Shown in pieces: positions 1 through 64,000 of a stretch of 64,000 nt of DNA. The position numbers and the translations under genes were made by a program. The first letter of the stretch is position 1. Every line of letters starts with the position of its first letter. The notes below the pieces were generated by a model that was given only the letters and a program-made list of their open reading frames with translations, searched no databases and was not told the origin of the DNA. Origin of the DNA: Warburgia ugandensis (taxonomy: Eukaryota; Streptophyta; Magnoliopsida; Canellales; Canellaceae); NCBI GenBank assembly GCA_035236585.1, contig CP141126.1:9437001-9501000 (forward strand), read 5' to 3'.

Positions 1-559
1 ACCTAAGTCTCTTAAGTTAAGTCCACGAACTAAGTAGACCTCCTTTGGAATTTGCAAGCATTGGTCACGAGCCTTGCTACGCAAGTCAGTTACACTTTTC
101 AACGAAGTTTGAATAAGTTTCTGCGAATCTACAAACAAAGTCAAAATTTGGCACTTTAGACACACCGTTTCCACTATGCCCTGTCTTTGTTACATTCTTT
201 ATTTTCTATTCCATTATTAGTCGTTAAATCATTGCCTACCTATATTAGAGTTCAACGTGAGTCATCAGAAGTTACTTGCGACAATCCAAATAAAGGCTTG
301 CGGTATCTCTAATGCGGCTTGCCACAGATGCAATAAGCAAAAGCTCGTTTGAGAGAGTAGGGGCAAATAAAACTTTCAGGAAATTGTATTTAGTACAAGT
401 TTAAGCGACACTATATTTTACATTTTTTACTCCAATTTTCACTCTCTCCCCCTAATTCTTTAACAGATTGGCTATCACTATTATTGCCTAATCCCCTCGT
501 TCATCTATGACCAAATTGAGGACAAACTCATGTTTTAAAATGATGGGAAGAAGAATCAC

Positions 560-2186
560 CTGCAGGGTTAGGTTTGTGGACTATGCCCCAATAAACCTCT
601 TTGCTGGTGAGAGGAGAGAAACCGGCCCTTCTGTTTTCGCATACAAATTGCTCGACATCATGCTTAAAGCCATGGCCTTGTGGGAATGTTGCCAAACCTC
701 TAACAGCCCATCGACCCGAATGAACAGGGGCAGCGAGCCCCAGCCACTGAGCCACTACTGAGTTCACCCCGTCACACCCAATTAAAATCTGCCGTGCACA
801 ACAAGACACCTAGTAAGTCCAGTCTTACGAAGATTGCTTCAGATCATTCAGTAACTTGACTTTTTGCTGATGATCTATTGATCGATGGCCCAAATCAATA
901 CTCATCTAAAAGATTAGTGACGAGAGATCAATTATAAATTGGGCTACAGTATAGACATATCCTAATCCTAGGACCTTTAATTAAAAGCGTGACAAAATCA
1001 CGTACCTTGGCTTTGATGACTGTCTGATCCTCCATGTGGATGATTGCTTTAGGCGAACCTTGTGGTGTTTCGGTTTTTATTGAGACAACCTTTGAAGAAT
1101 AGCGTATTGTTTCAAGTGGAAGCTCCTCGGCCAAGGCTTCCAATAGGGCTTTCCTGTGCACTGACCTTGCACCCAGTATGCTGCTGCATTTAATCATAAG
1201 CATCTATTTCAACATTAGCAGTGCCAGATCCACTTAGAAAAATAAACTTTCCACCTTGCAATGTCTTTAAACTACGTAGTTGGTGACACAATAGATGTTT
1301 GATTTCATTACCTGTCGGACGGCGCTCGTGAGTAACCGATCTGTGTAGCCCCAGTAGCAACATTAGTAAAAGACATCCTAATTATAAATGACACTCGTTA
1401 GTTCAGTTGTTAAATTACAGTCAATTCGTTAATAAGAGGGAGTATATATGAAAGAAAAGCTGCAGATACTTTCACCCTTCTGTTTCGCTAGCTCTCGCCT
1501 GGATTTTAGAAGACGATGATTTACAGGCACAGGTAAAAGGGAATCCGGGGCCAAGCTTTCGGTAATCCGGACCATATGAATCCATATTAGGTATGCCACT
1601 CGGCCTTTCAGGGAAGACCACTGTTTTTCTGGGTTTACAAGAGGATAATCCCAAAACATTAGTAGCAACAAATCCTCTACTAATCAGGCGGTTACGATTA
1701 ACAGATGGATGAGATTTTCTAGTGGCATATTTTACTTAAAACCGGTCATCTACTACTTGATCAAATAACCTCCCCTATAAGACGATCCTGACCGCTAAAA
1801 ACTATATGTAGGATGAAAATTCAACAGCTCAGAAAGTTTTGGGAAGCTATGGTTTCCCCTAAATGGACCGGCCCCACATGTATCTGTAGTTCATTTTAAA
1901 GACGGGCGCCAATCTGACACCAGACCATCTTATTAAACAGAAAATTACGTGAGACAGATGAAAGTTTAGTGATCTTACTTTTCGATGGGGCCGTAAATGG
2001 ATGTGAGCTTGTGAGCAACGCCTAGGGCTTCAAGAGCTCTCCAAGCGTTGTCGGAGAGTGCTAGGGCATCGTCCGTGGTTCGCAGCTCATGCCACCTCTC
2101 CAGCACCAAGGCCTGGACACCGAGCCTCTTAAGGGCCAAGGCCGTAGCCAGGCCTGCGATCCCACCTCCTCTTCGTGCATTTCCAT
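560..2186 (-). pseudogene. FAD-dependent monooxygenase copy 1 (partial, frameshifted)
   Basis: Minus-strand exons 1-4 can be matched one for one to the intact copies: exon 1 at 1979-2186, exon 2 at 1312-1377, exon 3 at 1006-1183, exon 4 at 560-788. Exon 5 would lie left of the window. Exon 1 is 208 nt instead of 224. A 16-bp gap near 2162 removes codons of the first Rossmann strand and part of the FAD-binding GxGxxG motif, and puts the normal ATG (2186) out of frame with everything downstream. The correct frame upstream of the gap has no ATG, only a TTG at 2247. Exon 4 has also drifted (a conserved Phe after VYW is Gly). All splice sites seen are still GT/AG. I read this as a recently inactivated tandem duplicate; an unannotated upstream start exon could rescue it, but none is visible. 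Confidence 0.8.
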
Positions 2187-2233
2187 CTCTCTCTCTCTGA
2201 AACCTTTCAATAAACAATTTACGGAGACCAATT

Positions 2234-2294
2234 GAATTTATAAGCAAAAGAAGAAAACCAACACCTAGAGGAAGCTGCGACTAAAGAGCATGTG
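2234..2294 (-). promoter_or_regulatory. Copy 1 promoter: TATA box and decayed G-box
   Basis: A TATAAA-type box (GCTTATAAATTC on the minus strand, 2234-2245) sits about 50 bp upstream of the copy 1 ATG, as in copies 2 and 3. The palindromic G-box CACGTG of copies 2 and 3 reads CATGTG here (2289-2294), so the core is lost by one base change. Promoter role is inferred from position. Confidence 0.5.
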
Positions 2295-2410
2295 GATCTG
2301 TCATCGCTGAAGGGAAGTCTCGCAGCTTCCTTTCCTAGAAAGGAGCCTTCTATGGACAACCGTCTCTTTCTATGAATTCTTGCTTGCAAAGAAAAGAGGA
2401 GAAGTACACG

Positions 2411-2439
2411 TCTCTCTCACTCTCTCTCTCTCTCTCTCT
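2411..2439. repeat. (TC)n microsatellite, short allele in block A
   Basis: Short interrupted TC run upstream of copy 1. The same position carries much longer runs upstream of copy 2 (10017-10081) and copy 3 (24465-24535). Confidence 0.85.
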
Positions 2440-3013
2440 GAACCAAATCGATAGTGTTGGCGCGTAAAAAGCTAATCAGAGGGTGCTGTGGGGATCAAGC
2501 CATGGCCCTCAACTTTTGGATCCCCATGGGCAGCTGTATGTGATGCGTAGTAAGGGCCGTTGAACTTCTAGCCCGCCATGAAAAGGCACCCACATAGTTT
2601 TGGTTCCTTGACGAAGAGGATCACCGAAATATGAATGCCGTCCCGGAAGGGCCCTCACCTTTAGTTGATCCGACCCGCTAATCTGATGTCTCCAACTTTG
2701 AATTTCTAGTACTACAAGAGAACATTGCACATTGGATTTGCCTGGCGTCTGGAAACTGTGGGCACGAACTTGGTCCAAACAAAGGTGCAAACATTGAATG
2801 ACCAAAACACAATCTTTGTTTGCTAGAATCATCCAATCGCGGTGACTTTGGCAACATCCGTGAGCCATACGTGGGCTACTAAAAAGCGTCTGATTGGGAA
2901 CACGACCGAAGCCACTGCATTATTTAGTTTCTTTTTCTAATTTCCAATGGGAAGAACAGGTCAGAAATTGGCCATCGTGCATTCAACGGTTGAATAATGA
3001 TTTGACGAGACTG

Positions 3014-3591
3014 TTGGTGGGTCGTGTTCGTGTTGTGTGTAACCCATTATTGTATGTGGGTCTACACGAACATGATTCGCTTAATAATCATGTCAAGAAC
3101 CCGTGACTTGAACATGATATAATTATTAAACGAGTCAACATAACACGACTTGTGTAATACGATTAAATGAATGTAAAATAACTAATATATGATGGTTTTT
3201 GAAGAATCGTCCTATATTACTATAGTAATATATGACTGTTTTTGAAGAACCGTCCTATATTAATATAATATTATGTGACTATTTTTTATAAACTATCTTG
3301 TATTACTATAATAATATAGGACTGTTTTTTATGAACTGTCCTATATTTTCAACCTGAGTAGTTAACAACTTGCGAGTAAGATGGGTCAACATGATGAATT
3401 AATAGATCGCGAGTCAAACAAGTTAACACGACTGGTCAACATTGATTGACCTGAACACGACATGATTTTTGGCGCGTCATTTTCGGGTTGACCCAAAAAT
3501 AATATGATTACGATAAGACTCAACCCCAACCAACTAAATCCGTGTTAGGTTCGAGTCTTGTTATAGTGTCGTGTCATATTTTGCCACCCCT
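3014..3591. mobile_element. hAT-like MITE present only in block A
   Basis: This roughly 580-bp segment is rich in the GGGTCGTGTTCGTG / GACACGAAC-type words of plant non-autonomous hAT elements and ends in TTGCCACCCCT, a typical hAT terminal end. The left end is degenerate (GGTGGGTCGTG). The orthologous positions upstream of copies 2 and 3 (near 10555 and 25140) run straight through without it, which marks the insertion. No clear 8-bp target duplication remains. Family name is inference from terminal words. Confidence 0.6.
3183..3350. repeat. Tandem repeat of about 43 bp made of palindromic units
   Basis: Four imperfect units lie inside the MITE. Each has the form AGGAC-GTTTTT-GAA-GTCCT followed by ATATTA, so each unit is itself an inverted repeat able to fold as a hairpin. 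Units begin near 3183, 3226, 3268 and 3311. Confidence 0.7.
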
Positions 3592-3693
3592 ATTCACCAC
3601 CGAAAGACATTTTTTGTGTGGGTAGCTTGTCCTTTCTTTTGATTTTTCTCTCCTAGTTAGGCTGGAACTAGGAACTGTTGCCTTTCTAGAATA

Positions 3694-4580
3694 GTGCTTT
3701 AGGCCGTCCACCCGAGTTCATGAGGGAATGTAGACAAACCTCTCACAGTCGATCGACCCGAATTAACACGGGCAGCCAGACCAAGTGATAGCTCCACCAA
3801 CGAGTGCAATCCCTTGCACCCCGTCAAAACCTGGCACAACATCAAACACAAAACGAATGAGACGTTGTACGATGACTGGTGCTCATTACACGAGCTTAAA
3901 GTCCATGGCTCCTAGCTAGTTCGTGCTCATCCAATTATCTTCTAGATGATCCTAGTTTTCCCATTGATTAAGATTTTTCAAAAATTTTGGACTATCTATT
4001 TTCCAATGAAGAAGATAAACGGCTAATGGCCTAGCTAAGCATGACCAAAAAGATGAGTTGTTAGGACCTGAATCGATAAAGAAACGGTCAGACAGGACAT
4101 AAAAGCGCATAGGGGCAGTTGGGCACACGGACATGTAATTATCCGAGGATACACATCTTCATTTGACTTATTTATAGGACATAACTCGTCCTTGAAATTA
4201 TTCACAGCTTTTGTGTCATCAAACAGCAAGAGACACCACAGGTTATGGGGCGACCACTTTGTCAATCCTAACCGCACCTCCAGGCTGCATCTCAGAGAGG
4301 CCATGCATTCATTTTCATCCAAGTGCTGCGATCAAATGTGCTTCTTTGATAGAATTAATGTATCGTTTTCCTAGACATGCACTAGGTAAAATCGCCACTA
4401 ACCTTGGCTTCAATGATGGTTTCCTCTTCCATGTGAAGGAGTACAGGCGAATCTTGGACTGTTTGAGTCTTCACTGAGGCAACCTTTGAAGAAAAACGGA
4501 TTCTCCCACGAGGCAACACCTCGGCCAGAGCCTCCAAAAGGGCTTTTCCTTGAACTGTGCTCCATTTGGAAGAAATTTTT
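3694..4580 (-). pseudogene. Fossil monooxygenase copy (exons 3 and 4 only)
   Basis: Exon 3 is recognisable at 4403 to about 4580, with KALLEALAEVLP and RIRFSSKVASVKT in frame and a GT donor still at its end. Exon 4 is recognisable at about 3694-3835 as a run related to the DG-motif exon, but it is frameshifted and contains stop codons. Exons 1, 2 and 5 are absent. This is a fourth, older member of the tandem array, clearly more diverged than copies 1-3. It ends just before the left boundary of duplicated block B (about 4634). Confidence 0.75.
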
Positions 4581-4633
4581 ATAAGCAACGGTCCACATTC
4601 GGTGAAAAAAATGATAAGTCTCTAGATGCTACA

Positions 4634-6067
4634 TCATCCGATTAGCATAACTTTTGTTTGACTATTAGATAGTTAATGTCGGATTAATCGGAATTGTTGG
4701 GACCCATTACACGAAAGTGGGGTATTCCTTAATCTTGAATATTAATATTTGCAGTCGTTGATTGAGGTAGATCAGAAATGGTGTCTCCAAATTAAACAAG
4801 ACTCGTACAAGTATATGGCCCCACCAATCTCTCCTTCACCATCAAACTCCCCAAGATAACATACTTGAAGACATGAGAAACAGTGGCAGTTTTGCAGGAT
4901 GTATGCAAAAAATGTGGGTATTTATTAAGCAGCCACTAAAGGCATGTTTTATGATATTTCGGTCACGGCAGGCAGCTGTTGTGGTGAGGTGAAGCTTGTG
5001 TAAGGCAAGTGGATAAGCAGAGTGTCGCGCGACCTGTAAAAATGCAACTGTTTTCTGCCAATGACTGACGCTCTTCTCCAAAACTTCTCTTGCAAAAAGT
5101 AGGCTCTCTTACTCTCTATCTCGATCGTTATCTTTTCTCCTAAGCAAGGAATCCGTTAAATCCACATGGAATTTGGATGTGCTGATGAATCATGCCTGTT
5201 TTTGTGGGGGCAACGAAGAAGAGAAAAACACATTTAAGAAATCCAATTGGATTCTAACACCAGATATTCCTATATGAATCCAGTTGGATTTCTTACAAAC
5301 CTCTAGCGGACAGACAGAGAAGCTTGAACCATCTATATCTGTATGGCTTATATGCGTACACATATCAATTAATGATGTGGTATATGTATGTCATCACATT
5401 CCATTTTGATGTCAAGCTTCATGCGTTCTCTTTCCGTTTCTTTCCCATCTTTATCTGTCAATCAATAGACGATCAGACGTTCACACAGTTACTTGACTAT
5501 GTTGGCCTCGTTCAGGAAGTTGGACAGCCCCAACCTGTACAGCTCTAGATGTCGTCATGTTTAAACTTAATTCAGGTAAATGACACAAGCAATCCCTTGC
5601 TAAGATGGAGTTGGGCCGTATCATCGCTACACACAATTTTGTTGATCAAGGCGTTCTTGTTTTAGGCACATTATAGGCAGTGCACCAAAAGTGTCATAAG
5701 AACGCGTCATATCGTTTAGTTGTTATCGATGGTAGATACTACTTTAACTTGCATTTTAAATTTCAGTCCAACTAAAGCATAGGATCAACCGGTGGATAGA
5801 GGTGCAGGAGCTCAAACAGCTATCTCAAAGACTTCTAATTGCATTGATCCTGGTTATTTGAGACTATTCATTCCCAGCTGTTTTCACGTCAATTCCGTTT
5901 CTTTAGTTTTCACTTTCTTAACGAATAACAACCAAGCAACATTTGAATTTGAATACATAATAAAATCCTCTAAACGACCTACAAATTATCGGAACAAACT
6001 GCGAAAACACATCACTTATTCCCAACCATCCATTTCCACAAAACATCCAAAGCCTACGTAACTTGCT
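4634..6067. other. 3' flank of monooxygenase copy 2 (duplicated in block C)
   Basis: No gene is recognised. The stretch matches 19037-20456 along its length with scattered differences, which defines the left edge of the B/C duplication. A minus-strand open frame of about 80-100 codons occurs in both copies but has no family resemblance. Confidence 0.6.
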
Positions 6068-9000
6068 CTATGACGAAACTGTAGGCAACTTCCCACAGTC
6101 ATATTGTATGGCACCCAAAATCTTCATGAACAGGTACCTATAGAAGACTAGCCTTATGAGCTTAACAAATCGGGATCCACCTTGCTGGACCCAACCAGAA
6201 AGATATGATCCAACGACCAACATCATAACACGCCACCTCCTCTCCTTCACATAACTTTCTAAAACTTCTGCTATTCTTTCAGATCTGATCCTTCCATCTC
6301 CAAGTAGTGAATTACCGATATGTCGACCTAGGACAACAGCGTCCTCCAATGCCGAACAGCCACCCTGGCCCAAGTCAGGTGTCATCGGGTGCATGGCATC
6401 GCCTGCCGTTGTTATATTACCCTTGCACAACGATCCGAATATTAGGTTCCAAGGGGGCCTAAACATCAATGGGCCCAATGTCACTGTGGAGAGATGTGCC
6501 TGCTGTACCACATCTAAGTACCTTGTTGGGAAGTCCTTGGCCAAGTTCTGCATGACAAGCTCCTGTATCAGCTTTGGGTCTTGAGGTGTCTCTCCTCCTG
6601 CAAGTGGTTGAAAAAGGAAATGATATGGCGTGAGACGCTCTCCCCAATTATGATATCAGGTGCAATTGTGGAACAGCATCAAGTAACTAACTTTTCTGAA
6701 TGTCAATTATAAGGGTAATAGCTGGAGCACCGAGATGAACAAGTTGGATCATACAATGGTAAGTGAGCTCGATGATCATGTTGACGCTTGACAGCACCTC
6801 ATGTGCAGTCTTTAGCATTCCTCTTACAAGAAGAGAGAGTTTCCAGACTGACTCAAGATTCAGTCTAACTAAACTCCTCTTTTGAATGATCTGACCCGTT
6901 CATCTTGTCTAGCTTCTCTGAGATTGGCTAGCAACCAAATTCAAGATTGTTGGATGATTTAGCTATGCTCTCTAGAGTTTTGAAATCACGACCATTGAAT
7001 TTATCAACTGAAAGGACAAAAAAAAAAAAAACTTTCAGCTGAACATGAGTTTTTGCAAACAGTATAAATGGGTGGCCGAATAAGTTGATTGGGACAGATG
7101 ATCGAAAGATGGGGCATGAGTTTTTGTATTGTTTGGTCTATACTAGTAGGTCTTCTTTCTACTCCTTAGCGACCATATCACATGGCACGCAAATGTAGGA
7201 CGACCAGAACCATACAAATTGTATGACTCATCGGGTACACGGTATAACAAAAATATTGTCCGTTTCTACAAATAGAATGACCAGAATCAATGGCAAAGAT
7301 AAGGTTGCTGCAGAGCGGCTTAATTTTGAAAGATTTCTTCATCTTCTTACTTTTAGTTTCCCATTAGCCATTGAGAATTGGTAGCGAAATTAAATTAAGC
7401 ACCACTAAAAAAGCTTATGAAAGAGATTATGTGATAAGGTGCCTTCCATTGCGCTCTTATTTAGACAATTGTATTTTATGAGTATACGTGAGAGAGAGAA
7501 GCAAATTGCTAAAACATTTTCAAATTTCAGTTTTCCTCTAAAATATTTTCAATGTCAAAGTTGCTAAGACTTTTCGTCCCAAATTGCTTCTTGAGTAGAA
7601 TTGGATGATCTTATCCTTAGTTTGGTTTCCATGAGAGAGGGAGAGTAAATATGAAAATATTTAATTTGCATGAGGCTAGGGTTAAATAAAATTATCTTTT
7701 TATTGTTATAGTGCCTTTTCGACGAAGTTTGAATAAGTGTTTGCAAATCTATAAATAGTGTCAAAATTTGGCATTTTAAATACACCGTTTCCACTACTCT
7801 CTGTCTTTATTACATTCTTTATTTTCCTTTCGATTATTGGTCAAATCATTGCCTAACTATGTTAGAGTTCAAGGTGAGTCATCAGAAGATATTTGCGACA
7901 ACCCAAATAAAGGCTTGCAGTATTTCTGAAGCGGTTTGCCAGAGATGTAATGAGCAAAAGCTCGTTTGAGAGAGTAGGGTAAATAACACTTAAGGAAATT
8001 ATATTTAATACACGTTTAAGCCACACTATATTTGACCTTTTTGGCACCACTTTCATTGTCCCTCCCTAATTCTTTAATAGATTGGCTATCACTATCATGC
8101 CATAATTCCCTCGTTCATCTATGACCAAATTAAGGACAGCATCAACGTTTGAAAATGATGGGAAGAAGAATCACCTGCAGGGTTAGGTTTGTAGACTATG
8201 AACCAATAAACCTCTTTGCTGGTGAGAGGAGAGAAACCACCCTTTATGTTTTCGAATAGAAACTGCTCGACTTCATGCTTAAAGCCATGGCCATGAGGGA
8301 ATGTTGCCAAACCTCTAACAGCCCATCGACCCGAATGAACAGGGGCAGCGAGCCCCAGCCACTGAGCCACTACTGAGTGCACCCCGTCACACCCAATTAA
8401 AATCTGCAGTGCACAACATGACCACTACTAAGCTCAGAATTACGAAGTTTGCTTCAGATCATTCGGGAACTTGACTTTGAGCTGATTATCTATTCATCGA
8501 TGTTCCAAATCAAATAGCTTATCTAAAAGATTATGAGTTGCAGTATAGACATATCCTAATCCTAGGACCTTTAATTAAAAGCGTGATAAAATCACTTACC
8601 TTGGCTTTCATGACTGTTTGATCCTCCATGTGGATGATTGCTTTAGGCGAACCTTGTGGTGTTTCGGTTTTTATTGAGACAACCTTTGAAGAATAGCGTA
8701 TTGTTTCAAGTGGAAGCTCCTCGGCCAAGGCTTCCAATAGGGCTTTCCTGTGCACTGACCTTGCACCCAGTATGCTGCTGCATTTAATCATAAGCATCTA
8801 TTTCAACATTAGCAGTGCCAGATCCACTTAGAAAAATAAACTTTCCACCTTGCAATGTCTTTAAACTACGTAGTTGGTGACACAATAGATGTTTGATTTC
8901 ATTACCTGTCGGACGGCGCTCGTGAGTAACCGATCTGTGTAGCCCCAGTAGCAACATTAGTAAAAGACATCCTAATTATAAATGACACTCGTTAGTTCAG

Positions 9001-9797
9001 TTGTTAAATTACAGTCAATTCGTTAATAAGAGGGAGTATATATGAAAGAAAAGCTGCAGATACTTTCACCCTTCTGTTTCGCTAGCTCTCGCCTGGATTT
9101 TAGAAGACGATGATTTACAGGCACAGGTAAAAGGGAATCCGGGGCCAAGCTTTCGGTAATCCGGACCATATGAATCCATATTAGGTATGCCACTCGGCCT
9201 TTCAGGGAAGACCACTGTTTTTCTGGGTTTACAAGAGGATAATCCCAAAACATTAGTAGCAACAAATCCTCTACTAATCAGGCGGTTACGATTAACAGAT
9301 GGATGAGATTTTCTAGTGGCATATTTTACTTAAAACCGGTCATCTACTACTTGATCAAATAACCTCCCCTATAAGACGATCCTGACCGCTAAAAACTATA
9401 TGTAGGATGAAAATTCAACAGCTCAGAAAGTTTTGGGAAGCTATGGTTTCCCCTAAATGGACCGGCCCCACATGTATCTGTAGTTCATTTTAAAGACGGG
9501 CGCCAATCTGACACCAGACCATCTTATTAAACAGAAAAATTACGAGAGACAGATGAAAGTTTAGTGATCTTACTTTTCGATGGGGCCGTAAATGGATGTG
9601 AGCTTGTGAGCAACGCCTAGGGCTTCAAGAGCTCTCCAAGCGTTGTCGGAGAGTGATAGGGCAGCGCCCGTGGTTCGAAGCTCATGCCACCTCTCCAGCA
9701 CCAAGGCCTTGACACCGACCCTCTTAAGGGCCAAGGCCGTAGCCAGGCCTGCGATCCCACCACCTATGATCACCACCTCCTCTTCGCGCATTTCCAT
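6068..9797 (-). CDS. FAD-dependent monooxygenase (MO/CTF2A-like, group-A flavin hydroxylase), copy 2
   Basis: Five minus-strand exons join into an uninterrupted 408-residue protein: 9574-9797, 8906-8971, 8600-8777, 8175-8403, 6068-6597 (1227 nt with stop). Phases match at every junction and all introns are GT/AG. The ATG at 9797 is the first in frame and puts the dinucleotide fold at residues 8-36 (VVIIGGGIAGLATAL). The DG motif (IGCDGVHSVV) starts near residue 157, and the GD motif with FAD pyrophosphate contact (AGDAMHPMTPDLGQGG) near 297. About 400 residues is the usual length of plant salicylate-hydroxylase-like monooxygenases. No transit peptide or membrane segment stands out. Members oxidise small aromatic or terpenoid-like substrates with FAD and NAD(P)H; the substrate here cannot be deduced. 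It is a tandem paralogue of copies 1 and 3. Confidence 0.88.
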
Positions 9798-9843
9798 CTC
9801 TCTCTCTGAAACCTTTCAATAAACAATTTACGGAGACCAATTG

Positions 9844-9903
9844 AATTTATAAGCAAAAGAAGAAAACCAACACCTAGAGGAAGCTGCGACTAAAGAGCAC
9901 GTG
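9844..9903 (-). promoter_or_regulatory. Copy 2 promoter: TATA box and G-box
   Basis: TATAAA-type box at 9844-9854 (minus strand), about 50 bp upstream of the ATG, with a perfect palindromic G-box CACGTG at 9898-9903. The same pair is at 24291-24302 and 24346-24351 in copy 3. G-boxes are bound by bZIP and bHLH factors. Role inferred from position and conservation between copies. Confidence 0.55.
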
Positions 9904-10015
9904 AATCTGTCATCGCTGAAGGGAAGTCTCGCAGCTTCCTTTCCTAGAACGTAGCCTTCTACGGACAACCGTCTCTTTCTATGAATTCTTGCTTACAAAG
10001 AAAAGAGAAGTACAC

Positions 10016-10016
<1 letters not shown>

Positions 10017-10081
<65 letters not shown>
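10017..10081. repeat. (TC)n microsatellite upstream of copy 2
   Basis: About 32 uninterrupted TC units roughly 220 bp upstream of the copy 2 ATG. The flank immediately right lacks about 130 bp that are present in blocks A and C. Confidence 0.95.
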
Positions 10082-10085
<4 letters not shown>

Positions 10086-11133
10086 TTTTGGATCCCTATG
10101 GGCAGCTGTATGTGACGCGAAGGCCGTTGAACTTGTAGACCACCATCACCCACATATTCTTGGTTCCACGACGAAACGGATCCCCGAAAGGTGAATCCTA
10201 TGACGGAAGGTCCCCCCCTTTAGTTGTTCCGACCGGCGACTCTGACTTCTCAACTTCGAATTCCTAGTAGTACAAGAAAACCTTGCAGATTGGATAAGCC
10301 TGGCATCTGGAAACTGTGGGAGGAACTTGGTCCAAACAAGGGTGAAGACATTGAATGACCAAATCTTTGTTTGCTAGAATCATCCAATCGCAATGCCTTT
10401 TGCAAGATCCGTGAGCCATACGTGGGCCACTAAAACGCGTCTGATTGGGAGCAGCACCATAGCCACTGCATTATTTAGTTTCTTTTTCCAATTTCCAATG
10501 GGAAGGAGCAGGTCAAAAGGTAGCAGTCGTGCATTCAACAATGGAATAATGATTTGACCCGGCTGATTCACGACCATAAGACATTTTTTGTGTGTGTACG
10601 GAACTAGTCCTTCCTTTTGATTTTTCTGTCCTAGTAGAATCGTGCGGGCCTTCCTTTTGACTCTCCTTTCTTCTTCTTCATCTTCTTCCTTTTTCTCTTG
10701 GTTTCTCATTGGAAATTAAAATTCACAGACCTACACGGGCCTTTGTCACTCAACTTCTCAATCACCCAACTTCCTCTCTGTTAAATGTTCAATTTTGGTC
10801 AAAATATCCCTAATTTAGTATTTAATTAGAGCATATAGGCCATCGATTTCAATATTTTACATAAAATATTTTATTTTAGCTCTAATTGGCCATTCAACCC
10901 TTGAATTATAAAATTTAACAGCCAGATAATCATCAGAGCTAATCAGAAGAGTAATGAATGGTTTAGATTATTCTAATTAGGTTATGTGTATTGTAGATCA
11001 ATCAATTCAAACTGGGATGATCCAGATCAAATTAACGAGATTAGATCAAAATGAAAAAGTTTCTTGGAAAGAGAGGACTTTGAAGACTCTTAGGACAAAA
11101 GGAATTTGAAGAATGGAGGAGTTTTGTATAGAA

Positions 11134-11312
11134 GGGGCCCTTGGCACAACGGTAAAAGTTGTCATCATATGACCTTGAGGTCACAGGTTCAAGGCGTGAA
11201 ATCAGCCTCTTGCAAAATGCAAGGAAAGACTGCCTACTATAGGCCCTTATGGTTTGCCCCTGTTTCGGACCCCACATAGGTGGGAGCATTGTGCACTGGG
11301 GCTGCCCTTTCC
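11134..11312 (+). mobile_element. Au-like SINE (block B)
   Basis: About 179 bp with a tRNA-like head: A-box region CTTGGCACAACGGTAAAAG and B-box region AGGTTCAAGGC. The body runs through CTCTTGCAAAATGCAAGG and GGACCCCACATAGGTGGGAG to GCACTGGGGCTGCCCTTT, the layout of plant Au SINEs. It is a pol III-derived retroposon, not a tRNA gene. The same insertion occurs at 27967-28145, so it predates the block duplication. Confidence 0.85.
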
Positions 11313-11452
11313 AGCACGCTTCTCTCTTTGTCTTTCTTATCTTGTTCTCCTCCCCAACTTCTCCCACCTATTCTTTCGCCATCGCATTGCCCAGCTCCTC
11401 TTCAGTCAGCAGTTTGTCGTTTTAGTCCCATTTTTTTCAGCCATCATCGACA

Positions 11453-11920
11453 AACTTTGCTGCACCAACAGAAGCTTTCAGACGCAGCATCGAATTCGGC
11501 CGCCGATGTCAACTGTGACGAGCACCGCCGTCGGCCACCAACATCAAAGAAAATCGGCCATCGCCCAAGACTTTGTGACATTTTTTGTTGACATTCAGCT
11601 TTGAAAATCCCTATAAAGAGGGATACGATTAAGAGCATTTGAAATCATCACACCAGACTTTGTGACATTTTTTGTTGACATTCAGCTTTGAAAATCCCTA
11701 TAAAGAGGGATACGATTAAGAGCATTTGAAATTATCACACCATTCCATATATTCTTTTCTTGTAAATACCCCTATAATTCTTTTGCTATATTGTTTAAGT
11801 TTATTGTGAAATTCCTCTCTCCATGGACATATGCATTTTTCACCAAACCACGTTAAACAACGTTCTTGTGCGTGTGTTTGTGTGGGTGCATTATCCTGGT
11901 CGGGGTTAAAAACCTCAACA
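11453..11920 (+). repeat. 5' LTR of copia element 1, with duplicated promoter
   Basis: Aligns with the 3' LTR at 15905-16257 and with both LTRs of element 2. It contains a perfect or near-perfect 87-bp tandem duplication (11568-11654 and 11655-11741), each unit carrying a CTATAAAGAGGG TATA box. Element 2 has one unit only. It ends ...AACCTCAACA just before the primer site. Confidence 0.85.
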
Positions 11921-11922
11921 AG

Positions 11923-11934
11923 TAGTATCAGAGC
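11923..11934 (+). other. Primer binding site of copia element 1
   Basis: TAGTATCAGAGC follows the 5' LTR after two bases. It differs by one base from TGGTATCAGAGC, the plant initiator-Met tRNA complement used by most copia elements. The element 2 counterpart (about 28669-28680) has one further change. Confidence 0.8.
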
Positions 11935-12169
11935 GAATTCTGCCACAAAATAGAGGCAGAAAACAAGAGTTGTAGAATGGTCATGATTGATGCGAGAAGG
12001 AAGAAGAATGGTGCAACTAGAGTGTTGCTACAGTTAAAAAAAATTCTGCTACAATGTAAAAACATCATCATTCTGCTATAGTGAAAGGCAACATCATTGT
12101 ACTATAGTAAAAGTGTATCATTGCTATCAGCTACAGTGATCGTTACATTATAAAACAGAAGATGAGTGG

Positions 12170-15100
12170 GCTTTTGAATATGAACAGGTATGTGGTATCA
12201 TTCTACAATGAGTAGAAGATAATATTTTGAATCATATTCAAAATGAAACACATACTAGAACTTTGTGGATCAAATTAGAAACCTTGTACGCATCGAGAAC
12301 TGAAAATATTAAGTAATTCCTACTTAATCAAGCAATGCACCTGAGATATAAGGAAGGGAGTTTCATTTTCGACCACTTGAATGAGTTGATCAGATGCTTT
12401 CAGCAACTTTCTGACGTTGGCGTCAAGTTTAACGATGATATCATGGGTTTATGGCTTTTTAATACTTTGCATGACTCATGGAATTTTTTTTGTGTTTCTC
12501 TAACCAATTCTACTCTAGGTAGTGCTGTGAAATGGGAATTCGCGAAAAGCGCAGTTTTAAATGAAAAAATGAGGCGACAAGCTCAAGTTGCCACCACATC
12601 ACTGTCTGAAATTTTGATCTCAAAAAACACGGAGAGAAGTAAGATCAAAGGTCAGCAGAAGAATAACAGGGCAAGTGTAAATCTAAGTCTAGATATAAGA
12701 ATCTGGAGTGTAATTATTGTGGCAAGAAGGGTCACATTAAAAAGCAGTGTTACAAGTGGAAAGCTGAGAACAAGACAGAGAATGCTAAGGAGGAGAAAAG
12801 AAATGATGACAGGAATGATCGTGTGACCACTACCACTTCAGGCCTTGTTGTGGTCTGTGATGAAAATGAGATCAACATAGCCTTCAGTGAGATTGGATGG
12901 GTCGTTGATAGCGGTGCTTCTTTCCACATTACCTCTAAGAGAGAGTTTTTCACCTCATACACTCCTCGTGACTTTGGAGTGTCGAAGATAGGTAACGACG
13001 GGTTGTCAAAGGTTGTTGGTATTGGATCTATCTGTTTGGACACCAATAACGAGACAAGGTTGATTCTTAAAGAAGTTTGACATGTACTAGATATCTGGTT
13101 GAAGTTAATATCAGCCAAAAAGTTTGCTGATGATGGGTACTGTAGTACCTTTTGCGATGGCTAGTGGAAGCTCTCTAAGGGAGCGCTTGTGGTTGCTAGA
13201 GGGAAGAAATCATCCAGCTTGTATGTGATGCAAGTTCAATTCTTATTAACTCTATGAATGTGGTTGATGTTGCTGGTTCTTCAGAGTTGTGGCACAAGAA
13301 GCTCAGATACATGAGTGAGAAGGACTAGGTTATCTAGTTAAGAAGAATTTTCTTTTAGGGCTCAAAGCTGCAAAGTTGAGCAAGTGTGCTCATTGTCTTG
13401 CCGGGAAGCAGCAATGGATTTCCTTCAAAAGCCATCCTTCTTCCAAGAAGTAAGTGTGCTTGAATTGGTACATTTAGATGTGTGTGGTACTATGAAGGTA
13501 CGAACACTTGGTGGTGCATTATATTTTGTGACCTTTATTAATTATTATTCTAGAAAACTCTCGGTCTATGCTTTGAAATATAGCGATCAGGTACTTGATA
13601 AGTTTAAAGAGTTTCAAGCTTTTGTTGAGCATCAAACAGGGAAGAAGTTAAAATGTATTCGCACAAACAATGGTAGCGAGTACTGTGGACCATTTGATGC
13701 TTATTGTAAGTAGCAAGGGATCAAACATCAAATGACTCCTCCGAAGACTCCTCAACTAAATGGTTTAACAGAAAGGATGAACAGGACATTGATACTTGCT
13801 TTCTGAAGCAAAGCTGCTCAGTTCCTTCTAGGGTGAGGCATTATACACAGCAACCTATGTTATTAACCTGTCTCCAATTGTTGCCTTGAATGCAAATATT
13901 TCTAAGATGCCACGGTATGGAAAAGATGTCACTTATGATCACTTGCGGATATTTGGGTGCAAGGCACTTGTACATATACCCAGAGATTTGAGGTCCAAGC
14001 TAGACGTCATGACCAAACAATGTATTTTCATCGGCTACGAGCAAGATGAGTTTGGTTACAAGCTATATGATCCTATTGCAAAGAAATTTGTTAGAATTCA
14101 TGACATGGTCTTTATGGAAGACCAAACCATTAACACATTGACAAAGCTGAAGGATCAGAAACTCGGAGTTTTGATATTTTAATTGATTTAGATCCAGTTC
14201 CTATTTCACATAAGCTAAGTGTAGATGGCACCAATGACCATGGTGGCATGCTAGCTGATATTCAAGATGATTAGGCCAAGGGTGAGCATGGAGCTGCTAA
14301 AGACATGGATGTTTCATCAGAGTCTAATGATGTTCAGCAGGAGGTTCCTACTTAAGAGCCAACAATTTCATTAAGATGGATTCGAGAGATCGTCAACCCT
14401 CCACTTAGTATTCACCAGATGAGTACGTGCTCCTCACTGATGGGGGAGAACCTGAGAGCTAAACAGAGGCAGTTGAAAGTGAAGATAATGCAGAGTGGAG
14501 TGCAACTATAAGGAAGAGATAAAATCCTTATAGGACAACCACACTTTTGAGTTGGTAAGATTGCCTAAGGGCAAACAAGCTTTGAAGAATCGATGGATTT
14601 ATAGGGTAAAGTATGAGGGTGACACTTCACAACCACGATACAAAACTAAACTTGTGATAAAAGGCTTTGGTCAAATAAAAGGTATTGATTTCGAGGAGAT
14701 ATTTTCTCATGTTGTCAAAATGTCTTCAATTCAAGTTGTATTGGGTTTGGCTACAAACCTTGATTTGGATGTTGAGCAGATGGATGTGAAGATAGTGTTC
14801 CTCCATGGTGACTTAGAGGAGGAGATGTATATGGAGCAGCCAGAAGGTTTTATTACTAAAGGCAAGGAGAAGTACGCATGCAAGCTGAAGAAGAGTCTGT
14901 ATGGCTTGAAACAGACTCCTTGATAGTGGTACAAAAAGTTCAAGCAGTTCATGGTCCAACAAGGCTTTCTACTTTAGATCATTGTGTGTTTGGCAGAGAT
15001 TCTCAGAGAATGATTTTGTCATCTTGCTACTCTATGTCGACAATATGCTTATTGCTAGACGCAGCTCTTCAAGGAACAGTTAATTAGAGGAGCTAAACAA

Positions 15101-15720
15101 AGTCTTTGCTATGAAAGACTTGGGACCTGCGAGAAAGATTCTCAAGATTTTTATCGTTCGTGACAGGAGGAATAAACAATTATGACTGTCTCAAGAGAAG
15201 TACATATAAAAGGTACTTCAACAATTTCATATGTATAAAGCTAAAGTGGTTAGTACACCTTTTGCTACTCACTTTAAGCTCAGTAAGAATCAATTTCCAA
15301 TGAGTGATGCTGAGAAAGGATACATGCAAGATGTTCTTTATGCTTCAGCTGTTGGCAGTCTTATGTATGTCATGGTATGCATCAGATCAGACATTGCATA
15401 TGCAGTGGGTACAATGAGCTGTTTTCTATCAAATCTAGAAAAAGAGTATTGGAATGCAGTGAATTGAATATTGAGTTATCTACGTGGTACTTCTAAGTTG
15501 AGTGTAGGATTTGACACTGGCAAGCCCATGCTTGAGGGCTACACTGATTCAGATATGGCAGGTCATATTAATAAAAGGAAATCTACTTCAGGCTACTTAA
15601 TTACTTTTGTAGGGGAAGCAGTGTTATGGCAGTTGATGTTACAAAAGTGTGTTGTCTTGTCTACGATAGAGGCTGAGAGGTCAATGCACATTGATGTTCA
15701 GTATCATTAGATACATTATA
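12170..15720 (+). pseudogene. Copia gag-pol remnant, element 1
   Basis: Broken reading frames keep the family order. Gag is at about 12170-12800 (LWIKLETLYAS, FDHLNELI), with a CCHC zinc knuckle in another frame near 12710-12760 (CNYCGKKGHIKKQC). Protease with an intact VDSGASFH is near 12900. The pre-integrase and integrase regions are at 13280-13830, RT at 14552-14920 (FEEIFSHVVKMSSI, EQMDVKIVFLHGDLEEEMYM, SLYGLK), and RNase H at 15480-15710. Successive codons TGA TAG at 14921-14926 replace the expected Arg-Gln after SLYGLKQTP. About 180 bp of RNase H present in element 2 is deleted near 15690. The gag N-terminus is replaced by a leader of repeated CTGCTACAGT-like words (about 12020-12140). 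Confidence 0.88.
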
Positions 15721-15904
15721 TTTTGAACACAAAGTCGTTAGAGCTTAAGAAAATTCATACTGACGATAATAGTTCGGATATGATAACAAAAGCATTACCT
15801 CAGAGCAAGTTTGAGATTTGCTGGGAATTGGCTGGGATGAGCTTCTGGTAGAAGTTCATACGTAAAGAAACCTCTTTTAGTTAATGGGCCTGGAGGGGAA
15901 GATT

Positions 15905-16257
15905 TGTTGGTCCAGTAACTTTGCTGCACTGAATTTGGCCGGGCACCGCCATCAACTGCCGACATCAAAGAAAATTGACCACCACCTAAGACTTTGTAAC
16001 ATTTTTTTGTTGACATTCAGCTATGAAAATCCCTATAGATAGGGATACAATTAAGAGAGTTTGAAATTATCACACCATTCCCTATCTTCTCTTATTGTAA
16101 ACACCCTATGTAATTCTTTCACTATATTGTTTCAGTTTATAGTGAAATTACTCTCTCTGTGGACGTAGGCATTTTTGGCAGAACCACGTTAAACGACGTT
16201 CTTATGCGTGTGTTTGCATGGGTGCATTATCCTGGTCGAGGCTAAAAACCCCCAACA
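15905..16257 (+). repeat. 3' LTR of copia element 1
   Basis: Starts TGTTGGTCCAG after the purine tract and ends CCCCCAACA. 353 bp, lacking the short AACAGAAGCTTTC stretch seen in the other LTRs. Carries a CTATAGATAGGG TATA-like box. Confidence 0.85.
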
Positions 16258-16314
16258 TAGTTTCCATGGACGATGCCTACCTTACATCCCCCTCAGTCAC
16301 TGCTCAGCAACCCC

Positions 16315-16315
<1 letters not shown>

Positions 16316-16374
<59 letters not shown>
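16316..16374. repeat. (TC)n microsatellite in LTR-X right half, block B
   Basis: About 29 TC units; the matching block C position (about 32116) has only a short CTCTCTCTCT run. The open frames of Ser-Leu repeats across it are artefacts. Confidence 0.9.
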
Positions 16375-16377
<3 letters not shown>

Positions 16378-17438
16378 CTGAAAGACACAGACCAAAGTTC
16401 AAATTCCATCATCCACTCTCTTCTTCTCTTGTCTTCTCTCTCCCACTTCCCATTGTCAACTTTCTTTTCTTCTCACCCTTGGGCTGGATTGTAGCTAGGA
16501 CTTGTCTTTACCACCCTCCTCTTACTCTCTCTATCTTTGTTCTTCATCTACCGCACAGCACCTCCCTTTCCAGGCTTCACCCCAGTTCATCTCCCACACC
16601 GGCCTCTTTCCCTAGCACACCTGACTCCCTCTTCTCCACTTCGGATTTGCAAACCACATATCACACCTACTCTTCTATCTCCACATCTGCCTAAGCCAGG
16701 CCAGACCGAACGACGCCATCTCACGACCCAACACTGCACCTTCTCCTCTCCCCGTTCTCCGATTTTGGTGAGATCAGAGGAGAAAACCTATTTTCTCCTT
16801 CCCAATTCCTTTCCTTTCCCCGTCTCCGACAACCTCTTCCTCAAGTGTCTCTCCCCCTAGTTTTCTTTAGGATTCCCAGTCACAGGAGAAAACCGTAAAC
16901 AAGTTTCCCTTTCTTTTCTTCTTCCCCTCCTCCTCTTCTTCCCTCTTCCTCCTCCTCCTCCTCCTTCTCCACTAGCTCTTCTTTCTTCTCCATCGATTTC
17001 CTTTCAGTTTTCTTTTCTAATTTTTTTTCCCTAAAATTTCTAATTTTGCCCTTGGCAGATCTGATTTAGTCTCATTTTTGTCCCAATTTTTCTTTCCTCC
17101 TATGTCCTAGATTGTAATGACCTCTGTGTCCCTGCTCTAGTCGAGCTTTACCTTATCCATATTCTGACTATCTAGGGACGGTGCAATCCAAGACTATTTT
17201 TTTAGTTTTATTTTCTGTCTTTTTCATAACTAGACATTATGTGATTTGCATCATTTCAATAAATCTAAATCTTTATTTTACTATTAGTTTATTTATGTTA
17301 TGTTGTTTATTTTTATTTTTTAACCAATTAAAATTTTTATTTAAACTCTCTTTTTAAACAGAGTTTCTGTGAGATCGACCTATACTTACATTAACTATAA
17401 TATAATAATCCATGTACTTGCGGTTAAATACATCAACA

Positions 17439-18060
17439 CTCTTCTCTCTTTCTCTGCTCTCTGTTCTCTTCCTCATCATTGCCCAACACTGGCAGCACCG
17501 CCTACTGCACTCTCTACTCCTCACCTCACTCCCATCTCTTCCCAGTTATCTACATCGTTGGCTTTTTCCAATGAAAACCTAATTTTCAGGCATTCCCCTA
17601 TGCTCTTTGTACTCTCTCTACTCAACTTGTCTCCCCACTGGCGAGTCCTCTCTCACATGCAAATTCTATCATCTCTCCCTCACTTTTGCTTTAGCTCCTG
17701 CGCTCTTCTCATCTGCTCCACTGCACCGCTCCAACCCTCTAATTGGCACCGCTTAATCAAGAGAATCCTGATTTTCTCCATTTTCCCTCTATTCCTCCTC
17801 CTCTTCTTACTTTCTTCACCTTCTTCTCTTCTTCCCTCCTACTTCACCGAAATCTCCCTCCTCCAGCCGAAAGTTTTCTATTTTGATTAAAAATCTAATT
17901 TTTTCCCCTTAATTCTGTTTTTACCCTATTGCACTTAATTCTTAATTCCAACCCCCTAATTTAATTTCTTGTGTATCCTTATTTCTATTCTAGTTTCATC
18001 TTGCCTTCTTTTTTTTTTTCTGCATAATCCAAGCCAGTGATTAAGGCTTAACTTAATCAA
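17439..18060. repeat. Pyrimidine-rich LTR-type repeat, truncated at 18060
   Basis: Continues the block B repeat past the end of LTR-X and matches 33170-33790 in block C. The match stops abruptly after CTTAACTTAATCAAC, where MED26-derived sequence begins. No coding capacity is recognised. Confidence 0.6.
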
Positions 18061-18245
18061 CGGCAGAAAGAGACCCCATAAATTCATGGTAGAAAGAGAC
18101 CCCATAAATTCTCTCCTATTTTTTTTCTCTCTCCTCTCGCTGTGAACAAGCAAACATCGTTTCAGGTGCACGAACGGAAGGCCTTTCTTTCGGTCTTAGC
18201 CGCAAGGCGTAAAAGAATATTTATTAAATATAAAAATAATTATTT

Positions 18246-18293
<48 letters not shown>

Positions 18294-19036
18294 CATTTTC
18301 TCTTCCAATTACTAGGAAATCAGTACGTCAATGGTGTTTATCTGTTCATGATGTCTGGTCTGGAGGAAAATGCAAAGAAACGGAGAGATTTTTGGGGCAA
18401 TCTGAAAAGGCGACTTAGCCTTTTCAACTAGATTTGCAGAAGGTTCGGCTTTCTGTGTCCAATTGACGGATTTGGAAGGTTTTCCATTTTCGATTTTCAG
18501 TCTGGTTGTGTAGCTTTCCGATCGACGAGGAAGCAAAATATTTGGAGCTTGTTGGTCGATTTCAGTAATCTGACTGCTTTTCGTTGCCGATCAGGAGATC
18601 TCGGCATTTTTCTAGGTAAATGAGTTATTCTTTCTGTGCGTAAGGCGAATCCGTACCTTTTTCCGGTACTGAAATTATCTGGAGATTGTCCGGATCCATT
18701 TCTGCAGGCTTGGTAATCGGTGAGTTGCAAGTCAAATGATGATAAGACCGCAAATTTCGAGTGTCCGCTCCAAATCCGCGGAGTAAATGACGAGAGGAAC
18801 TAGCAGGATATTTTAGATCTGGGGACAGATTTGCGCATCTCTTCGTAAGACTCGAAAGTAGGAAACTTTTGTGCTTCGAATTTGTCCGAGGTTGAGAAAA
18901 GAGTTCGGTTATAGAACTAAGTTCTAGATCCGACGAAAGACATTCGTGGATTCGCAGATCGGTATTTTTCTGAGATGGATTTCGATGATCTCAGATCTGT
19001 TTTGTGGAATTCAGGCGTCGATGTCTGGACTCTGAT
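18061..19036 (+). pseudogene. Captured MED26 promoter, leader and first-exon fragment
   Basis: This segment is a close copy of 39,300-40,296: flank, GA microsatellite, leader and the first 21 codons of the MED26 gene. The ATG is at 18975. The frame reads [20 protein letters not shown], one Arg-to-Trp change from the parent, then leaves MED26 at about 19037 and stops at 19052 after 25 residues. The left junction carries a 26-bp tandem duplication of MED26 sequence (AGAAAGAGACCCCATAAATT twice, 18065-18110). The right junction shares ATC with the start of block C. The TFIIS-N domain is absent, so no Mediator function is possible, but the upstream transcription signals may survive. Confidence 0.85.
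18250..18287. repeat. (GA)n microsatellite in the MED26-derived leader
   Basis: About 19 GA units. The parental locus has a shorter, interrupted purine run at 39497-39530. Confidence 0.9.
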
Positions 19037-20456
19037 CATCCGATTGGCATAACTTTTGTTTGACTATTAGATAGACAATGTCGGATTAATCGGAATTGAT
19101 GGGACCCATTACACGAAAGTGGGGGATTCCTTAATCTTGAATATTAAAATTTGCAGTCGTTGATTGAGGTAGATCAGAATTGGTGTCTCCAAATTAAACA
19201 AGACTCGTGCAAGTATATGGGCTCCACCAATCTCTCCTTCACCATCAAACTCCCCGAGGTAACAAACTTGAAGACATAAGAAACAGTGGCAGTTTTGCAG
19301 GATGTATGCAAAAAATGTGGGTATTTATTAAGCAGCCACTAAAGGCATGTTTTACGATATTTCGGTCACGGCAGGCAGCTGTTGTGGTGAGGTGAAGCTT
19401 GTGTAAGGCAAGTGGGTAAGCAGGTTGGCGCGCGACCTGTAAAAATGCAACTGTTTTCTGCCAATGACTGACGCTCTTCTCCAAAACTTCTCTTACCAAA
19501 AGTAGGCTCTCTTGCTCTCTATCTCGATCGTTATCTTTTCTCCTAAGCAAGGAATCCGTTAAATCCACATGGAATTTGGATGTGCTGATGAATCATGCCT
19601 GTTTTTGTGGGGGCAACGAAGAAGAGAGAAACTCATTTAAGAAATCCATTTGAATTCTAACACCAGATATTCCTATCTGAATCCAGTTATATTTCTTACA
19701 AGCCTCAAACGGACAGAGAGAAGCTTGAACCATCTATATCTGTATGGCTTGTATGCGTACACATATCAATTAATGATGTGATATATGTATGTCATCACAT
19801 TCCATTTTGATGTCAAGCTTCATGCGTTCTCTTTCCGTTTCTTTCCCATCTTTATCTGTCAATCAATAGACGATCAGAAGTTCACACAGTTACTTGACTA
19901 TGTTGGCCTCGTTCAGGAAGTTGGACAGCCCCAACTTGTACAGCTCTAGATGTCGTCATGTTTAAACTTAATTCAGGTAAATGACACAAGCATTCCCTTG
20001 CTAAGAACGAGTTGGGCCATACCATCGCTACAACCAATTTTGTTGATCAAGGCGTTCTTGTTTTAGGCACATAATAGGCAGTGCACGAAAAGAGTCATAA
20101 GAACACGTGATATCGTTTAGTTGTTATCGATGGTAGATACTACTTTAACTTGCATTTTAAATTTCAGTCCAACTAAAGCGTAGGATCAACCGGTGGATAG
20201 AGGTGCAGGAGCTCAAACAGCTATCTCAAAGACTTCTAATTGCATTGATCCTGGTTATTTGAGACTATTCATTCCCAGCTGTTTTCACGTCGATTCCATT
20301 TCTTTAGTTTTCACTTTCTTAACGAATAACAACCAAGCAACATTTGAATTTGAATACAAAATAAAATCCTCTAAACGACCCACAAATTATCGGAACAAAC
20401 TGCGAAGACACATCACTTATTCCCGACCATCTATTCCAAAACCTACCTAACTTGCC
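19037..20456. other. 3' flank of monooxygenase copy 3 (duplicate of 4634-6067)
   Basis: Near-identical to the copy 2 flank. No gene is seen. It starts at the chimeric junction with the MED26 fragment, replacing the fossil exons that precede block B. Confidence 0.6.
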
Positions 20457-21883
20457 CTATGACGAAACTGTAGGCAACTTCCCACAGTCAAATTGTATGG
20501 CACCGAAAATCTTGTTGAACAGGTACCTATAGAAGACTAGCCTTATGAGCTTAACAAATCGGGATCCACCTTGCTGGACCCAACCAGAAAGATATGATCC
20601 AACGACCAACATCATAACACGCCACCTCCTCTCCTTCACATAACTTTCTAAAACTTCTGCTATTCTTTCAGATCTGGTCCTTCCATCTCCAAGTAGTGAA
20701 TTACCGATATGTCGGCCAAGGACAACAGCGTCCTCCAATGCCGAACAGCCACCCTGGCCCAAGTCAGGTGTCATCGGGTGCATGGCATCGCCTGCCATTG
20801 TTATATTACCCTTGCACAACGATCCGAATATTAGGTTCCAAGGGGGCCTAAACATCAATGGGCCCAATGTCACTGTGGAGAGATCTGCCTGCTGTACCAC
20901 ATCTAAGTACCTTGTTGGGAAGTCCTTGGCCAAGTTCTGCATGACAAGCTCCTGTATCAGCTTTGGGTCTGGAGGTGTCTCTCCTCCTGCAAGTGGTTGA
21001 AAAAGGAAATGATATGGCGTGAGACGCTCTCCCCAATTATGATATCAGGTGCAATTGTGGAACAGCATCAAGTAACTAACTTTTCTGAATGTCAATTATA
21101 AGGGTAATAGCTGGAGCACCGAGATGAACAAGTCTGATCATACAATGGTAAGTGAGCTCGATAATCATGTTGACGCTTGACAGCACCTCATGCGCAGTCT
21201 TTAGCATTCCTCTTACGAGAAGAGAGAGTTTCCAGACTGACTCAAGATTCAGCCTAACTAAACTCCTCTTTTGGATGATCTGATCCGTTCATCTTGTCTA
21301 GCCTCCCTTAGATTGGCTAGACACCAAATTCAAGATTGTTGGATGATTTAGCTATGCTCTCTAGAGTTTTGAAATCACTGCCGTTGAATTTATCAACTGA
21401 GAGGAAAAATATAAATAAATAAAAAGACTTTCAGTTGAACATTAGTTTTTGCAAACAGTATAAATGGGTGGCCAAATAAGTTGATTGGGACAGATGATCG
21501 AAAGATGGGGCATGAGTTTTGGTATTGTTTGGTCTATACTAGTAGGTCTTCTTTCTACTCCTTTGTGACCATATCACTTGGCACACAAATGTAGGACGAC
21601 CAGAGCCATACAAATTGCAAGACTCATCAGGTATACGCTTTAGCAAAAATATTGTCCGTTTCTACAAATAGAATGACCAGAATCAATGGCAAAGATGAGG
21701 TTGCTGCACAGCGGCTTAATTTTGAAAGATTTCTTCATCTTCTTACTTCTAGCTTCCCATTAGCCATTGAGAATTGGTAGCAAAATTAAATTAAGCCCCA
21801 CTATAAAAGCTTATGAAAGAGATGATGTGAAAAGATGCTTTCCATTGCGCCCTTATTTAGACAATTGTATTTCATGAGTATAC

Positions 21884-21967
<84 letters not shown>

Positions 21968-24245
21968 CAAATTGCTAAAACATTTTCAAATTTTCAGTTT
22001 TCCTCTAAATATTGTCAAAGTAAAAGTTCCTAAGACTTTTCGTCCCAAATTGCTTCTTGAGTAGAATTGGATGATCTTATCCTTAAAGTTTGGTTTCCAT
22101 GAGAGAGGGAGAGTAAATATGAAAATATTTAATTTGCATGAGGCTAGGGTTAAATAAAATTATCTTTTTTATTGTTATAGTGCCTTTTCAACGAAGTTTG
22201 AATAAGTGTTTGCAAATCTATAAAGAGTCAAAATTTGGCATTTTAAACACACCGTTTCCACTACTCTCTGTCTTTATTACATTCTTTATTTTCCATTCCA
22301 TTATTGGTCAAATCATTGTCTAACTATGTTAGAGTTCAAGGTGAGTCTACTGAAGATATTTGCGACAACCCAAATAAAGGCTTGCAGCATTTCTGAAGCG
22401 GTTTGCCAGAGATGTAACGAGCAAAAGCTCGATTGAGAGAGTAGGATAAATAACACTTAAGGAAATTATATTTAATACACGTTTAAGCCACACTATATTT
22501 CATCTTTTTGGCAACAATTTCATTCTCTCTCCCTAATTCTTTAACAGATTGCCTATCACTATTATGGCCTAATTCCCTCGTTCATCTAAGACCAAATTAA
22601 GGACAACCTCACGTTTGAAAATGATGGGAAGAAGAATCACCTGCAGGGTTAGGTTTGTAGACTATGAACCAATAAACCTCTTTGCTGGTGAGAGGAGAGA
22701 AACCACCCCTTAAGTTTTCGAATACGAACTGCTCGGCGTCATGCTTAAAGCCATGGCCTTGAGGGAATGTTGCCAAACCTCTAACAGCCCATCGACCCGA
22801 ATGAACAGGGGCAGCGAGCCCCAGCCACTGAGCCACTACTGAGTGCAGCCCGTCACACCCAATTAAAATCTGCAGTGCACAACAAGACAATTACTAAGCT
22901 CAGAATTACGAAGTGTGCTTCAGATCATTCGGTAACTTGACTTTGAGCTGATTATTTATTCATTGATGGTCCAAATCAAATACCTCATCTAAAAGATTAG
23001 TTATTAGAGTTATAATTATATATTGAGTGGCAGTATAGACATATCCTATTCCTTAGGACATTTAATTAAAAGCGTAATAAAATCACTTACTTTGGCTTTG
23101 ATGACTGTCTGATCCTCCATGTGGATGATTGCTTTAGGCGAACCTTGTGGTGTTTCGGTTTTTATTGAGACAACCTTTGAAGAATAGCGTATTGTTTCAA
23201 GTGGAAGCTCCTCGGCCAAGGCTTCCAATAGGGCTTTCCTGTGCAGTGCCCTTACACCCAGTATGCTGCTGCATTTAATCATAAGCATCTATTTCAACAT
23301 TAGAAGTTCCAGACTCACTTAGGAAATTAAACTTTCCACCTTGCAATGTCTTTAAACTACGTAGTTGGTGACACAATAGATGTTTGATTTCATTACCTGT
23401 CGGTTGGCGCTCTTGAGTAACCGATCTGTGTAGCCCCAGTAGCAACATTAGTAATAGACACCCTAATTAGAAATGGCACTCGTTAGTTCAGCTGTTAAAT
23501 TACAGTCAATTCGTTAATAAGAGGGAGTATATATCACCCTTCTGTTTCGCTTCCCACCCGGATTTTAGAAGACGACGATTTACATGTACAGGAAAAAGGG
23601 AATCCAGGGCCAGGCTTTCGGTAAGCCGGACCATATGAATCCATCTTAGCTAGACCATTCAGACTTTCAGAGAAGACAACTCTTTTTCTGGGTTTAAAAG
23701 AGGATAATTCGAAAACATTAGTAGCAACAAATCCTGGACTAATCAGGCGGTTACGATTAGCAGATGGATGAAATTTTCTAGGGCATGTTTTAGTTAAAAC
23801 AGGTCATCTGCTACTTAATCAAATATCGCCCCCTATAAGACGATCCTGACCGCTAATAAATATATTTAGGAAGGAAAATCCACAGCTTAAAAAGTTTTGG
23901 GAAGCAATGGTTTCCCCGACATGTTCCTGTAGCTCATTTTAAAGACAGGCGCCAATCTCACAGCAGAACACCTAATTATACAGAAAATCATTAGAGGCAA
24001 ACGAAAGTTTAGTGATCTTACTTTTCGATCGGGCCGTAAACGGAAGTGAGCTTGTGAGCAACGCCTAGGGCTTCAAGAGCTCTCCAAGCGTTGTCGGAGA
24101 GTCCTAGGGCAGCGCCCGTGGTTCGAAGCTCATGCCACCTCTCCAGCACCAAGGCCTTGACACCGACCCTCTTAAGGGCCAAGGCCGTAGCCAGGCCTGC
24201 GATCCCACCACCTATGATCACCACCTCCTCTTCGCGCATTTCCAT
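20457..24245 (-). CDS. FAD-dependent monooxygenase (MO/CTF2A-like), copy 3
   Basis: Same gene model as copy 2: exons 24022-24245, 23397-23462, 23091-23268, 22641-22869, 20457-20986, total 1227 nt, 408 residues, no internal stop, all GT/AG. The GGGIAGLATALALKRVG fold is at residues 12-28, the DG motif IGCDGLHSVV near 157 and GDAMHPMTPDLGQGG near 298. The fourth intron holds a GA microsatellite of about 80 bp that is barely present in copy 2. The protein differs from copy 2 at scattered positions, mainly in exons 2-5. A captured MED26 promoter lies beyond its 3' end in the opposite orientation and could produce antisense RNA. Enzyme substrate unknown; family assignment firm. Confidence 0.88.
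21885..21965. repeat. (GA)n microsatellite expanded in intron 4 of copy 3
   Basis: About 40 GA units. The same position in copy 2 (about 7488-7500) has only four or five, so the expansion followed duplication. Confidence 0.95.
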
Positions 24246-24290
24246 CTCTCTCTCTGAAACCTTTCAATAAACAATTTACGGAGACCAATT

Positions 24291-24351
24291 GAATTTATAA
24301 GCAAAAGAAGAAAACCAACACCTAGAGGAAGCTGCGACTAAAGAGCACGTG
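24291..24351 (-). promoter_or_regulatory. Copy 3 promoter: TATA box and G-box
   Basis: TATAAA-type box at 24291-24302 and perfect CACGTG at 24346-24351, in the same spacing as copy 2. Confidence 0.55.
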
Positions 24352-24463
24352 AATCTGTCATCGCTGAAGGGCAGTCTCGCAGCTTCCTTTCCTAGAACGT
24401 AGCCTTCTACGGACAACCGTCTCTTTCTATGAATTCTTGCTTACAAAGAAAAGAGAAGTACAC

Positions 24464-24464
<1 letters not shown>

Positions 24465-24535
<71 letters not shown>
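24465..24535. repeat. (TC)n microsatellite upstream of copy 3
   Basis: About 35 TC units at the position matching 10017-10081 in block B. The unique segment of about 130 bp following it here is missing in block B. Confidence 0.95.
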
Positions 24536-24537
<2 letters not shown>

Positions 24538-25723
24538 TATATGACACTGTTAAATTCTTCCTGCTTGAAGTAATTTTCAAGAGATGAACCACATCGATAG
24601 AGTGTTGACGCGTAAAAATCTAATCAGAGAGTGCTGTGGGGATCAAGCCGTGACCCTCAACTTTTGGATCCCTATGGACAGCTGTATGTGACGCGAAGGC
24701 CGTTGAACTTGTAGACCACCATCACCCACATATTCTTGGTTCCATGACGAAACGGATCCCCGAAAGGTGAATCCTATTACGGAAGGTCCCCACCTTTAGT
24801 TGTTCCGACCGGCGACTCTGACTTCTCAACTTCGAATTCCTAATAGTACAAGAAAACCTTGCAGATTGGATAAGCCTGGCATCTGGAAACTGTAGGAGGA
24901 ACTTGGTCCAAACAAGGGTGAAGACATTGAATGACCAAATCTTTGCTTGCTAGAATCATCCAATCGCAATGCCTTTTGCAAGATCCGTGAGCCACACGTG
25001 GGCCACTAAAACGCGTCTGATTGGGAGCAGCACCGTAGCCACTGCATTATTTAGTTTCTTTTTCCAATTTCCAATGGGAAGGAGCAGGTCAAAAGGTAGC
25101 AGTCGTGCATTCAACAATAGAATAATGATTTGACCCGGCTGATTGACGACCATAAGGCATTTTGTGTGTGTACGGAATTAGTCTTTCCTTTTGATTTTTC
25201 TATCCTGGTAGAATCGTGCGGGCCTTCCTTTTGACTTTCCTTGCTTCTTCTTCTTCTTCTTCTTCTTCCTTATTCTCTCCATTTCTCGTTGAAAATCACA
25301 ATTCACAGACCCACACGAGCCCTTGTCACTCGACTTCTCAATCACCCAACTTCCTCTCTGTTCAATGTTCACTTTTGATCAAAATATTCCTAATTGTTAA
25401 GTGTTCAATTTTGGTCAAAATATCACTAATTTAGTATTTGATTAGAGCATCTAGACCATTAATTTTAAGATTTTAAATCAAATATTTCATTTTAGCTTTA
25501 ATTGGCCATCCAACCGTTGAATTGTAAAATTTAGTGGTTAAATGACTATTAAAGCTAATGGACGGTTTAGATTTCGCTAATTGAGTCCTGTGCATTGCAG
25601 ATCAGTCAACTCAGGCATAGACGCTCCAGATTGAATCATGAAAATCAGATGGAATTTGAAGAGTCATAGTACAAAACAAGATTGAAGACTTGCAAAGTTC
25701 TAGTAAGACTAGAATTCCAGTGG

Positions 25724-25729
<6 letters not shown>

Positions 25730-25797
<68 letters not shown>

Positions 25798-25882
25798 ACA
25801 TCTCTCCCTATCTCTCTTTTGAAAGACCCTTCTTTCTTCTCCAAAAAGAATGTTTTTTTTCCCTTTTAGGAAGGTGCAGGCT

Positions 25883-25934
<52 letters not shown>
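25730..25934. repeat. Two (TC)n microsatellites in the solo LTR
   Basis: TC runs at 25730-25793 and about 25888-25934, separated by about 95 bp of pyrimidine-rich DNA. Confidence 0.9.
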
Positions 25935-25936
<2 letters not shown>

Positions 25937-26708
25937 ATCTCAACTATCTCTATCTCATGCTTCATCTTCACTGCTTGGATTGACTCCTTTGTTTCACACT
26001 TTACCTCCTCTCTTTTCATCTCTTGGTTTCCAACAAGAACCCGAGTTCCAGTCTGCGTTTCCTGCTTCATCGCCATCACACAGCTAGCCCTCTTCCATCA
26101 TCACACCGCACCAATTCCCCTGCTTCTCTCTTCTTTACGGATTCCCTCACTCCCTTTTGCCTTCACGTTTTCCCTCTCTACTTCCTTATCCTCTCTCACT
26201 CCTGCATCAACCCCCAAACCCATCACCTGTCTTCCCAGGCTACACCAACTACCTAGCCTCCTCTACAACACCACCAACCCAACTCCTCACCGTGCTCCCT
26301 TCTCCCTTAAGCTCCAACTCTTTCTTCCCGCCCCTGCTCCATCTTCCCAAACCACATCATCTCGTCCTCTTCTCTTGGCCGGCCATTGGTGCGTGACACA
26401 CCAAGAAGGCCTGGCCTTTTCTCCCTCTTCTTCTTCCCTCTTATCCCTTCTTCTCAATCCCCCTTCCTCTCCGGCTCCACCTTCTTTCGGCTGGGCATAT
26501 ACCCATTCCGGTTGGCTCAGGAATTTCTCCCATCATCTTCCCTGTCTCCCATCTCTGGAGGGTTTCTCGCTTCCGAACGGCCCAGTGGAGAAAATCCGAA
26601 CTGGGTTTTCTCCCAACCCAGCTTCTCCTCCATTTGCATCCATTTGCATCACTGGACGCCCACAGGTGCGTGACACACCACAGGCCTGGTGTCATTTCAA
26701 CTGCCCAG

Positions 26709-26710
<2 letters not shown>

Positions 26711-26791
<81 letters not shown>
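26711..26791. repeat. (TC)n microsatellite, longest in the solo LTR
   Basis: About 40 TC units. Confidence 0.95.
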
Positions 26792-26794
<3 letters not shown>

Positions 26795-27104
26795 CGCCAG
26801 TCGCACGGCCAGGGAGCGGGTTTTCTCCCCATCTTCTCGTCTCTCCATCCTTCTTCTTCCTCTTCTCCTTCTTCCCCATCTTCTCATCCGATTCCTCTTT
26901 CTTCACCGGCTTCCACAATCACCAGACGCCCCAGGAGAGAAAACCCAACTCGGGTTTTCTCCCCACCATTTTCTTCTTCCTCCTTCCTCTATTCTTCTTC
27001 CTCTTCCTTTCTTTCCCCCTTCTCCGGTTCCCACCATGTTTTCCTGGTTTTTTCGTGAAAAACCAAAACCCCTAAAGAAATTCCAAGTCTGCCCCTGTTA
27101 AAAC

Positions 27105-27240
27105 CCAGAAATACCAACTGTGTCCCCTGTCAGATTTCAGGAAATTCCATCTGTGTCCCTAAAAGAATTCCATCTGTGTCCCCTGTCAGATTTCAGGAAA
27201 TTCCATCTGTGTCCCGAAAAGAATTCCATCTGTGTCCCTT
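27105..27240. repeat. Imperfect short tandem repeat (GTGTCCC-type) in the solo LTR
   Basis: The words TTCCATCTGTGTCCC and CCTGTCAGATTTCAGGAAA recur at intervals of 26-60 bp between 27105 and 27240, suggesting local slippage duplications. Confidence 0.6.
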
Positions 27241-27966
27241 GGCAGATTTCAAAAATACCAATTGGGTCCCCGGTTTAATTACAACTGTGTCCCTGTGCTA
27301 TTCTGGTTTTAACTTATCTTCATTCTGACTATTCAGGGACAGTGCAATCCAAGACAGACTATTCAAGGACAGACTAATCAGAGATAGTGCAATCCAAGGA
27401 CAAGCTTATCCAGGACGCATTTTTGTTTTATTTTCTATTTTCCTTGGAATAAATATTTGGGAACATTGGAACAATTGAATACATCTGGATTTTAGTTTAT
27501 TTCTAGTATAATCTTTGTTTTTATTCTTTTAGTTGAATTTTATTTAAAACTCCATAATTTTAAATCAAGTCCTCGTGGGATCGACCCGTATTTGCATAGC
27601 TATACTACAATAGCCCGTGCACTTGCGGTTAAAAAATCAACACTAATTTAGTATTCAATTAGAGCATATAGGCCATCGATATCAATATTTTACATAAAAT
27701 ATTTTATTTTAGCTCTAATTGCCTATTCAACCCTTGAATTACAAAATTTAACGGTCAGATAATCATCAGAGCTAATCAGAAGAGTAATGAATGGTTTAGA
27801 TTATTGTAATTAGGTTATGTGTATTGTAGATCAATCAATTCGAGTTAGGATGATCCAAATCAAATTAACGAGATTAGATCAAGATGAAAAAGTTTCTTGG
27901 AAAGAGAGGACTTTGAAGACTCTTAGGACAAAAGGAATTTGAAGAATGGATGAGTTTTGCATAGAA

Positions 27967-28145
27967 GGGGCCCTTGGCGCAATGGTAAAAGTTGTCATCA
28001 TGTGACCTTGAGGTCACAGGTTCAAGGCGTGGAATCAGCCTCTTGCAAAATGCAAGGTAAGACTGCCTACTATAGGCCCTTGTGGTCTGCCCCTGTTTTG
28101 GACCCCACATAGGTGGGAGCATTATGCACCGGGGCTGCCCTTTCC
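27967..28145 (+). mobile_element. Au-like SINE (block C copy)
   Basis: Same element and insertion point as 11134-11312. A-box CTTGGCGCAATGGTAAAAG, B-box region AGGTTCAAGGC, end GCACCGGGGCTGCCCTTT. Confidence 0.85.
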
Positions 28146-28284
28146 AACACCCTTCTCTCTTTGTCTTTCTTTTCTTGTTCTCCTCCCCAGCTTCTCCCAC
28201 CTATTCTTTCACCATCGCATTGCCCAGCTCCTCTTCAGTCAGCAGTTTGTCGTTTCAATTCCATTTTTTTCAGCCACCACCGAC

Positions 28285-28666
28285 AAACTTTGCTGCACCA
28301 ACAGAAGCTTTCAAACGCAGCACCGAATTTGGCCGCCGATATCAATTGTGGCGAGCACTGCCGTCGGCCACCAACGTCAAAGAAAATCGGCCACCGCCCA
28401 AGAATTTGTGACATTTTTTGTTGACATTAAGCTTTGAAAATCCCTATAAAGAGGGCTATGATTAAGAGCATTTGAAATCATCACACCATTCCATGTCTTC
28501 TCTTCTTGTAAATACTCCTGTAATTCTTTTACTATATTGTTTCAGTTTATTGTGAAATTCCTCTCTCCATGGACATAGGCATTTTTTGCCCAACCACGTT
28601 AAACGACGTTCTTGTGCGTGTGTTTGTGTGGGTGCATTATCCTGGTCGGGGTTAAAAACCCCAACA
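28285..28666 (+). repeat. 5' LTR of copia element 2
   Basis: About 382 bp with a single CTATAAAGAGGG box and without the 87-bp duplication of element 1. The primer site AGTATCATAGC follows. Confidence 0.85.
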
Positions 28667-28909
28667 AGTAGTATCATAGCGAGTTCTGCCACAAAATAGA
28701 GGCAGAAAACAAGAGTTGCAAAATGGTCACGATCGATGCGAGAAGGAAGAAGAATGGTGCAACTAAAGTGTTGCTACAGTTAAAAAACACTTCTGCTACA
28801 ATGTAAAAACATCATCATTCTGCTACAGTGAAAGGCAACATCATTGTACTATAGTAAAAGTGTATCATTGCTATCAGTTACAATGATCGTTACATTAAAA
28901 ACAGAAAAT

Positions 28910-31450
28910 GAGTGGGCTTTTGAATATGAACAGGTATGTGGTATCATTCTACAATGAGTAGAAGATAATATTTTGAATCATATTCAAAATGAAACACATA
29001 CTAGAACTTTGTGGATCAAATTAGAAACCTTGTACGCATCGAGAACTGAAAATAATAAGTTATTCCTACTTAATCAAGCAATGCACCTAAGATATAAGGA
29101 AGGGAGTTCTGTTTTCGATCACTTGAATGAGTTGATTGGATGCTTTCAACAACTTTCTAACGTTGGCATCAAGTTTAACGATGATATCATGGGTTTATGG
29201 CTTTTTAATACTTTGCATGACTTATGGAATTTTTTTTGTGTTTCTCTAGCCAATTCTACTCTAGGTGGTGCTGTGAAATGGGAATCTGCAAGAAGCGCAA
29301 TTTTAAATGAAGAAATGAGGTGATGAGCTCAAGTTGCCACCACATCACTGTCTGAAATTTTAATCTCAAAAAACAAGGAGAGAAGTAAGATCAAAGGTCG
29401 GCAGAAGAATAACAGGGCAAGAGTAAATATAAGTCTAGATATAAGAATTTGGAGTGTAATTATTGTGGCAAGAAGGGTCACATTAAAAAGCAGTGTTACA
29501 AGTGGAAAGCTGAGAACAAGACAGAGAATGCCAAGTAGAAGAGAAGAAATGATGACGTAAATGATAGTATGGCCACCACCACTTTAGGCCTTGTTGTGAT
29601 TTATGATGAAAATGAGATCAACATAGCTTCCAGTGAGATTGGATGGGTCGTTTACAGTGGTGCTTCTTTTCACGTTACCTCTAAGAGGGAGTTTTTCACC
29701 TCATACACTCCTCGTGACTTTGTAGTGTTGAAGATGGGTAACGACGGGCTGTCAAATGTTGTTGGTATTGGATTTGTCTATTTGTACACCAATAACAGGA
29801 CGAGGTTGATTCTTAAGGAAGTTTGACATTGACCAAATATCTGGTTGAACTTAATATCAGCCAGAAAGCTTGATGATGATGGGTACTATAATACCTTTTG
29901 CAATGGTCAATGGAAGCTCTCTAAGGGAACACTTGTGATTGCTAGAGGGAAGAAATCATCTAGCTTGTATGTGATACACGCTTTAATTCTTATTAACTCT
30001 ATGAATGCAGTTGATGTTGCTGGTTCTTCAGAGTTGTGGCACAGGCAGCTCATTCACATAAGTGAGAAAGGACTAGTTTGTTTAGTCAAGAAGAGTCTGC
30101 TTTCAAGGCTCAATGCTGCAAGGTTGAGCAAGTGTGCTCATTGTCTTGCCAAGAAGCGGCAACAAATTTCCTTCAAAAGGCATCCTTCTTCCAGGAAGCC
30201 AAGCGTGCTTGAATTGCTACATTAGGATGTGTGTGGTACTATGAATGTACGAACACTTGGTAGTGCATTATATTTTGTCACCTTTATTGATGATTATTCC
30301 AAAAAACTCTAGGTCTATGCTTTGAAATATAAGGATTAGGTACTTGACAAATTTAAAGAGTTTCAAGCTTCTGTTGAGCGTCAAACAGGAAAGAAGTTGA
30401 AATATATACGCACAAGCTTCTTCTAGGTTTTGTTGCTAAAGGCAAGGAGAAGTACATCTGCAAGCTGGAGAAGAGTCTATATGGCTTGAAATAGGCACCC
30501 ATGACAATGGTACAAAAAGTTCAAGCAATTCCTGGCCCAACAGGGTTATAGAATGACTATTTCAGATTATTGTGTGTTTATGTAGAGATTCTCAGAGAAT
30601 GATTTTGGGATTTTGCTACTCTATGTTGATGATATGCTTATTATTTGATGCAGCTCTTCAAGGATCAGTCAATTAAAGAAGGAGCTAAACAAAGTCTTTG
30701 TTATGAAAGACTTGGGTCCTGTGAGATAGATTTTTGGGATTTCTATCGTTCGTGACAGGAGGAATAAGTGGTTATGGTTGTCTCAGGAGAAGTACATAGA
30801 AAAGGTACTTCAGCGATTTCACATGGATAGAGCTAAAGTGGTTAGTACACCTTTTGCTACTCACTTTAAGCTTAGTAAGAATCAAGTTCCAGTGAGTGAT
30901 GCTAAAAAGGAATGCATGCAAGATGTTCTTTATGCTTCAGCTATTGGCAGTCTTATGTATGCCATGGTATGCACCAGAGCAGACATTACATATGCAGTTG
31001 GTACAGTGAGCTATTTTCTATTAAATCCAGGAAAAGAGCATTTGAATGCAGTGAAGTGGATATTGAGATATCTACATGGTACTTCCAAGTTGAGTCTAGA
31101 ATTTGGCACTAGCAAGCTCGAGTTTGAGAGCTACACTGATTCGGATATGGCTAGTGATATTGATGAGGAAGTCTACTTCAGGCTATTTGATTAGTTTTGC
31201 AGGGAAAGCAGTGTCATGGCAGTCAATATTATAGAAATGTGTTGCCTTGCCTATGATGGAGGCTGAGTTTATTGTTGTGACAAAGACTTGCAAAAAGTTA
31301 CTGTGGATGAAGAAATTCATGAACGAACTTGGCTTTACGCAGAAGAGATATGCCTTATTTTGTGATAGTTAGAGTGCTATAAACCTCAGAAAGAATTCTA
31401 CTTTTCATGGGAGGTCAAAGCACATTGAACAACATTGATGTTCAGTAACA
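28910..31450 (+). pseudogene. Copia gag-pol remnant, element 2
   Basis: Gag is at 28910-29323. The zinc knuckle (CNYCGKKGHIKKQC) is at about 29450-29500. The protease is at 29569-29826 with VYSGASFH, the catalytic Asp replaced by Tyr. GAG-pre-integrase is at 29845-30225 (ELWHRQLIHIS, CAHCLAKK). After a short integrase stub and the large deletion, RT resumes near 30420. The polymerase motif LLYVDDMLII is intact around 30620, and the RT tail and RNase H run from 30778 (SQEKYIEKVLQRF, TDSDMASD) in one open stretch to 31194. RNase H continues to about 31430 in broken frames, including the part missing from element 1. Confidence 0.88.
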
Positions 31451-31648
31451 TTGGATACATGATATTTTGGACAAGAAGTCGCTAAAGCTTGAGAAAATTC
31501 ATACTAATGATAATAGTTCAGATATGATGACAAAAGCATTACTACGTAGCAAGTTCGAGATTTTCAGGGAATTGACTGTGATGGGCTTCTGCTAGAAGTT
31601 CATAAATGAAGAAACCTCTTTCAATTAATGAGCATAGAAGGGGAGATT

Positions 31649-32044
31649 TGTTGGTCCAATAACTTTGTTGCACTGACAGAAGCTTTCAAACTTAGCATCG
31701 AATTTGGCCGCCAACATCAACTATGGCAGGCGCCGTCGTCAACCGCTGACGTCAAAGAAAATATGCCACCGCCCAAGACTTTGTGACATTTTTTGTTGAC
31801 ATTTAACTATGAAAATCCCTATAAATAGGGATACGATTAAGAGCATTTGAAATTATCACACCATTCCCTGTCTTCTCTTCTTGGAAATACCCCTTGTAAT
31901 TTTTTTCACTATATTATTTCAGTTTATAGTGAAATTGCTCTCTCCGTGAACATATGCGTTTTTGGCCAAACCATGTTAAACGGCGTTCTTGTGTATGTGT
32001 TTGCATGGGTGCATTATCTTGGTTGAGGCTAAAAAACCCCAACA
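31649..32044 (+). repeat. 3' LTR of copia element 2
   Basis: 396 bp. Preceded by the purine tract AGAAGGGGAGATT. One CTATAAATAGGG TATA-like box. Confidence 0.85.
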
Positions 32045-33169
32045 CAGTTTCCATCGATGACGCCTACCTTACCCTTGAACCATCCCCCTCAATCACTGCT
32101 CAACAGCCCCATCTATGTTTCTCTCTCTCTCCACTGAGAGACCTAAACCGAAGTTCAAATTCCATCATCCACTCTCTTCTTCTCTTCTCTCCCCCACTTC
32201 CCATTCCCTACATTCTTTTCTTCTCAGGATTATAGGAAGGACTTCTCTCTACCACCCTCCTCTTGCTCTCTCTATCTCCGTTCTTCATCTACCACACAAC
32301 ACCTCCCTTTCCAAGCTTCACCCCAGGTCATTTCCCACACCGACCTCTTTCCCTAGCACACCTGATGCCCTCTTCTCCACTCTGGATTTGCGAATCACAA
32401 ATTGCACCAACTATTCTATCTCCTCATCTACCCAAGCTTGGCCAGACCTAACGACGCCATCTCACTGGCCCAGCACTGCACCTTCTCCTTTCCCTGTTCT
32501 CTGATTCCGGTAAGATCAGAGGAGAAAACCCATTTTCTCCTTCCCAATTTCTCTCCTTTCTCCATCTCCGACATCCCCTTCCTCAAGCATCTCTTTCCCT
32601 TGTTTCTCTAGGATTCCCAGTCACCGAAGAAAACTCCAAATGGATTTCCCTTTCTTTTCCTCTTCCCCTCCTCTTCTTCCCTCTTCCTCCTTTGGCTCTT
32701 CCTTCTTCTCCGTCAATTTCCTTTCAGTTTTCGTTTTCTTTTTTTTTTTTTCAAAATTTCCAATTCTGCCCTAAGTAGATCTAATTTAATCTCATTTCTG
32801 TCCCAGCTTTTATTTCCTTCTATGTCCCAAATTGTAATGAGATGTTCCTGTTCTAATTGAGCTTTACTTTATCCATATTCTAACTATCTAGGGACAATGC
32901 TATTCCAAGGACAGTGCAATCCAAGATTGTTTATTTAGTTTTATTTTCTGTGTTTTTCATAACTGGACATTATGTGATTTGCATCATTTCAATAAATCTG
33001 AATCTTTATTTTATTGTTAGTTTATTTCTGTTATGTTCTTTATTTTTATTTTTTAACCAATTAAATTTTATTTAAACTCTTCTTTAAAAGCGAGTTCTTG
33101 TAGGATCGACTCATACTTGCATTAGTTATACTACAATAGTCCGTACACTTATAGTTAAACACATCAACA

Positions 33170-34333
33170 CTCTTCTCTCTTTCTCTGCTCCCTGTTCACT
33201 TCCTCATCACTACCCAACACTAGCAGCACCGCCTGTTGCACTCTCTACTCACCTCACTCTTCCCATCCCTTCCCAGTTATCTCCATCGTTGGCTTTTTCC
33301 GACGAAAACCCAGTTTCCAGGCATTCCCCTATGCTCTCCCTACTCTCTCTACTCAACTTGTCTCATAGCTAGCGAGTCCTCTCTCACAAGCAAATTCTAT
33401 CATCTCTCCGTCACTTCTACTTTACCTCCCGCGCTCTCTTCTCATCAGCTCCACTGCACCGCTCCAACCCTCCAGCTAGCACCGCTCGACCAAGAGAATC
33501 CTGGTTTTCTCCATTTTCCCTCTATTCCTCCTCCTCTTCTTACCTTCTTCTCTTCTTCCCTCCCTACTTCACCGTAATCTCCCTCCTCTGCCAGCAATTT
33601 TCTTTCTTGATTAGAAATTTGATTTTTTTTTTTAACTTCCTTGTGTTTTTACCCATTGCACTTAATTCTTATTTCCATCCCCCAAATTTAATTCCTTATG
33701 TATCCCTATTTCTATTCCGGTTTTATCTTGCCTTCATTCTACTTATCCAGGAGCTGCACAATCCAAGCCAGTGATTAAGGCTTAACTTAATCAACAGTTA
33801 TCTTTAACCAACAAGATTTCTTTGTTTCTCCTTTGTTTTACATTAGATCTTTAATTAATTTTTGTATTTTATTCATAGGACATCAAATAATGTTTCTGAT
33901 CTTTAATCTAAAATCTAAAAATCAATCTAAGTAGTCCAAAAACTAAAATATTTATTTAGTCTAGATCTTTAAGATTTTGGGAAATCTGCTTAATCCAACT
34001 TTTGAATCCCTAATCAAAACTATCAATGAGACATTGATAAAGGTTGATCGACTCCAAGATGACCATATTTGAAGAAATCGACAGTGATCAAGCTAGAAAA
34101 GTAGAATTTCCTGTTATTTAGTTTACTTTTCTTTTTTCTTGAACTGAAAATTTTGTAATTTTTATCAGTTGAATATATCTGAATTTTGACTTCATTATCA
34201 AGTAATTTTTATTTTTACTTTTACAATTAAATTTTATTTAAACTCTATCTTTTTAAGTTGAGTCTTTGTGGGATTCACCAATATTGTATAAACTACATTA
34301 CAACATCGTGCGCACTTACAGTAAAACAGTGCC
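33170..34333. repeat. Further LTR-type repeat, block C
   Basis: Continues past LTR-X with the sequence shared with 17439-18060, then extends to a tail (GTGGGATTCACCAATATTG ... CGCACTTACAGTAAAACA) that is a diverged form of the LTR-X tail. Probably an older, related LTR into which LTR-X inserted; its own left end is not identified. Confidence 0.45.
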
Positions 34334-34539
34334 CACACTCTCCTTTTTATTTTTCACCGTTTGGTGCCTTCCCAGTACATAGAGCACAGAGTAACTTACA
34401 CACTCAAACATGCTCCTGGGAGCAAGGGTCAGACGGAGTAGCTGGCCCATTTTTTTGTAATTAAAAAAAAAAGAAAAGAAATCCTAACTGTTTATCAAAT
34501 TCACCCTCATCCAGATGATGTGACTACCAAAATTCGAAC

Positions 34540-34678
34540 CCAAAGGTTGCCTCTAAAGCCTCCTTTTATAGATTCCGTTTAGGTGGACAATAGACGGCAT
34601 AAGAGAATACAAACAGTTTTCTGTTTTGGACCGTCTTTTTTACACCCAAAAAGGGAGCTTTAGAGGCATCCTTTCGAT
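34540..34678. mobile_element. Small MITE with 22-bp terminal inverted repeats
   Basis: The left end AAAGGTTGCCTCTAAAGCCT and the reverse complement of the right end, AAAGGATGCCTCTAAAGCTC, pair over about 22 bp. Total about 138 bp, no coding capacity. The superfamily is uncertain. Confidence 0.6.
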
Positions 34679-35837
34679 GTGAAATTTGGCACTCAGATTA
34701 TCTGATGAGGCCGAATTCAATGAATGGTTCTGATTTCTGAAAAAAACATAAAAAATGGGCTCGTTAGCCACTTCTTGCTCCTCCGACCCTAGTCCGGAGC
34801 ATCATATAATTCCTGGAGAGCCCACACCTGTTAAGGTCCCCTTCTTTATTCTTTTACCATAAAGGAGAGAACGGGGTTTTAGATTCAGTTGTTAGTTCCG
34901 GTGAATGCTCAGGTGTTGCGCAACCTCAGGGCGATACAAACAGTGATACCATGCCGGATCCATCTGCGATTGATCTAAGGTGGCTTCTGAGAGCGCGTTC
35001 TAGTCTTGTGAGCACAAAAAAAAATGTCATGAGCCCAATTGAACAACAACAAACGGCAGAACGAACAGATTTTGGTCCGTCAACGAACATCCTTCAAACT
35101 ATACATGTGTAAGCAATGGCCCACGTTTGACAGCTAAAAGTACATCTAACAGGAAGCATGATTGGCTCTTACCAAGTTACCAGGATTTTCAAGCCATTAG
35201 AGGTCCAAGCTAGGATGGAAGGTCTGGATCTTCCCTGAGTGGGGATGAGGCCCAGTATGTCACAGTGGCAGTGCCTCATTGTACTGCAATAACATCATGT
35301 CCTACTGAAGCATATTCCTCTGTTCTTGTTTTGATCCTCGTCCATCCGGATACAATGGACTCCAACTTGCTGCCCTGGCCATAGAAACTATCGAAAATGC
35401 CCAAGAAACTCAAGTGATAAATTTACTATTTGTGTTGGTGGGTATGGAGCAGGAACAGGAAATTACACACCCGCGAGGGTGGCAAAGTCCTCTTCTATTT
35501 TCTTGTCTCAAATGCTGAGGCCCAAAGACCAAATATTTCTTCGTGGAGATAGTTGTGGTGGATTTGGTGGACCACCTGATATTTTATAATGATCACGCAA
35601 GCAGATGATCAGAGCAAGGTATTATTTCATAATGGCTGGAAATATGAAGTACATATCTATGTTATATATACACCAGGGTGGACGTCATAGTCTTTGATTT
35701 GGTGGTAACTACTAGTAGAACCACCATCTTTATCAATGATTACGAGAGCCATAAACTTGTAAGCGGACAAGCAAATCCATGGCCCCTGATCAGAAGAAAC
35801 TTGGTCCCCTTGTACGATGGGATAGTGCATAAAATTA
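34679..35837. other. Intergenic, no gene identified
   Basis: Short broken frames around 35440-35590 (containing GAGTGNYTPARVAKSS and LRGDSCGGFGGPPD) and 35678-35810 look like decayed coding sequence, but I do not recognise the family. Nothing else is seen. Confidence 0.4.
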
Positions 35838-36305
35838 AGGGTTTTTGCAGAATTACCATTATTTTATGGCATTTTTGCAAGAAAACCCAACATTTTTTTC
35901 ATTTTACAAATTTGCCACTCTGTTAAGTTTCCATCCTCATTTACAAAGGCGATCTGGGTAGCGCCGCTGTTGGGGTGGGGTCTGGGTAGCACCAACCAGC
36001 AAGGTGCGATCTGGGGAGCATGAGTAATGCCGTAGTCGCATCGGTGTTGAAACATATGCTGTTTCAACAGGAGTTGCCGGGCGTGGGTACTGATTAAGGT
36101 GTTTGCCGGAAATTGACAGTTTTCAGCAGCAGATAAGGGTAAAAATAAAATCTACAAAAAAATGAACGGAGAAAGGAAATGAAAAAGTAACAGAATGGCA
36201 AATTTGGAAAGTTATATAAAATTTAATGGCAAATTTTGCAAAAATAGCTAAAACGTTTTCTTGCAAAAACATCATAAAGTAATGGCAATTTTGCAAAAAA
36301 TACTA
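35838..36305. mobile_element. Long-TIR MITE, member 1
   Basis: About 95 bp at each end form an imperfect inverted repeat: the left side has TTTATGGCATTTTTGCAAGA and ACAAATTTGCCACTCTGTTA, and the reverse complement of the right side has TTTATGATGTTTTTGCAAGA and CCAAATTTGCCATTCTGTTA. About 470 bp, no open frame of note. A related element lies at 55567-56155. Confidence 0.75.
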
Positions 36306-36595
36306 AAATCAATTGTGGAACCGTGCACCAAACCTAACATCGCATTTTAAAAACGATAACACATAAATACTCTGATATTAGTAAAAGCAGTGGTGGGGGC
36401 ATCCCTAAAGTGGTGCAACCTTGTCAATGCAAAAGGACCCATTGAATGAATTTGCGAAGTGATGAAGCCTTTCATTTTCATTCCTACAGCAGGTAACAGC
36501 AATCGTTTTATGTTGCTTTCATCAAGAGATTTGCATAGCTGATAAAAATGATGAAAGAAATATATGCAATCAATTCATCATTCAATGAAAAAGCT

Positions 36596-36667
<72 letters not shown>

Positions 36668-37404
36668 AAGGATTGGAGGCACCCGATACACCATCGTTGA
36701 TATCTTTGACGACCGATAGGGTTCTAACTCCCTGTTCTTGGACGGAGCTTATCCACACATAGATCAAAGACACTAAAAGGTGGGAGTGGGTAGCTTGAGG
36801 AGTGCTCGTTTTGGAGTTACTTCTTTCTATCTTTAGCATATATATTGAATAATACTCCAACTCCTAACTGAATATACTCCAACCAGAAAAATAGGATCTT
36901 CCAGTGCTAAGTCAGTCTTATGGGAAGAATGACACCATCAGATGTACACACAAAAAGCTCCATCAGATGAATCGTCTTTTTCTAAATAAGCGATCAGTGG
37001 GTCCACCCTAGATGTTATCTCCTGTCAAATAATATGATTAGTTGATCTTAATTGCCTGATCCAATGTTTAATTGGAGCACCTCTGAAATACTATGATAGC
37101 ATAGTAGGTTAACTACAATATTTTGTTGTAGTGTCTCCCCTTCTGCGTGATGGCTGTCCTTGGTTGGTTAGAGCCGTTCATCTAATTTTTCTAGCTTTGC
37201 ATATCTTGTATCCCAATCATCAAGGTGATAGGAGGATTATAACTCCCAAAAACTCTACTTCTTGCTACTTGATTCTTGACGCTTCGTTACACTGTGTATC
37301 CAACGGCCTGCCTCTTGTAACCAAGAGCTCATCCTATGCTCACTGTTTTTCGAGTATAGTCCTCCAAAGTTGGAAAATTTAGATGGACAGGTCTGATCAA
37401 ACTA
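36306..37404. other. Intergenic, repeat-derived, no gene
   Basis: Contains a (TC)n run at 36597-36663. No recognisable coding sequence. Confidence 0.5.
36597..36663. repeat. (TC)n microsatellite
   Basis: About 33 TC units. Confidence 0.95.
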
Positions 37405-37560
37405 TCCTTCATCAAACAGGTTCTTGTGCACTATCGTTCATCATCCAATAAATGGACAGTCTGAGGCAGTAAATTACTTTAATCGTTCTTAGATTATATG
37501 CGCGGATCCAATCAGAATGTCCTGGTGGAGATGGCAATCCGCATATAATTTCTCAGCACA
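37405..37560 (+). pseudogene. Ty3/gypsy integrase fragment (decayed)
   Basis: One frame reads HHPINGQSEAVNYFNRS, then a stop, then DPIRMSWWRWQSAYNF. This matches the spacing of the YHPQTDGQ-E-VNR and LRCF-P-W-AE-YN blocks at the end of gypsy integrase cores. There is one stop codon and no other element parts nearby. Confidence 0.5.
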
Positions 37561-39290
37561 AGTACGTGTTGGGTCGAGTAGTTCCGTAGATCCAAGCATA
37601 AGAACCTTTCGGCTCAAGTGGTTCAGTGGATTCAAGCGTTTCATATGCCAGGCCGTACAATGGATGCCCCCTTATGGAGTGTCTTCCATGCATTTTTGTC
37701 CCTTCTAAACATACTGTCACACAAGAAATTAATTTCATGGTGAACATCCAATCAAGAAAATTTGTGAGGATTGGCCTGACTACAGAGGTCACTAACATAA
37801 TATAAATTAATTAAAGTCCACGAATAAGGGAGTGTGAAGAATTACACGCCCACAGCATTTTGCTTGAAGATCTAAGCTGGTCATCATGTTCCCTACATAA
37901 GAAGTAACAGAAGAGAGATCAATGCATTCAGTTCATCCTAACCAATTAATTTGGGTATTTAAAAAATTAACTATAAAATAATGGCAGTAATTTTTAGCTC
38001 TGTAAAAGTATTTAATGGGTATGAAAATTGATACTCAATCCTTTCAAGGCATGTTGAACATGATAAATGACTTAGAACTACATAAATATTCCACATGCCC
38101 TTAATCATGGATCCTACAGCGTCACAATTAATTATTCTGGGTCTCGAAATAAGTGGTCTCAACCATACTTACTACCTTTGATTGAGTCCGCATCTAAGCA
38201 TCATAGCTTCCTTTTTTCCTTCAGAAAAAAGGGGTATTATAGGAATGCTATCTCACCACAGCTACCAAAATGTTATATTCTCTATCGATGAAATGAGCTA
38301 CTCCAACTCATCTTAATCCATCTACTCTAATTCATCTCACCCCAGCATAAGTGATATTTTCAGTCACCTCACTTAATTTCATACCAAATTTAGGTTAACT
38401 TAAGGCAGCTCAAATCATCTCAAACTAGCTTATCTCAACTCAAGCATCGGTCCACATCTACCAATGGTCACAGAAGCAGGAATTTGATGCAACAACAAAT
38501 TGTAACTCCAAGAGCCTTCATTTGCTGGTCTCTTGTTTAGTAGGCAAAAAAATTCCTAAAAACTACGTTTACTAGATTCTTACATGCTTATAGGATCACC
38601 TTGAACATTTTCCACCCATAGACCGATAACTTGGATTTCTAAATAAAATTTGTGTTATGAGATCTAAAGAGCACCATATACACACAGTGAACACAATAAT
38701 TTATGTGGTTTGGCTAAGTCTAGCCTACGCCTACGAGAGAGGGAAGAGCAATTCACTATTGAAGAAGCATGTACAGCCAATGCCAACAACCCCATCTTTA
38801 GTTTCTGTTTATAGAGATGAAAGGGGGCTTGAAATATTATACATTAACACAAACTTTATCTTAATAAACCTTATCTTCTCGTACGTACCTGATAGGATTC
38901 CTAATTAGATCAAATTATCTTTTTCTAACAGACTCCTTATCAGATTTAGACTCCTCTAATTATATTTATTTTATCTGATCATCTTCTTTTGTTGGTAAGT
39001 TTATCTGCACTGGGATAAACATTATCAATTTGTAGGCTCTGGAAAGATCATTCTCAGCCAGCTTCGACTACTTAACGTATGATGGAGAGGAGTCTTGTGC
39101 ATGACCAAGTGAAAGATTTTGATTGACAAACAGCCAAGCTCCAGTAATGCAAACCCTGTGGTTTTGGTGTGGCTGCCACCGCATCAGATCCTGTGTTTTT
39201 GATGTAGTAATTTTCGTCATTAAAATATATTTATTTGGCCGGTAAATACAGGTAAATATCAGGGACAGCTTGGTACGTTCACACGTTGAG
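37561..39290. other. Intergenic upstream of MED26, no gene
   Basis: AT-rich. At about 38690-38800 the words TTATGTGGTTTGGC, CCTACGCCTACGAGAGAG and TTCACTATTGAAGAAGC resemble a motif common in plant copia LTRs, so a solo LTR scrap is possible. Sequence shared with the captured fragment begins near 39300. Confidence 0.4.
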
Positions 39291-39607
39291 AATATGCCAA
39301 GCGGACAGAAATGGAGACGAAATTCATGGCAGAAAGAGACCCCATAAATTCCCTCCTTTTTTTCTCTCTCTCCTCTCGCTGTGAACAAGCAAACATTGTT
39401 TCAGGTGCATGAACGGAAGGCCTTTCGTTCGGTCTTAGCCGCAAGGCGTAAAAGAATATTTATTAAATATAAAAATAATTATTTTATATTAAATAGAGAG
39501 AGAGCAGAGCAGAGAGAGAGAGAGGCAGAAGGAGAAGAGGGAGATTTTTCATTTTCTCTTCCAATTGCCAGGAAATCAGTCCGTCAATGGTGTGTATGTG
39601 TTCATGA

Positions 39608-39688
39608 TGTCTGGTCTGGAGGAAAATGTAAAGAAACGGAGAGATTTTTTGGGCAATCTGAAAAGGCGGTTTAGCCTTTTCAACTAGA
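39608..39688 (+). promoter_or_regulatory. Possible upstream ORF in the MED26 leader
   Basis: An ATG at 39608 opens a 26-codon frame (MSGLEENVKKRRDFLGNLKR, then RFSLFN and stop) about 550 bp before the MED26 ATG. The captured copy keeps the frame with five or so replacements (18351-18431). Whether it lies within the transcript is unknown. Confidence 0.35.
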
Positions 39689-40236
39689 TTTGCAGAAGGT
39701 TCGGCTTTCTGTGTGCGATTGACGGATTTTGAAGGTTTTTTCATTTTCAATTTTCAGTCTGGTTGTGTAGCTTTCCGATCGACGAGGAAGCAAAATATTT
39801 GGAGCTTGTTGGTCGATTTCAGTAATCTGACTACTTTTCGTTGCCGATCAGGAGATCTCGGCTTTTCTCTAGGTAAATGAGTTATTCTTTCTGTGCGTAA
39901 GGCGAATCCGCACCTTTTTCCGGTACTGAAATTATCTGGAGATTGTCCGGATCCATTTCTGCAGGCTTGGTAATCGATGAGTTACAGGTCAAATGATGAT
40001 AAGACCGCAAATTTCCACAGTGTCTGCTCCAAATCCGCGGAGTAAATGACGAGAGGAACTAGCAGGATATTTTAGATCTGGGGGCAGATTTGCGCATCTC
40101 TTCGTAAGACTCGAAAGTAGGAAACTTTTGTGCTCCGAATTTGTTCGAAGAGGTTGAGAAAAGAGTTCGGTTATTGAACTAAGTTCTAGATCCCACGAAA
40201 GACATTCGTGGATTCGCAGATCAGTATTTTTCTGAG

Positions 40237-42036
40237 ATGGATTTCGATGATCTCAGATCTGTTTTGAGGAATTCAGGCGTCGATGTTTGGACTCTGATCG
40301 ATACAGCGATCGCAGTGGCTTCGGTGGATTACGGAAAGGAACTCAAAGTTCGAAGAGACGGAATCGTCGAACGGCTCTACACGACGGCTTACCGGAGCTG
40401 CCATTCCGACGTTCCGAGACATAGCAGTAATGGGATCAAGGAGGAGAAAAATGAACGGATAGAAGCAGAAGCTTCAATCGAAAAGGAAAGCAGTCCGGAA
40501 GCAAAGAGCGCTTCTCCTTGTACTCCGCAATCGATTGACAGGGAAGAAGATCGAGATCAGAATTATGGCCGTCCGATCGATCGGGAACAGAGCAAGATCC
40601 GCGCTATCAAGACATATCTCGAAGATCCTGATCAGGTTCGGTTCGGATTGTCATTTTTTCAGAAATTACATGTTCTTTTATATTTTTAGTTTATTTATGT
40701 TCTTGGATTCATGTAATAGTCGGACGATTCTCTGGTTCATGCATTGCAAAATCTTGCAGACATGGATATCACATTCAAAGCTCTCAAGGTAAGATGGAGA
40801 AGTTTTTGCAAGAGAAAATCCCTAAAATTTCTTACCCTGTTTCTCAGAACAAAGAGCATGTTTTTCTTTGATTTCAGGAAACCGACATCGGAAGGAACGT
40901 GAATGGGCTGCGAAAACATCCTTCAAGCGAAGTACGGAGATTAGTGAAGCTACTCATCAGGTGATAGCAATAAAAACCAAAAGAGAGAAGAAAGTCTGAA
41001 TTACATTGGAAACCAATACAAGAGAAACAAACTGAAGTAAGCAATGATAGAAACACCTGTTCTTGTGATTCAATTGCAGGAAATGGAAAGATCTCGTGGA
41101 CCAATGGGTAAACATTAATTCCAGTGGTGAACCTGCAGCTGCTGCCATTACTGGTATACTCATCAGGATTTCCTTAGTTGAAAAAGAAACAAGAAAACAG
41201 TTCATTTTTGTTTCTCGTTCCATTTTCCTGTTTTGGCGTTAATCAGAGGCATGGATGGCAGCTGATGGAGATTCCCCACAGCAAATGCATACAAAAAATG
41301 GTCAAAATGGGAACCAGGTGACAAAATCTTCACAACTATTATCACAGAGAGAATCATAGTTCCTGTTTTTGAAGTCCTAAAGTGTCTTGCCATCTAATTT
41401 CAGGTACCGGATTTTGGCTACTCTCCGAATTGTTGCAGTAAGTGAAGTGATGATAAATCCTTCTTCATGTTTTCTTATCCCTTGTTGTTTGTGTCACCTC
41501 TAAGTGGAATGGAATTCGATCATTTTGCATTCTCAGATGGTAGTTCTGGTTCAGATAAAAACAATTCCGAAATAGAATCCAAAGGAAAAGCAGTTCCAAG
41601 GAGAGAAACTCAACCTAAGCAAAATCATTCAGTAACTGCTGCTTCTACTTCCAATGTAAACTAACTTCATTTTTCAACTTACAGCATTTGATCCATTTGG
41701 GTGTTTTCTTTTTTCATTGTATTTGTGGTGTTTGATTGTGTCGTGCAATCTACAGAAACAAAAAGAAGCCCAAATCGATCTGGACAGGCTTGCTTCGGCC
41801 AGAAAACGACTTCAAGAAAACTACCAAGAAGCACAAAATGGTATGAAATTCTTTCACTCATGTTATCATCAGATGATCCTTTTCATTTATATATAGGAAG
41901 TTCACATTATACTCGTTTCATCAATGAAGCGAAAAAGCAACGGACGATTCAAGTTATGGATCTCCATGATATTCCCAAACCCAAAAACTCCTCTTTTGCA
42001 CGGAATAAAGGCGGTTTTCAGGCAAAGCACTGGTGA
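40237..42036 (+). CDS. MED26B: Mediator subunit 26-type protein with TFIIS N-terminal domain
   Basis: Nine exons: 40237-40635, 40720-40788, 40878-40960, 41080-41153, 41247-41317, 41404-41437, 41537-41655, 41756-41840, 41930-42036. They total 1041 nt and encode 346 residues without a stop; all junctions are GT/AG and phases agree. Residues about 115-200 form the TFIIS-N (LW) domain: [48 protein letters not shown] polar linker follows, then a coiled stretch ([20 protein letters not shown]) and the conserved plant C-terminus [12 protein letters not shown] ... FQAKHW. MED26 links Mediator to elongation factors at RNA polymerase II promoters in the nucleus. Length fits the plant MED26b group. The ATG at 40237 is supported by the acidic N-terminus [20 protein letters not shown]. 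Its 5' part is duplicated at 18061-19036. Confidence 0.9.
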
Positions 42037-43754
42037 GAAATGGCGCCGTGAAAACCACCAGCTTTGGAGGTCTGTTGTTGTCTATTGTTGTCATTTTGCT
42101 GGGAATAGCTGGGTAAGAAGAAACCGGAAACCGGTTGGCGCTGTACCTTATTTTATTTTTCATATATTATCTGGATTAATGCGGATGAAATTTCCAGCTT
42201 AATCTCAATTAACAATACAAGTTTCAAGAAAAATGCATTGTTTAAGACGCTGCACGTAAAACATCGCTCCTTTGCGGATTAGAAAAGAAAAAGAAAGGCC
42301 AGAATTAAACTTGTATTTGTTTGGTTTTGAGGTGTGGTTGATGTTTTATCGTCTTCCCAGACTGCGTCAAAGCAGCAGAGCTACTGGCCAAAGGTTCTAG
42401 TAAAACCGCTGTCTAGAGGCACGTCCGTAGTATTAGGCAGATTCGCTATGGTTTCCTTTAGGTTCATAGTAATTGGCACTTCTCATTTACCTATGGGGAG
42501 TACCATAACTAAATGTTGGGGTACGAATCTCCTACTATTTTGCACTAAAATGCTTGCTATCTATGGGCCATTTTGTTTGCTACTTGTTTCAGGGGACCTT
42601 TTTTAGCACGGTGTTTTGGGTTTAGAAAATCTGATCCCTTTTTTACTATTAGGAGGTAGACTGGATGTAATTATGCTTGCTTTACCTAAAGGTCATACAC
42701 TAACAATTTACCATCATCCGCTATACACATCTGAAGCGCAAATTTTGGGTGATTGGAGTAATTCATTTGGTCGGCACAACCATGCGTTTTGCGGGCTTGA
42801 TTAATAAGAAAGTTGGACGAATGGTTCGTTTCACCAACCAGAAGACTGCAGGGTTTAGTCTACTTACCGTTCAAAAAGTAAAAACGGGCAGATAAAGATA
42901 AAGATGGCTGTACTTGTTGCTCTGTTTCCAATGGTGATGATCAGGTGATTAGGTAATGGCAGAAACACCGGCATGTTCTAGTTTTGTTTGCCCCTGACTT
43001 CTTGTTTGTTCGGACTCTCGTCGACAAGCGCACACGTATGATTATTTACGCAAAGGCTTGATGATCGGACTTGCATGGAGCTCTTGGATAGTGGCCTCGA
43101 CGATGCCTTAGCGGTGTAGCATTTTTCGGCGTTCAGGGGTGAGGAGCTATTCCGGCTTCAGAGTAAAAGAAACAAGTTTTAACTGAGGTTGAGAATTGAT
43201 ATTTCTGCCTCATTGCCGGTAGATAATCTAGTCAGTTAAGTGTAATAAAATTTCAATCTGATTGTCCTGGACATCAAATTTGATACGTTAGATGTTTTTA
43301 GGCATGTTTTTTTGCAGTAAACAAATCTCTACCGTTTATTTCTGTTAATTTTTGAAGGATCTAAAACAAGTTGCTAGGATTGTCTAAATGCATTGATTTC
43401 TCATAGGTTTTTTTTTGGCATTCTAATAAATAATAAATAGCTTAGATTTACAAAAAAAAATGTTATACAATGCATGAAAACATAGCGAGTGCTCAGTTCC
43501 CTCCTCTTGACAGTGTACAAACAGTGGGGACTCTTATATCTTTATATTAGACTCGCAGAAGGTAGAATGGAACGGGACATTAGGCGTAGGACTGACCATG
43601 TCAATCACCTGCTAATGCTCCACGAAACCGACGATATTAATCACAGACATGTACACGTCAGACTGAATAACCAAACACAATGGGCTAGATGTATATGAAA
43701 AAGGCATTTTATCAAAGTAATTAAGAGAACTATACGTCCTGCCCAATCTTGATT
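42037..43754. other. 3' flank of MED26, no gene
   Basis: Nothing recognised. Several short frames without family resemblance. Confidence 0.5.
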
Positions 43755-43932
43755 GGGGCAGCTTAGTGCACGAAGCTCCCATCCATGCAGAGTCCAAAGA
43801 AGGGGTGGACCATAAAAGGCTTATAATATACAATCTTATTTTGCATTTTTGCAAGAGGCTGTTTCCACAACTTAAACCCATGATCTCAGGGTCACAAGAT
43901 AACAACTTTTACTGTTGTGCCAGGGCTTTCCT
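43755..43932 (-). mobile_element. Au-like SINE, minus strand
   Basis: Reads, on the plus strand, GGGGCAGCTTAGTGCACGAA, through GCAAGAGGCTGTTTCCA, to the reversed tRNA-like head ending GCCAGGGCTTTCC. About 178 bp, more diverged than the pair in the duplicated blocks. Confidence 0.8.
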
Positions 43933-44763
43933 TCATCCTGCCCAAGCCTGATGTTTGTTTATTGCGTAAACTGTTAATGATGGGTTATGGTAATTATCTG
44001 GAGCTAGAACTGTGTCTTAACTGCACAAATTTGATGTTTCTAACCTCGATCTTGTTTACGAAATCTGCCATGGATCTTGTACCTAACCCACGTAGATATC
44101 CTCTTTAACTCCAAATCGCAAAACCATGGGGGATATCCCTCTAGAAACATTAAAAAACACTAAGATGGAAGCAGCCATGCTGGTATTTTTCCTAAAAGCA
44201 CGTGTTAACCCCACATATCTGATAATTGAAATCTCTGTTTGGTTGGTCGTGCTACAAGCAGGAAGTGCCTGAAAAATATTACTACCTGGACAGTTCCTAG
44301 TCCGGTAAGACCATTAGGGAGAACAGCGTGAATTAGACCTACTCCAATCTCTCTACGGAAAGTCTTTATCTTGAGACTCGGCTGCCTGCAAAGGGACTAA
44401 CTACACTCACTCACTGACTAAGAAAGAAAAAGAAAAAGGTACAATGATATACAGCTATTTATAACTTAGACATGTCTAACAATGCAAGCCTGTAATATTC
44501 GCTTCAAGTAGTGTCCTCTTGTTTCGATTGGATCCATTTGGCCTTTGATAGGTCAGCCTGAGGAAAGCACGGACCAGCTGGTACAGGAGTGGCTGTTTTA
44601 GATATAGCCGTGGCAAGTTTCAGCAGCTTCTGGCGTAGCGTTAGGACACCGTACCGAATGGACTGCTATGTTGATAGGATTGATGTTTGCTATCCACTTA
44701 GAATTTCTATGCTGAAGACTCTTTGTGATGATTGCTATCCGCAAGACCACGTGGAGGAAGAGC
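43933..44763. other. Intergenic, no gene
   Basis: Nothing recognised. Confidence 0.5.
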
Positions 44764-45040
44764 AATGCTTGGGCCCTGCACTACAGTACACAAGATAGTG
44801 CTGAGTCCCACTATGTATATGAAGGGCTCACCCTCAGTTGATTCGACCGTTCAGCTGCTTTCTCTAATTGTTGATATCTTTTATATAGAACGTCCCCACG
44901 AATTAGGTCCTGCACTACAGGGCACGAGCTAGGTGCTGCATCCCCACGACACATGATGGAACTCGCCTTTGATTGATCAGACGTTTCAGCTAATTTTTCT
45001 AACTCTTGAAATGTGGTATATTGAACATTACCATGAATAA
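44764..45040. repeat. Imperfect tandem duplication of about 135 bp
   Basis: GGCCCTGCACTACAGTACAC (about 44773) and GGTCCTGCACTACAGGGCAC (about 44908) start two units that continue through GGGCTCACCCTCAGTTGATT / GAACTCGCCTTTGATTGATC and end near a TTGATATC / TTGAAATG word. No coding role seen. Confidence 0.65.
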
Positions 45041-45754
45041 TGATTTTAGCATCCTCAAAATCTGCATTTAGTTTGCTGATTTTGGACCGTTCTTTAAGCA
45101 ATATTTTGACCCTTTGTAATTCCATGACCAAAGTTATACTGTTCAGATTCCAAACTCATCCTATCCGCACTGTTTTGGAATTGATTGTCATCTACGGTGG
45201 GAGAAATAGGATGAACGGACCTGGTCAATCAAAAGTGGGATCACTGTAGTAAAGTGAGGGCTGTTACAACTTGTGTCCCGTAGGGAAGAGGAATCCAGCA
45301 TTCCTCGAAGAGGTATAATCCTGGCAGCCAGTTTCCAGAGTTTTCAGGCAAACGACACGAGGTCCCCTGCTCCAATCAGAACCTCAGTTGGTAATTTAAC
45401 CATTCCTATGCCCCTAGAAGATTCTGGCACTGCACGTAGACTAGGTCTCTCGTTGATTTCGCTTAGCTGTGGTCAACCTTAATGCAAGCGCCAATAGGAT
45501 CTCGCCGGAGGCTATTTTCCTTTTGCGGTTTTGTATTACGAGCCAGACCATCCAAGTCCCACATGAACTCGAATTCTCAATGAGGACGGTCGCTACGAGA
45601 TAACAAGAACTGTTTGGGACTCAAGTCGCCCAAGCGGACATGACTAAGCCATTAATCTGGCTGCTAGTGGCGAGTCCATCCACTTTTCTGATTTTGTCTC
45701 GATTGGACTACCTAGTCCCTTGATTGAAGAAACCTTCTGCACGCCAGCAAAATG
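45041..45754. other. Intergenic, no gene
   Basis: Nothing recognised. Confidence 0.5.
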
Positions 45755-46765
45755 TGAATAATCTTAGTTGTCCCCAAGTAAGAGCTAAGTTTAACGTCTT
45801 CAACTAAATAAGACTTATAAGTAACCTAACTTTGTAAACCTAGACCAAACTAGTCAACTAATACTCTTAATCCTATCCATAAAAATGAATTTGATAAGAT
45901 TTCTCATGGCACTTTAGAATCTCACAGTAGTCTATATATTTTCTCCACCTTAAAATTTTTTGTGGTAGTAATGATAAAACATAGTAGACCACCACGATTT
46001 TTAATGTTGTCGGACCATATTGATAATTTCTCATTTTTCAGTCTTTCGTGGTAGTTAATATAATTTCTCTACCTCAAAATTTGAGTTGGTGGTAATACAA
46101 TGACATTTTGACCCACTGTGAATTGTCCCATTCTAGATAAATTTCTCCATTTTCCTTAAATTGTCCTTAAATTGGGGTATAAGTTGACTTTGCCCTTTCC
46201 AAAAAGTTTGTTCTTATATTACTAAACAATGATGAAAGGGTGTTGCAGAATTATGAGACTTTATAATAAAAAAATTCTAAGTTGCCCCTAAGTAAGAGTT
46301 AAGTTTAACGTCTTTAACTAAACAAGGCTTATAACTAACCTAACTTTGTAAACCTAGACCAAACTAGTCAACTAATACTCTTAATCCTAACCATGAAAAT
46401 GAATTTGGTAAGATTTCTCATGGCACTTTAGAATCTCACGGTAGTCTATATATTTCCTCTACCTTGAAATTTTTGGTGGTGGTAATAATAAAACATAGTA
46501 GACCGCCACGATTTTTAATGTTATCGGACCATATTGATGATTCCTCATTTTTCAGTCTTTCATGGTAGTCAATATAATTCCTCCACCTCAAAATTTGAGT
46601 TGGTGGTAATACAATGACATTTTGACCCACTGTGAATTGGGATCAATTCATTATGAATTGTCCCATTCTAGATGAATTCCTTCGTTTTCTTTAAATGGTC
46701 CTAAAATTGGGGTATAAGCTGACTTTGCCCTTCCCAAAAAGTTTGTTCTTATATTACTAAATGCG
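45755..46765. repeat. Tandem duplication of about 500 bp
   Basis: Unit 1 (about 45765-46223) and unit 2 (about 46278-46760) match from CTAAGTAAGAGTTAAGTTT / CCAAGTAAGAGCTAAGTTT to AAAAAGTTTGTTCTTATATT. Each unit holds an inner partial repeat around AGTCTATATATTT and AGTCAATATAATT. It lies at the 3' side of the minus-strand gag-like remnant and may belong to the same dead element. Confidence 0.75.
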
Positions 46766-46780
46766 GAGACCTAGTTTTGC

Positions 46781-47900
46781 TTAACCGTGATTATTTTCTA
46801 AGGTGTACCCTAGAGTAGGTTGATGTAGGGCTAGTACATCAACTAACTCTTCTTCTTCATGTTCTATGGGCACATGTAAGGTTTTAAATGGGCCTACATG
46901 ACTATCTTGTAAATGTTCAAATAAGGTTTGTATGTCCCAATCAAGTATATCTTCTACATTGCAAGCCTCAATTGAAATTTCAGGCTCTATAGGGAGTTCT
47001 ACTCTATCTTGCCATTGAGAAGTATTCATTAATGGTACAATATCCAACAACTTATTTACCTTCATAAGGGATGTGTCTTCATCAAATTCATAAAAATAAG
47101 AGGAACACGATTTCAAAAGATTAGGGTCGAATGTTTCCACAGCTTCATTCTCTTCAGCATTGGAAGCCTCTTCCTCATAATTGTAACAAAGAGCAGGACA
47201 TGACTCGAGTAGATATGAGTGGGTAGTTTCCATGGATAGTTATGAACTTTGTGGCTCAGATTGATCATAAGAAATTTTCATCCACTTATTAATAATAAAT
47301 GGCTCTTCATTATGCCCAATTGGTTTGAATTTCTTAGTCCTTTTGATAAATGCAACAATGTTTCTATCGGTTTATTCCCTTATTGGTTTCATTTTCTTCT
47401 CATATTCCTTTCTCTCTTGTTTCATTTCCTCATTTTCCTTTTTCAAAGGTAGCCATGATTTATCTATTCTCTCACAAATTTGATGGTTTATCTATTCTCT
47501 CACAAATTTGATGCATATTCTCTTCTAATGGTGGTTCTACGTGTTGTAGAGGAGATGACTTATAGGGTTAGTATTGTTGTGGCATTAAGGTACTGAAAAA
47601 AGGTTGAGTAGGTTAAACCCATGATTGTTGACCCTAATAGTCTTGATAATTATGATAGGGTAAATCAGGATGGGGCCATGATGGTTCTTCCTAGTATGAG
47701 GGATAATCATGAGGCCATGGTTGTTCATGATGCCTAGCCTATCCATTATAGTCTTAGTAATTTCTCTCAAGATAAAAATTGCTAGAGTGTGTGAATCCAA
47801 TGATTGCATTCACTGGCTCTTAGTAATAATCATTATATGTAGAGTTAGATGGCCATAAAGAAGTGGAATAGGATGCTAAGAATAGGTATAGTCATTGTGG
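46781..47900 (-). pseudogene. Gag-like reading frame of a decayed LTR element
   Basis: The best open stretch is 46781-47233 (150 codons, acidic: SCPALCYNYEEEASNAEENE). Upstream, up to about 47900, the same strand shows broken frames rich in Tyr, Gln, Pro and His (HHEQPWPHDYPSY, PLEENMHQICERIDK, KKENEEMKQERKEYEKK). This composition is typical of gag-like proteins of plant non-autonomous gypsy relatives. Most stops fall where Gln is expected (TAG/TAA for CAG/CAA). No protease, RT or integrase is seen. The family is uncertain; a decayed host gene is possible. Confidence 0.45.
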
Positions 47901-49144
47901 TACTCATCCTATTGTGCAGCTTACCTAGATACAATCATCCCAAGCAATTCACTTTTCATACTATTTATCCTATCTAATCAATCAAATCTATCCCCTTCTT
48001 GATAGGCCTTTGTTCTCAACTTTATATACAATGAAACAAATCATTATATACAACGAACGAGTACTCTTTTTTTTATGAAAAACCATAATTATATGATGCA
48101 ACCTAATTGTTGGTCCTAAGCTAAATGATGGGCAACTAATTCTAGTAGTTTGCTATTGAGCCAAATTGATATTCTGTAACAATGCACAGGATTGTAGTGT
48201 TTAAACCTAAATCTAAACAGCTTCTCCTTTAATCAAGCTAGATACTGCTTACCAGTTAGGTTCTACTCTAAAGTGGTTAATACAATCCTCATGTCAGGAG
48301 GTGTTTAGACCTTAACCAACATTAAAGAGAGGTGTGGGAAAATAATTTATACTTTAAGACACCCATTATAACCACAATGCTAAACCTTCTCTTTTCTTTA
48401 CTTCTTTTATTTTTAGGTTCAATAAATTTAGACAACAAGGTGGGGGTCTAGTTCAATTAGAGATGTGGCAATTCTAATTTATTGATGACGATCCATTCTA
48501 GCAACTTTCCAAAGAGATAGATAGGCTAAACTATTTGATGCATGTTGAGCTTTATCCCATAAAAGGAAAATTTGTCTAACCCTAACCTTAGTAGAAGACT
48601 TTATCGGGCACAGAGAGCTCTACCTGTAAAGTGAGAGTGTGGTAAGACTCGAGAGAAGAAAGGGAAGAGTCTTCCCGTCTAGGCATGGGGAACTCTATTT
48701 ATGAGAGAGAGAGACTTATGAAAAATAAAAGAGGGGGAATCACCTTGATTGTGGGAAAAACCCTCGGACAAATAATGGAAACTCCTTTTTCTCTATGTGA
48801 TTTTCTTTGCATGTAGTTTCTCTCTCTGTGTATGTGTTCTTTTATGCGTGTAGGTCAAGTAGGAGGGGGTATTTATAGGCTTCTCCGAATAGGGAGTTAC
48901 AAGGAAAATGACTAAGTGGGAAGTGGTAGAGGGAAGTTAGAAGGAGAAAATGTAGGATGTGAAAGAGCTATAGGATTTTGATTTGGTGAGAGTGGAAGAG
49001 ATGGTGGGAATTTAGACGTAAGGAGTCTAAGAGAGAGAGAGAGGCTGACAGGAAAGGGAGGTAAACGAGTACTGTTTAAGATATAAAACTCGCATGTGTA
49101 AGATACTCTCAGTGGAAGAATCCTAACTATTCTATAGAGTTGAG
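47901..49144. other. Intergenic or leader of the gag-like element, no gene
   Basis: No recognisable coding sequence. Confidence 0.4.
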
Positions 49145-50420
49145 ATAGAGTCCATGGCGTGTTTTCTTTATAATGAAAATGGGTCCCACCGATGACCAAA
49201 GGTGGGCCCCATCTTATGTTCCACGTGTGTAGAACTCTTCGTGAGAGTTTGAACCATTTAAAGAATAAGGCGGCCTTTATAGGGCATTTTCTTTTTAAAT
49301 AGAAATAGTCCTGCCTATGATCGAAGTGGGTCCTATTCTATGTTTCCTATAATACTAAATGTATAGGACTCTCTACCAGTGAGAGAGTCCTAACTATTTG
49401 GAAAATAGAAAGCCCTAATAGGGCATTTTCTTTTTGAATGAAAATGTATCCCACCTATGCTTGAGGTGAGACATGTTTTATGTTTCCTAGAAAACTAAAT
49501 ATGCAGGAGTCTCTCCTCTTGGGAGAATTCTAATTGTTGTCAAAGATTATAGTCCCCTTGTGGGATGTTTTCTAGTGAAAACATTGGGTCATACCTATAA
49601 CCAAGGTGGGTTCTATTTAGATTCTTAGGAAAACTAAAAATAAAGTATTTATCTCTCCACGAGAGTTTTAATCACTTTGAAAATAAAAGAGCACTTATGG
49701 GGCATTTTATTTTTAGATTAATGGATCGTATGTATGACTAAAGTGGGCCCCATTTTAGGCAAAAATGACAAACACAAAGGACTCTCTCTTTGGGAGAGTC
49801 CTAAATGCTTTAAAATTAGAACAACTGCTATAAGGCAAATTTTTTTTTTAAGAAGGTAATAGGTCTCACCTGCAACAAGGTGGATCCTATATGGCTTAAA
49901 TAAAGGGCTTTCTCTCTTCGAGGTGGATGTTTATAGGTTCCACTTAAAAATAAAGTGGGTCCCATGTTGGGTTTCTTAGATTACTTAAGAGCCTTTGGAA
50001 AATGGAGAAATTTTTACGAGTAGAACATATTAAGGACTCTCTTTGGAAGAGTTTTCCATATTTTCCAAACTAAGAAGGCCTACATAGGATTTTTTTAAAA
50101 AAAATTTTAATCTTTATATTAATCGAAAAGGCCCCACTTATTTTGGATAAAGTTGGGCCCTACCTTGAACGTCTTAAAAGAATCCTAGTCACATATGATA
50201 ACTAGGAGTGGGAAAGAGAGGATTTTTTCAAGTCAAGGTAAGCCCAAAAGGGGCTTTTTTCTTATGGGTTCTCACTTAGATGAGGTGGACCCTTCCTGCA
50301 TCTTTAAAAGATCTTAGGTTAAGATTTTGTTTCTCTTAAGAGAGTTAATTTTTTAAATTTTGAACAATAATGGTCTCCACAAAATACTCTCTCTTTTTTG
50401 GTAGTGGGAGTGGTAAATTG
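49145..50420. repeat. Degenerate tandem repeat of about 138 bp with internal hairpins
   Basis: The word GGGCATTTTCTTTTT (or variants) recurs at about 49158, 49282, 49421, 49562, 49699 and 49833, giving spacings of 124-141 bp; further eroded units run to about 50420. Each unit carries GGTCCCACC...GGTGGGACC and GGACTCTCTC...GAGAGAGTCC, two self-complementary pairs. Confidence 0.8.
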
Positions 50421-53400
50421 TCAAAATTACTCCTCCAGTACCTAATAATAACTAAAACAAAGCCTCATTATTTTGAAACTTTAATTTAATACGAAGTTAA
50501 CTGCGCAGGCTACCGCAAGCCACATGATTTGCGTTCTATTTCTTGGCATTGTCAAGGCAATTGCTAGTTTTAACCTTTATTTGAAGCCATAGACTACGAT
50601 TTTTATTACCAAAGCCAACTTATGAATCATTTGTATTCTTGTGAAACTTTGATGACTTTCCAACACTAAAAGCTTTAACATAAAAGAAATGGGATTTTCA
50701 TTAAAGCAATATGTGGTTTTATCTCAACAAAACAGCCAAGGAGGAGGTGATGGCCAGAAGGGTATTTGTAATTGCAGCAACCACAGATAATGTTGTGTAA
50801 CCAAGTCCAAAACCATGGACATTAAGCTCCCTGTCGCCCTAAAATTTGCAACATAAACACATAATTCTCAAAAATTCCTTGTAAATGTGAATGACTACCA
50901 CAAATGACAAGTGAGAATAGTTGTCATATATTCTGTATGGTTCCTGCCAAAATTCATAATGTATTGTTGTGATATGAAAAATGGAATGGAATTGACCTAA
51001 AAAATTTTGGTTGAAGTTTTGACAAAATTAGCCCATTGCCTCTGTTCTGGTCTATTTCGGCCCTCACTGGATGGGTCTAATCAATCATTTTTGGAATTCA
51101 TCATGCAAAAGTAGGACACACCACACCATACACCATGTATCTCTAATGCCAGGTACTTTGCTATACTTCTCCAAATTCTATGATATCATAGATAATTATT
51201 ATGTATCTCCTAAGTTAGTCAATGTTCGACCCAATGAGTTCTTTTATTCTACACAATATAGATGTAATTGAAGCTCTTTGATATGCCACATGACAATTTG
51301 AGAACCCTAGTCTTGTGTAAGAAAGTGAATTCCAAATGTCTTTGGTGAGTTCATGAGATTTCAATTTATGATGGGGCCATATTAAATTTGAACGGCCAAT
51401 ATCATCCACATGCACTTGCCAATTTGACACATTGATCATTTTGCCTAGAAGGATGAAAATTATTTTGGCGCAAATTATATTAATAGGAGGAATGCTAGGC
51501 AAATGCTCTCTATGAAAGTGTCCATATACCACTTTTGTTGGAGCTTGCCTTGGTATGATCTAACTCATTTTTGTTATTCCTCAAGCTTTAGACATCTAAT
51601 TGTTAAAAAAATGTGGGTGGATGAAAAGTTCTTAGAGTTCAAATACTTGTGCATGTGAATAGATAAGTTGGAGACAATGGCCTCAATTTAGGATGCTATA
51701 ATCACCAAACATCTAAAATTGAAGCAACGGTATAAATGAGTTGGATCGTCCAAAGGTGAACTCAAGTGAAAATGGTGCATAGATGCTCTTACAAAGAGTG
51801 TCCGTTTAGCATGCATCCGGTAAGACTTAAGAGGGCAAAGTCACGAGCAACCACTGCATATAGTAGGGTCCATTTGTGGTTCATCCGATTCATCTTACTA
51901 GCAAGACATCAGATATCAAGTAATGTATGTTCAAAGTCCCGCAATTAGACAATTTTATCATCATGAAAAGTGGCTCTTTAGACGTCAAATTTGCACAATC
52001 ACTGACCAAAGGTCTCTGCCCTCTCCTTTTTCCATTTCTTCAGTTGCCAGGATTGTCCAATCAGTGTGATTCTGGGCTTAAGAAATCAGATGAAGGAGCT
52101 AGTTGAACCATGGGTGGGGCCATTATATAGATATGAGGTGCCTGATCGTCTCCCCAAAAGGTGGCACCCGACAAGGGCGTCACAAGACAAGGGAAGGGGG
52201 AAACTCTTCGCTATTGAAAATTGAGACGAGAAAATGTGACATGGGAATTGGGAAGTCAAGGAAGCGCAAGAAAAAGCAAAAGCTAGGAAGAAGTACAAGT
52301 GCATCCATCGCGAGAACACGCCATATGTCACGCCTGCAAAGTCGTACGAGAAAACAACCGAAAAAGCCAAACTCATCCCCCCGCCCACTGTCTCTGTTCC
52401 TACTTTCACGCCATCTGGTAGTTATATCTTTATCGTGCGGTGTTGGGTAGGCGTCCAAAAGAAAGTAGACAGGGCAAAGCCTGGGCAATGATCGATTCGA
52501 ATATACACGCGTACGATGGCGGACAGAAGATGTGTCCTTGTCCCATGCTCCTTACACTGTTCACCACGGATGCAATGGAAAAGTTGCTTGGCGTTTACAT
52601 CGTTGGGTTGGTTCGCACTATCTGCTTGTGGCTTGAAAAAAGGGCAAGGGCTGATGTCCGATCCTAAGTGGGTTCTATAAGAAGTTGACTAACCCAAAAT
52701 GTGGAGGTATTATTCAGGTATATTCGATGATATATTGATTCATAAAGAAAAGGAATCGGATTGTTGGAGAAGATTGCCGTGCATGTCACTATTATCCATT
52801 TTAGATGATTAAGAATGTTGATCCTTATAGTTAATTTGAGTCTTATATAAGCCGGTTATTCAATTCTGCTAAATGATTCCATATGTGATTATCTATAGAC
52901 GCACCCTAATTAGATCCTCCATTTTGCGACGAAGGGTGACTTCTTTTAAAAGATCTAAATAATTTATCTTGTTTGGAATGGCTTGGATATGCTCCTACCA
53001 AATTTCACCGATGTTAGATGCTTATATTTTATTTTATTTGCACTTGAAATCACAACTATTGATATTTTTAACCTTTTTTTTTATAAAAAGAAAACAACTG
53101 ATTAGAATTATCCAAATGCATCTAATTTTTTACAGGCTTCTTAATTTTGGTAAGCCAAACAAAAATGGAGGTCATCTTCTTTGCACATTTTAGTGTGTTG
53201 ACTCTTACAGTGACTTATATATGGAATGATTTGTCACAATCCCTAATTGGATTGAATATATGACCCTTGTTAGCCAGCGAATATCTAGCGCAGTTGATCA
53301 CAGACAACTAAAATATCTCTTTTGTATATGTTTGATTATAGGTTCGAGTCACTACTTTTTCTTTAAACTGAAGATTATATTAGGAGTGCATGTGGGTGAT

Positions 53401-54300
53401 TTGCTTTGTAATTCTCTGCTTGTAGCTAAAAATATAATCGTGGCCACTCTGTCGCTTAATAAGTTGTTTCAAGTATCAGTTTGACATGCCAATTAGATGA
53501 TTATCAAGGCTATGCAACTTTTCATTTGTCGAGCCTTGTAGACTCTCATTTGAGTAGAAAGGATACCGTGTGGAATGAACCTAACGTTTTGGCGAAGACT
53601 ACACATTAACTTTTTTGCTTACCTCATGTGGGTACAATAAATGGTAGAACCTACAAATGAAAGGTTGATGTGGTTAACACATGAGAGATCACAGTTCAAT
53701 TGAGGAAATGGGCATTGGAATTCAAGGTGGAGAAAAGATCGACCCACAAGATAGTAGATAAGTGCTTCAATATATAGAATGCGAAATCCTTGTGATTCAA
53801 TGAGGAGCACCATATTGGAAGGTGAATTTAACGTCTGCCTGATCTAGATCATATGATGGATAGTTGATGACTCAAAATGAAGACAATAAATTGCCATTTA
53901 CCTTAGCCAACCGCTCTCTGTCCAATAAAGATGGATGATCATAGGAAAAATGATAAGGAGATAGGCACTTGCTTGCCATGTTAGCACGATCAAATTCGCT
54001 AATCTAACAGCAGAAGAAAGGCCTATCAACTGACTAATTTTGTCTTGATTGGATATTCCTAAACCCTTCTTCCACAAGTCTTGTTAAGGTTTACCAAGAA
54101 ACATTAGACATTGATGTTTGTTAGATGATATCTTATGGATCAAGATATGCATTTAGCATGGAAGCAAATCTCACCACTCTTCTCTTGATGATTTGCAAAT
54201 TTAACTATATGGACCTACGCATAAAATTTCTTATGTCAACTCCGAAGTTCTCTATCTTAATTAAACTAGTGCCTTCTAAGTAGTCATATTATAATAATAT
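50421..54300. other. Long intergenic stretch, no gene
   Basis: AT-rich with only short frames on either strand; none shows a known family. A GC-richer patch at 52090-52680 has overlapping frames on both strands without recognisable domains. Confidence 0.45.
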
Positions 54301-54545
54301 TAGAGGAAACTTAGGAGTATTACCAATGGGTAACAAGATGAAGAAGATTAGCCTTAAATAGTTTGGACATGTCCAACAAAGACCGAAAACAACACAAGGA
54401 GCGAGGCAATGCAAGTAGAAGGTTCTAAAAGGACAAGTATCCAGTGGTGAGAAAAGATTTAAAAACTTTGGGACTGAACGAAGTCATGGTACTTAATAGA
54501 AGGAAATGGAGGAACAAGATTTAAGTGAACGGACCCTAATTGGCA
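54301..54545 (+). mobile_element. RTE-type LINE 3' fragment
   Basis: Broken frames preserve the end of plant RTE ORF: NKMKKISLK then FGHVQQRPKTTQGARQC, later KRFKNFGTERS and KEMEEQDL. These correspond to the usual WFGHVQRR ... KDLK ... LNR--W---I block. The 5' part is absent, as expected for truncated LINE copies. Confidence 0.65.
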
Positions 54546-55566
54546 TATTTTCACTTGAAAATATGAGGGAGAAAGTGCAAGTTATGCACACTATTTTGGC
54601 AAATATGAGTGGGTAATTACAAAGTGGTGCCCCCTGTATTGACCATCGAAACTATTATTTGTAAGGTCGCATACATCCTAGCAATGCTGACCACTCTACT
54701 TAGAAAAATGAAAACTCTAAGCCTCTAATTTATTTGTCACCTTCCCAAAGGAACACTAGAAACAAAGTAGTAGTCAATATTAATCAACAAACTGCCAATA
54801 AGTGAGGAACTATGCACTCAGCTCCTCCTCATAGATTAGTAGGTTAGGATCATTGAAGTAGTGGGCCTCCCTTACACTTTTTGCCCACTCATATTATCAT
54901 ATTAATCAACTGAAATTATCGGATTCCCGATATACGCAGCCTCTTTTCACTATTTTTACCATCCAAAACATTGACTGACCGAGCTGCCGTCTGCTTGGTA
55001 GGACATCTAACTAGCTAGTTTCTACCTTCATTGTGCTCCGGTAACATGATACACTAGAAAAGTATCTCTAGCAAGAGTAATCTGACTGCAAGTTGCTGCA
55101 TAATCAACCCCACCTTTGGTTGATCCAGGACGTTCATCTTAAATCTATGACTTCAGATATCTAGGAGTTGAGAAATCATGGTGACCGAATGATTCAATCA
55201 TCCGAAAATTTGTATTTTTGGGTGTTCGATTAGACCCTTTGCTATTAGAGGCTCTCTTGGCATCAATCTGAAACGAACATAAATGCTGTTTTTCATATCC
55301 TACAACATTCGTGGCCTCGTGATGTCAGAACTCCTGTGTCACCAGATGAACGGTCCGGATCAACCAAATTTTTGTCGTCACAATCTAGCATGTAGGGGTG
55401 GCTATAACAAAACGAACCCTTGACTAGAAATGGCTAATAAACGCTGCACGCAACTCCATCACTCTCGCCGGCGAACTTCCAAAACGATCTTTTACATTTT
55501 TTCTGTAGCAAACAAGCGTCCGCACTCACAACATCTCATGTCTCTCACTTTCTTTTTTTGGATTTT
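54546..55566. other. Intergenic, no gene
   Basis: Nothing recognised. Confidence 0.45.
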
Positions 55567-56155
55567 ATATATATTATAACTATCATTACATTTTAGCATT
55601 TTTGTAAAAGCATTTATTTTTTTTAATTTGTCATTAAATTTTCATAACCTTCGCATATTTGTCATTCTGTTACGATTCCATCTTCCTTTCTTGTTAGTTT
55701 TTATAAAATTTTAATATTAGCCTAATCAAACAGGTATCAGGCAAACATACCATTGGTGGAGAAGGCGTTGGAAAATAGGGACCATGACTAAGGGATCTAC
55801 CCCGGGTGATCTCTCAATCGGTGGCCAAGGGGGGCAGCAGCGTCAATGATCATCAAGGGGAGGGATGAGGATGCTTGTGGGTGGGAGATCTGCTCACTTT
55901 CGATTGGGTAGCGCTGGTGGGGGCATAAGGGTGTTGTAAAATGTGTCAAAAACAAAGGCTGTCAAAAGGGATAAGGGTAATATTAAATTTTTTATAAAAA
56001 CTAACATGGACGAAGGATAAAACTTGACAAAATCATAAATTTGCAAAGTTCTTAAAAATTCAATGGTAAATTTGTAAAATTAAAATTAAAAAAATATAGG
56101 TTTTCTTTTTACAAAACTGTCAAAATGTGATGACATTTGTGTAAAAATCCCTTCT
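55567..56155. mobile_element. Long-TIR MITE, member 2
   Basis: The left side (TTACATTTTAGCATTTTTGT ... GTTAGTTTTTATAAAATTTT) is matched by the reverse complement of the right side (ATCACATTTTGACAGTTTTG ... GTTAGTTTTTATAAAAAATT) over about 150 bp. Related in sequence words and plan to 35838-36305. Confidence 0.7.
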
Positions 56156-56334
56156 TTTTTGTCTTGCCCAACAGCCACTCCATATAAAGCGTCCAAAGCT
56201 TTTGCCGATGGTCCTATCATTTGATGATTCATATCTATCCATCTAATCGCGTCTGCTTGCAATATCCGCTAACAAAAGACATATGATTGGATGACATAAG
56301 TGGCAATACAAGAAATGATATAACTGAGAATAAA

Positions 56335-56640
56335 AATATTAGAGAAAATTTAATAGTAAAACTAATAGGTAACAAGAAAAGAAAAATTACACTTAAATTG
56401 TTTGAATATATCTAATAGAAAATGAAAACCACAGCGATTAGAAGAATGAGGCATTGCTAGTCTAAGTTTCTAAAAGGATAAGGGGAAGGCTCAAAATATC
56501 GTGAATGGAAGTGGTGGGAAAGGATTTAAAAACTTTAAAACCAAATTAAACCATAATACTTAATAGAGGAGAATGGACGAACAAGATTTATATAACTAAC
56601 CCTAATCAGAATAAGGCCTTGACGATGATGACACAAGTCA
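56335..56640 (+). mobile_element. RTE-type LINE 3' end
   Basis: Same block as 54301-54545 (GGTAACAAGAAAAGAAAAAT, KRFKNFKTK-like, ATGGACGAACAAGATTTAT), here followed by the typical RTE terminus AATAAGGCCTTGACGATGAT. Heavily 5'-truncated. Confidence 0.6.
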
Positions 56641-57045
56641 AAACGCTGAGATAATCAAACTGATTGAAATTAAAATGAAGGGGCTGGTGCATGGATAGTT
56701 TGCATCATTGCAAACAACTAGCGTGTACTTTAACTTGCTAATGTTTGTGAAAATGTGCTCATCCGCATATATTATCTCTACTTTGAGCCATGTTACCTGC
56801 ATTTAATTTGATCAAGAGTATAATTTTGAGCTACTAAAGGTCCAGCGCATTCCCTCCGGATTACTCGGCATATCTCCTCCCTTAGGCCGGGATAGATGTG
56901 CGTGTGAGAGAGAGAGTATCTTAGATCAAAATACGTATAGTGATCTAACGATTTATCTTAAGCATTTTGCAAATACATGAGTTGTATCTAAAAACTAACA
57001 TATTTCAGACAATTTGAATATTAAACTTTTGAGCTATTTTAACAA

Positions 57046-57222
57046 AAGGCAGCCCCGTGCATGAAGCTCCTGCATAAGGAGGATCACGAAAGTGGCAGAC
57101 TACATGGGGTTATAGTATACAACCTTACCTTATATTATAATAAGATGTTGTTTTTATGCTTCAAACTTGTAACTTTAAAGTCATACAACAAATGCTCCAC
57201 TTTCATAGTCAAGACTCGAAGG
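57046..57222 (-). mobile_element. Au-like SINE, minus strand (left arm of inverted pair)
   Basis: Begins GGCAGCCCCGTGCATGAAGC on the plus strand. The tRNA-like head is toward the right. Strongly diverged. Confidence 0.65.
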
Positions 57223-57262
57223 AGTAAAAGCACAATTATCTAATATTTATGATTTTTGAATA

Positions 57263-57430
57263 GGAGCCTAGGTGTAACAGTAAAAGTTATTATCGTCGGC
57301 CTTAGGATTACTGGTTCAAGGTGTAAAAATAACTTCTTACAAAAATATAAGATAAGATTATATACTATAAGCTCTTGTGACCTACTCTTCCTTGAACCCA
57401 CACATGCGTGAGCTTCGTGAATCAAGGATA
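57263..57430 (+). mobile_element. Au-like SINE, plus strand (right arm of inverted pair)
   Basis: The head GGAGCCTAGGTGTAACAGTA is followed by a B-box-like ACTGGTTCAAGG; the body ends CACACATGCGTGAGCTTCGT. Head-to-head with 57046-57222 across about 40 bp. Confidence 0.7.
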
Positions 57431-57776
57431 ACTAAGTTAATGGTTGAAATTAACGTAAAAGTAGACTCCCTGGATAAAATGATAAAACTCAGCGGGGCAA
57501 TGGTATCAAGGGAGGTAGGAAAATATCATCTCCAAAAAAAAAAAAGATAAAATATTTCAGATGCTGTAAAATGTGGAAAAGGGAAGCCGACGCACGAAGC
57601 TTCCTGCTGATGTGTGGTTAAGTCCATTGACGCAAAATTGGGGCGCTTCTCCGACACACTTCCATCAACGGCCAGCGAGAGCCACCCCAGTCTAACCCAA
57701 TGCGGCAGAGTCTTTTCACCCGCCAAAGCACAAGAAACCTCCCCACACCACAACCAACCCAGTCGACTTTCATTTC

Positions 57777-57788
57777 CTATTTATAGAA
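57777..57788 (+). promoter_or_regulatory. Probable TATA box of the bZIP gene
   Basis: CTATTTATAGAA lies about 165 bp before the ATG, in a suitable place for a leader of 130-140 nt. Inferred. Confidence 0.5.
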
Positions 57789-57948
57789 TCCCACGTTCCC
57801 CAGACGCCACCTAAATCGATCAAATAAATCCATTTCTGGCTTTGATCGTGAATACCAACCGCCCTGATTTCTGCGTGCTGATGCTCGGAAGTCGCCGGTT
57901 TCCTAGAATAGAAACCGAAAACAAACAACAAACCCTAGAAATCCGCAG

Positions 57949-60303
57949 ATGGCATCGTCGAAGGTAATGGCGTCGTCTACCAATTCGGCCAATTCGGATC
58001 TGACGCGTCAGTCTTCGTCGTCTATATATTCGCTCACGATCGCCGAGCGTCAGAGTTCCGTTTCCCTCGGCGATCCCAACAGAGCCTTTGGGAGCATGAG
58101 TATGGACGAACTTTTGAGGAATATCTATCCGGATAATCCGACAGCCGAGATAATCCCTCCCCATGAGTCCAACGGGGGAGGATCCATGTCGCTGTCGAGG
58201 CAGGAGAGCTTCTCCCTTCCGAAGACTGTAGGGGCTAAGACTGTGGATGAGGTTTGGCAGGAGATTTCCGGCGATCGGAAGATGGAAGCAACGGAGGGTC
58301 CTGTTTTTAACGAGGAGATGACGTTGGAGGATTTTCTGGCCAAGGCTGGAGCAGTGAGGGAGGAGGATGTTAGGGTTCCGGCGTTGCATGCTGGTTTTCC
58401 GGTGGATTTGAGTAATCGGTTTCAGCAGCAACAACAGCAGCCAATGGAAGGCTCGTCCAATTTAGGGTTTCGGAATGGAGTGGAAGGGACGGGAGGAGGA
58501 GGTGGGGGAAGAGGGAAAAGAAGAGCGTTGGTAGAACCTGTTGATAGAGTTGCTCAGCAGAGACAGAGGAGGATGATAAAAAATAGGGAGTCTGCTGCGA
58601 GATCAAGGGAGCGAAAACAGGTCAGTGTTGACATGATACTGTTTTTGCTTGGTAGTTATTCCCTTGCTCTCGAAAATTTTTCTCCGAGCCTGATTTCTGT
58701 GCTGCATGTCTCCGTTTTAAGGCATATACTGTAGAGCTAGAGTCATTGGTTACACGGCTGGAGGAGGAAAATGCTCGGCTAGTGAAGCAGCAGGTATGTC
58801 CTATCAGTTTTGATTTTCTCTTAAATCAGAGTATCTTTTATGGCACTGTAGAATGCTTTAGTTGATATTGTTGAAATGCCTGGCTTGCATAACTACTGTT
58901 AGTGTTCAATGAGGAAAGGAGAAATATGGTCTTGGGTAATGTTAGACTTTTGAGAGATCAGCATGTTCTGATGGGGTAGAACGGCTCTTCTTCTATATCC
59001 CTGACTGTCTTCTTCTCTATTCAACCTGATGCCACTGACAGTGCCTCTACGTGAAATTTGAGAAGTTCTGTAGAGTATTGACTGATATGTTTTTCTTGAG
59101 AGGAGGTATGATGACATCAAAGGTATAAGGTTTTGCCTTGCATTATTTGGGTCTGAAGATTGGCTCCTGCGAAAAATCAAATATTAAAAACATCAGAAGA
59201 TTTAACACTAAATATTAGGCATCATCTTACATTGAAGGGGAAAGGACAGGAGTAACATTTGTTGATGAACCATTTGGATCACCATAAGCAGGATCTCACT
59301 TGTAATCTTTTGGTCAGGCATACCATTTACTCTAATATATGCTTTGGAGTCCCTTACAATTTCTAGAGACATTGAGAGAGGGGATTGTCTCTGCACACAT
59401 CCCTTTGACCATTTTACCGGAACATATCATTTAGTGAAGCAAGTTTACTTAAGAGGATGTTCCCCAAAATTACGAGATGTTGGTGTGACCTAGCTCTAAA
59501 CAATCAGCTATCATAGTGTAATGTTGTGAGTAGTGTCTAATAACATTAACAAATTACTTGTTGGGATATTCTAAGATTTCATATGCATAACATATAACAG
59601 GATTGGAGTCTCCCTATGCCTGAAATTGTAAAAGCTAGAAACAGGTTTGTTGACTTCAAAGAACAGTATATTGGAAGTGAAACACCATGAAGATAATGAG
59701 GAAGGCAAAATGGAAAATATGTGGGAAATATAATGGACAATCATTATGAAACATGTTAGAAGAATGTTGAAAGTGAATGTATTTGTCATGAGTGAATCAG
59801 TGTCATGAGTGAATCAGGATATTTCATGGTTAGCTTGGTTAACTGTGCTATTTTTTCCCATTTTCATCTTCCTTTTTTTCTATTCAGAAGTAACCTTGGG
59901 ATTTGGAAGTGGGAAGAACTTAGCTTCTGATCCGAGCAGGAAGCTTCTGATGGGGAATTCTTGTCCCATAGATGTAATAGGAAGCATCTGAACAAAAGTT
60001 AATGGGACTCCAGATCATGGAATAGGGTTGTAAGTGGTTTACTTACTTAATACAATAAACCTATAGATAGAGCAAAATTCTTTTGCTAATTTTGAGAAAC
60101 ATGGAAATTTCTTCTCTTAATCATGCTTGGAATTTACATAATATTAACATATAAGGAATTTCGATGCATTTTTGTATTGCTCTCTTGTGCTTCCATATTT
60201 AATGTTTTCTTAATTTATTTTTTCTGTCTATATTGCTGATAACATTGTTAACTAATGAAAGTCGTAACTGCAGATGGAGCAGACCAAGAAGAGGCTTAAG
60301 CAG
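57949..60303 (+). CDS. GBF4: Group-A bZIP transcription factor, GBF4-like (3' end not in view)
   Basis: Exons 57949-58620 (224 codons), 58722-58793 (24 codons) and 60274-60303 (10 codons) join in frame with GT/AG introns. The N-terminal half has the group-A conserved blocks: RQSSSSIYSLTIAE, FGSMSMDELLRNIYPDN, RQESFSLPKT with KTVDEVWQEI, and MTLEDFLAKAGAV. Then come a short poly-Gln, a Gly-rich linker, and the basic region RQRRMIKNRESAARSRERKQ (residues 205-224; invariant Asn near 212, Arg nine residues later). The leucine zipper starts AYTVELESLVTRLEEENARL. Such factors bind G-box/ABRE elements in the nucleus and act in ABA signalling; the RQxS sites are kinase targets in the family. The last exon, expected to encode a short basic tail (LME-PV--RPP type), is not found up to 64,000. 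Nearest match GBF4; other group-A members are possible. Confidence 0.85.
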
Positions 60304-60884
60304 GTACTTATATTTTACTTTTCCTCATGCATTGTAAAATAGTTTGCCAATATCTTGAATTTGATTATGTAATAGAAGATAGGCTCATAATGGAACTTCT
60401 TTATAATTTAATGTGGAAGATTTTTTTTTTTTTGCATGGTTGGAAGAACATATGTAAGCTGTAGGAAAATTCATCTAAATGTAAAATTCCAATAGATCAT
60501 CATCTAGATGTCCAAAAGTTTTTGTCAATGTTTCTTCTTCAAAATCTCTCGTAATCAAAATCCTTGGTCACATTGACTTCTTTTAGAATTTGAAGAATGC
60601 ACTATGTGAAACTCTTGTCGCTGTTTGGTTAATTAGAACTTTTAAGTACTTATGTTGATTTCATGTTTGGAACATGCATACCTATTGGGGTTTGGATGGC
60701 TAGTTTAAACCACAACTTGGCATTTTAATTTTGGCTACTTTTTGTCTTATTATGGGTTACATGATGATTTGGAATGAAGATTCTAAGAAGTGGGATGAAT
60801 GGATCAGTTGATAAATGATGTTTGAAGACAAAGATATATAGTTGTAGCCACTCGTAATGGAAAGGTTGTAAAATCATGTTTATC
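60304..60884. other. bZIP last intron, left part
   Basis: AT-rich intron sequence following a good GT donor (GTACTTAT). No feature. Confidence 0.5.
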
Positions 60885-62385
60885 ATCATCAAGGCCTTAT
60901 CCTGATGAGGGGTCGGCTACATGAATCTTGTTCCTTCATTCGTCTCTATCAAGTGTCGTGGCTTCATTTAGTCCTAAATTTTTTTAAATATTTTCTCTCC
61001 ACTTCTATCCACGCCTTTTTGGGCCTTCCCATTGCCCTTTTAGAGCCTTGGACTTGGATCGACTTCGAGCTTGTGCCATTTTCATTCTCTATTGGACATG
61101 TCCAAACCGTCTAAGATTTTTTTATTTATAATTCTATCCTTTATTGCCTTGCCACTGGTCCATCTCAACATCTTCATTTTGGCTACATTCTTTCTGTATA
61201 CATGTTATTCTTTAACTACCCAACACTTTGATCCATAGAGCATTGCCGGCCTTACAACCATCCTCTAGAATTTTCTTTTCAGTTCAAATGGCACCTGCCG
61301 ATCACACAAAACTCTAGAGGCTCGTCTACATTTGTTCTAGTCCGCTTAGATTCTCTAGGTAACATCCCTCTTAATCTCTCTGCTCTCATGAATTATTGAT
61401 CCCAAGTATCTAAAGTGGTCTTTTTGAAAAACTTCTTGGTTATTAATCTCTACTGGTGCTTCGCTCCCACTCCTTTCCTTGCTAAAATTGCATTCTATAT
61501 ACTTCTTGGTTCCGCTAATTTTAAATCTTTTAGACTCTATAGTATCCCTCCACAACTTTATCTTTGTATTTACACCCTTCCTTATCTTATCAATCAAAAT
61601 TATGTTATCTGCAAATAATATGCGCCATGGAATCTCCTCATGCAAATATTTTGTTAACTTATTCATAACCAACGTGAAAAGGTATGGGCTCAATGCTAAT
61701 CTATGGTGTAATCCTATAGTGATAGGGAAATTATTGCTCTCTTTCTATTAGTCATAACATTTGTTATCACTCTCTCATATTAATTATGGCTATATATCCT
61801 GTGAAACTCCTTCCTTGCCCAACAACCACCATATTAACTCTTCTAGGGACTCAATCATAAGTTTTTTTTCTACATCAATAAAGACCATGTGGAGGTCTTT
61901 CCTCCCCCTATATTTCTCAATCAATTTTCTAAATAGGAAAATAGCTTCCATGGTAAACTTCTCATGCATGAAACCAAATTAGTTTTTTGACACACTTGTC
62001 TCTTAGTTTTTTCTCAATCACTCTTGCTCTAGGTTTCACGGTATGACTCATAAGTTTGATCCCAAGATAATTAGTACAACTATGTATCTCCTTTATTCAT
62101 ATAAATTGGTCCGATAGAACTTTTCCTTTATTCACCTAGCATTTTCTTCAATTTTATAATCTTCTTAAACAACTTTGTCAACCAAACTACTCTAGTATCA
62201 CTCATACACTTTTAAACCTCTATTGGTATACCATTGCGCCTCATGGCCTTTTCTAATTTTCCTTTTTTTAAGGCCTCTTTCACTTCAGGTATCCTAATTC
62301 TATGGTTGTATCTATATAGTCCAGTGTTATTTGGTTTTCCAGTTCTTTTAATCTCGATATTCTCAGGGCAATTGTCATTTAGCAA
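60885..62385 (-). mobile_element. RTE-type LINE, 5'-truncated, minus strand
   Basis: The 3' end reads, on the plus strand, ATCATCATCAAGGCCTTATC then GGGTCGGCTACATGAATC, the standard terminus of plant RTE elements. Going right, minus-strand frames give the RT: VTKD.. end, NQFGFM-type and FIDVE-like pieces, and SPYLFTLVMNKLTKYLHEEI through LFADNIILID and RKGVNTKIKLWRDTIESK (61355-61693), with EVKEALKKGKLEKAMRRNGI near 62280. The catalytic FADD is FADN (GAT AAC, 61604-61609). Frames are broken by stops. It lies within what should be the bZIP last intron, antisense to the gene. Confidence 0.8.
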
Positions 62386-62388
62386 TGG

Positions 62389-62575
62389 TCATGCTTCTAA
62401 TATGCAAATTGGATGGAGTATTATAGGAGGATTATTGGTCTTTGTTCGAGAAACTGGCATTTTTGGCTGAAGGAGTAGAAGAGGCTCAGATCTTGGTAGC
62501 AACTGGGGAAGAGATTGTTAAAAGTTGTAGAGATGTTCATCTTGTTGCTAAGGCACTTGGAAGCTTAATTTAGTC
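62389..62575 (+). pseudogene. NBS-LRR (CC-type) NB-ARC fragment
   Basis: One frame reads KLDGVL, a TAG stop, EDYWSLFEKLAFLAEGVEEA, then GEEIVKSCRDVHLVAKALGS and LI. This is the run from the L--L--ED-WSLFEKLAF block to the GLPLA motif (here DVHLVAKAL) of RGA-type disease resistance proteins, about 60 residues out of some 900. No P-loop, kinase-2 or LRR parts are seen. It directly abuts the 5' end of the LINE, so it may be read-through carried by the LINE or an older fragment. Confidence 0.65.
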
Positions 62576-64000
62576 ATGGTGTTTCATCTCACATTTTAAT
62601 GGGCTTTCTCTTTTTTACACATGACCCTGAGTTTGAGTTATTGTTGGTGTTTTTTGGTCTTAATGTTTATATTTCTGGATTCTCTGGCTCCTAGCTTGAT
62701 TCCTTCATCAACCTTGTTTTAAGCTCGATTTTCATGCTTGGGAGTGTCACCTTGCAATTATCCAGGCATTGTTGGGGATTTGTGGCTCAGTTTCAAGCAA
62801 TGTTCGCAAATAAGATTGAATTGGCCTGTCCAAATTGCTATTATTTTGCTAATCTGGCTGAATAAAATATTGTCTATGACTGCTCTGAGCATGTAAATTT
62901 CGAGTTCTTTGAAACCCAGGCAATTCATATTGGCATATCTGCGGATAAGCACACAAGGTGGCAGCATGTCAGAGATCTTCCATGGGAGGATATTGCTCTA
63001 ATCTAATTGGCTCTAAACGTCCATGTCTCATCCATGTGATCTTGTGGTGTTGCAGAACCAATGGTCATTGTGAACAAGCTTGAGAATGAAGAAAAAGAAA
63101 TGAACACCAAAGTGGCAGTCCTTTAAGAAGCTTCAAGAACACTGCAGAATGCTCTTGTTATCCTTATATGACTTCTTGTTGAGAATTTTCTTTTCATCTA
63201 GGATCTGTCTTTGTAGGCACTAGGAGTTGAAGGACACTGGGACGAGAAAGAAAGGGAACATCTGGAATTGCATGTGAATTCACACTAGAGTTTCCCAATT
63301 AAACATCACCAGATGGTAGGATTTGGTCCCGTACTTGAATCATTCATTTTAAGGACTCCAGTGAAGCAGAGGGTCAAGAGCTTAAAATTGGAAGTTATGG
63401 GCTCTATAGCATCTTGGCAAGTTAATCACCAAATGTTTCTCGTGAAGAATTCGGTCAGGTGCAGTTAAATACTTTCTATTCAAGTGAAAAATGAGTACTC
63501 TGCCTGGTGCAGTCAATATCAGCTAAAGAGTACGTTGTGAGCTTAAAATGGCAGGCTTTCTGTGTTATAATGTTTTACCGGTGAAGATGGCGAACTCTGA
63601 AGGAGAGAGTTGGTAAGCGTTCATTTTAGTTTTTTGTACTGATCCTTTTGCTACCGTTAGTGGGATTATTCCTCCTTTCTCCTTGTTGTTGTTCTTCTGC
63701 TATGATGTTCAAGGCCAGCTTAGTCTGTGAGCCAGTTAGGCAGTTTGCTTCCTACAATAGGTTTTCATCATTGGAGACAAAGTGGAGGTTGAACTGTTTT
63801 ACCTATTGCTTTTGTTGCATCTGACTTGGGAAGATAGGAGGGACCATGACATATTCAGGGATGGCCTAATTTACCTTGAGAAAGGGGGTGTATTGGTTTC
63901 CAAAGTACTTGAACGTCCTAATCATCATTCTGAAGAAGGGTGGCTGATAGGAAGCATTCTTGCGTAATAGGTGGATCACCTTTTCTCATTGGCTTGAAGG
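62576..64000. other. No gene identified
   Basis: Short frames only. Searched by eye for the expected bZIP C-terminal exon and for further NBS-LRR parts; neither was found. Confidence 0.4.

Follow-up and report, generated by a model that had tools for sequence, protein, structure and literature searches.

A fragment of the MED26 start between two monooxygenase repeats in Warburgia ugandensis: a probable tandem-duplication joint with loss of a spacer

Introduction

How does the start of one gene come to stand, cut short, between two copies of another, and what might it do there? The question is raised by a 64,000-nucleotide stretch of the Warburgia ugandensis genome (C1:9437001-9501000, contig CP141126.1; hereafter the window), which contains no N and in which a piece of MED26 lies between two monooxygenase-bearing repeats. 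An initial annotation, made from the letters of the window, had taken this piece for a promoter and first-exon fragment captured by template-switching repair, and had suggested that it could place the enzyme gene to its right under antisense control. Here we set out the identity of the fragment, the structure that surrounds it, the event that probably produced it and the limited role it may have today.

Identity and extent of the fragment

Comparison of the window with itself by BLASTN matches positions 18080-19037 to 39320-40299, the start of MED26, at 93.4% over 981 columns (plus/plus), with an E-value reported as 0 that excludes chance. Both the MED26 identity of the fragment and its rightward orientation, the same as that of MED26, are thereby borne out. 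The fragment as a whole occupies 18062..19037 on the plus strand and comprises upstream sequence, the 5'-UTR region and the first 21 codons, its outermost positions (18062-18079) being part of an extra copy of a 26-bp repeat. About 0.9 kb upstream of the ATG is retained, including an AT-rich stretch; sequence upstream of 39320 is missing. Splice-like signals, with a GT at 18616 and an AG ending at 18707, are kept in the fragment and in MED26 (equivalents 39873 and 39964), and may delimit a 5'-UTR intron (18616..18707, plus strand). A processed retrocopy is rejected on account of the upstream sequence that was kept, this possible intron included. The coding piece (18975-19037) is cut after codon 21, as had been noted, and the frame then enters the adjoining block C, where it reads four further codons before a stop at 19050-19052, so that the truncated frame (18975..19052, plus strand) yields 25 residues.

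Across the 1.12-Gb genome (14 contigs) the fragment matches itself, MED26, the MED26 homeolog on C3 (76%) and a 119-bp stretch on C6. MED26 itself, start and body, lies on the plus strand at 39320..42360: its first exons match the Pfam domain Med26 at 2.2e-16, and 39204-42360 matches C3 at 83.9%. The body of the gene (40300-42650) is single on C1, with a homeolog on C3 (88%) and weak matches on C2, C9, C11 and C3.

Two direct-repeat units and their monooxygenase genes

The fragment fills exactly the gap between the ends of two direct repeats of 13-15 kb, both read on the plus strand, a placement that the initial annotation had not mentioned. Unit 1 (4633..18061) carries monooxygenase copy 2 on the minus strand, a Copia element and a second repeat that is cut off at 18061; unit 2 (19035..33795) carries monooxygenase copy 3, also on the minus strand, followed by the Copia element and the second repeat. 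In the window self-comparison the units are colinear, have the same orientation and match in seven pieces: 4633-7499 with 19035-21895 (95.2%), 7490-10082 with 21956-24530 (91.7%), 10080-11027 with 24656-25631 (86.6%), 10801-11655 with 27633-28488 (93.9%), 11655-13666 with 28401-30415 (91.4%), 14845-15677 with 30425-31267 (84.5%) and 15688-18061 with 31432-33795 (80.3%). Among the 40 of 4162 candidates that were scored, the combination at 15688-18061 has a full-length match in unit 2 alone, which speaks for common descent of the two units. Sequence to the left of 4633 is not repeated to the left of 19035, and its best relative elsewhere (83%) lies at C1:9403079-9403904. The self-comparison also confirms that the fragment is absent 3' of monooxygenase copy 2.

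Copy 3 is placed at 20457..24263 (minus strand) by the outer limits of its first- and last-exon open frames, which are open-frame limits and not an intron-resolved gene model; the frames are open in copy 3, and the Pfam assignment to FAD_binding_3 was made on their counterparts in copy 2. There, three of the four exon-sized frames match FAD_binding_3 at E <=0.01, one of the three under the curated cut-off, and the fourth has no Pfam match. Genome-wide, the FAD_binding_3 matches that belong to copy 3 are at C1:9457604 and C1:9461039. The last-exon frames of copies 2 and 3 differ at 10 of 588 bases and 7 of 195 residues. The two genes belong to a larger array: between 9.40 and 9.47 Mb of C1, matches to FAD_binding_3 (five in C-terminal exons, four in first exons) mark no fewer than five monooxygenase copies on the minus strand, a lower bound because 21 of 88 candidates were scored.

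Comparison of copies 1 and 2 (window positions 95-2439 and 7715-10045) revealed three consecutive 250-base intervals with no differences, the other six differing by 2.4-13.2%. The identical intervals are likely to represent a recent gene-conversion tract, and on their evidence exchange between copies does happen at this locus. Set beside copies 2 and 3, the first exon of copy 1 (1965-2290, minus strand) seems to have a frameshift close to its beginning, which would make copy 1 a possible pseudogene. Remnant monooxygenase exons (3699-4621, minus strand) lie in the interval from copy 1 to copy 2; their closest relative is the same older array copy at C1:9403079-9403904 (83%).

Origin of the fragment

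The fragment is very probably the right-hand end of a tandem duplication, the spacer that preceded it having then been lost from unit 1. It is worth noting that this claim is restricted to the duplication joint; a single simple event is not claimed. In such a history, a stretch running from the position of 4633 through the monooxygenase gene, the transposable elements and the spacer into the start of MED26 would have been copied head to tail, giving unit, spacer and MED26 start, followed by unit, spacer and whole MED26. The window holds this predicted order minus the first spacer. At the joint, MED26 codon 21 would have become continuous with the left end of this stretch through a common ATC; loss of the 5.5-kb spacer from the left copy would then have brought the MED26 start against the repeat cut at 18061, leaving a 26-bp local duplication. 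We infer the order of duplication and deletion, as well as the repair pathway, from this final arrangement. The observations that distinguish such a joint are structural: colinear direct repeats flank the fragment; its source is the right-hand neighbour of the right-hand unit, in the same orientation, intact MED26 lying on the plus strand 5.5 kb to the right of unit 2; and the rest of MED26 is present in single copy at the locus.

At the right-hand joint, three bases (ATC, 19035..19037) are common to MED26 codon 21 and block C, and this microhomology, already reported in the initial annotation, is present in the sequences of both parents. The local duplication described at the left-hand joint is also there, as a direct repeat with a 26-bp period (18055..18106, plus strand; copies 18055-18080 and 18081-18106). 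The window has three occurrences of the 21-bp core of this repeat (18065, 18091 and 39331), the last being the only one at MED26, and the aligned stretch of C3 has one. Template switching during repair is one possible cause of the 3-bp joint; end joining fits equally well.

The same features could be read differently, with the MED26 start copied by template switching in repair and inserted separately into a tandem array that already existed. The common ATC and the local duplication at the left-hand joint would be at home in such a capture. It demands, however, a coincidence, in which the source happens to be the next gene to the right, the copy happens to take the same orientation and both of its ends happen to fall on the ends of the units. 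Duplication with spacer loss is favoured by the map of the blocks, by the presence of one MED26 body on C1 and of its homeolog on C3, and by the agreement in divergence described below; we regard separate capture as unlikely. Capture by a Pack-MULE or similar element was rejected, with no pair of inverted repeats of at least 14 nt in 17950-19150.

Tandem repeats are a frequent site of assembly errors, and a misassembly or a pair of unmerged haplotypes might in principle have produced the arrangement. Against this, the units differ by 4-14%, the joint cuts MED26 within an exon at a 3-bp microhomology, the window is free of N and unit 1 lacks the spacer. An artefact of this kind is very unlikely.

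The spacer and the homeologous locus on C3

The spacer (33796..39331, plus strand) lies between unit 2 and MED26 and is absent between unit 1 and the fragment in the self-comparison map; six pieces of it, within 35101-38620, match C3 in order. The homeologous 50 kb of C3 contains one MED26 and then, going away from MED26, the spacer matches in the same order (38544-38620, 37064-37396, 36787-37007, 35673-35730, 35346-35416 and 35101-35328; 58-360 columns, 68-83%), interrupted by other sequence that includes two matches to 3040-3592. Past these, C3 matches the 5' flank of the monooxygenase (24999-25130) and, farther on, has a first-exon monooxygenase remnant that spans more than one frame, on the expected strand at about 84.9108-84.9111 Mb (59% over 49 residues and 56% over 32). 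The other three monooxygenase exon frames have no clear match in this 50 kb of C3 (best E 0.20); as a control, the 30 kb to the left of the window matched all four. In the one genome compared, C3 has MED26, spacer segments, the 5' flank of the monooxygenase and the first-exon remnant once each and in order, with no intact monooxygenase, an arrangement that may reflect the state before the duplication.

With its pieces matching C3 in order next to MED26, the spacer has long adjoined that gene, and that it is missing next to the fragment is therefore best read as a loss. Unit 1 stops at 18061 inside a dispersed repeat whose counterpart in unit 2 extends to about 34328, and in all 10 of the flanked dispersed copies compared, drawn from 48 matches reported, the match crosses the point equivalent to 18061 and goes on to about 34326-34328. 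The converse, insertion of the spacer into unit 2, is rejected on the ordered C3 matches and on the continuation of the cut repeat to about 34328.

A diverged relative of spacer positions 35317-36991 is found between two older monooxygenase copies at C1:9427227-9428416, some 9.8-8.6 kb to the left of the window, and suggests that earlier duplications in the monooxygenase array may also have extended into the spacer. No MED26 piece was detected at E 1e-3 in the 30 kb left of the window.

Divergence and relative age

The fragment differs from MED26 in 46 of 957 columns and the adjoining noncoding part of block C from its counterpart in 58 of 1418 (Fisher p=0.41), so the fragment and the unit it adjoins are equally diverged. 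This equality speaks for the duplication joint and against a separate capture. In a three-way alignment with C3 as outgroup (891 columns), 16 changes are assigned to the fragment, another 16 to MED26 and four to neither with certainty; fragment and MED26 are both 18.2% from C3. Judged by the ratio of these divergences, the split from C3 would be several times older than the duplication. The fragment showed no excess of methylation-type decay, changes of C-to-T type at CG or CHG making up 2 of 16 against 3 of 16 for MED26.

Divergence along the units is a different matter. Under one event it should be uniform; instead it rises from 5.3% to 13.1% at a change point inside the Copia element (29532), as strong a step appearing in 0 of 300 shuffles, and reaches 14.3% (327 of 2281 columns) in the last part of the units, which differs from the fragment with p about 1e-16. 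With transversions alone, 20 of 300 shuffles reach the step within the Copia body and 0 of 300 over the longer stretch 27633-33795. The Copia element that holds the change point is common to both units (28401-31267 with 11655-15677).

A tree of 20 LTRs places the split of the 5'-LTR pair at a shallow level and that of the 3'-LTR pair (94% support) at a deep one, with one 3' LTR on a long branch. Over the right part of the Copia element (14845-15915) the units are 84.5-85% alike, and eight dispersed copies resemble unit 1 at 83.5-90.4% and unit 2 at 82.9-88.1%; in this part, to which the comparison is confined since the retrieved pieces end before the earlier Copia body, the units resemble dispersed copies at least as closely as they resemble one another. 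The LTR tree, the change point and the dispersed copies together rule out one duplication with uniform rates as the source of all the divergence. The more-diverged right part must be older than the fragment joint, or have been exchanged with other copies, or be evolving faster.

In favour of a separate capture is the divergence of the right part of the units, which exceeds that of the fragment and equals that between dispersed family members: the locus had therefore been through more than a single event, and the array may be older than the fragment. Duplication with spacer loss accommodates this if an older layer, or further exchange, raised the divergence of 29.5-33.8 kb. The data would agree with an early doubling of the Copia element and, after the younger duplication, recombination inside it.

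Possible promoter function

The fragment points at the 3' end of minus-strand copy 3, in which the last-exon frame reaches to 20457, a distance of 1,420 bp. A working promoter within it would make RNA antisense to copy 3 and could control copy 3 in a way that copy 2 is not controlled, a proposal that is compatible with an origin by duplication. In its favour are the orientation and the 1,420-bp interval, the retained 0.9 kb and splice-like signals, and the even split of polarised changes with no excess of C-to-T type change. Equal rates, however, also fit neutral drift on both sides, 32 polarised changes carry little power, sequence upstream of 39320 is missing and the frame ends after 25 residues. 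That the fragment does not change faster than the MED26 start is thus compatible alike with promoter use and with its absence, and it is the geometry of the locus that makes antisense control of copy 3 possible. We give such control very little credence. Incidental plus-strand transcription from the fragment has a better claim, perhaps one in three as a matter of judgement. Most likely, to judge from the sequence, the fragment has at present no role or is incidentally transcribed, a scar that possibly still carries a working promoter.

In a broader form, a housekeeping promoter carried by duplication to the 3' side of one duplicate would work and produce RNA antisense to copy 3, and the two recent duplicates would differ in control from birth because of where the duplication ended; this is very unlikely. 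Were the promoter alive, the two recent duplicates would form a natural pair for comparing an enzyme gene that faces an opposing promoter with one that does not. Were it dead, the fragment would be an ordinary scar, useful for reconstructing the growth of the monooxygenase array.

Relation to known systems

By structure, the locus belongs to a known kind of genome scar, the tandem-duplication joint with a partial gene, and it is a clear example of a duplication end moving a promoter beside another gene. A study in PLoS Genet (2017; PMC5460883) describes tandem duplications through which the 5' part of a gene comes to adjoin sequence not transcribed before; for Drosophila yakuba it reports 43 putative cases in which noncoding sequence was recruited, 15 of them without an inherited start codon, and activated transcription in 30 cases. 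As in the cases described there, a duplication end lies inside a gene and joins its 5' part to foreign sequence. The present locus departs from that description in three respects: it is known from the sequence of one plant assembly alone, the spacer is missing from one unit, and downstream of the fragment an enzyme gene on the opposite strand has its 3' end. Partial gene duplication in general (review PMC3449122) likewise leaves a truncated paralogue near its parent, but here a whole duplicated enzyme-gene unit separates the fragment from MED26. Pack-MULE capture, named in PMC8277862, also yields gene fragments away from their parents; the present fragment lacks the inverted repeats, and its ends coincide with those of the duplication units. 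A literature search combining MED26, monooxygenase, tandem duplication and antisense transcript gave no paper with MED26 among its matches, and one on truncated tandem duplicates with antisense gave nothing on the subject, judged by title.

Elsewhere in the window, a local direct duplication of about 480 bp (88%) is present at 45762-46761.
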